The translations under genes and the position numbers were made by a program. Below, piece after piece: positions 1 through 40,048 of a stretch of 40,048 bases of DNA. Source of the stretch: Bacteroidota bacterium (GTDB lineage: Bacteria > Bacteroidota > Bacteroidia > Sphingobacteriales > Sphingobacteriaceae); the NCBI GenBank assembly GCA_013286325.1, contig JABDFZ010000005.1, positions 21,143-61,190 of the forward strand. Reading direction: 5' to 3'. Positions within the stretch are counted from its first letter, which is position 1. Each line of letters opens with the position of its first letter. The notes beneath the pieces were generated by a model. That model saw nothing but the letters and a program-made list of their open reading frames with translations. It did no database searches and had not been told where the DNA came from.

Positions 1-149
1 CAGGTTATGACAATTCGAACAAAGTATTTGACGGGCACTCGAACAAAACCAATACCATGCAGCTGCCGGGCACCTACTTCTATCAATTGGAATACAAGGA
101 TAATGGAGAAACAAAATATAAAACAGGTTATATTGTAATGAAGTACTAA
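1..149 (+). CDS. C-terminal end of a T9SS type B cargo protein (partial)
   Basis: Only the last 48 codons and the stop are inside the window; the start lies to the left. The readable peptide begins GYDNSNKVFDGHSNKTN and ends YKTGYIVMKY. This is the end of a gliding-motility-associated C-terminal (CHU_C, type B sorting) domain, which in Bacteroidota directs secretion through the outer-membrane type IX system. The same peptide, encoded by identical DNA, ends the next gene, so the two are tandem paralogues or share a recombined 3' end. No PorP/SprF gene follows this copy; the next gene starts 93 bp later. The function of the missing N-terminal part cannot be judged. Confidence 0.85.
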   Translation, partial: GYDNSNKVFDGHSNKTNTMQLPGTYFYQLEYKDNGETKYKTGYIVMKY

Positions 150-150
150 A
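1..150 (+). repeat. Direct repeat copy 1 (sorting-domain 3' end)
   Basis: Bases 1-150 match 5644-5793 with no difference that I can find. The match includes the stop codon and one further A, and diverges at the next base (G at 151, T at 5794). The left limit is unknown because the window starts inside the repeat. Confidence 0.95.
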
Positions 151-242
151 GGAATAATAAGAATAAAAATGTAATAGTTTAAATAAAATTATTCTTACCT
201 TTAATTCCCCTTATAATCAATCATTTACCTAATCCTGATTTT

Positions 243-3200
243 ATGAGAAATTCATCACAATTTCCACGCAATTTATTTGCGCCGACTGACTTTATCTGCA
301 GATTATGCCTTTTGGCTTTAATAGGGTTATTTTGTTTTAGCAACAATCTGTCGGCTAATGTTAAGCCAGTAACTGCTAACAAAAACAGGCATTTTAATAA
401 TATTAACGGTAAAACACACACTGCTGCGAAGCCGAACAGGCGCGGAACGTTTTCACCGCCCACAATAAGTTATAGTACACCGCAAATTTATTCTACAGGT
501 ACAGTAATTACCCCCCTCTTGCCATCAAGTAGTGGGGTGGCGGCCCCCGGCTATAACGGGGTGGCAAGTTTATCGGCAAGCCTCAACGAGCCTAATGGAG
601 TAGCAGTAGATGCTGCCGGTAATGTTTATGTAGCTGATTATGGTAATAACCTGGTGAAAAAAATACCTGTGGGTGGAGGTGCCCCGGTAAATATCGGCTC
701 TGGTTTTAACCATCCTACAGGTTTAGCTGTCGATGTTGCAGGCAATGTATATGTATCCGAAGCAGATAATAACCTGGTAAAAAAGTTACCTTTTGGAAGC
801 AGTACCCCGGTAAGTATAGGCTCCAGTTTAGGGTTTAATCAACCTGTTGGTTTAGCAGTTGATGCTGCTCGTAACTTATATATAGCGGATTATGGTAACA
901 ATGACGTAAAAGAACTGCCAGTTAGTGGCAGTCCGCTAACCCTATATCACGGTTTTTTTAGTCACCCGCAGGGCGTAGCAGTTGATGCAGCTGGGAATGT
1001 GTTTGTGGCTGATCATGATGATAATGCGATTAAGGAGATCCCATTGGCAGGAGGTGGCCCTATAACCGTAATTTCGGGCATCAACAATCCAGTAGCCGTA
1101 GCATTGGATGCTTCAGGCAATATATATACCATTAGCGATAACGTATTGGTAAAAAAATTTCCCCCTGGGGGGGGAACAGGTGTTACCTTATCCAGTTCCC
1201 TTCTTCCTGTTGCTTTAGCGGTTGATGGTGCGGGTGTTGTATATGTAACTGACGGAGGCAATAACGTAGTTGCCAGAATTGCCCCAGTTGGCGGGTATTA
1301 TATAAGCCCTGCCTTACCTGCCGGGCTAAGTATTGATAATACTACCGGCGCAATAAGTGGTACGCCAATAGCAGCAAGCCCGGCTACTAATTATACCATA
1401 ACTGCTTACAATAGCGATGGCGCAAGCCAGGCAACTTTAAATATCGAGATTAATCTTTTACCACCAGCCATTAGCTACAGTAGTCCGCAAACCTACAAGA
1501 CTTTCACAACAATTGCCCCATTAACGCCAACAAGCAGCAATGTTGCAGCATGGGGTTATAGCAGCAGCACAATTACAGTGGGTACTGGCTTCAGCAAGCC
1601 AACCGGTGTGGCAGTAGATGCTGCCGGTAATATTTATGTAGCCGATGAGGTAACCAATTTGGTTAAAAAAATTCCATCCGGAGGCGGCAGTCCGGTTATA
1701 TATGCGTCAGGGTTTAATCAGCCAGAGGGATTAGCGCTTGATGCTGCTGGGAATTTATACGTATGTGATAAGAGCAACAACGCAGTAAAAAAAATACCTG
1801 CCGGTGGCGGCAGCCCGGTAACTATAGGTTCGGGATTTAACCAGCCTACAGGGGTGGCAGTTGATCTTGCAGGTAATATTTATGTAATTAATTCGGGAAA
1901 CAAGATATTAAATGAAATCCTTGCAGTTGACGGGAGTATTATTACTGTACCAGCCGGAGTCCTAAATCCAATGAGTGTGGCTGTGGATAATAATGGTAAT
2001 ACGTATGCAACCGAGAATCAACCCCAGTTACAGGGGGTGGTGGCTTACAACTCCATCACAAAAACCTATACAACCCTGGCCCACAATTTAATTACCCCTA
2101 TTAACGGCTTAACAATTGACGGAAATGGTAATTTATATGTGAGCGATCCGGGGATTAATATGGTCTATAAAATTGCAGGTATTTCACAAACAAACCAAAA
2201 CCAATCTATGGCTATTGGGTCTGACTTTAATGCCCCGGCAGGTATTGCAGTTGATGCTGAAGGCAATGTTTACGTAGCAGATGCAGGCACTGGTTCGATA
2301 AAAAAAATAGTACCAACAGGCGGCTACTATATAACCCCTGCTTTGCCTTCAGGCCTTAGTATTGATAATACATCTGGCGTTATCAGTGGTACGCCAACAG
2401 CGCCAAACCCGGCAACAAATTATACCATTACCGCTTATAACGACGCTGGTAACGCCCAGGCTACTGTAAATATAAAAGTTAATGTACTCCCTAAGCCTAC
2501 CCTCAGTTATAGTACACCTCAAACTTATAGCAGGTCCACTCCAATTACACCGCTTATACCAACAAGTACAGATGTAGCCAGGACACCCGGAAATTATACC
2601 TATTATAATTTATTTAGTCTTGCCCGGCCGGGTCCCTATGTCACAAATGGTGTCGCCCTGGATACTGCGGGTACTTTATATATGACCGGCCCACTGGGTA
2701 CTATACAAAAATTTAATCCCGGAGATTCGGGACCGACAATAATAGCAACCGGGTTCAATCAGCCTGCCGCGTTGGCGGTTGATGTGGCCGGCAATATTTA
2801 TGTAGCCGACCGTGGCAATGGCGCAATAAAGAAGATACCTGCAGGTGGAGGCCCTACGGTAACAGTGCATACGGGATTTCCATCCCCGGTAGGTGTAGCA
2901 GTTGATGCAGCAGGCAATATTTATGTAGCTGATGATGAAGATAATGTAATAGTAAAAATCCCGGCAGACGGAGGAAACTGGGTTAGATTAGGCTCTGGCT
3001 TTTTGCGCCCAAGCTCTGTAGCGGTTGATGCTGCAGGGAATATATATGTTGCTGAGCCCGGCAGTTATAAGATAAAGATGATCCCGGCTGCAGGCGGTGA
3101 CCCGGTTGTAATATCGACGCAATATGTGAACAACATAACATTGGATACTTATGGGAACATATATGCCTCTTTGTATGATAGTGAAAATATAATCAGTTTC

Positions 3201-5792
3201 CCCCCTGGTGGTGGTGCCCCGGTAACTTTAGATGGCAAAAACGAAGGTGGTGGTGCTCCATGTCAAATGGCGGTTGACAAGTCAGGTAATATATATTTCA
3301 ATAATGGTATTGCAGCCCAGTCTCCTGGAATTGCAGAGTTAAAAATACCTACAGGGGGGTATGCCATAAATCGTCCCTTACCAACCGGCCTTAATTTTGA
3401 TACCTCAACCGGCGTTATCAGTGGTGCGCCAACAATAGCAAGCCCGGCAACAGATTATGTTATCAGCGGCTATAATCGGGTTGGTGTTGCTACAGCCGTT
3501 TTAAACATTACGGTCGATAGTCTGGCGGCCCCGGTTATCAGTTACAGCAGCCCTAAAATCTATAGCAGCGGTACAGCCATTGCTTCCCTTACACCAACAA
3601 GCAACGGGGTATCTCCGCATGGTTATAACAATAATCCCGTTATTTTAGGGAACTATCCCGGAGGTAATGGGCGGGCAATAGCTGTAGATGCTGCAGGCAA
3701 TATGTATATCACCAATCCAGGTAATTTAAATCATGTGCAAAAAATCCCAGCAGGCGGTGGTGCTCCGGTTAGTATCAGCGCCGGATATAGTGCTAATATT
3801 AGTGGTATTGCAGTAGATGCTACAGGAAATGTATATATCGCTGACCGGGCAGCTACGGTAATAAAAAAAGTCTCAGCTGGCGGTGGCAGCACTATCTCTT
3901 TAGGTTCGGGCTTTGTTAACCCTTCAGGCGTAGCGGTAGATGCTGCCGGAAATTTATACATAGCCGATATGGGTAATAATGCTGTAAAGATGATCCCCGT
4001 TGGTGGTGGTGCACCTGTTGCTTTAGGTTCGGGCTTCAACGCGCCGACAGGTGTAGCTGTTGATGGAAGCGGTAATGTATACGTTGCCGATAATGGAAAC
4101 AATGCAATAAAAATGATCCCTTCTGGTGGAGGTAGTACTGTTACAATAAGTACAGCTTTTAGTGCCCCGCTTGCAATAGCTATTGATGGGGCGGGGAATA
4201 TATTTGTAGCTAACAGTAACCCGTCTGAAATAAAATATATTCCTTCTGGTGGCGGGGCGCCTGTTGGCTTGTCTGTTTTTTCTACCGGTTATCTCACTGC
4301 TGGTATTACTGTAGATAATAAAGGGAATTTTTATTTTAGCAACGGCGATACTATTTATAAAATGCTGCCGGCTGGTGGTTATTATATAGGCCCGTTTTTA
4401 CCTCCGGGGTTAAAATTTGACTCGGGCACAGGCACAATTACTGGTACGCCAAAGGCAGGCAGTGCTGCAACAAATTATACTGTTACTGCTTATAGCGTAA
4501 ACAGTATAAGCGCTACCGCTACAATAAATATTGCTGTAAAATCAGCCGATGCCAGCTTAAGTTCAGTGTACGTAAGTACGGGGACGGCTTTAGTTCCATC
4601 ATCCGGAGCTGCAGCTGTAAATTATACAACTTCGGTAAGCTCATCCACTACCTCTATAACAGTAACCCCAGTTACAAAAGACCCGGCTGCTACAGTCACG
4701 GTTAATGGCGTTGCAGTTGCCAGCGGCTCGGCTTCGGCCCCGATAACATTGACCGGCAGTTCCACAACTATTAATATGCTGGTAACCGCATCCGATGGGG
4801 CTACTACACGCTCATATTCAATTATTGTAAACAAAACAGGCTCGAGCAATGCAACGATAAGCGCTTTATATTTAAGCACCGGATCCATATTAAACAAGGT
4901 AGCAGGCAGCCCGTTGAATTATACGTCATCTGTGAGTGCTTCCACTACTTCGTTAACTGTAACACCCGTAACTGCAGATGCTACGGCTACTGTTACCGTA
5001 AATGGCAACCCGGTTACAAGCGGTTCTCCTTCGGCACCGATAACGCTTAGTACTGGCCCGACTACCATAAGTGTAGTAGTAACGGCGCAGGATGGTACAA
5101 CAACCAAAACTTATTCCATCGTTGTAAGCAGGACAGGATCGAATAATGCCTCGTTAAAAGAAATTCATTTTAGGAATGGTGCACCATTTAACAGAGTAAC
5201 AGGCGACCCTTTGCGGTTCACAGCTTCAGTGCCTTCGGGCACTATTTTCACAGCATTTACTGCAATAACTACCGATCCAAATGCTACTTTATCAATTAAC
5301 GGCTCTCCAATGCTACCTGATCATGACGCTTCTGCCTTCACTATTCCTTTAAGTGCGGGCGATAATACGATCAGCGTTATTGTAACGGCACAAGATGGCT
5401 TTACTTCTAAAACTTATTTTGTAATTATTATCGTGTTACCCCCCATACCAGCTGCGGCGACGTACAGTGTAAACAAACCGGAAGTTGACCCGATATTGAA
5501 TGACCGGACGATCACAGTGCACCAGGGACTGTCGCCGAATGGGGACGGGATCAATGATGTGCTGATCATAACGAACATTGAGAAATTCCCGGAAAACAAG
5601 CTGAGCATCATGAATGCAGGCGGTACAGAAGTGTACCAGGTAGCAGGTTATGACAATTCGAACAAAGTATTTGACGGGCACTCGAACAAAACCAATACCA
5701 TGCAGCTGCCGGGCACCTACTTCTATCAATTGGAATACAAGGATAATGGAGAAACAAAATATAAAACAGGTTATATTGTAATGAAGTACTAA
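243..5792 (+). CDS. Giant NHL-propeller / Ig / cadherin-like surface protein with T9SS type B sorting domain
   Basis: An 1849-residue exported protein. A signal peptide covers about residues 1-39, with a hydrophobic core near residues 20-34. Four similar modules follow (about 70-405, 408-750, 752-1095 and 1097-1432). By my count each holds six NHL-type repeats (variants of VAVDAAGNVYVAD), so each module is probably a six-bladed propeller. Each ends in a putative Ig (He_PIG-type) domain marked by LPxGLxxDxxTGxIxGTP. Three cadherin-like beta-sandwich domains follow (about 1434, 1534 and 1633 onward). The last roughly 95 residues form a CHU_C/type B sorting domain containing LSPNGDGINDV. The expected location is the cell surface or outside the cell. 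NHL and Ig repeats suggest binding to proteins or glycans, but no catalytic motif is visible. The PorP/SprF-like gene starts 8 bp downstream, a usual pairing for type B cargo. The DNA of the last 340 bp looks more GC-rich than the repeat region. Confidence 0.9.
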   Translation: MRNSSQFPRNLFAPTDFICRLCLLALIGLFCFSNNLSANVKPVTANKNRHFNNINGKTHTAAKPNRRGTFSPPTISYSTPQIYSTGTVITPLLPSSSGVAAPGYNGVASLSASLNEPNGVAVDAAGNVYVADYGNNLVKKIPVGGGAPVNIGSGFNHPTGLAVDVAGNVYVSEADNNLVKKLPFGSSTPVSIGSSLGFNQPVGLAVDAARNLYIADYGNNDVKELPVSGSPLTLYHGFFSHPQGVAVDAAGNVFVADHDDNAIKEIPLAGGGPITVISGINNPVAVALDASGNIYTISDNVLVKKFPPGGGTGVTLSSSLLPVALAVDGAGVVYVTDGGNNVVARIAPVGGYYISPALPAGLSIDNTTGAISGTPIAASPATNYTITAYNSDGASQATLNIEINLLPPAISYSSPQTYKTFTTIAPLTPTSSNVAAWGYSSSTITVGTGFSKPTGVAVDAAGNIYVADEVTNLVKKIPSGGGSPVIYASGFNQPEGLALDAAGNLYVCDKSNNAVKKIPAGGGSPVTIGSGFNQPTGVAVDLAGNIYVINSGNKILNEILAVDGSIITVPAGVLNPMSVAVDNNGNTYATENQPQLQGVVAYNSITKTYTTLAHNLITPINGLTIDGNGNLYVSDPGINMVYKIAGISQTNQNQSMAIGSDFNAPAGIAVDAEGNVYVADAGTGSIKKIVPTGGYYITPALPSGLSIDNTSGVISGTPTAPNPATNYTITAYNDAGNAQATVNIKVNVLPKPTLSYSTPQTYSRSTPITPLIPTSTDVARTPGNYTYYNLFSLARPGPYVTNGVALDTAGTLYMTGPLGTIQKFNPGDSGPTIIATGFNQPAALAVDVAGNIYVADRGNGAIKKIPAGGGPTVTVHTGFPSPVGVAVDAAGNIYVADDEDNVIVKIPADGGNWVRLGSGFLRPSSVAVDAAGNIYVAEPGSYKIKMIPAAGGDPVVISTQYVNNITLDTYGNIYASLYDSENIISFPPGGGAPVTLDGKNEGGGAPCQMAVDKSGNIYFNNGIAAQSPGIAELKIPTGGYAINRPLPTGLNFDTSTGVISGAPTIASPATDYVISGYNRVGVATAVLNITVDSLAAPVISYSSPKIYSSGTAIASLTPTSNGVSPHGYNNNPVILGNYPGGNGRAIAVDAAGNMYITNPGNLNHVQKIPAGGGAPVSISAGYSANISGIAVDATGNVYIADRAATVIKKVSAGGGSTISLGSGFVNPSGVAVDAAGNLYIADMGNNAVKMIPVGGGAPVALGSGFNAPTGVAVDGSGNVYVADNGNNAIKMIPSGGGSTVTISTAFSAPLAIAIDGAGNIFVANSNPSEIKYIPSGGGAPVGLSVFSTGYLTAGITVDNKGNFYFSNGDTIYKMLPAGGYYIGPFLPPGLKFDSGTGTITGTPKAGSAATNYTVTAYSVNSISATATINIAVKSADASLSSVYVSTGTALVPSSGAAAVNYTTSVSSSTTSITVTPVTKDPAATVTVNGVAVASGSASAPITLTGSSTTINMLVTASDGATTRSYSIIVNKTGSSNATISALYLSTGSILNKVAGSPLNYTSSVSASTTSLTVTPVTADATATVTVNGNPVTSGSPSAPITLSTGPTTISVVVTAQDGTTTKTYSIVVSRTGSNNASLKEIHFRNGAPFNRVTGDPLRFTASVPSGTIFTAFTAITTDPNATLSINGSPMLPDHDASAFTIPLSAGDNTISVIVTAQDGFTSKTYFVIIIVLPPIPAAATYSVNKPEVDPILNDRTITVHQGLSPNGDGINDVLIITNIEKFPENKLSIMNAGGTEVYQVAGYDNSNKVFDGHSNKTNTMQLPGTYFYQLEYKDNGETKYKTGYIVMKY

Positions 5793-5793
5793 A
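5644..5793 (+). repeat. Direct repeat copy 2 (sorting-domain 3' end)
   Basis: This is the second copy of the 150-bp perfect repeat at 1-150. It encodes the last 48 residues of the large NHL protein plus its stop codon. Perfect identity at third codon positions points to recent duplication or gene conversion rather than selection on protein sequence. Confidence 0.95.
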
Positions 5794-5800
5794 TTTACGT

Positions 5801-6703
5801 ATGACTAAAAGAGGAATATTATTCATCCTGGTATTAATTTTTATAGGTAAAGCCCAGGCGCAGACATCAGCCTTCAGCTATACCCAATATGCAGACAACC
5901 TGACCCCGCTTAATCCGGCCTACTCACTGCTGGACAAAGCGGGTTCGCTCAATACAATGGCCCGCAAACAATTTGTGGGGATCAACGGTGCACCGACCAG
6001 CTTGCTGATCAACGCCAATTTCCCGATTGCCTCGATCAACGGGTCGGCAGGGTTGATCGTGCTGAATGACCAGATAGCAGTAGAACGGCAGACAGAAGTA
6101 AATGCCTATTTTGCAAAAGCGATCCAGCTGGGGGAGAATGACTACCTGGCGGTATCGTTAAATGCAGGGCTGAAGAACTATGTAGCCAACTATTCCTCAC
6201 TGGCTGACTCGGACCCGGAGTTTGCCAATGATATCAGGCAGACCAAACCCAATATTGGCTTTGGGGTGATGTACTTTACCGACTGGTATTACATCGGGGT
6301 ATCGGTACCGGAACTGACGATCACCAGTTTGGGCACAGCCTCGGTACAGAACAATACCAATTTTGTAAACCATTACTACTTTGCAGGAGCCTTGCTGACG
6401 GATGTGAGTGAAGACATCAAGTTCAAACCCTCGGTACTACTGTCGTATGCAAAGGGCACCCCGGTACGGACGGACCTGACAGGCACGTTTTATATGAAAG
6501 AAGTACTGGGCCTGGGCTTGGGTTACCATGTAAGCAGCCAGCTGGCAGGAATCCTGACGGTGAATGTAGACCAGTTCCATATCGGGTACAGCTACCAGTT
6601 TGGCACCTCATCGAATAACCTGGGCGGTTTCAATACGGCGACACATGAAGTTACGCTTGGCTACAGATTCGGCAGCGGTGCAGGCAAGGCAAAACTGTTA
6701 TAA
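5801..6703 (+). CDS. PorP/SprF family type IX secretion-associated outer-membrane protein
   Basis: A 300-residue protein with a signal peptide (about 1-20, ending GKAQAQ). The conserved N-terminal segment SFSYTQYADNLTPLNPAYS-like of the PorP/SprF family follows (here AFSYTQYADNLTPLNPAY). Alternating beta-strand pattern and an ending rich in strand residues (VTLGYRFGS) fit an outer-membrane barrel. Family members sit beside T9SS type B cargo genes and are thought to help anchor or translocate that cargo. Here the start codon lies 8 bp after the stop of the large NHL protein, so they are very likely co-transcribed. A strong intrinsic terminator follows at about 6735-6776. Base composition resembles the sorting-domain end of the cargo gene more than its repeat region. 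Which paralogue it serves, this cargo or also the upstream one, cannot be told. Confidence 0.9.
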   Translation: MTKRGILFILVLIFIGKAQAQTSAFSYTQYADNLTPLNPAYSLLDKAGSLNTMARKQFVGINGAPTSLLINANFPIASINGSAGLIVLNDQIAVERQTEVNAYFAKAIQLGENDYLAVSLNAGLKNYVANYSSLADSDPEFANDIRQTKPNIGFGVMYFTDWYYIGVSVPELTITSLGTASVQNNTNFVNHYYFAGALLTDVSEDIKFKPSVLLSYAKGTPVRTDLTGTFYMKEVLGLGLGYHVSSQLAGILTVNVDQFHIGYSYQFGTSSNNLGGFNTATHEVTLGYRFGSGAGKAKLL

Positions 6704-6734
6704 TCAACCAGGACCAAACATTAACCATAATAAC

Positions 6735-6776
6735 AAAAGGGCAGCTTTCTTTAATTGAGAAACCTGCCCTTTTTTG
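6735..6776 (+). terminator. Rho-independent terminator after the PorP/SprF gene
   Basis: The arm AAGGGCAG pairs with CTGCCCTT, extended inward by TTTCT/AGAAA after a single C-C mismatch. The loop is AT-rich and a T-rich tail follows directly. It begins about 30 bp after the stop at 6703. Confidence 0.9.
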
Positions 6777-6808
6777 TTTGGTTGCCGCGTTACAAATTTC
6801 TACTTTAG
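6777..6808 (+). promoter_or_regulatory. Candidate Bacteroidota promoter for the GH20 gene
   Basis: TTTG at 6777-6780 is followed after 20 bp by TACTTTAG (6801-6808), a 7/8 match to the TAnnTTTG -7 box. The spacing fits the family consensus, and the site is 25 bp upstream of the chosen ATG. It overlaps the tail of the preceding terminator, so transcription would restart right after termination. Confidence 0.35.
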
Positions 6809-6833
6809 GCGCTTAAAGCCTCATACCCTACAA

Positions 6834-9140
6834 ATGAAAATACATTTTAAAGCTACCTGTTTAATTTTTTTAATTTTATCTGCATCTGCTCTTAAATCTG
6901 CTGCACAGCAAGCGGATAACAGATATCCTATTATACCATACCCAACTTCGTTAACTCCTGAAGCTGGTAATTTCACAATAACCCCGGTTACGACAATTGT
7001 TTTGCATGGTAATCGGCTATTTAAAAATGAAGCCGCGGCACTTAATGGGTTCTTTATAAACAGCTTTGGTAAACCGCTGAATAAGGGTTTAACGGGTAGT
7101 AAACATGCTATCGTACTAAAATATGACGAACGTATTAAAGCAGATGAAGGTTACAAACTTGTTATAACACCACAATGGGTTACCCTTTCGGCCAGAACTA
7201 CAACCGGAATGTTTATGGCTGTGCAAACCATCAGGCAATTGCTCCCTGTCCAGGCTGAAAAGCCTAATGCTATTCAGCTGAAAAAATTAACATTACCGGC
7301 AGTTACAATTAATGACGAACCTGCCTATGCCTGGCGTGGTATGCACCTTGATGTATCAAGGCATTTCTTTTCAATAGCCTATCTTAAAAAGTTTATTGAT
7401 GTAATGGCCCTGTACAAATTCAATAAATTTCACCTGCATTTAACAGACGATCAGGGTTGGAGGATAGAAATAAAAAAGTATCCGAAACTAACCGAAAACG
7501 GTGCCTGGAGAACATTCAATAACCAGGACTCAGCTTGTATGAAGCGTGCTGTGGATAACCCTGATTTTACCATCGACCCTGAACACATCATCCAAAAAGA
7601 TGGCAAAACGCTTTATGGTGGTTTTTATACGCAGGCTGAGATGAAGGCGCTGGTAGCCTACGCCGCTACTAAACACATCGATATCATCCCTGAAATTGAT
7701 ATGCCGGGCCACATGATGGCAGCGATTAATCAATATCCTTATTTAAGCTGCGATGGTAAAAGTGGTTTCGGTACGTTGTTTTCTACTCCTATATGCCCAT
7801 GTTTACCATCAACATTTCAATTTGCACAGGACGTTTACAGTGAGATAATGGATATATTTCCAAGCAAGTACATCCATATTGGGGGAGATGAAGTTGATCG
7901 GTCACTTTGGGCAAAATCCGACGAATGCAAGGCACTGATGCAAAGGGAGGGATTAAAAAATACTGCAGAGCTGCAAAGCTATTTCATTAATAATATGGAA
8001 AAATTTTTTAATTCGAAGGGCCGAAAGCTAATAGGATGGGACGAGGTATTGGAAGGTGGCATCAGCAAAACAGCAATAGTGATGTACTGGCGGTCGTGGG
8101 TGCCGAAAGCCCCGGTTGAAGCAGCCAGGAATGGTAATAAAGTAATTATGACGCCGGGTAATCCTTTATATTTTGATGCTTTTCCTGATAAAAATTCAAT
8201 ACCGAATGTATATAATTTCAACATTATCCCGGCGGGATTGACCGATGCAGAAGCTAAAAATATTATAGGTGCGCAGGCTAATATCTGGACTGAAAACATA
8301 CCCTCAGAAAAACGGGCTGATTATATGTATATGCCGAGAATGACGGCATTAGCAGAAGTGCTTTGGACACATCATCAGGATTACAATTCGTATCTAAAAC
8401 GTCTTAGTTTACACTATAACAGGCTGGATGTTTTAAATGTGCACTATCGTTTGCCTGATCTTTCTGGCTTTGTGGCTTCAAACGTATTTACAGACCAGGA
8501 TACACTTTCGATTAAAAAACCATTGGATGATCTGACAATCAGATATACAACTAACGGAACACTGCCTAATGTAAGCTCAACTGTTTTAGATAGGCCCCTC
8601 GTTATCAACAAGCCATTATTGGTACGTGTGGCAGCATTCAGACCTGGTGGTTCCATGGGTGATGTATATGATCTGAGCTATCAAAAACAAAGCCTTGCTG
8701 AACCTGAGATGGTAAACACAATCAGCAATGGATTGATTTGCAAAGAGTACAAAGCTTATTTTAAGCAAACCACAGCAATGCCCGATACAAAACCGGATGT
8801 CACAATAAAAGTGAATGATATTGTAGTACCAAAGGAATTGGAAGCCCCGAGCTTTGGCTTAAAATATCGCGGTTATATTGATGTGCCCACCGATGGTATT
8901 TACAGCTTTTACCTTACTTGTGATGATGGCGGTGTGCTTAAAATTGCAAACAGGCTGGTTGTTGATAATGACGGGAACCACTCGGCAATTGAAAAGAACG
9001 GACAAGTTGCGCTAAAAAAAGGTTTACACAACTTTGTTCTTGACTTTATTGAAGGAGGAGGCGGTTATACTTTGAAACTGAAATATAGCCTGAACGGATC
9101 AGAACCACGGGAGATTCCGGCGCAGTGGTTTAAAAATTAG
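6834..9140 (+). CDS. GH20 beta-N-acetylhexosaminidase with C-terminal PA14 domain
   Basis: A 768-residue exported exo-enzyme expected to remove terminal GlcNAc or GalNAc from glycans. I chose the start at 6834 because a signal peptide (MKIHFKATCLIFLILSAS) begins there; the frame is open back to 6774, but that part runs through the terminator and promoter. The N-terminal GH20b-like domain (about 28-160) is followed by the catalytic TIM barrel (about 165-530). The hallmark HIGGDE places the catalytic Asp-Glu pair at residues 352-353; the Asp orients the substrate acetamido group in this substrate-assisted family. A chitobiase-type beta-sandwich (about 548-620) and a PA14 domain (about 630-765, with YRGYIDVPTDGIYSFYL) complete it. 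PA14 domains often bind carbohydrate. The next gene converges, with stops one base apart. The exact substrate (chitin, N-glycan or glycosaminoglycan) is not determinable. Confidence 0.92.
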   Translation: MKIHFKATCLIFLILSASALKSAAQQADNRYPIIPYPTSLTPEAGNFTITPVTTIVLHGNRLFKNEAAALNGFFINSFGKPLNKGLTGSKHAIVLKYDERIKADEGYKLVITPQWVTLSARTTTGMFMAVQTIRQLLPVQAEKPNAIQLKKLTLPAVTINDEPAYAWRGMHLDVSRHFFSIAYLKKFIDVMALYKFNKFHLHLTDDQGWRIEIKKYPKLTENGAWRTFNNQDSACMKRAVDNPDFTIDPEHIIQKDGKTLYGGFYTQAEMKALVAYAATKHIDIIPEIDMPGHMMAAINQYPYLSCDGKSGFGTLFSTPICPCLPSTFQFAQDVYSEIMDIFPSKYIHIGGDEVDRSLWAKSDECKALMQREGLKNTAELQSYFINNMEKFFNSKGRKLIGWDEVLEGGISKTAIVMYWRSWVPKAPVEAARNGNKVIMTPGNPLYFDAFPDKNSIPNVYNFNIIPAGLTDAEAKNIIGAQANIWTENIPSEKRADYMYMPRMTALAEVLWTHHQDYNSYLKRLSLHYNRLDVLNVHYRLPDLSGFVASNVFTDQDTLSIKKPLDDLTIRYTTNGTLPNVSSTVLDRPLVINKPLLVRVAAFRPGGSMGDVYDLSYQKQSLAEPEMVNTISNGLICKEYKAYFKQTTAMPDTKPDVTIKVNDIVVPKELEAPSFGLKYRGYIDVPTDGIYSFYLTCDDGGVLKIANRLVVDNDGNHSAIEKNGQVALKKGLHNFVLDFIEGGGGYTLKLKYSLNGSEPREIPAQWFKN

Positions 9141-9141
9141 G

Positions 9142-11034
9142 TTATACAACTTCGATAGTTATTATTGCATCGTTTTGTTTAATGCCAAACGGGATAGCTT
9201 CAAGACCGGGTACAAAATTGAATGCCCGTTTTTTAGTTGTAGGTAATAATTCGAGCTTGCAATTAGCATTGATTTTTAACATGGCTGATCCTTTATCTAT
9301 CTCAGCCGAATTGCCGTTGAGCTTTACTTCTTCGGTAGATTTGGAGATAATTGGCAGTATGATTTTTACATCAGAATGCACAGTTTTATCGTACTGAAAT
9401 TGAATGGTTACCTTTTTATCCGAGAATATGTAATCTACACGGCATTTTATTTCACCCGATGACGGGCTTTGCTGATCCCTGTTAACCAGTTTCGACCATG
9501 TTTTTACCCTTATCGTATCACTTGTGTTTTCAACCTCTATTTTTGCCGCCAGATCGCTGATATTCATATACAATGAATTATCAGTTTTTAACTCAATACG
9601 AGGTGTAAGTGGCATTGACAGTAGATCAGTATCCGGCTGCATATTATTAACCTCGATCAATTGATATTCGTTCATGCTTGCAGCTAAGATTGGTCCGGTT
9701 TTTTCATGCCAGAGCATAGTTATAGCGCCGCCAGTGGCATGGCCGTTTTTGTCTTTATATTCCCTGTCGTATCCAGTTATAGTAGCCCGGTATTTTCCTT
9801 TGGCTATCAACCAGGTTTGTATATCGTTAAAAAAGCGTGCTCCATAAGCTGCTTCCCGAGGCAGCGTTATTGTTCGTACCGGTGTTTTTGGCTTGATATG
9901 CTGATGATCGAGTATGGTAGTTAATGCCTTGATGTGGCAAAAAGTATGATGTACACAAGCCGGAACCTGGTGCGAAACATAGTGCGGCCCTCCGTATAGC
10001 AAACCATCTTTTGTACATTGCTGCAAAAGTTGGGTGTTTTTAAGCGCTGCCTTGTAAAACCGGGGATCATGATCGGCTAACAGGGTATAAGCGGCCTGAC
10101 AACCATCACTGGTCCTGCTGCCCCAATAAGTCCATTTAAAGTTACGGGTACCCCAACTGTTATCCCAGCCGCCATCAGGAAGCATAAACTCCAGATGGGT
10201 TTTTAAACTGCGGATAACGGCAGTCAAAACTTCGTCGTCATTAGTTAACTTGCTGTAAAGCACCAGTGAAGGCAGCGACTCCTCTACATTATATCCTAAA
10301 TCGACAGAAAAACAACCTTTAGGGCTGGGTTTATCATAGGGGCCGCCTTCGCCGGATATAAAGCCATCTTTCGGGGTGATAAATGGCAAAGCATTATGCG
10401 CTAATTCCCTGCCTTTGGTTTTAAATTTTGGAATATCGAGCAATGTACCCAGAAGCGATAAAGCATACGAACCAGATATAGGATAATTGATGTTTCCGTA
10501 ATTAATTGAAAAGTTGTTGTAAATAAAATCTCCCGCCTTTCTGAGGCGTTCGATAACCTCGTTTTTAAATTTGGTACCAGCTAATTCGCCATGATTTTTT
10601 AACATTTCAGCAAGGCCGATGGTGGTAAATACAGTTATTCCCTTCCATGCACCTTTAACAGGTTCGTTCAACCATGAGCCATCGGGTTGGCTTACCCTGT
10701 TCTCCATCCAGTGGTATAATAGCATTGCTGAGTCGATATACCTTGAATCTTTTGTTTGTTCGGCAAGACGAAAGAAGGGGTAAATTGCATCGGCGCACCT
10801 GCCGTGTACTATTTTATCAGCCGGGCAAAAGATACCTCCATAATTATTAACGTCCGCTTTATCTGTAACCTGCAAAGCAATAAGTGCTTTGGCCCATTGC
10901 CGTGTCAGTTGCTCGCTTAAGGAATACAAATCATCCTGGTCATCCGCCAGATCAAATGCCAAACTACCAGCAAATGGAATGGCACTAAGCCCTATCGCAC
11001 TTGTTTTAATAAAAGTTCTCCTTGATAATGGCAT
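9142..11034 (-). CDS. Tat-exported alpha/alpha-toroid protein, possible polysaccharide lyase or hydrolase
   Basis: A 630-residue protein that I cannot assign to a named family. The N-terminus carries a twin-arginine motif, SRRTFIK at residues 4-10, then a hydrophobic stretch, so export through Tat is likely. The first about 400 residues are helix-rich with spaced Trp/Tyr-Gly patterns (YGGIFCPADK, WTYWGSRTSDGCQAAY) like an alpha/alpha toroid. The last about 200 residues look like a beta-sandwich. That two-part layout is common in polysaccharide lyases and in some glycoside hydrolases. It is the second gene of an operon: its start is 2 bp after the stop of the GH88 gene. GH88 enzymes act on unsaturated uronic acid ends made by lyases, so a lyase role is plausible but inferred. 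It converges with GH20 and no terminator is visible between them. Confidence 0.7.
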   Translation of the reverse strand: MPLSRRTFIKTSAIGLSAIPFAGSLAFDLADDQDDLYSLSEQLTRQWAKALIALQVTDKADVNNYGGIFCPADKIVHGRCADAIYPFFRLAEQTKDSRYIDSAMLLYHWMENRVSQPDGSWLNEPVKGAWKGITVFTTIGLAEMLKNHGELAGTKFKNEVIERLRKAGDFIYNNFSINYGNINYPISGSYALSLLGTLLDIPKFKTKGRELAHNALPFITPKDGFISGEGGPYDKPSPKGCFSVDLGYNVEESLPSLVLYSKLTNDDEVLTAVIRSLKTHLEFMLPDGGWDNSWGTRNFKWTYWGSRTSDGCQAAYTLLADHDPRFYKAALKNTQLLQQCTKDGLLYGGPHYVSHQVPACVHHTFCHIKALTTILDHQHIKPKTPVRTITLPREAAYGARFFNDIQTWLIAKGKYRATITGYDREYKDKNGHATGGAITMLWHEKTGPILAASMNEYQLIEVNNMQPDTDLLSMPLTPRIELKTDNSLYMNISDLAAKIEVENTSDTIRVKTWSKLVNRDQQSPSSGEIKCRVDYIFSDKKVTIQFQYDKTVHSDVKIILPIISKSTEEVKLNGNSAEIDKGSAMLKINANCKLELLPTTKKRAFNFVPGLEAIPFGIKQNDAIITIEVV

Positions 11035-11036
11035 AA

Positions 11037-12245
11037 TTATCTGTTAACTACGGGTAATCCTTTACTTATTTTGTCTTTGCGCAACAAAGCCTCCAGGTAA
11101 TAATAATCAGCATAAATTATGGGTACATCAATTTCACTTTTGGCGGGTTTGTGACCTATGCTGTGCAATAATAAAAAGCCTTTGTCCCTGCCACTTTTGG
11201 CCTGATAATGCTGTGTTAAACTTTTAACTATTTTATCTGCTGTAGCTTTATAGGTTTTGCTGTTTGTGCTGTAACTGCTTAATTCATACAAGGCAGATGC
11301 CGTTATTGAAGCAGCTGATACATCCTTTGGCGCGTTCGGTATCGCTGGGTCATTATAATCCCAAAAAGGAACAAGGTCTTCAGGAAGGTGAGGGTTGCTG
11401 AGGATGAATTTGGCTATCTTTTCTGCCTGTTCCAGGTATATTTTGTTTTTGGTTTCCCGGTAACACATGGTATACCCGTACAGACCCCATGCCTGCCCAC
11501 GCGCCCATGCAGATTCATCGGCGTAGCCCTGTGCGGTTTGCTTGCGTATCACTTTCCCTGTTTCAGGATCATAGTCTACAACATGATATGAACTGTAATC
11601 ATTCCTGAAATGATTTTTTAAAGCCGTATTGGCATGAGCAATGGCAACTTTATAAAAAGTTGAATCGCCGCTTAACCGGGTGGCTTCAAAAAGCAATTCC
11701 AGGTTCATCATGTTATCAATTATAACCGGGAATTTCCATCCATTACGATTATTCCACGATTTTATCGACCCAACTATCGGATTAAACCGGGTTGTTAAGG
11801 TCCTGGCGGCCTCTATAATTACACTTTTATAATGAGGATCATTAGTGAGGCGATAACCGGTGCCAAAACTGCAATAAACCTTAAACCCCACGTCATGCGA
11901 GTCTGCATTATCTTTTTCACGTTCCTCGTCAGCGGTAAATTTCCTGGCTAATGCAAGCCATTTAGCGTCTTTAGTATATTCATATAAAAACCAAAGCTCG
12001 CCGGGAAAAAAGCCGCTGCACCAGTCTTTTGAAGAGATGATCACCAGATTGCCACCGGAGTTAATTGTGCGTGGCATTACCAGATCTGCTTTCGTTGTAC
12101 TGGCTTTGGCCGAATCCACATTCCTGAGCATTAAAGCAGTTTGCTTTTCAGCAAAAGCGAATGCCTGGTGAATATCGATTTGAGCAAAACCCGTCAGCGA
12201 AAAGAAAATTAATAAAATAAAGATGCTGGAGATTTTGTAATTCAT
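11037..12245 (-). CDS. GH88 family unsaturated glucuronyl hydrolase
   Basis: A 402-residue protein with a signal peptide (about 1-21, ending TGFAQ), so probably periplasmic. It matches the GH88 unsaturated glucuronyl hydrolase pattern: SHDVGF with Asp118, IIDNMMNLELL with Asp177, GYADESAWARGQAWGLYGYT, and FWDYNDP. The two Asp residues correspond to the pair used in the vinyl-ether hydration mechanism. The reaction removes the delta-4,5 unsaturated uronic acid from oligosaccharides left by polysaccharide lyases. Length is normal for the family. It is first in a two-gene operon with the Tat-exported toroid protein. Candidate operators lie upstream at 12276-12288, 12355-12367 and 12432-12444. 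GH105 is the main alternative family but the motifs favour GH88. Confidence 0.9.
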   Translation of the reverse strand: MNYKISSIFILLIFFSLTGFAQIDIHQAFAFAEKQTALMLRNVDSAKASTTKADLVMPRTINSGGNLVIISSKDWCSGFFPGELWFLYEYTKDAKWLALARKFTADEEREKDNADSHDVGFKVYCSFGTGYRLTNDPHYKSVIIEAARTLTTRFNPIVGSIKSWNNRNGWKFPVIIDNMMNLELLFEATRLSGDSTFYKVAIAHANTALKNHFRNDYSSYHVVDYDPETGKVIRKQTAQGYADESAWARGQAWGLYGYTMCYRETKNKIYLEQAEKIAKFILSNPHLPEDLVPFWDYNDPAIPNAPKDVSAASITASALYELSSYSTNSKTYKATADKIVKSLTQHYQAKSGRDKGFLLLHSIGHKPAKSEIDVPIIYADYYYLEALLRKDKISKGLPVVNR

Positions 12246-12275
12246 AAGTAAGCAGGGTCGAGATGTTCTATGAAG

Positions 12276-12288
12276 ATCACGTGTTTTA
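12276..12288 (+). promoter_or_regulatory. CACGTG palindromic element upstream of the GH88 gene
   Basis: The 13-mer ATCACGTGTTTTA has its CACGTG core 32 bp upstream of the GH88 start codon. The same element, inverted and with one change, occurs at 14989-15001 at almost the same distance from the alginate-lyase-family gene. That suggests a shared operator or promoter element; the binding protein is not known. Confidence 0.45.
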
Positions 12289-12354
12289 ACTGGTTATAAA
12301 TTCAATATTACAAGTATTCAATTGCATAAAGCACGGTGTATCAATTAAAATTTG

Positions 12355-12367
12355 CGAAAACGTTTTA
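12355..12367 (+). promoter_or_regulatory. Candidate LacI-family operator 1
   Basis: CGAAAACGTTTTA contains a perfect 10-bp palindrome, AAAACGTTTT, centred on CpG. LacI-family proteins insert a hinge-helix leucine at a central CpG. It recurs inverted, 12 of 13 bases identical, at 12432-12444, with centres 76 bp apart. Confidence 0.5.
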
Positions 12368-12431
12368 GTAATTAAATCTCTTGCCTGTAAAATGGATGTG
12401 AAATATAATTACCTGGTAATGAATGCCTTTT

Positions 12432-12444
12432 TACAACGTTTTCG
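12432..12444 (-). promoter_or_regulatory. Candidate LacI-family operator 2
   Basis: Read on the minus strand this is CGAAAACGTTGTA, matching operator 1 at 12 of 13 bases in opposite orientation. Two such sites between a LacI gene and a divergent sugar operon fit looping or dual control. That is inference. Confidence 0.5.
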
Positions 12445-12778
12445 TAGAAAAATACCTGTATTCTCTTTTTAATTATTAGTGATAGTTGTAAAATTGTTTA
12501 ATACCCCTCTATAGATCCAAAAGACCCGATAAGATTATTATTAGAGCATTTTTTAAAAGATTATGGTCTGCTCAAAATCACTTTATGAGATTGATGATTT
12601 TGCGTACTAAGTAAGCTGCATCAGCGGGAGCCATATTCTTTTTCTTTCTAATACTTCCAGAACTCCTTCTGAAAATATATGTATCAGGAATGATGTAGCC
12701 CCTGTCGCAAAAAAATGTGTATTTTTATTTTCTCAAAAATTTCTTGAGTAAGTATAAATTAAAGATAAGTGAGTACCT

Positions 12779-13813
12779 ATGAATTTTAATGCTATTACTA
12801 TTAGCGACATTGCCAGAGCATTAAATCTTTCTGCTTCAACTGTTTCAAAAGCTCTTAACGATAGTTACGAGATAAGCGAAAAAACAAAGAAACTGGTTTT
12901 AGAATATGCCAGGGATAATAATTATCGGCCTAATCCAATAGCCCAAAGCTTAAAGAAGGGCAGGAGCAAATCGATAGGTATTGTTGTTTCTACGATTGAT
13001 AACCAATTTTTTTCGCAGGTAATAAACGGTATCGAATCTGTTGCTTACAGCGAAGGATATAACGTTATTATTACTCAAACTCATGAGTCTTTCGAACTGG
13101 AAGTGATGAATGTAAATCATCTTACCTATCGTTCTATAGACGGACTTTTGATATCGCTTTCTACAGAAACACAGAACGTAGAACATTTGCAAAAACTGCA
13201 TAACCAAGGCCTTCCTATTGTTTTTTTCGACAGGGTGAGCGATGCCATAGATACGCATAAAGTAACAGCTGATAATTTTAAAGGAGCTTATGATGCAACA
13301 TGGCACTTGTTAAATTCGGGGTACAAAAACATTGCCCATATTACCAGCCCTGCCCACACCTCAATTACGAGGGAGCGTTTTGCAGGGTATAAAAAGGCAT
13401 TACAGGATAAGGGTATAGCAATAAATGAGAATTTTATTAAATACTGCAAACATGGCGGCAAAGATGTGGCTGAAACTGAGGCTGCACTTAACGAACTATT
13501 GACCCTTAAAGAAAAGCCCGATGCCATCTTTACTGCTTCTGACAGGATAACAACAACGGTGCTTTCTATTTTGCGTAAATTAAAAGTAAACATTCCTAAT
13601 GAGGTAGCTTTAATTGGCTTTACTAATACTGCTTTAGCCGATGTATTAAATCCGCCGTTAAGTGCAGTTTATCAGCCAGCGTTTGAAATGGGCATAAAAG
13701 CAACCCAAATGTTGCTCAGCATAATTAAAAGTAAACGCCCGGTTACCGAGTTTGAAAATGTTGTGCTGCCTACAGAGCTGTTTATAAGAGAATCAACCCT
13801 CCGGACTATTTAA
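12779..13813 (+). CDS. LacI family transcriptional regulator
   Basis: A 344-residue regulator. The N-terminal helix-turn-helix reads TISDIARALNLSASTVSKAL (residues 7-26). A hinge region with NPIAQSLKKGRS follows, then the periplasmic-binding-protein-like sensor domain starting IGIVVSTIDNQFF. Proteins of this family bind sugars or oligosaccharides and release from CG-centred palindromes. The start at 12779 puts the HTH at the usual distance from the N-terminus. It is divergent from the GH88 operon, with candidate operators between, and its 3' end overlaps the convergent alginate-lyase-family gene by 8 bp. Likely role: local control of the glycan genes on both sides. The inducer is unknown; an unsaturated uronate-containing oligosaccharide is a guess from context. 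Confidence 0.92.
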   Translation: MNFNAITISDIARALNLSASTVSKALNDSYEISEKTKKLVLEYARDNNYRPNPIAQSLKKGRSKSIGIVVSTIDNQFFSQVINGIESVAYSEGYNVIITQTHESFELEVMNVNHLTYRSIDGLLISLSTETQNVEHLQKLHNQGLPIVFFDRVSDAIDTHKVTADNFKGAYDATWHLLNSGYKNIAHITSPAHTSITRERFAGYKKALQDKGIAINENFIKYCKHGGKDVAETEAALNELLTLKEKPDAIFTASDRITTTVLSILRKLKVNIPNEVALIGFTNTALADVLNPPLSAVYQPAFEMGIKATQMLLSIIKSKRPVTEFENVVLPTELFIRESTLRTI

Positions 13814-14960
13814 CCTTATAATGCGTATATGTGGTAAAGCCCAAAAATGTCCTGTCGTTTGGCACGCCAATGGGGGCTGCAAGTTCTCTTAAAGATTTCA
13901 TGTTAGTTGTTTTATAATATTTATAAGCTACCTCAACACCCGGGAAAACAGGGCTGGTGGTTGAACAATAGTTACAGCCTGTACCCTGATCATACGCGCT
14001 TCTCATAAAATCGTATCCTGCGCTGATGCGGTTTGATAAAGCTGAATAAAGAGAGTTATCGCCTTGTATATGGGCAATTTCAGCAGCATATGTTAAGCCG
14101 GTTAGCGAATATTGATAATGCACACAGTCATGACGTTTGCAAAGCTCATACATGGTGCCATCGGCAAGTATAACCTTTGGGAAAACATCGTTAATAATGT
14201 CGACCCCACTTTTATATATCCCTGCATCATCCAAAAAAACGCCAATAGCCATTTTTGCGTATCCAGCCGAAACATTCCAGTTGTTATTATACCCTAAGCC
14301 TTGTACATAGCTGATGTAATTGTCATTTACATTGTTCAGGTAACTTTTAAACTGATTAATATCAGCATCAGCCCAACCTGCTGACACCCCTTTAACCTTG
14401 TAATACCTTATTATTTCGGCAGCAGCAACAAAACTTGGAGTAGTCCACGATGCTTCAAGCCCTGGTTGATGGGCATTTTGTTTGCTATCCATAAGGTCGT
14501 AGTTTTTAAAATGATACGCCCATCCGTTCAAAATGCCTATTGCTTGTTTTGCGTAGGTAATGTCCCCGGTTCTGGCCCAGCATAAAGCAATTGCATAAAC
14601 TAATTCAGCATCGGCCCTGATCTGGTTTTTAGATGGGGTGGTAGCGCCATTCGAGCCAACAACTACTGTAACAGGAAATGAAACGGGGTAGGTACGGTCT
14701 TTAATAAAATCAAGAACTTTTTGATAGGATGCCAGGCGGCTGGTATCGCCTTTATTAGCTTCTGATGCGATGAGGTTAAGGCTTGCTTTTGTATTTATAA
14801 CACCGGGGTGTACAAATGTTGTGGCAGTTATAGTATTCAAATGGCTTTCCATAGTAGTTCCTTTGTAAATTCCGCTTTTTTGATGATTTCCGAAAAAAAA
14901 TATAACTGGGATAATGAGACATAGATACGATAACCTGTAGGAAAGACTTTGATACTTCAT
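13806..14960 (-). CDS. Alginate lyase family protein (PF05426-like), exported
   Basis: A 384-residue protein with an N-terminal hydrophobic segment (about 10-25) acting as signal peptide or anchor. The body matches the alginate-lyase superfamily fold: FVHPGVINTKASLNLI near the start, a helix-rich middle, a GYNNNWNVSAGYAKMAIG segment, and DGTMYELCKRHDCVHYQYSL near residue 280. The latter two resemble the Asn/His and Arg...His-Tyr catalytic regions of PL5-type lyases. The PL5 NNH motif appears here as NNN, so the usual His may be replaced or the substrate may differ. Such enzymes cleave uronic-acid polymers by beta-elimination, giving products suited to the GH88 enzyme nearby. Convergent with the LacI gene, overlapping it by 8 bp. 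An internal Met at residue 36 is an alternative start but would drop the signal. Confidence 0.8.
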   Translation of the reverse strand: MKYQSLSYRLSYLCLIIPVIFFFGNHQKSGIYKGTTMESHLNTITATTFVHPGVINTKASLNLIASEANKGDTSRLASYQKVLDFIKDRTYPVSFPVTVVVGSNGATTPSKNQIRADAELVYAIALCWARTGDITYAKQAIGILNGWAYHFKNYDLMDSKQNAHQPGLEASWTTPSFVAAAEIIRYYKVKGVSAGWADADINQFKSYLNNVNDNYISYVQGLGYNNNWNVSAGYAKMAIGVFLDDAGIYKSGVDIINDVFPKVILADGTMYELCKRHDCVHYQYSLTGLTYAAEIAHIQGDNSLYSALSNRISAGYDFMRSAYDQGTGCNYCSTTSPVFPGVEVAYKYYKTTNMKSLRELAAPIGVPNDRTFLGFTTYTHYKVK

Positions 14961-15317
14961 ATTTAAAATTTGATTTTAGGCACCCCTGTAAAGCACGTGA
15001 TTATATAATTTAAAAAGATAGATGGAATTCAAAGTTCAGTTAACCGTGCGAATAAAACAAGGACTGTATACGAATACGATGTAGTACTAATTTAGTGTTT
15101 GTAGTAAACATTCGAAGTATTTGTAAGCAATGATGTTATCACGACTGATTTATTTTTCACGTTTTTTAATTGTGTTCAAGATATCGCTGCGATAAGTTCA
15201 CTTTGCTTTTCATTCGTATATTTTTAAACACCCTTCGTATATCAGTTCCCTCTAAGGCGGATGAGCGGGGTTAATTTAGCTCTATAAATTATCAGCTAAT
15301 ATTAACACTGCCATGTT
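14961..15317. other. Intergenic region between divergent lyase and collagen-like genes
   Basis: A 357-bp AT-rich divergent gap. Apart from the CACGTG element near its left edge I find no gene, terminator or clear repeat. TAATTTAG at 15272-15279 is a partial -7 box for the collagen-like gene but lacks a well-placed TTG upstream. Confidence 0.6.
14989..15001 (-). promoter_or_regulatory. CACGTG palindromic element upstream of the alginate-lyase-family gene
   Basis: Read on the minus strand it is ATCACGTGCTTTA, one base different from the element at 12276-12288. The CACGTG core is 33 bp upstream of the start codon. The near-equal position in front of two glycan genes suggests co-regulation. Confidence 0.45.
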
Positions 15318-17366
15318 ATGATAAACAGATACAAGATCATATTGCTTTCAATAACATTTGTTTGCTTTATTTCCGCCTGTACAAAAGAAGGCCTGCAAGG
15401 GCCTGAAGGTCAGCCCGGAACAACAGGCCCACAAGGGGCACAGGGAGTTGCCGGGCCAGTAGGGCCATCCGGGAAAGACGGTTCAGTTATTTACAGCGGT
15501 ACTGGTGTACCTCCTGCAACAACAGGAAGTGTGGGTGATTATTACCTTGATCGTTCTACTGGTAGCCTCTACGGCCCTAAAACTTCAACAGGTTGGGGTA
15601 CGGCACTGTCACTTACTGGCCAGCAAGGGCAGACAGGTGCAACCGGCGCTACTGGCGCAACCGGTCCACAAGGACCAACAGGCGCTACCGGCTCACAAGG
15701 AGCTACTGGTGCCACAGGGCCACAAGGGCCAACTGGACCTAAGGGTTCAACCGGTGCAACAGGTGCTACCGGAGCCACTGGGGCGACAGGCGCAACAGGC
15801 CCCCAAGGAGCAACCGGTCCAACCGGAGCTACAGGACCACAGGGGCCAGCGGGTTCTCAAGGTGCTACCGGAGCAAACGGTGCACAAGGGGCTGCCGGAG
15901 CAGCGGGCAGTCAGATATACAGTTCAACAGGCGCACCTAATGCAGCCTTTGGTAATATTGGTGATTATTATCTCGACAAAACAAGCTTACAATTATACGG
16001 ACCGAAATCAGCCTCGGGATGGGGAGTGCCAGTGTTACTGCGCGGTGCACAAGGCCCTCAGGGTCCTGTTGGGCCAGCAGGAGCTGATGGAAGTATTATT
16101 TATAGTGGATTAGGTGCACCCGATCCAACCCTTGGAACAAATGGTGATTATTACTTTAACAAGAGCGCAGGTACGCTTTATGGCCCTAAAACATCCTCAG
16201 GCTGGGGTACATCAACTTCATTAGTCGGTCCGACAGGTGCAACGGGTGCTACAGGTGCAACTGGTCTGCAAGGATCTACCGGGGCAACAGGATCTACTGG
16301 TGCCAATGGAACTAATGGCACAAACGGCAGTAAAATAATTAGCGGTACAACTGCACCAACAACAGCATTGGGTACTAATGGTGATTATTATTTGAATAAA
16401 GCCACCTATGATTTTTACGGTCCAAAAACCGCATCGGGCTGGGGAATACCTATTACACTAATGGGAGCACAGGGAACAGCCGGGCCAACTGGGCCGGCTG
16501 GTGCTGATGGTAGCGTTATTTATAGCGGTGCCGGTGCTCCGGTTGCTACTATAGGTAACATTGGCGATTACTACTTTGCCACAACAGCTGTTTTGTTCTA
16601 TGGCCCTAAAACATCTTCAGGCTGGGGTACCGGAACTTCATTAAAAGGCACCAACGGAACAAATGGAACCAATGGCAGCAACGGCGCAAATGGGGCAAAC
16701 GGAAGTAATGGCACCAACGGGTCATCCGTACTAAGCGGTACAGGTGTTCCGGCAAGTACGGTTGGCAATAATGGGGATTTCTATATAGATCTTTCGACTT
16801 ATAAAATTTACGGACCAAAAGCCAGCGGTGCATGGGGCGCCGGGACATCATTAAAAGGGCCTGCGGGAGCAAATGGCAATGCCAATGTGCTTGCTTTTGA
16901 AACTGCCGACGGGAGTACCTTCTCATGGAACTTTGGGGCTTTTGATAATTCAGGTGGCGACAACCTTGATTACCTTGAAATGAACCGTAATGGGCTAAAT
17001 GATACTACAACTTTTTTCAATATCCCCGCATCAGCAGTTGCAGCAGCTAAAACCGGTACAATAGCAGTTTTTTTACGCGATACAGGAACAACTACATGGC
17101 AGCCAGTACCTTTTAGTACCGGCAACGGCGCTAATGTGCTGAACTATAACTTTAAATTAACAACAACTGCCACTACCGCCTATGTACGGATTTCCCTCAC
17201 TTATAATCAAAATATTAGTTTCATAGCTACTGATAAAGTGAGGATAGTAATTATCCCTGTGAGTAGTACAGGTGTGCTGGCTGTGGCTCCGCGCGGGCCT
17301 GCAGCTATGCAGCAAACCATGCGGAAACTCAACTTAAAAGACACCGATTTTAAAAAGCTGAAATAA
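15318..17366 (+). CDS. Collagen-like repeat lipoprotein
   Basis: A 682-residue lipoprotein. The signal peptide ends in a lipobox-like FISAC, with the lipidated Cys at residue 21. Collagen-type Gly-X-Y tracts ([10 protein letters not shown] and similar; later Asn-rich GTNGTNGSN) alternate with six copies of a roughly 47-residue module. The module pattern is GSxIYSGxGAP...GDYYxD...YGPKxxxGWG, starting near residues 55, 197, 258, 337, 398 and 468. A beta-rich C-terminal domain (about 515-682) lacks Gly-X-Y. Bacterial collagen-like proteins form triple helices and often serve as stalks or adhesins. The protein is probably anchored to the outer membrane and may extend outward as a trimer. It is the first gene of a run of four envelope genes. 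A 202-codon overlapping frame is a by-product of the repeat and not a gene. Confidence 0.88.
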
Positions 17367-17368
17367 GG

Positions 17369-17390
17369 GTGCGCCGCTTAGCGGCGGCAC
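17369..17390 (+). other. Stable hairpin between operon genes
   Basis: GTGCG-CCGC pairs with GCGG-C-GCAC around a TTA loop with one bulged G. It starts 2 bp after the collagen-gene stop. No T-run follows, so it is more likely an mRNA-stabilising or attenuating element than a full terminator. Confidence 0.45.
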
Positions 17391-17424
17391 ATCCTTATAA
17401 TCTTACCTCACCTGGCCAAAAAAC

Positions 17425-19101
17425 ATGAAACGGATAATTATAGGGTGCTTTCTTCTCCTTAACTTATTGCTCTTGCATAGGGTTGTACGTGCACAGGATG
17501 TTGGACAATTAGCCAATCAAAAACCCTTTGATATTTCGGGAGTTTTTGGGGTTGGCATTGGTACTTATAATTCCAACGGTATTGAACCCGGGGAGCATAA
17601 TTTTTCTTATTTATTTAATGGCGCCCCGGTTGTATCCATTTATGGTGTAAGTTTTCCGTTCAGCATAGTAGTGAGTGATCAGCAGCGTGGTTTCAGGCAG
17701 CCATTTAATCAATATGGCATCAGTCCTACTTATAAATGGATCACGGTTCATGCTGGCTGGCAAAGTGTACAGTTTTCGCAGTTTACACTGGCTGGATATG
17801 ATATTTTAGGTGGCGGTGTTGAGCTTAATCCGGGTAAACTCAGGTTCGGGTTTATTTATGGGCGATTTAATAAGGCCATTGAAGAAACCTCAACTCAACC
17901 ATTATCTTTTCAAACCCCAGCTTATAAAAGAACGGGTTATAGTGCAAAACTTGGTTACGGCACCTCAAATAATCATGTTGATTTGGTGATGCTGAATGCC
18001 AGGGATGACGAACACTCGTTAAAAACCCCACCGTCTGATCTTGCACCTGCCGAAAACCTGGTGATAGGCTTGGTATCGAAATTTACTTTTTTAAAGCATT
18101 TTGTTTGGGATGTTGATGTAGCAGGGAGTATTTATACCCGTAATAAACTGGATGATACGATTGCCAACCTGGAACTGAACAAGTTTGATTTTATCAAAAA
18201 AATGATAACGCTGAATAGTTCTACCCAATTGCTCACAGCCGGGCAAACCAGTTTGGGGTATCAGCAAAAAAACTATACTATCGGCTTGCAATACCGGAGG
18301 GTTGACCCGGATTATAAGTCGATGGGCGCCTATTACTTCGAAACGGATGTTGCCAATTATACCATACAGGGAGCAGTAAGGCTATTAACAAATCAATTAC
18401 AGCTTACAGGCAGCCTTGGTTTTCAGAATGATAATTTAAGGCATGATAAGGCTTATACTTCACACCGTGACATCAGTTCGTTAGGCGTCTCTTTTAATAA
18501 GGCCAAATATGGTATTGATATAAGGTACTCAAATTACGGAATTACGCAGGACAGGGGGCTTAATCCCATAATAGATACTTTCCGTGTAGCGCGTACCAAC
18601 TATAACGTAAATGCTTTATTAAGATACAGCATGGGCGATAGTTTAATAACGCACAGTTTTGTATTGGTTGGCAACGTACAATCGTTGGTCGATCTGAACC
18701 ATTTTACATCAGGACAAAACGGGAGCAACAGCAAAACCGGGAACTTATCGTATCAGCTTGGATTTACAAAATCGGCATTAACACTCAGTACAAACTTTAA
18801 TTATACCGTAGCTGATATTGCCATGCTGCATACCATACTTTACGGGCCATCGCTCGGGATAAATAAACAATTGTCGCAGGGTAAAATGGGACTTAGTGCA
18901 TCTGTAAGCTACCAGTTGCAGGATAATAATCATATAAACGCAGGCAATATTTTTAACGGCACGCTAAACGGCTCGTACCGTTTTTCAAAACGCGATGGCG
19001 CAAATGTTACACTATCATACCTGAAAAGTAATTCGAAGGATGTTACGCTGCCGTCATTCAACGAAATCAGGTCATCATTCAATCTAACACATTCCTTTTA
19101 A
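17425..19101 (+). CDS. Predicted outer-membrane beta-barrel protein
   Basis: A 558-residue protein with a clear signal peptide (about 1-23, ending RVVRAQ). The remainder shows repeated alternating hydrophobic/polar strands with aromatic girdle residues (YKWITVHAGWQSVQF, TIGLQYRRVDPDY, FNLTHSF). It ends in Phe, the typical C-terminal signature for outer-membrane insertion. I do not recognise a named family. It lies 58 bp after the collagen-like lipoprotein gene and 4 bp before the giant secreted protein gene. By position it may be the outer-membrane partner (transporter, anchor or receptor) of these large surface proteins; this is inference. Confidence 0.75.
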   Translation: MKRIIIGCFLLLNLLLLHRVVRAQDVGQLANQKPFDISGVFGVGIGTYNSNGIEPGEHNFSYLFNGAPVVSIYGVSFPFSIVVSDQQRGFRQPFNQYGISPTYKWITVHAGWQSVQFSQFTLAGYDILGGGVELNPGKLRFGFIYGRFNKAIEETSTQPLSFQTPAYKRTGYSAKLGYGTSNNHVDLVMLNARDDEHSLKTPPSDLAPAENLVIGLVSKFTFLKHFVWDVDVAGSIYTRNKLDDTIANLELNKFDFIKKMITLNSSTQLLTAGQTSLGYQQKNYTIGLQYRRVDPDYKSMGAYYFETDVANYTIQGAVRLLTNQLQLTGSLGFQNDNLRHDKAYTSHRDISSLGVSFNKAKYGIDIRYSNYGITQDRGLNPIIDTFRVARTNYNVNALLRYSMGDSLITHSFVLVGNVQSLVDLNHFTSGQNGSNSKTGNLSYQLGFTKSALTLSTNFNYTVADIAMLHTILYGPSLGINKQLSQGKMGLSASVSYQLQDNNHINAGNIFNGTLNGSYRFSKRDGANVTLSYLKSNSKDVTLPSFNEIRSSFNLTHSF

Positions 19102-19105
19102 GGCC

Positions 19106-22100
19106 ATGCTATATAACCAGGATATTATGAAAAGGCAAATGGAACAGGGTAAAAAATTAAAAATGGGGGTTGCAATTTTGCTGATAACCATTGTAATAAC
19201 GCTGGCTAATTTAGGGGCGATGGCGCAAAGCGTAAATATTACTGTTAATATCATTCCGCCATATTCTCCTTACTATTCAGATTATTCAGGCAAAAACGCT
19301 AATAAAGTGTTCTTGATCCTTCAAAATCTGACCAATGCCCAACTTAAAATAAAACTTGCCGGAAACCTGGACGGTAATAACGGGATCCATATTTCTACCT
19401 ATTCCAACTATGTGCCATTGCAACCTATTGTATTAAATGCACACGAAACCAGGCAATTAAGCGGTACTGCTTTGAAGGATATATTCGACCTCAATGCATT
19501 AAGCGTCAGTGGGGTCGATAAGGGTAAACTGGCGCTTACTTCACAATTGCCTGAAGGTAATTATAGTTTCTGTATCCAGGCGCTGGATTATGGCACCAGG
19601 CGTTTACTGTCAGCAACTGCCCCATTAGGTTGTACAAGCATTGATATTGTATATCCTGAGGCTCCTGTTTTGATCAATCCGCAGCCATTCGCCCAGGTAC
19701 CGGTAATTACGCCTCAGATGATAACTTTTAACTGGTTAAACCCAGGCATTGTACCATTGGGCACACAGTACAAAATTGAAATGGCTGAAATGCCTGATGT
19801 TCCTGCCGATCCGAATCAAATATTAAACGCAACATCGCTACCCATGCTTTCACAAACGGTTACTGGCTTTAGCTACTTGTATAACATTGCCAACCTGGGT
19901 TTAACCCCCGGAAAAAAATATGCATGGCGGGTTACCTCTTTTGATCCATCGGGAAGAGTACTGTTTCATAATAAAGGCGTAAGTGCAGCAGCAATATTTG
20001 TATATGGGCAGAGTAACCAAAGCCCGTTGTTTGCAACTAACACACCAAGCCAAGATAATCCGTTAAGTATAATTACTCCTGATTGCAGCACAGGAACAGG
20101 TAAAGTTATTATAGGCCCGCACAGCAACCTTAGCTTAAATTGGTTATGGAAGGAACAGATTGACAGTATGACCATGTTTGGCTTGCTGGATACCAATATT
20201 TTAAAACATTATACCAGACACAGAACCGCAGCTGGTAGTGAACCTATTGCTGCTTATAAAATAGAGATAGTAAGAGTAGGGAATAAAAAGAATAACCTGC
20301 GAGGATCGGGAGTAAGTTCATATTCCTTACAGGTGAAAGCTCCTTTGCAAAATGTTTCATTAAGTGAGGCTGATGTGATAAAGGCTGGCCTTGCGCCCGG
20401 GCAAAGTTATAAGCTTGTAGTGGCAGCAGTTAATAACTTTGGTAAAATAATCAGCAAGACCGAATCATGCACCTGGCTGCTTGAAAATGAAAAAAACTCG
20501 CAGATACCAAAACTGAATATCAGCGGCCATTTGATGTATTCGTTTGATAAATCGCTTCTTCATAATGCAAATAATGCCAATATCTCCCTTCAAATTGTTA
20601 ATGAGCCCAAACCAAAAATACTGGGCATAAAATCGGGGAATAAAACTTATCCAATGGTGCAGTTTGACCCAACAAAAGATATTGCTTCGGTCACTACGGA
20701 TAGCCATGGAAATTTTACAGCGCAAATAAATCAGGCGCCCACAGATACCGGAAAAAAATATATTTTACTGCGTATTAACAGCGCTTATTATCAATTGCCT
20801 GCTGACAATATCAACGTAACTATACCCAAGTTAACAGCGGCCAACAATGGTGCGGCTTCGGGGTTAAGTTATACGCAGGATACCTTAAGACTGGGCGATA
20901 TAAAAACACAGGTGTATAATTATACGCTTACAGTTACCATGCAAAAAGGCTTTAGCGGCGGTATAACCAAACAGCAATGGAAAGATGATTTCAACCTCGA
21001 CCCAAATTCATACAACGGAAGTAGCCTGGTTGATACCGTTTCGATAGATTCGAAATCGGTTGTCGAAGCAGGTTTACCTGTAAGCCTTTATAGAAAAGTG
21101 AAGGCAGCCGATATACCTTTTTATGAGGGTGATATAACGGAAAACTCAACAGTAGCACAAGGGAAATCTTTAAAAGGAGCGGAGACACCATCGCACGGAT
21201 CTACTTATATTAAAGTAGCCGACGGGGTTACAGGCGTTATTACGGATGCCAATAAACAGCCGCAAACGGTTGTGGTATTTAATAACCTGGTTTGCAATTT
21301 CGGTATCGATGATGAATATTTTATAAAAGCTACCTTATCTGCAACAGATACTTTAGGGAGCAGCACAAGCGATGTAGCAGCACCTGAACAACAGTTTTCT
21401 TATTCGCCAGCTAATTTTAACTGGCAAACCACACACTATAATGCATCGGTAGTATACAGGCTTATTTCAAAAAAGCCGCCAACCTCGCATGTTAAAGGCA
21501 AGTTATTGTACCAATGGCCAAGCGCTCCGGGTGTATTGCATCCTTACGCAAACCGGCATATTACTGTAAAAATGCATGCCACACTTAATGCCGATGATTA
21601 TAGCAATGTTGGTTTTCCGACAACCAATTGCCAGTTCTATCCGGAAGCTCTTTATGAAGTAGTTAAGCTTCCTGATGGTAGTACCTATAACCGCTCCTTA
21701 CCTAATTATAAGGATGGGACAATAGTTGCAACCGGGACTACCGACGCTAATGGAAATTTCGATATTGAAATTTTAGCGCTCACAGAAATGGGGCAGATTA
21801 ATATAGTCGGGAAAAAACTGAGCAATACACCACAAGGCCCCACCTGTAGTGAGAAGCAAGCTACTTTTCAGAGGGGTAACTCGCAAATGATTAAAGACAA
21901 AGCTAAAACCGGAGATGCAGGCATAGTTACGGGTAACCTTGAACAGGAGTTTGAAAATTCTTTTGGCGACCCAAATCAGAAGATGGAAGGAAACGGTGAA
22001 AACGGCAGTTATGGAGACGGAATATTTTTCGGCAGTGGCGGCGGATCGATGGGCTTTAGCAGTAAAAATGGTAAACAGGGAGGTGATTTTGGAATTAATT

Positions 22101-25100
22101 TTCTAACAGGGAATGGTTCATCTCAATTTTCTGTTCAAAATGCAAACGGCGGATTAACTTACCAGGTAGCTAATAATGATACCTATGTAAATACATTACT
22201 AAACAGCCTTTTCGGGGCTAATTTGGGACCTGGCCCTGGTGGTTTAAATAATGCAGGCGACCAATTGAAAAATGCCGCACAGGATCAGAGCAAAGGTTTA
22301 GGCCCGAATGCAGATGATGATCAAGTTGTTGAAGACCAGAATACCGGAGTGATGGGCAGATATTTCTCGCTCGAAGGATTGCCTACCCTGGTAAAAACAA
22401 ACAATAGCCAGGCAAATACTCCCGATAATTTTGTGGTACAGCCTTTTCAAACTGTCGATCTCGGCACGCTGCTCACTAATGTTGACGAGATTAAGGGCTC
22501 GATTAATGTTTATGTGCTAAATGGGGATTATTCAGCACTGAATGGTGCAAAAGTGGTGGTTTTCAGAACTGTTGCAGCTAAAGCTGCCGATCCAAAATTT
22601 GATGGTGAGGGGTCTGTAAATCATCCAATCAAACCATTGCTTAGTCCGAATTTTGGCAGCAGCGCCACCTACACCAAAAGTGTAGCGAAACAAGGCAGTG
22701 ACTATGGAATGATTGTTAAAGAAGGTTATCAGCAAGAAAGCTATCAGTATACTGATCCGGTAGAGTGGGTGATTGATGTGCCATTATCAATAAGCAAGGG
22801 CTCAAGACCTGACCAGGGTGTTATTGATCTGAGCAATTTACGCCTTGCATCCAATGGGGCATATTCATTACAAATTACACCAAATGCAGAAAATTCCGGA
22901 GGCTCATTTCAACCACTCATGGTATCGTTACCTATAGAAAACAGTATAGATTATTCGTATGATGGCTATATGCCGGACGAGGCATTTATCAGCAACAACA
23001 TATACGGCACACAGGTTATAGGAACGCAAAACAAAACCTCGCAATTACCATATCAGGATGATAACGGTATTTATGTAAGCGTGGCGCCAAGCCGCATAGC
23101 AGGCAGGGTAATGGATAAGTCGAGCAGCAGGGGGCTTAAAAACGCACAGGTTACCCTGGAGATTTATACCGGAACTAGCAGCACAACCCCATCACAGACC
23201 AAAACAATGAGCACTGTTGATACCAGCGGGTATTTTGAGGTTAATCAAAACCAGTTCCCGGGTTTTAATTGGAAGGATAATGATCATGTGCGCATTACCG
23301 CATCCGCCTATGGTTACCAGAATTCCGCTCCTCCTCCAATAAAAGGAACTATAAATTTAAATAGTCTGCCCATATTAACGGCTAATGGCAGTAAGGTTTA
23401 CCAGGAAATATTGCTAAACCCTGCGGCCACCATAACAGGTACTATTGTTAACGAAAGCAGCCAGGTAGTAGACTCGTATATTATGCGGGACGACTCTACG
23501 CTTTATAGCAACAACGACCTTAAAAAAGGGATTCCGGTTACATCAAATACAGCACATGTTATTAAAATCTTTCCTAAAGATGTTGGTTATTTTGATACAA
23601 CCTTAAACGTAACTACAGGCGTAGGGACAACTGCTTTGAACCAGGTTATGCTTTACCGCCGCAAACACCGTATGGAGTTTCATATTGCAAGTAATGGGAT
23701 CGCCGCTTTTCAACTCAATACTTTAAAAGTTATTATAAATAATGAGGCAGCAAAAAGTGCATGGGTTGGAGCAGACGGAGTAGCCAAAATTGATTTTGAA
23801 AACATTTCGGTAAATAATTATACCGTTCAGGTGGCAGATGTTACCAATGGCGGATATGTACCTAAAATATTCAACTTAAAAAATGAGGAAAGCCGACAGC
23901 CAATCATCTATAATGTTATCATAGAAAAAGGTGCGACAGTTACAGGGATAGTAACTATGGATAACAAGCCAGTAGGTAATGCTAAGGTTTACATTGACTT
24001 TAGTACAGGCACAGCATCGGCATACCAAAACCGGGATAAAAATAGCGACCCTGTACCACTGTTTGAAACGCGTAGCAAAGCAAATGGCAGTTATACGCTC
24101 ACTGGTATTCCGGTAAGTGATGGTAACAGCGTAAAGATACATGCTACGCTCGATACAGCATTTACAGTTAATGGTGCAGAAGGTACTATTGCGATACAGA
24201 ATAAAAAAGGAACAGGTGATTTAGTACTTACCCGCTTTGATGGCCCCAATATAACCAGTGTATGGGGTTACCCGCTTTCGGTGGAGAAAATGGAAAGGGT
24301 TGATAACTTTACTGTTAAGGTAACAGGGATTATTGATCTTGGGAAAAATAACTCATCGTTTACCTGGTTAAACCCCGATAATAAGATCAGGATAAATAAA
24401 GTGGTTTTTACAGGCAGCCAGCAATACAATGCTTATAAAGCCGAGCCTAAAATTGCTATAGTACCATTGGATGGTGTAACATCCATCAAAATGAAATTTT
24501 TGGATAAATACAATGTAGTTCTGCAAGGTGGGCAATCCTCTGATGATGTAGAGCCGCTGGCATTGGAGAAAGATGGAAGTGGGGGTGCAGTATTTGCAAG
24601 GGTAAGCATTACCGACAACTCTTTTAACTTTCCGTCGTCATACCTCAGTTTTGACAAGACCGGGCCGTTTTATCTTTCAGAACTACAACCTGGGTCCAAT
24701 GGACAACACGCTACAATGATAAAAGCATTGTACAATACAGGCTCCTCAAATAATGCAACTCAACAAACAAGATCTGGCGGAAATCAGTCGGCAATAGCTG
24801 GGGCTAAAGCTAATACACCATTATACAATTTATCCGATGCGGCAGGCAATGCTTTGCAATTCAGCTTTATTGGCTTTAATACTGTAGCAAATCCCATATC
24901 TTCATTTGTTGACGTTTCGGGTAAGTTCCATTTGGATGCGACCTTAAGTGGAAAAGTACCAAACAGCACCCCGGGCGATATAGACATCCACATAAAAGAT
25001 TTGGTGCTTGATGGCGATTCCATTCGTACCAGTAAAGGTGTTGATGCTATTACGGTTAACCTGCAAACCTGGAAACTATTGGTAAACAACTGGGTGGTCG

Positions 25101-26878
25101 ATCCTAAACTTGGAGGCATTTACTCTACAAATAGCGTTATTAAAACAGGTGTTTTAGATATCCCGGTAAAAACATTCAACCTTCGCAGCGATTTGTTTGT
25201 GGTTAAGGATTTTGATTTAAGTAATGTATCGTTAGGCGGGGGGCTGGTAAATTTAACCGGGATTGATAACACGAATGCCCACCTGGTTTTTGATGAAGCC
25301 TGTGGCAGCGATCATGGTAAACATTGGCGCTTTTCGTCGAGCGCAGTACCAGGTGGCGCCGCAGCGCACATTCCGTTACCTGCTGTTGGTGGCATAACCC
25401 CTGCAAAAACACTCGATGTTGATTATTTTCAATTGGTAAGCTTTAATAACGAGAATATCATCAGCCTTTCGGGGGCATCGGATGGGATGAAGTTATATAA
25501 TAACAACAGGTTCACCTTTTACCCTTCATCAATAACAAGTGATATCAACTCATTTACGCTTGGCGGGCAGGCAGCTTTTGATGTACCCCGACTTACCAAT
25601 ACAGCCTTCAATCTTACTTACACCAAAAGCAATGGGAACTTTACAGTTACGCCGGGCGCATTTAAGTTGAATTTTGAGGGAAAAGGATATGTTCAATACT
25701 CAAACGATCAAACCAAGAGTATAACTTATGATAATAACACCAGTTTTATAAGCGGCTCGGTTGTTGAACCGAATAAAATTAATTCAATCCCATGTGTTCT
25801 TTCATTCGGTAATAATGATCCCGGGACTATTACATTAAATCAGGGGTATAACATTAACCTCGATGGCCCCGGAGAAGCTACACCGCAAAACTTAACCATA
25901 ACGGTTGATAATAAGCTGCCCAATTATGCTAACGGAATGCATGTTGAAGCAGCAACCAACGATTGGAGTACACTCAAATTCGCCGGGTTAATGAACGATC
26001 CAAAATCGGGCACTATGGTTGTGCAAAAGCCAACCTATAATTTTGAAGTATTGGGCGATGTAACTGCAAGTTCATCAGGTGTATCTATGGATCAGGTGAA
26101 TACACCTCTTGGAGATGTGGCAATGACCTACGATTTCCCAAGCAAAACACTACATGGTAGCCTCCACATGAACCAGGTTGATTTTGGCGGTAAAAAATTC
26201 TCCGGCGATGTGCAACTAACGTTTAGCCCGCATGGCATGCTATTACTTGGGGCAGGCTCTTTAAACACCGGTACTTTATTGGTAGATGGCTTTGGCACAT
26301 TTAATATCGGTCTGCTTTTTGGCAACACAAGTTTAACACAGGACAATATAAACACCGTTACCCAATACAGTATTGCAGGCCAAACCAAATGCTGGCTGAG
26401 CGATAACAGCCAAAACTTTAAAGGCTTTTTTTTAGATGGGGGTTATGATATAATAAGCGAGCACGATGGCTTTGATATTGGCATTGCTTCGGTATATTTT
26501 AACGCTACTTTGGGCGTGGAAGCATCGATAGGGGCAAACTTTAATACCAAAAATTTTATGGCCCTGGTTGGAGCACATGGTGATGTTGATGCCGGGCTTA
26601 GCGCCATAACAGGTACTTCAATATCAGGAGGGGTAAAGGCACACTTAACGGCAGAGGCCACTTACAGTAAACAAGGCTTTGGAATAAACGGCGACGCCGG
26701 GGTTATGGTAAACTTCCAGGTGTGCCAGTATATACCGGTTTATGGCACAAAGTGCCTTAGTGCCAGTAAGGGGGCCAGTGTTAAGTTTGGAACCGGCGGC
26801 GGCAAAAAAACATACTTTACTTTTAGTTTAGGTAAGGACGATGGTACAGTACAGTGTTCAAATAATGTGAATAAGTAA
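19106..26878 (+). CDS. Giant 2590-residue secreted multidomain protein
   Basis: The largest gene in the window. A signal peptide covers about residues 20-41 (VAILLITIVITLANLGAMAQ). The stop of the barrel gene lies 4 bp upstream of this start; ATG at 19127 is an alternative. The N-terminal beta domain (about 42-185, VNIIPPYSPYYSDYSG) resembles, from memory, a Bacteroidota domain called TANFOR. A fibronectin-III-like segment follows (about 186-300). Several carboxypeptidase-regulatory-like folds carry G(x)VxDxxxxxGLKNAQVTL-type patterns, including ones near 1330, 1450 and 1600. A Gly/Asn-rich linker lies near 955-1015. The last about 350 residues are beta-rich with paired Cys (CQYIPVYGTKC). I see no type A or type B T9SS sorting domain at the end, so the route out of the cell is unclear. 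No catalytic motif is visible. A structural surface or adhesin role with the neighbouring genes is inferred. Confidence 0.85.
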   Translation: MLYNQDIMKRQMEQGKKLKMGVAILLITIVITLANLGAMAQSVNITVNIIPPYSPYYSDYSGKNANKVFLILQNLTNAQLKIKLAGNLDGNNGIHISTYSNYVPLQPIVLNAHETRQLSGTALKDIFDLNALSVSGVDKGKLALTSQLPEGNYSFCIQALDYGTRRLLSATAPLGCTSIDIVYPEAPVLINPQPFAQVPVITPQMITFNWLNPGIVPLGTQYKIEMAEMPDVPADPNQILNATSLPMLSQTVTGFSYLYNIANLGLTPGKKYAWRVTSFDPSGRVLFHNKGVSAAAIFVYGQSNQSPLFATNTPSQDNPLSIITPDCSTGTGKVIIGPHSNLSLNWLWKEQIDSMTMFGLLDTNILKHYTRHRTAAGSEPIAAYKIEIVRVGNKKNNLRGSGVSSYSLQVKAPLQNVSLSEADVIKAGLAPGQSYKLVVAAVNNFGKIISKTESCTWLLENEKNSQIPKLNISGHLMYSFDKSLLHNANNANISLQIVNEPKPKILGIKSGNKTYPMVQFDPTKDIASVTTDSHGNFTAQINQAPTDTGKKYILLRINSAYYQLPADNINVTIPKLTAANNGAASGLSYTQDTLRLGDIKTQVYNYTLTVTMQKGFSGGITKQQWKDDFNLDPNSYNGSSLVDTVSIDSKSVVEAGLPVSLYRKVKAADIPFYEGDITENSTVAQGKSLKGAETPSHGSTYIKVADGVTGVITDANKQPQTVVVFNNLVCNFGIDDEYFIKATLSATDTLGSSTSDVAAPEQQFSYSPANFNWQTTHYNASVVYRLISKKPPTSHVKGKLLYQWPSAPGVLHPYANRHITVKMHATLNADDYSNVGFPTTNCQFYPEALYEVVKLPDGSTYNRSLPNYKDGTIVATGTTDANGNFDIEILALTEMGQINIVGKKLSNTPQGPTCSEKQATFQRGNSQMIKDKAKTGDAGIVTGNLEQEFENSFGDPNQKMEGNGENGSYGDGIFFGSGGGSMGFSSKNGKQGGDFGINFLTGNGSSQFSVQNANGGLTYQVANNDTYVNTLLNSLFGANLGPGPGGLNNAGDQLKNAAQDQSKGLGPNADDDQVVEDQNTGVMGRYFSLEGLPTLVKTNNSQANTPDNFVVQPFQTVDLGTLLTNVDEIKGSINVYVLNGDYSALNGAKVVVFRTVAAKAADPKFDGEGSVNHPIKPLLSPNFGSSATYTKSVAKQGSDYGMIVKEGYQQESYQYTDPVEWVIDVPLSISKGSRPDQGVIDLSNLRLASNGAYSLQITPNAENSGGSFQPLMVSLPIENSIDYSYDGYMPDEAFISNNIYGTQVIGTQNKTSQLPYQDDNGIYVSVAPSRIAGRVMDKSSSRGLKNAQVTLEIYTGTSSTTPSQTKTMSTVDTSGYFEVNQNQFPGFNWKDNDHVRITASAYGYQNSAPPPIKGTINLNSLPILTANGSKVYQEILLNPAATITGTIVNESSQVVDSYIMRDDSTLYSNNDLKKGIPVTSNTAHVIKIFPKDVGYFDTTLNVTTGVGTTALNQVMLYRRKHRMEFHIASNGIAAFQLNTLKVIINNEAAKSAWVGADGVAKIDFENISVNNYTVQVADVTNGGYVPKIFNLKNEESRQPIIYNVIIEKGATVTGIVTMDNKPVGNAKVYIDFSTGTASAYQNRDKNSDPVPLFETRSKANGSYTLTGIPVSDGNSVKIHATLDTAFTVNGAEGTIAIQNKKGTGDLVLTRFDGPNITSVWGYPLSVEKMERVDNFTVKVTGIIDLGKNNSSFTWLNPDNKIRINKVVFTGSQQYNAYKAEPKIAIVPLDGVTSIKMKFLDKYNVVLQGGQSSDDVEPLALEKDGSGGAVFARVSITDNSFNFPSSYLSFDKTGPFYLSELQPGSNGQHATMIKALYNTGSSNNATQQTRSGGNQSAIAGAKANTPLYNLSDAAGNALQFSFIGFNTVANPISSFVDVSGKFHLDATLSGKVPNSTPGDIDIHIKDLVLDGDSIRTSKGVDAITVNLQTWKLLVNNWVVDPKLGGIYSTNSVIKTGVLDIPVKTFNLRSDLFVVKDFDLSNVSLGGGLVNLTGIDNTNAHLVFDEACGSDHGKHWRFSSSAVPGGAAAHIPLPAVGGITPAKTLDVDYFQLVSFNNENIISLSGASDGMKLYNNNRFTFYPSSITSDINSFTLGGQAAFDVPRLTNTAFNLTYTKSNGNFTVTPGAFKLNFEGKGYVQYSNDQTKSITYDNNTSFISGSVVEPNKINSIPCVLSFGNNDPGTITLNQGYNINLDGPGEATPQNLTITVDNKLPNYANGMHVEAATNDWSTLKFAGLMNDPKSGTMVVQKPTYNFEVLGDVTASSSGVSMDQVNTPLGDVAMTYDFPSKTLHGSLHMNQVDFGGKKFSGDVQLTFSPHGMLLLGAGSLNTGTLLVDGFGTFNIGLLFGNTSLTQDNINTVTQYSIAGQTKCWLSDNSQNFKGFFLDGGYDIISEHDGFDIGIASVYFNATLGVEASIGANFNTKNFMALVGAHGDVDAGLSAITGTSISGGVKAHLTAEATYSKQGFGINGDAGVMVNFQVCQYIPVYGTKCLSASKGASVKFGTGGGKKTYFTFSLGKDDGTVQCSNNVNK

Positions 26879-26883
26879 TAGTT

Positions 26884-28905
26884 ATGAAGATGCAATTTAC
26901 TACAATGGCAAATAAGATAACAGTGTTTACATGCCTGTTAACCTTTTGGATGATACAGGCGAATGCACAAAAAAATACCATTACTGCACTTGCTGGCCAT
27001 AAAGGTATCTGGGTGGTGTGCGGCGATGCATTGCCCAAGAATTTCTCCTATACCCTATTCCGCAAAAAGGCAAATGCTGATTGGGTTAAGATAGCTAGCA
27101 TTAACTTCCCGGCATCGAAAGATGCATTGCAGGCAGGGTATCTGAATGCGTTACGCGTGTCGGGGAATGGCATAACTTCACTGTCGGACGAAAGGCTCAA
27201 TGCATTATGGGACAGGCTTACTTCGCCGGTATCCGCAAATTCTCCTGTAGAGATAGGGGAAGATTATGCTTTACGCCAGGCATCGGGAACAGCATGGTAC
27301 GACGCAGGCGCAGACAGCGCGGTAAACTATACCTACAAAGTGCAGTTCATTGACCCTAAAAAGAAGGAACCCATAGAGTTTTTAAGCAATAACGCAATTT
27401 GGCCGGGTCGTAAATTTCAGGCCGATATTAAGCCATTATTAGTAAAACCAACGCGCGCTGGGCTGTATGCTGAATTTGAAATTGCAGATAAAGGACACAT
27501 GACTACCTGCAAAATTTACCGCAGGTATTATTTACGCAGTGACTATGAGGAAATTAATGTAAGGCCCATATTTACAACGCGCAACGGAAAACTGATATTA
27601 CTATTTAATGATGAAACAGCAGTTGAAAAAGTCCCTTATGCTTATATGGTTCTTCCATTAGATGCTGCAGGTAACCCGGGCGATTTTTCACCTGAGATAA
27701 AGGCATTTGATGTTCCTCAAAAATCAATAGCTCCGTCGGTTGTTAACTTTAGAGCTAAATCGGCAGAGGCAGAAAAAGCAGTGCGGCTATCTTGGAAATT
27801 TGTAAGTAATAAGAATATTGTTTCGGTAAATGTATACAAGGGGCTAAGGTATGATGGTAAATACATGAAAATTGCCACACTTGGCCCAAATGATACCACT
27901 TACTTTGATCATAATGTAAAACCTATTGAAACCTATTATTATACTGTGGTATTAAACGGCACCTATGAACAGTCGCCCGCATCGCCCCGGATACCCGGTA
28001 TTTTAAAGGCAATTAATAAAAATTTATTCCCGCCACAGGATATCAGGTTATTTCAAAAAGACAATATGGTGAGGCTCTTCTGGAAGAAAAATGAAACTGA
28101 TACCAGGGCCTATTATGTATATCGCGGAACCGGTAAAGCTAAAATACAACAGGTTGGGCCGGTTATTATTACCGATAGCAGTGTTGTAGCCTTTACGGAT
28201 ACTTTACCACAAGTTAGCACCCCAACTATCTTTACCTATTTCATTGCTGATGAAAATACATCGTATGCAATAAGCCCTTTATCGGCAGGCCTGGTAGCTT
28301 ATGCGCAACCACCTTTGCCTATACCTTATGAGTTAAATGTAAGGCGAACAGCAGGTAATAAAGCTTTACTTTTATGGCCAAACCTACAGCGTGAATCATC
28401 GACTGTAACAGGCTATATGCTTTACCGCAGGATAGTGGATAATAAAGGCAAAGAGGTTGAAGCAATAAAACCTCTATGGTTAAAGCCACTCGCCGCCGCT
28501 ATTAATCAATATACCGATACCACTACCGCAATAGCAGGCAATACGTATTATTACAGCCTACGCTCGACGGGCGATAATGGTTCACAAAGCCCGGCCAGTT
28601 TGGAAGCAGGTTTTAAAATAGATGATGACAGGCCCAATCCTGCATCGAACGTGCGGATTTTTGCAGCAGGCAATGCAATTGAACTAAGATGGGACAACCC
28701 GATGGGGGACAAAGTGAAGACCATAAAAATATTACGGGCCCTGCAAGGAAAAAAGCCACAGGAAATTGTACAGCTAAACCCAGGTAGCGAAAAGTATACA
28801 GATAAAGATGTTGTAGCCGGGGGCATATATTATTACAGCTTTATTGTTCAAAATGATAAGGGAAAATTAAGCAGTGCAACCCCACTGCTGGGGATCCATC
28901 TTTAA
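26884..28905 (+). CDS. Fibronectin type III-like repeat protein, exported
   Basis: A 673-residue protein with a signal peptide (about 1-28, ending QANAQ). Four or more FN3-like beta-sandwich units are suggested by recurring AVRLSWKF / MVRLFWKK / KALLLWPN / AIELRWDN strands, each followed 30-50 residues later by a YYY(T/S)-type strand. There is no sorting domain, transmembrane segment or enzyme motif. The start lies 5 bp after the giant gene's stop, so both are almost certainly in one transcript. A second ATG two codons in is equally possible. It probably works with the giant protein outside the inner membrane, perhaps as an assembly partner or chaperone. That is inference from position only. 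Confidence 0.82.
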   Translation: MKMQFTTMANKITVFTCLLTFWMIQANAQKNTITALAGHKGIWVVCGDALPKNFSYTLFRKKANADWVKIASINFPASKDALQAGYLNALRVSGNGITSLSDERLNALWDRLTSPVSANSPVEIGEDYALRQASGTAWYDAGADSAVNYTYKVQFIDPKKKEPIEFLSNNAIWPGRKFQADIKPLLVKPTRAGLYAEFEIADKGHMTTCKIYRRYYLRSDYEEINVRPIFTTRNGKLILLFNDETAVEKVPYAYMVLPLDAAGNPGDFSPEIKAFDVPQKSIAPSVVNFRAKSAEAEKAVRLSWKFVSNKNIVSVNVYKGLRYDGKYMKIATLGPNDTTYFDHNVKPIETYYYTVVLNGTYEQSPASPRIPGILKAINKNLFPPQDIRLFQKDNMVRLFWKKNETDTRAYYVYRGTGKAKIQQVGPVIITDSSVVAFTDTLPQVSTPTIFTYFIADENTSYAISPLSAGLVAYAQPPLPIPYELNVRRTAGNKALLLWPNLQRESSTVTGYMLYRRIVDNKGKEVEAIKPLWLKPLAAAINQYTDTTTAIAGNTYYYSLRSTGDNGSQSPASLEAGFKIDDDRPNPASNVRIFAAGNAIELRWDNPMGDKVKTIKILRALQGKKPQEIVQLNPGSEKYTDKDVVAGGIYYYSFIVQNDKGKLSSATPLLGIHL

Positions 28906-28993
28906 GTCAAACTGCTAAATATTATATTATTGTAGTAAATTGATTTTTCTTTTAAGTAATTTAGGTTGCTCTTAGTGATATGCAGCAATCTGA

Positions 28994-29707
28994 ATGGAGG
29001 TAATAAGTAGTTTTATTATTGATGACGATGAATTAGACAGGCTCGCCATTGAAGCCCATCTGGAACAATACCCATATATTAAATTGGAAGGGAGCTTTGC
29101 CAGCCCCTTTGAATGCCTTGAACTTATCCGGAAAAAAAATATAAAACTGCTATTCCTGGATATTGACATGCCCGGGATTAACGGGATTGATTTTTTAAAC
29201 TCTCTTGAAAATCCACCGCTTTGTATATTTATTACATCGCATCCTGAATACGCTTTAGAAGGTTTTGAAACCCACGCCCTTGATTATCTGCTAAAACCTG
29301 TTAAAATTGACCGTTTTGACCGCTCGATAAAACGTGCGAGAGAGTTTTTACAGATTAAAAATAAGGCGCTTTTGTACGATGTACATTTTGCAGACGATTT
29401 TTTAACTATTAAGGAGAGCTATGATCTTATCCAGATAAAAATAAGTGACATTATTTACCTGGAGGCATTAAAAGATTATACCAAGGTAATAACGCCACAA
29501 AAAACGTATCTCACCCTATCAAATCTCAAGAATTTTTTTGAAAAACTGCCCGGTAACCGCTTTTTGCGCATTCACCGCAGCTTTGCTGTATCCATCAATC
29601 AGATAAAAAAAATGGAACAAAATGAGTTGCTGGTGAGCAAAGTTCGTTTGCCAGTGGGGCGCACATTCAGGAACGAAGTAAATCAATATTTAAGAAGTAA
29701 TCAGTAA
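28994..29707 (+). CDS. LytTR family response regulator
   Basis: A 237-residue two-component regulator. The receiver domain (about 5-120) has acidic residues IDDDE near 9-13, phospho-acceptor Asp56 in LLFLDIDMPG, and the conserved Lys in LLKPV near residue 104. The C-terminal LytTR DNA-binding domain (about 135-235) contains IIYLEALKDYTKV and RFLRIHRSFAVSI. LytTR proteins bind paired direct repeats upstream of target genes, often for exported or surface factors. It lies 88 bp after the envelope operon and 5 bp before the kinase gene. Regulation of the upstream envelope genes is plausible but not shown. TAATTTAG at 28957-28964 is a possible weak -7 box. Confidence 0.93.
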   Translation: MEVISSFIIDDDELDRLAIEAHLEQYPYIKLEGSFASPFECLELIRKKNIKLLFLDIDMPGINGIDFLNSLENPPLCIFITSHPEYALEGFETHALDYLLKPVKIDRFDRSIKRAREFLQIKNKALLYDVHFADDFLTIKESYDLIQIKISDIIYLEALKDYTKVITPQKTYLTLSNLKNFFEKLPGNRFLRIHRSFAVSINQIKKMEQNELLVSKVRLPVGRTFRNEVNQYLRSNQ

Positions 29708-29712
29708 TCAAT

Positions 29713-31830
29713 ATGCAAAAACAGCTACTTTTTATTGTATTCTTAATTTTATTGAACACTCTTGCCCATGCCCAGCTGCCCGACTTGAAAAGATACCCAA
29801 AACAGGTAGATAAAATAAGGGCAGCAAAGACGTTTTGTTCGAAAATGTTAAAAATTGAACGGTATGACAGCCTGTTAATGGGCGCAAAAATGGGGTACAA
29901 CATTAGCCGCACAACAAAGGATGATGGTATAAACTCTGTATTTTGTTACTACATAGGCGCAGGTTACGGATCAATTGCAAAAGATGATTCAGCTATATTT
30001 TATTATAAATTATCTGAACAGTACGGGATGCATACCGATATTGCCGAGCGGGTAGTTAACGCACAATCTAAAATATTGGAAGTAGCTCCACGAAATTCGG
30101 CTTTGAAACTGGAGTACTTTAACAAACTTGAACAGAGCTATAAGAAATACCAAAATGACGATAAGATAGCCGGAGAAATAGCCTCGAACCTCGCTAATGT
30201 TTATAATGATGAAAATCAATATGAGAACTCGTTAAAATATCATTTCCTGGAGCTGCGGTATGTGCAAAAGCTAAAGGATAGTACAGCTATTGGCACCTCG
30301 CTGGTTAATATTGGTAATACCTATATCCAGATGAGCAATGACGAAAAAGCTCTCGAATACCTAAATGAATCAATCCCATACCTGAATGATTATAGACGCG
30401 GGCAAATGATGGCTTATTATAATATAGCCGCTTGTTACATGGACCTTAATAAAACTGATGCAGCCATCAGCAATTTTCAAAAATCAAATAATATTGCTAA
30501 AAAGGTTAATGATACTGTAGCAATGTATAGTATTGAACAAAAATTAGGAACAGCTTATACTGCAAAAAAACAATATGCCAAAGCAGAGGAAATGCTGGGG
30601 CCTTCTACAAAATATGCCGAAAAAATTAAAGACGGCACCATGATGAGCGATGGTTACCAGGCGCTGGGTGAGCTTTATTCTGCACAAAAAAGATCTCCCG
30701 AAGCTATAGTATGGCTTTCAAAAGCGCTTGCAATCTCAAAAAAGAATAAAATGATGGAAAGGGTGGCGCAGATATATAGTTCAATGGCCATAGCCGAAGC
30801 AAATTCGGGCAATTTTCAAAAGGCCTACGAGTATCATAATTCATTTGCGTTATATAAAGACACATTAACGAAAGAGAGTAATAAGAAAGCGGTTGCTGAA
30901 CTGGAAACAAAGTTTCAGACCGAAAAGAAACAGCAACAAATAAAATTACTAAGTCAAAAGGAAAAAACGCAGGCTGCAGAGCTGGAATCACAAAGGCGCA
31001 CCAAATATTTTCTTTTAGGAGGATTGATAGCCGTTGTAATTATTGTGGGCTTGATGATAAGAGGCTACCGTTTAAAGCAAAATGCCAATTTAGCGCTTGC
31101 AGGTAAAAATGTGGAGCTTGAAGAAAAAAACCAGGCGCTGAATATCCTTAACGAAAAGCTTGATGAAGCTAACCGTTCAAAAACAAAACTGTTTAGTATT
31201 TTAAGTCATGATCTGCGTGCACCAGTGGGTAGTTTATTCCAATTCTTAAACCTGCAGAAAAACCATACTAACAAATTGAATGAAGAGCAAAAACAAAAGC
31301 ATAATGAAAAAATTATTCATTCGGCTGAGAACCTGATGGACTCGATGGAAGATTTGCTGATATGGAGCAAGAGCCAGATGGATACTTTTACATTAAAAGT
31401 GGAAACTACTACTGCCGAAGAAATTGTTAATGAAGTTATAGAACTGCATGAGAATTTTGCAAAATCGAAACACATTAAGCTTAAAAAAGAGCATATAGAG
31501 AATTTAACTATTGTAGCTGATCTTAATTTCCTGAAAATAGTTTTACGGAATATAACCAGTAATGGAATAAAATTTACCCCAAACGAGGGTAATATTATTT
31601 TTTCGGCGGATAAAACTAATAATGAAATAAATTTCAGGATCAGTGACGATGGAATTGGCATGACCGACGCGCAAATCAATAATCTGTTTGAATGGAACAG
31701 TATCCGCAGCGATTCTTCGGGCATGGGGCTCAGGCTTGCCAAAGAATTTACCGAGCGCCTTGGTGGAAACATAAAAGTAACGTCAATTGCAGGTAAAGGC
31801 ACCTGCTTTACCATTTCGATACCCGCATAA
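29713..31830 (+). CDS. TPR-containing sensor histidine kinase
   Basis: A 705-residue kinase. A signal peptide (about 1-21, ending AHAQ) leads into a periplasmic region of tetratricopeptide-type helices (about 90-390). A coiled coil (about 390-430), one transmembrane segment (about 432-451, YFLLGGLIAVVIIVGLMI) and a second coiled linker follow. The HisKA domain has the H-box FSILSHDLRAP with His499. The HATPase domain has ITSNGIKFTP (N-box), ISDDGIGM (G1) and SGMGLRLAKEF (G2). All residues needed for autophosphorylation and ATP binding appear present. The gene is 5 bp after the response regulator, and a terminator follows at 31862. LytTR regulators more often pair with LytS-type kinases, so this HisKA pairing is worth noting. 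Confidence 0.93.
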   Translation: MQKQLLFIVFLILLNTLAHAQLPDLKRYPKQVDKIRAAKTFCSKMLKIERYDSLLMGAKMGYNISRTTKDDGINSVFCYYIGAGYGSIAKDDSAIFYYKLSEQYGMHTDIAERVVNAQSKILEVAPRNSALKLEYFNKLEQSYKKYQNDDKIAGEIASNLANVYNDENQYENSLKYHFLELRYVQKLKDSTAIGTSLVNIGNTYIQMSNDEKALEYLNESIPYLNDYRRGQMMAYYNIAACYMDLNKTDAAISNFQKSNNIAKKVNDTVAMYSIEQKLGTAYTAKKQYAKAEEMLGPSTKYAEKIKDGTMMSDGYQALGELYSAQKRSPEAIVWLSKALAISKKNKMMERVAQIYSSMAIAEANSGNFQKAYEYHNSFALYKDTLTKESNKKAVAELETKFQTEKKQQQIKLLSQKEKTQAAELESQRRTKYFLLGGLIAVVIIVGLMIRGYRLKQNANLALAGKNVELEEKNQALNILNEKLDEANRSKTKLFSILSHDLRAPVGSLFQFLNLQKNHTNKLNEEQKQKHNEKIIHSAENLMDSMEDLLIWSKSQMDTFTLKVETTTAEEIVNEVIELHENFAKSKHIKLKKEHIENLTIVADLNFLKIVLRNITSNGIKFTPNEGNIIFSADKTNNEINFRISDDGIGMTDAQINNLFEWNSIRSDSSGMGLRLAKEFTERLGGNIKVTSIAGKGTCFTISIPA

Positions 31831-31861
31831 ATTTATCAAAATAAAAAACTACTGATATTTT

Positions 31862-31892
31862 GCCTTTATAAATGCAAATGGAGGCTTTTTTT
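31862..31892 (+). terminator. Rho-independent terminator after the histidine kinase
   Basis: GCCTTTAT (31862-31869) pairs with ATGGAGGC (31878-31885), including two G-U wobbles, across an 8-nt loop. Seven Ts follow at once (31886-31892). It starts 31 bp after the kinase stop. Confidence 0.55.
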
Positions 31893-31960
31893 GAGTAGAC
31901 TTTTGGATAGCTCAAATTAAATTCAATACACTTTGTGATATTTAAACGTCATGAAAACAG

Positions 31961-31993
31961 TTGTAAAATAAATATTTTTTGGCCTAATTTTTG
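31961..31993 (+). promoter_or_regulatory. Candidate Bacteroidota promoter for fbp
   Basis: TTG at 31961-31963 is followed after 21 bp by TAATTTTTG at 31985-31993, one base longer than the TAnnTTTG box. The spacing is within the 17-23 bp range reported for flavobacterial promoters. The site is about 75 bp upstream of the chosen start. Confidence 0.4.
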
Positions 31994-32067
31994 TTTTTTA
32001 GCCGATTATGTGCTTACCTTGTCGCACAAACCAATGTAACTATTTATGTACTTTATACACTAAGTCT

Positions 32068-33111
32068 ATGACTAATTTTACAACTTTAGGACAATTTATT
32101 ATAGAAAAACAAGCAGATTTTCCATATGCAAAAGGCGAACTTTCGCGCCTGTTAAGAGATATAGGCATTGCAGCCAAAATTGTTAACCGGGAGGTGAATA
32201 AAGCAGGGCTGATGGATATTTTAGGGAATGCAGGCAGTACAAACATCCAGGGTGAAAGCCAGCAAAAGTTGGATGTTTATGCAAACCAGCAGTTTATTTC
32301 GGCATTAAAAAGCGGGGGGGAATGTTGTATTGTAGCCTCTGAAGAGAATGAAGAGATTATCCGTTTAGATACCGACGTTTCTAAAAATGCAAAATATATT
32401 GTAGCAATTGATCCACTGGATGGCTCTTCCAATATTGATGTAAACGTACCTGTTGGAACTATCTTTTCCATATACAGAAGGTCTTCTACAACAGGGCGCG
32501 CCACCATTAATGATGTTTTACAAAACGGAACCGAACAGGTTGCTGCCGGGTATGTTATCTATGGATCATCAACCATGCTGGTGTACACAACAGGCAAGGG
32601 GGTGAATGGTTTTACACTTGATCCTTCCATAGGGGAGTTTTGTTTGTCGCATCCCGAAATGCAGATCCCTAAAAACGGAGTGATCTATTCCATTAACGAG
32701 GGCAACTATGTGCACTTTCCACAGGGAGTGAAGCGGTATATTAAATATTGCCAGGTAGAGGATAAAGCTACTAACCGCCCGTACTCATCCAGGTATATCG
32801 GCTCAATGGTGGCTGATGTGCACCGCAACCTGATTAAAGGAGGAATTTTTATTTACCCTGTAACCGCCTCGGCTCCTAATGGCAAATTAAGGCTGGTTTA
32901 TGAATGTAACCCAATGGCATTTTTAATTGAACAAGCCGGAGGGCGGGCTACCAACGGTACCTCACGGATCCTCGATATCGAAGTAACAGAATTACATCAG
33001 CGTTCGCCAATATTTATTGGGTCCGAACTGATGGTTAGGCAGGCAGAAAGCTTTATGGCGGGCGAACAATTGCCGGATATTAAAGAAACCGAAACAGTAA
33101 ACAGTTTTTAG
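32068..33111 (+). CDS. fbp: Class I fructose-1,6-bisphosphatase
   Basis: A 347-residue cytosolic gluconeogenic enzyme that hydrolyses fructose 1,6-bisphosphate to fructose 6-phosphate. It is closely similar along its length to the well-known enterobacterial class I enzyme. [10 protein letters not shown] is at the N-terminus; metal-binding ASEENEE and [13 protein letters not shown] (DPLDG at residues 115-119) follow. Further on are [28 protein letters not shown] and [14 protein letters not shown]. The start was set at 32068 because homology begins there; the frame is open to 32008, but those 20 residues are Cys-rich and unlike the family. It appears monocistronic, with a putative promoter at about 31961-31993. 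A long hairpin at 33131-33189 lies just downstream. A run of seven Gs (32314-32320) sits inside the coding region. Confidence 0.96.
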
Positions 33112-33130
33112 AGAAAGTCTTAAGTCAAAT

Positions 33131-33189
33131 AGTATTTAGTATTTAGTCAGAAAAGCAAAATCGATTTTTTTGACTAAATACTCAATACT
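33131..33189. repeat. Long near-perfect palindromic repeat
   Basis: The left arm AGTATTTAGTATTTAGTCA (33131-33149) and right arm TGACTAAATACTCAATACT (33171-33189) are inverted copies with one mismatch. Inside, GAAAAG pairs further with TTTTTT using two wobbles, so the stem is about 25 bp with a loop of about 9 nt. It lies 19 bp after the fbp stop and 18 bp before the DUF1015 start. It could stop transcription in either direction or be a dispersed palindromic element. Confidence 0.85.
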
Positions 33190-33207
33190 CATGACAAAAT
33201 AATAACA

Positions 33208-34428
33208 ATGGCAAATATTACTCCATTCCGTGCTATAAGGCCAAATTCTGTATATGCAGATCAATTGGTATTTACTACAATGCAGGCCGAATCTGTTTCC
33301 GGAGATCTGAATAAAAACGAATCGCTTCCACCTATAAAAACTTTGTTGGAAAGCCCTGCGAGACAAAGACCAGAAGTGCCTGAAATTCAGGTGAAATCTT
33401 TTGATGAGGTTAACCAAACCCTGAAAAACCTTTTGGAGAGGGATAGGTTGTGGCAGGAAAAAAAAGCGGGAATGTATGTTTATGAAATAGCTCATAAAAA
33501 CACCCGTCAGGCTGGTATCTGGGCTTTGACTGCATTGTCTGATTATACCGGTGGAACGATTAAAATACACGAATTAACATTTGATGACAGTGTACGCCGG
33601 TTAAACAATTATCGTAAACATACAGGATTGGAAGGCAGTCCCGTATTACTAACCTATCCGCCTAACATAATAATTAACCGGATTATAGCGGAAACACGTA
33701 ATAACAGTAAGAAGACGAGTTTAGGTAGCCGTGAGGGGTTTCACAGGCTTTGGAAAATTGAAGATGAAACCACTATACAAAAACTAACCGAAGCCTTTGC
33801 CCAGATAGATACGGTTTATTTAGCCGACGGCCATCACAGGCTGGAATCGGCAGGCAGGCTTGCTGCTGAACAAAAAGCTGCTGGCTTACCAGTATTCGAT
33901 ACCATTTCGTCATTATATATTGCCAGCGATCAACTACAGATGCAGGAATATGACCGTGTAATTTTACCTGATGCACCAATTGAAAAAGAAAAGTTGTTTG
34001 ACCAGATATTAGAAAACTTTTTTATGCAGCCGTCGCGGGGCAACAAGCCGGTACAGCCAAAAGAAAATCACCGCATGGGTATGTATTTTAAGAAAAGATG
34101 GTATAATATGGCACCGAGGGAAACCCCTGCAAAGGGGATTGCTGCAAGTGTAGATGCTGCTGTTTTGCAGGAACTAATTTTAGCGCCTGCATTTGGCATT
34201 GAAGACCCGAAAACCGATGTACGCTTAAAGTGTATAGGCGGGGGCAAAGCAATGGAAGAATTGGAAACTATTATAGAGGCACATCCTGATGCTATTATAT
34301 TTACCCTTTGCCCGATAACTGTTAATCAATTGATAGAAGTAGCGGATGCAGGGGAAATATTACCACCCAAATCTACCTGGATTGACCCCAAAGTTCCTTA
34401 TGGAATACTGATGCACAGGCACTTTTAA
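33208..34428 (+). CDS. DUF1015 family protein
   Basis: A 406-residue cytosolic protein of a widely distributed but poorly understood family. The family signature is visible as YLADGHHRLESAGRL near residues 204-218, with ITPFRAIRP at the start and LPPKSTWIDPKVPYGIL at the end. From general knowledge, the gene is often beside D-3-phosphoglycerate dehydrogenase or serC in Bacteroidota; here it sits after fbp instead, separated by a large hairpin. No transmembrane segment or signal peptide is seen. The biochemical role is not known to me; an ADGHHR motif conserved this strongly suggests an enzyme active site. It converges on hemA with 13 bp between stop codons. Confidence 0.9.
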   Translation: MANITPFRAIRPNSVYADQLVFTTMQAESVSGDLNKNESLPPIKTLLESPARQRPEVPEIQVKSFDEVNQTLKNLLERDRLWQEKKAGMYVYEIAHKNTRQAGIWALTALSDYTGGTIKIHELTFDDSVRRLNNYRKHTGLEGSPVLLTYPPNIIINRIIAETRNNSKKTSLGSREGFHRLWKIEDETTIQKLTEAFAQIDTVYLADGHHRLESAGRLAAEQKAAGLPVFDTISSLYIASDQLQMQEYDRVILPDAPIEKEKLFDQILENFFMQPSRGNKPVQPKENHRMGMYFKKRWYNMAPRETPAKGIAASVDAAVLQELILAPAFGIEDPKTDVRLKCIGGGKAMEELETIIEAHPDAIIFTLCPITVNQLIEVADAGEILPPKSTWIDPKVPYGILMHRHF

Positions 34429-34441
34429 TTATTTAAATAAC

Positions 34442-35674
34442 TTATAGCGCTATGCTCATAAACTCATTTATGGCTTCAATATAATGACAGCCCCGATTGT
34501 TATGGGAGCGCATTTTTGATGCCATGCCGTTTACAACTTTTTGAATTTTTTCTTCTGAGATGATAGCAGGATAAAAATCCTGATTTACAACTGATAGCTG
34601 CTGTTGCAGATATATTTGGTTAAGTTTAAGCTTAATTGCATTTAATGCGGGAGCATTTTTACGCATATAATACCATTCCATAAAGCTGGTAAGGTGATCA
34701 GCAATTATTTCCTTTGCTTTTGGTTTTTCTGCTTCACGTTTCTGAATGGTTTCATCATTTAATTTCGAAAGTTCATCCACATTCACAAGCGTAACACCAG
34801 GTATTTCGGAAACCGCAGCTTCCACATTGTATGGAATAGAAAGATCAATTATGAGCTTACTTCCGTTATTTTTAATGTGTGACCTTAATATAACCGGATC
34901 GCATGCATTGGATGCAACCAGTATTACATCGGATGAATCAACATAATTTGCTAACTGATGGATAGGCGCATGTTTCAAATTCATTTCGGCAGCCAGTGAA
35001 GCGGCTTTTTCTTCAGAGCGGTTAATCAGCGTAATATTTGTCGTTCCAATATAATCCACCAAATTTTTGCAGGTATTACGGCCAATCTTGCCGGTTCCCA
35101 CCAGTAATATTCTGGTATTATTACTAATAACTACATGCTTTTTAATATATTGAATAGCAGCAAATGAGGTAGAAATGGTGCCGCCACTTAACGCTGTTTC
35201 ATTTTTAATCATTTTTGATGATTGTAAAACGTAGTTTGTAAGCCTTTCTAAAAAGCAATTAAGAAAACCACGGTCTTTTGAGAATTTTACAGCCGCTTTA
35301 AGCTGACCAATTATTTCATAATCACCCAGTATCTGTGAATCCAGCCCCGCGCCTACATTAAACAAATGATCAATTGCGTCAACTCCGTTTTTTACATAAG
35401 CTAAGCCGTTGAAGGTCTCTGTGTTACCAACTGTTTGTGTGCACAATAAATCGATTAAATGATCAGCTTTCTCTGCCAATCCATAAATCTCAGTTCTGTT
35501 GCAGGTAGAAAGTATAAATAACTCATCAACATGAAAAGATGATGATAATTGCAAAATATTTTCACAACGATCATTATCTACAGCAAATAACCCGCGTATT
35601 GCGGCTTCTGCTTTTTTATAATTAATGCCCGCAACAAAGAAGTTGGAAACCAGAAGGGGTGTGGATGTCTGCAT
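34442..35674 (-). CDS. hemA: Glutamyl-tRNA reductase
   Basis: A 410-residue enzyme that reduces glutamyl-tRNA to glutamate-1-semialdehyde, the first committed step of C5-pathway tetrapyrrole synthesis. The catalytic Cys58 lies in LSTCNRTEIYG. GLDSQILGDYEIIGQLK is the conserved substrate-binding region. The NADPH-binding Rossmann motif is VGTGKIGRNTCKNL, and a C-terminal dimerisation helix follows. Length and motif order are normal. It stands alone on the minus strand in this window, without hemC or hemL beside it. Its promoter must lie in 35675-35791, between it and a terminator belonging to the globin-like gene. The neighbouring globin-like lipoprotein is also haem-related, but the two are separately transcribed. 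Confidence 0.96.
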   Translation of the reverse strand: MQTSTPLLVSNFFVAGINYKKAEAAIRGLFAVDNDRCENILQLSSSFHVDELFILSTCNRTEIYGLAEKADHLIDLLCTQTVGNTETFNGLAYVKNGVDAIDHLFNVGAGLDSQILGDYEIIGQLKAAVKFSKDRGFLNCFLERLTNYVLQSSKMIKNETALSGGTISTSFAAIQYIKKHVVISNNTRILLVGTGKIGRNTCKNLVDYIGTTNITLINRSEEKAASLAAEMNLKHAPIHQLANYVDSSDVILVASNACDPVILRSHIKNNGSKLIIDLSIPYNVEAAVSEIPGVTLVNVDELSKLNDETIQKREAEKPKAKEIIADHLTSFMEWYYMRKNAPALNAIKLKLNQIYLQQQLSVVNQDFYPAIISEEKIQKVVNGMASKMRSHNNRGCHYIEAINEFMSIAL

Positions 35675-35791
35675 TTAAACTTGATCTAACTAAATTACGG
35701 AATTTTAGAGGATTGGGTTGCGTGCCTTTAACATAAATGCGTCATAAATTACAATTATACCAGTCACGCTTTAACGGTATATGTTGTTAAT

Positions 35792-35823
35792 AAAAACCCC
35801 GGAATGGTAGTCCCGGGGTTTTT
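35792..35823 (-). terminator. Rho-independent terminator after the globin-like gene
   Basis: AAAAACCCCGG and CCGGGGTTTTT form an 11-bp perfect stem around a 10-nt loop. It lies 15 bp past the stop of the globin-like gene on the minus strand and ends in a T-run in that direction. The A/T flanks make it potentially bidirectional. Confidence 0.9.
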
Positions 35824-35838
35824 ACATAGGCTTAATAG

Positions 35839-36402
35839 TTACTTCTGTACAACTTGCGCTTTTAAACTCACAATAATCTTTCCAAGCGAACCAATTATAC
35901 TCGTAGGTACACCGTTTTTAGTAGCGCCTGTAACTACGTCAGAAACAAAGGCATCAAAATCTGCGCTTGAGGCCTTACCATTCATTCTGGGATTCTGAGC
36001 AGGATCATGCGCCGCAGTCATGCTTAACCCTGTGTATTGGTAATCTTTTGCACCAGTGCCCACAGCAACAAACGTTGTTAAGTTATCACTTAATTCGGTA
36101 AAGCCTGATAGGTTACCCTTAGTAACTTCGCCTAATAAAACAGTGAAGTGACCATTTATCCTGGTATCGCCTGCAATAACAAAAATTGTACTGTCGATAA
36201 CCGAGCGGATGGCTAAACGACCCTTTTCAATCATTTTACCTGCATGGGCGGGGTCGGCGACCATTACATTACCACCTAACGTATCGTACAAAGTTGCTTT
36301 GACAGGTGTAGGTGTGTTATTTTTTGATTTGCTACATGATACTATCGCAAAAGCGAATAATAAAGCTGCTGTAGCCAGAAATAGATTAGATAATTTTTTC
36401 AT
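35839..36402 (-). CDS. Truncated-haemoglobin-like (group 1) lipoprotein
   Basis: A 187-residue protein. The signal peptide ends in FAIVSC, with the lipidated Cys at residue 23, so it is expected in the periplasm or on the outer membrane. TLYDTLGG (37-44) matches the start of truncated globins. LTTFVAVGTG...YQYTGLSMTAAH aligns with the F-helix region, placing the proximal haem ligand at His132. The B-helix position that is usually Tyr in group 1 globins appears to be Ile or Phe here (TIFVIAGD), so ligand chemistry may differ. Family members bind O2, NO or related ligands through haem. The gene follows a small membrane-anchored protein gene by 19 bp, and a strong terminator follows it. Overall similarity is weak; a non-haem derivative of the fold is possible. 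Confidence 0.7.
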   Translation of the reverse strand: MKKLSNLFLATAALLFAFAIVSCSKSKNNTPTPVKATLYDTLGGNVMVADPAHAGKMIEKGRLAIRSVIDSTIFVIAGDTRINGHFTVLLGEVTKGNLSGFTELSDNLTTFVAVGTGAKDYQYTGLSMTAAHDPAQNPRMNGKASSADFDAFVSDVVTGATKNGVPTSIIGSLGKIIVSLKAQVVQK

Positions 36403-36421
36403 GATTGTTGTTTTTGAGTAA

Positions 36422-36844
36422 TTAAATTATTTGAGATATTAGTTTGTAAACTTTGTAGGTATAGGATGATGCAGCTACAGGACAGCTACTTTTTAAATCC
36501 AGTTGTGTAGGGACAAATCTTTCGGCTTTAAGGTTGAAATTTGCTTTAAAATCGTTAGCAATCTTATCCCCTGTAGTTTTAACAGGAAAGAATGTAAACA
36601 CGACGATATTAGTTTGTGGATTTACCATAACATGGTCAATACCTTTTTGATGAAACATCCAGGCAGAGATTTTATCCGCGTCGCTTTGGCTGATTTGCTG
36701 CTTAATATCTATGCGTGCCATTACCCTGGTATTTGCATCGGGTGCAGGCCTGTAAACATAATAGATGTGCACAGCCAGGACAGCTACCAGGAATACAAAG
36801 ATTGATAGCGAGTAAATCAGGATCTTTTTAATAGTTTTTTTCAT
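36422..36844 (-). CDS. Small membrane-anchored protein with ferredoxin-like (HMA-like) domain
   Basis: A 140-residue protein of unassigned family. One N-terminal transmembrane helix (about 8-28, ILIYSLSIFVFLVAVLAVHIY) is followed by about 110 residues outside the inner membrane. Residues 42-112 show a beta-alpha-beta-beta-alpha-beta pattern (ARIDIKQQI, ADKISAWMF, DHVMVNPQTNIVVFTFFP, GDKIANDFK, AERFVPTQ). It resembles heavy-metal-associated domains but lacks their CxxC. A conserved-looking SSCPVAASSYTYKVYK tail contains one Cys. It is first in an operon with the globin-like lipoprotein (19 bp apart), hinting at a joint role in haem, metal or redox handling at the envelope. The fold assignment is inference. 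Confidence 0.6.
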   Translation of the reverse strand: MKKTIKKILIYSLSIFVFLVAVLAVHIYYVYRPAPDANTRVMARIDIKQQISQSDADKISAWMFHQKGIDHVMVNPQTNIVVFTFFPVKTTGDKIANDFKANFNLKAERFVPTQLDLKSSCPVAASSYTYKVYKLISQII

Positions 36845-36974
36845 ATGGGCTTGATTAATTGTTGACGATAGGATTGATTATCTGAAGTGCTAAAAATTAC
36901 ACTTCACTTACAATTACGTAAAATGAATTACAGCCGGTTTTTTAAATCTGGAAAATAAATTGGAATAGCGAATT

Positions 36975-37040
36975 GAGTATTGGCCGGAGGCCAACTAATA
37001 ATAATCACCCGACAGGAGCCGAGCGATTGCGGGGGAGCTT
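36975..37040. repeat. GC-rich intergenic patch with hairpin
   Basis: Within an AT-rich gap of 200 bp, TTGGCC-GGA-GGCCAA forms a perfect 6-bp hairpin at 36980-36994. A G-rich stretch, about 37010-37039, follows. The patch lies just past the 3' end of the minus-strand phosphopantetheinyl transferase gene. It could be an mRNA 3'-end structure or part of a dispersed repeat. Confidence 0.35.
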
Positions 37041-37044
37041 AAAT

Positions 37045-37719
37045 TCAAATATTTATGGTAGTATGAAAAGAATAAGCTACAAAATGCTCATGATGGGTTA
37101 GTGAAACGGGTAGCGTTGTTTCATCTGTTCCTTTTAATAAGATAGGGAGACCGCTCTGGCTTTTACTAATTGAGAAATCATTGGTTTTAAAAAGCCTTTG
37201 TAAACGTTCCAATAAAAATGATCTCACTTCTTTTGATTGATGCTCACTATCATTATCGGCAATCAATTTTATGCCCCAGTAATTATCCTGAAAGTTTTCA
37301 GAATTGTTTACTACAGAATGGATTAGGTTGTTATATAATAATGAACGTGAATGGAATGTGTATTGTCCATAGGTCACTATTCCTGCTATAGCTAGAATAG
37401 TATTAAAGCCATTTTCTTCAATTTGCTGCGAATCGAAATTTGTAATTATATAATTGGCAGGCAATTGCAGTTGTTTGACCACAAATTTTACAGGAGTAAA
37501 AATTACATCGGGATTATTCCTTTGCAGGTATTTATAAGCTGATTCCTTTATCGACCATAACAACCAGACAAAATTTTCGAAAGGTATTCCGGCTGAACTA
37601 AACTCTTTATACAGGGGATTTTCTGATTCAGAAAGTATTTTGGAGTAAAATTTATATTGTTTTGTGCGGGCTGCGTTTATTGCATTTAATGATACAATAT
37701 CGTTACCCGCACTCATCAT
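37045..37719 (-). CDS. 4'-phosphopantetheinyl transferase superfamily protein
   Basis: A 224-residue enzyme expected to move the phosphopantetheine arm from coenzyme A to the serine of an acyl carrier protein. The family motifs are GNDIVSL (Asp7, metal ligand) and WSIKESAYK (Trp55, Lys58, Glu59, Lys63). Length fits the Sfp-like or intermediate type rather than short AcpS. Its start overlaps the ACP stop by 4 bp (ATGA), giving tight translational coupling, so the upstream ACP is the likely substrate. It is the last gene of the operon. A dedicated transferase in such an operon is typical of specialised acyl or polyketide pathways. Confidence 0.88.
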   Translation of the reverse strand: MMSAGNDIVSLNAINAARTKQYKFYSKILSESENPLYKEFSSAGIPFENFVWLLWSIKESAYKYLQRNNPDVIFTPVKFVVKQLQLPANYIITNFDSQQIEENGFNTILAIAGIVTYGQYTFHSRSLLYNNLIHSVVNNSENFQDNYWGIKLIADNDSEHQSKEVRSFLLERLQRLFKTNDFSISKSQSGLPILLKGTDETTLPVSLTHHEHFVAYSFHTTINI

Positions 37720-37973
37720 ACCTTTTGGTTAAGCTTTTCGCTGATTACATCAATACAGGTGCCTACGTTCACCATTTTATCGGCAGAATCATAATCAATT
37801 TCAATATCATATTTAGCTTCAGCATCAATAATTACATCTACAAGATTGGCAGAATTGATTTTTAAATCTTTTATGAGATCAGTATGGTCATCAATGCCAG
37901 CCAGCATTTCCTTATTTGTTGTGTACGGTGCAATAACCTTTTTGAGCTCATCTAAAATTTCTTGTCTTGTCAT
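37716..37973 (-). CDS. Acyl carrier protein
   Basis: An 85-residue acidic, helical carrier protein. The phosphopantetheine attachment site is Ser41 in LKINSANLVDVIIDAEAKY. The usual Asp-Ser-Leu is replaced by Asn-Ser-Ala, as seen in many carrier proteins outside housekeeping fatty acid synthesis. It carries growing acyl chains between the ketosynthase, dehydratase and reductase of this operon. It lies 4 bp after the ketosynthase gene and overlaps the transferase gene by 4 bp. Confidence 0.92.
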   Translation of the reverse strand: MTRQEILDELKKVIAPYTTNKEMLAGIDDHTDLIKDLKINSANLVDVIIDAEAKYDIEIDYDSADKMVNVGTCIDVISEKLNQKV

Positions 37974-37977
37974 TTTT

Positions 37978-39246
37978 TTAATTGTATTTACTAAGTATTA
38001 AACAGGAGTTAACGTCTCCGAAGCCAAAGTTTGCTTTGGCTACAATGTTAACTTCTTTTTTTATCATTTTAACAGGTAGCCTGTCTAAACCTATCAAATT
38101 CGTTACCTCGGGATTTGGGTCTTCCAGATTTATATTCGGATGAACAAACCCGTGTACTATCTGCAATATGGATGCCACAGTTTCGATTGAGCCCGCTGCG
38201 CTTAGGCAATGGCCTATCATCGACTTTAGGGAATTGGTTAACGGGAAATCATTACCCGATTTGTTCAACGCCTGGCTCCAGTTCTGTATTTCCTGCCTGT
38301 CGGCATTGGTTGCGGTTAAATGCCCGCTTATTAAATCTATTTGCTGTGGTGTAATTCCCGAGTTGGTTAATGCTTCGTCAATACAGCGTATAACACCGAC
38401 AGAATTGGCCGCGGTCATAGTTCCACCTTGCCGTTGGCCGCCTGAATTGCTCGATCCGCCTAAAACCTCAGCATAAATACGGGCTCCGCGCGCTAACGCA
38501 AAATCCAGATCCTCCAAAATCAATGCTGCAGCTCCCGATCCGGGCACGAACCCGCCAGCAGTTAAACTCATGGGCCGTGACGCCCGTTCAGGACGATCGT
38601 TAAACTTACGGGATAACACCCGCATGGAATCGAATGCGCCATAAACATAAGTATCCACGTGCTCGGAGCTACCTACCACCATTCGTTTAGCGTAACCATC
38701 CTTAATATATTCATAACCCATTAATATGGCCTGGGTCCCTGTAGCACAAGCGGATGAATTGGTGACAATTTTATTGCCCAGGCCTAATCTGCCGGAGATA
38801 TAAGAAGTAACTCCGCTATTCATAGCCTGTTCAACAACACGCGAGCCTAATTTTTTTGCCTCTTTATTATCAACCTTTGCAATTACATTTTTCATGGCTT
38901 CGGTATCGGCAATGCTGTTGCCAAAGACACAGCCTGTTTCCCAGCGTGGGGCATCAGTATCATAGTCCGCACCCGAATCGGCCCATGCATCAAGAGCGGC
39001 TACTACACCATAACCAATATTTGTGCCTTTTAAACCGTGAAAGGTAACTTCCGAAATGTAATTTTTTAAGCTCTCCCAATCAAAGGCAGGCATGCCTGCC
39101 AACTGACAGCTAAAATTAAGCTCCTGGTAACGTGGCATAAACTTTATACCCGATATGCCATTCTGTATAGCATGCAAAAAAGCCGGAATGCCAATACCGT
39201 TTGGCGAAACAATGCCCATTCCCGTTACTACTACACGCTTACCCAT
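37978..39246 (-). CDS. Beta-ketoacyl-ACP synthase (KAS II / FabF-like)
   Basis: A 422-residue condensing enzyme that extends ACP-bound acyl chains by two carbons. The catalytic triad is visible: Cys167 in TNSSACATGTQAI, His309 in ISGHLTATNAD, and His346 in SMIGHCLSAAGSIE, with Lys341 nearby. The canonical HGTST is HLTAT here, a departure from housekeeping FabF. The ending KANFGFGDVNSCLIL matches the family C-terminus. Its start overlaps the dehydratase stop by 8 bp, and the ACP follows by 4 bp. A second chain-length-factor-like KS gene is not visible in this window. The pathway (flexirubin, dialkylresorcinol, aryl polyene or other) cannot be settled from this gene alone. Confidence 0.92.
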   Translation of the reverse strand: MGKRVVVTGMGIVSPNGIGIPAFLHAIQNGISGIKFMPRYQELNFSCQLAGMPAFDWESLKNYISEVTFHGLKGTNIGYGVVAALDAWADSGADYDTDAPRWETGCVFGNSIADTEAMKNVIAKVDNKEAKKLGSRVVEQAMNSGVTSYISGRLGLGNKIVTNSSACATGTQAILMGYEYIKDGYAKRMVVGSSEHVDTYVYGAFDSMRVLSRKFNDRPERASRPMSLTAGGFVPGSGAAALILEDLDFALARGARIYAEVLGGSSNSGGQRQGGTMTAANSVGVIRCIDEALTNSGITPQQIDLISGHLTATNADRQEIQNWSQALNKSGNDFPLTNSLKSMIGHCLSAAGSIETVASILQIVHGFVHPNINLEDPNPEVTNLIGLDRLPVKMIKKEVNIVAKANFGFGDVNSCLILSKYN

Positions 39247-39703
39247 TTTTAATATTAATATTTTTTATGATGCCCGAAAACATTCCTTTTGCTACAAGCT
39301 CATTATCACTATCCAGCATCTCAACATAACACTTCAATTTCCCGAAGCGAAAATATTGCTTTTTAGAAATTACGGTAACTTTTTGCCCTGGTAAAACCAT
39401 TTTGTAAAAAGAAACATCAGTTGATGTAAGCAGAGGGAATAATGAATCATCCTCCACAAAATTAAGTTCTGCTTCTTTCAATATTAAAAATATGCCCAAT
39501 ACCACCAGCCCAATCTGTGCCATAATCTCCGTAATAATTACGCCCGGTGTTACCGGATTTCCAGCAAAATGATCTTCGTAAAAAAAAGAATCCTGCTTTA
39601 ACGTATACTCGCCTCTAACCTCGTTTTCACTCAGCATAGAGATATTGTCTACGAAACGGAAAGACGATTTATAAGGCAAATGGTTTAATATGTGATTATT
39701 CAT
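39239..39703 (-). CDS. FabZ-like beta-hydroxyacyl-ACP dehydratase
   Basis: A 154-residue hotdog-fold enzyme that removes water from beta-hydroxyacyl-ACP to give trans-2-enoyl-ACP. The active-site motif is HFAGNPVTPGVIITEIMAQ, with His45 and Glu59 in the same spacing as FabZ His/Glu. Length matches FabZ. It starts 17 bp after the reductase stop and overlaps the ketosynthase start by 8 bp. Downstream KS and ACP make it part of one catalytic cycle. Confidence 0.9.
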   Translation of the reverse strand: MNNHILNHLPYKSSFRFVDNISMLSENEVRGEYTLKQDSFFYEDHFAGNPVTPGVIITEIMAQIGLVVLGIFLILKEAELNFVEDDSLFPLLTSTDVSFYKMVLPGQKVTVISKKQYFRFGKLKCYVEMLDSDNELVAKGMFSGIIKNINIKNG

Positions 39704-39720
39704 GTATGCTTAAAAATAAT

Positions 39721-40048
39721 TTACCGGCAATGTTCCCCGCCATCTACATGAATTATTGAGCCATTAATCCAAAATGACTCATCTGTACACAGCAGGTAGA
39801 TAACACCGGCAACGTCATCTGGTTTTGTCATTCTTCCTAAAGGGTTTCTTTTTACTCCCATGGCAATCAGTTTTTCGCTGCCTGGGATCTTTTCCAGCGA
39901 GGCGGTTTTGGTTACACCAGCCTGTATTACATTGGTTTTTAGGCCATACGGAGCAAATTCTACAGCCATGTATTTGGCTAAACTCTCTAACGATGCTTTG
40001 GCGATAGAGACTGCTGCATAACCTTCCCAATACTTATGTGCACCTTCG
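39721..40048 (-). CDS. SDR enoyl-ACP reductase-like protein (FabI/FabL type), C-terminal part
   Basis: The last 108 residues are inside the window; the N-terminal NAD(P)H-binding part lies beyond the right edge. An ATG at 39969 is internal, not the start. The catalytic segment YAAVSIAKASLESLAKYM has Tyr and Lys separated by six residues, the Y-x6-K spacing of enoyl-ACP reductases FabI and FabL, not the Y-x3-K of ketoreductases. It aligns well with FabI's YNVMGLAKASLE. GRMTKPDDVAGVIYLLC and INGSIIHVDGG are the usual SDR C-terminal features. The expected reaction reduces enoyl-ACP to acyl-ACP with NAD(P)H. It is the most upstream gene seen of the operon. Confidence 0.85.
   Translation of the reverse strand, partial: EGAHKYWEGYAAVSIAKASLESLAKYMAVEFAPYGLKTNVIQAGVTKTASLEKIPGSEKLIAMGVKRNPLGRMTKPDDVAGVIYLLCTDESFWINGSIIHVDGGEHCR

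Follow-up and report, generated by a model that had tools for sequence, protein, structure and literature searches.

Two tandem T9SS cargo genes with locally and recently homogenised 3′ ends in a Sphingobacteriaceae genome

Two neighbouring cargo genes, which encode giant surface proteins of a Mucilaginibacter-like member of the Bacteroidota, end in the same letters, and the locus raises the question of whether such identity reflects exchange between the genes, their common descent, constraint on the encoded domain or the manner in which the genome was assembled. The window, that is the whole stretch of DNA analysed (40,048 nt), corresponds to C5:21143-61190 of the source genome (GCA_013286325.1; 3.5 Mb, 218 contigs, 61% complete). 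Positions 1-150 and 5644-5793 of its forward strand are identical base for base and diverge at the very next base. The repeat consists of the end of a type B sorting domain, the TAA stop codon and one further base. An exact match of this length is far beyond chance expectation, and no other repeats of at least 30 bases are found within the window. The exact identity described in the sequence-only reading, including the stop codon, the extra base and the immediate divergence, is confirmed.

The second copy of the repeat closes gene B (243-5792, forward strand; 1849 aa), which encodes NHL repeats, putative Ig and cadherin-like domains and a C-terminal type B sorting domain (CHU_C, PF13585; 70.0 bits against a cut-off of 27, residues 1758-1846 of 1849). 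The first copy closes gene A, the upstream cargo gene, which starts at C5:14086 outside the window and contributes only its 3′ end (1-149, forward strand) to it. Gene A is 2336 aa long once the contig overlap described below is collapsed (the gap-spanning open frame is 2401 aa, counting overlap and Ns), and PF13585 is matched in its left part at 62.2 bits. A and B are thus arranged in tandem on the same strand with similar domain types. The 93 bases between them (150-242) are unlike the sequence after B, where a gene for a PorP/SprF-family outer-membrane protein (5801-6703, forward strand) begins 8 bases past the stop codon. This protein, presumed to be the shuttle for B and perhaps for A, exceeds the cut-offs of both PF11751 (179.9 bits) and TIGR03519 (184.5 bits); its named close relatives are from Mucilaginibacter (69-71% identity). 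Gene A has no adjacent shuttle gene, the next gene after it being B. The assignment of A and B as putative T9SS type B cargo is supported by the C-terminal sorting domain and by the PorP/SprF gene directly downstream of B, and the cargo and shuttle identities proposed earlier hold for PF13585, PF11751 and TIGR03519, while TIGR04131 in B's tail scores 31.2, under its cut-off of 35. Farther along the window, a same-strand run (15318-28905) contains a 2590-aa open frame (19106-26878) with no Pfam match and only a sub-cut-off TANFOR match. The run also includes two frames of 558 and 673 aa that likewise match nothing in Pfam, and a collagen-repeat protein.

The left edge of the repeat requires separate treatment. 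Window base 1 (C5:21143) is the first base past a 100-N scaffold gap (C5:21043-21142), and the window's portion of gene A therefore stands at the start of the right-hand contig. The final 95 bases of the contig to the left of the gap equal window positions 1-95 base for base, both contig ends overlapping inside the A/B repeat, and when the left contig is read across the gap the first A/B mismatch immediately precedes the first base of the repeat (1-150). One contig opening at the exact point from which two copies are identical, opposite another that breaks off shortly inside that repeat, is the layout to be expected from a k-mer assembler. Given the gap, the overlap and the position of the mismatch, the left edge is an assembly edge and no biological boundary, and the exact figure of 150 bases is set by a single-base difference and by the assembler breaking there. 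No other N-runs occur in the approximately 0.46 Mb of the source genome examined, and further N gaps, sought as a test for a constant contig overlap, were absent from 375,579 bases.

Counted back from the stop codon, A and B mismatch at offsets 150, 202, 256 and 309 and at many positions from 334 on. The near-identity therefore extends over 333 nt with 4 mismatches, two of them synonymous (5460-5792 in gene B), and covers a linker, the sorting domain and the stop codon. The view of the 150-bp repeat as a bounded module is accordingly upheld as to its exact identity and not as to its left edge, which is a contig start inside this longer tract.

Could the assembly have produced the repeat altogether, by copying one tail to both sides of the gap or by joining strains of a mixture into a chimeric contig? 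The contig start behind the gap, the repeated contig end, the low completeness and the number of contigs would all suit such an artefact, and the order A-gap-B itself is given by the scaffolder's join together with the overlap of 95 bases. Against it, a single contig carries the tail of A together with about 6.6 kb of sequence specific to that gene, and this tail differs from that of B at 4 sites; the tail of B is likewise joined, within a single contig, to B-specific sequence and the PorP/SprF gene; and the same phenomenon is met in single-contig genomes (see below). The tails are thus two different sequences, linked to unique DNA on separate contigs, with four differences in 333 nt and then a sharp fall in identity. 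An assembly origin is very improbable, and a pure artefact is rejected by the four differences, the linked unique sequence and the single-contig genomes. The concern about assembly attached to the sequence-only reading was justified for the edge at base 1, which is an assembly break, but not for a single copy artefactually doubled, as the two tails join different unique sequence and differ from each other.

When the comparison is extended leftward, as the same reading had proposed, A does not match B along the whole gene: DNA identity reaches 97% only in the tail, and upstream it is reduced to patchy short matches of about 74-83%. Outside the C-terminal block the proteins align at about 34-47% amino acid identity and carry different numbers of NHL repeats and cadherin-like domains; beyond the shared base that follows the stop codon, agreement is down to 17 of the first 60 bases. 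Outside the tail, A and B are, as judged from these alignments, old, diverged paralogues.

A codon test, in which only residues that are the same in both proteins are counted and each is scored for the same codon or not, addresses exchange and constraint together. In the tract A and B share the codon at 103 of 106 such residues; upstream, where 289 codons were aligned, they do so at 56 of 161 (Fisher p 2.4e-28). A run of 62 identical codons was reached in none of 20000 shuffles. A tandem duplication of the whole gene followed by divergence would agree with the tandem order, the common strand and the similar domain types, but the same-codon share drops at the tract edge and the upstream DNA matches are patchy; such a duplication is rejected by the codon comparison and retains very little probability. 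Strong constraint on the sorting domain alone, which is conserved and functional by homology, might also be thought to keep two tails identical. This is the least probable of the explanations and is contradicted by the data, as the codon is retained much less often in other tail pairs of the family: 28 of 67 for B and G146_L085, 36 of 81 for G027 L075 and L072 and, in the control comparison between B and a third tail of the source genome (on contig C13), 32 of 69, which indicates that the sorting domain does not hold its codons by itself. A sharply bounded tract of excess synonymous identity is thus present inside otherwise diverged homologues, and the earlier proposal of recent duplication or gene conversion of a 3′ module is supported by the codon contrast and by the 333-nt limit. 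The homogenisation of the 3′ ends of these two tandem T9SS cargo genes is real, recent and local.

The last 333 nt of A and B have recently been made near-identical and the rest has not, and this probably came about by homologous intragenomic exchange, of which gene conversion is the simplest form. Such exchange would homogenise the two tails, would halt at the stop codon, past which there is no homology to use, and would halt upstream where the cadherin-like domains are too diverged.

The source genome contains the 150-mer exactly twice; the 95-base contig end, which overlaps the first of these copies, and the third tail, which is 73% identical, complete the set. The third tail (G000:C13:1-281, L027) belongs to a third cargo gene with an open frame of 2784 aa, which runs into the contig edge within what is presumably its stop codon. 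In a search of 149 genomes of the genus, including the source genome, the best match in the other 148 is 76% identical; movement of the tail between species is rejected, since no match exceeds this value.

Tails of relatives were fetched at 33 of 50 listed sorting-domain places in seven of 17 genomes, leaving out the weak matches G146:C1:4883721 and G037:C1:5659731, and pairs were compared within seven complete Mucilaginibacter genomes (G027, G146, G009, G023, G121, G037 and G116). Near-identical tail pairs that end at the stop codon occur in two of the seven, G027 and G146. G027 is a single contig in which 13 tails were found with B's tail as query; among their 78 pairs, four show 96.8-97.8% identity across 881-1518 nt of the 3′ end. 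The two genes of one such pair (L075/L076) both lie upstream of a PorP/SprF gene; the remaining near-identical tails are L080, L081 and L082, with L081 about 1.8 Mb away. L080 and L081 show 96.8% identity for about 1.5 kb, and farther upstream they are unrelated (27% amino acid identity in the aligned part). One of 15 pairs in G146 (L089/L090) is 92.7% identical overall, with 867 identical bases between flanks of about 70-90%. In the pairs of both genomes identity ends at most 6 bases past the last sense codon. Different upstream architectures thus occur with near-identical 3′ ends, at linked and unlinked loci. Near-identical tails were found in none of 15 pairs in G009 and not in the single pair of each of G023, G121, G037 and G116.

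The sequence-only reading had suggested that the sorting tail may serve as a recombination handle for module swaps, a reading to which the complete genomes lend no support. Their longest runs of exact identity stop short of the last sense codon by 109-336 bases, lying almost wholly before the sorting domain in L075/L076 and L089/L090 and straddling its start in the three L080-L082 pairs, so that the sorting domain is not an evident focus of exchange. A conserved tandem arrangement was sought at 20 PorP loci of relatives: two sorting-domain genes stand upstream at one of them (G027), one at 16, and none was detected at three. Tandem pairs are therefore uncommon. In a tree of 44 tails, which ten of the 17 genomes enter, if at all, only by their PorP-linked tail and in which L102 is one codon short of its stop, the tails cluster by genome; the three tails of the source genome form a clade (97/80) and 11 of the 13 G027 tails group together (87/92).

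Draft assemblies of other relatives show cargo genes at their contig breaks. In G111, one place in the tail is the end of contigs C77 and C78 and also the start of contigs C22 and C32, an unresolved repeat that is entered by two genes and left by two neighbours; C77 and C78 share the codon at 107 of 110 residues in the tail versus 140 of 218 upstream. The PorP-linked contig of G127 starts inside a cargo gene, and its first 590 bases have copies 94% and 89% identical on two other contigs. Both genomes were chosen for their contig breaks and form a biased sample. With edges counted on the low-coordinate side and contig extents known for part of the matches, a contig edge lies within 2.5 kb upstream of PorP at 11 of 57 plus-strand matches and within 2.5 kb downstream at none of 41 minus-strand matches (Fisher p 0.002, matches of one genome not being independent). 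The idea that the breaks upstream of PorP all fall in the sorting domain is rejected: of the 11, two contigs begin inside it (G111 and G103), three after it and six in earlier domains (G018 twice). In G018, contigs C9 and C13 (L105 and L106) have an exact common start of 2018 bases, with a cargo 3′ end and a PorP/SprF gene, before they diverge, which could reflect either the assembly or a long duplication. In draft assemblies of these bacteria, breaks tend to fall in genes of this kind; genes for giant surface proteins may consequently be split or missing, and the edges of repeats in them cannot safely be read as biology.

The relatives also bear on how the A/B tract arose. One gene may have been built recently by copying the end of the other onto a different head (a partial duplication), without conversion between existing tails. 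L080 and L081, alike at their ends, unrelated upstream and 1.8 Mb apart, are what such capture of a 3′ module would yield. A and B, however, are still homologous upstream of the tract (56% amino acid identity over 289 codons), as are C77/C78 of G111 (218 of 287 residues) and L089/L090 (83%), and this persistent homology suggests that both partners probably already had a tail. An identical block between less identical flanks also fits conversion better. Capture is an unlikely origin for the A/B tract, with the reservation that it and conversion cannot be fully separated, and homologous exchange remains the preferred reading.

What such exchange might mean for secretion depends on which shuttle reads which tail. 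Passages of a study of Flavobacterium johnsoniae (PMC12618676) describe type B tails and PorP/SprF shuttles as cognate pairs; identity among the tails of the 12 type B substrates is mostly 20-30%. For one tail, secretion also took place through the shuttle of another cargo whose tail is 68% identical to it, but not through those of cargos with 43% and 26% identity. Three orphan tails, which share more than 44% identity among themselves, have one common shuttle. In the source genome there are three PorP/SprF matches, one after B and the others after CHU_C matches on contigs C7 and C94. At the protein level the tails of A and C13 are 99% and 74% identical to that of B and, together with the F. 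johnsoniae results, this suggests that A, and perhaps C13, could use B's shuttle. With the same address tag on both proteins, A and B may both use the single PorP/SprF protein after B, and exchange that keeps their tails alike may be tolerated or favoured; this is a tentative proposal, somewhat less likely to be right than wrong. More doubtful is a general scheme of one shuttle and many cargos, in which intragenomic exchange would keep the tags of a diverging surface-protein family compatible with one PorP/SprF protein and new cargo heads could join the family as the tag evolved in concert. Overall, only 15 of 25 unlinked tails have the shuttle-linked tail of their own genome as the closest one, which counts against the shared-shuttle idea; the source genome, G000 (2/2), and G027 (11/12) stand at one extreme, and G146 (1/5), G009 (1/5) and G116 (0/1) speak against the general scheme. 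In its favour beside the tail counts, G027 has 26 CHU_C matches versus only four PorP/SprF matches, two of which resemble halves of one broken gene; that match (G027:C1:260602-261476) is in two overlapping pieces in different frames, one with an internal stop, adjoins a CHU_C gene and is possibly a broken shuttle. The shuttle reading is optional to the account of the locus, since the sorting domain itself is not an evident preferred site of exchange.

Nothing direct on gene conversion or concerted evolution of T9SS sorting domains was found in the open-licence literature, and the homogenisation of the A and B tails is of a kind already hinted at in two other systems. In Tannerella forsythia, several T9SS cargo genes for KLIKK proteases combine different catalytic domains with C-terminal domains that are virtually identical; the authors considered a recent common origin of the tails likely and noted that the shared motifs hampered assembly (PMC4404884). 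The likeness lies in near-identical tails on several T9SS cargo genes of one genome. In the relevant passages of that paper, however, the domain is compared with gingipain-type C-terminal domains and not with type B (CHU_C) domains, and these passages contain no codon test, conversion or PorP/SprF neighbour. For the gingipain and haemagglutinin genes of Porphyromonas gingivalis, passages of PMC5266723 describe domain exchange and name gene conversion as a mechanism. Recombination among modular T9SS surface proteins is common to both cases, but there adhesin and catalytic modules vary between strains, whereas here the common part is the 3′ end within one genome. The F. johnsoniae passages (PMC12618676) resemble the present locus in that a type B cargo gene lies directly upstream of PorP/SprF and orphan cargos with similar tails use one shuttle; they differ in that the low identity among most tails there stands against two neighbours with near-identical DNA tails here. 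The present locus offers a sequence-level case in which T9SS sorting tags appear to be homogenised by intragenomic exchange, and it ties in with the recent finding that specific shuttles read such tags.
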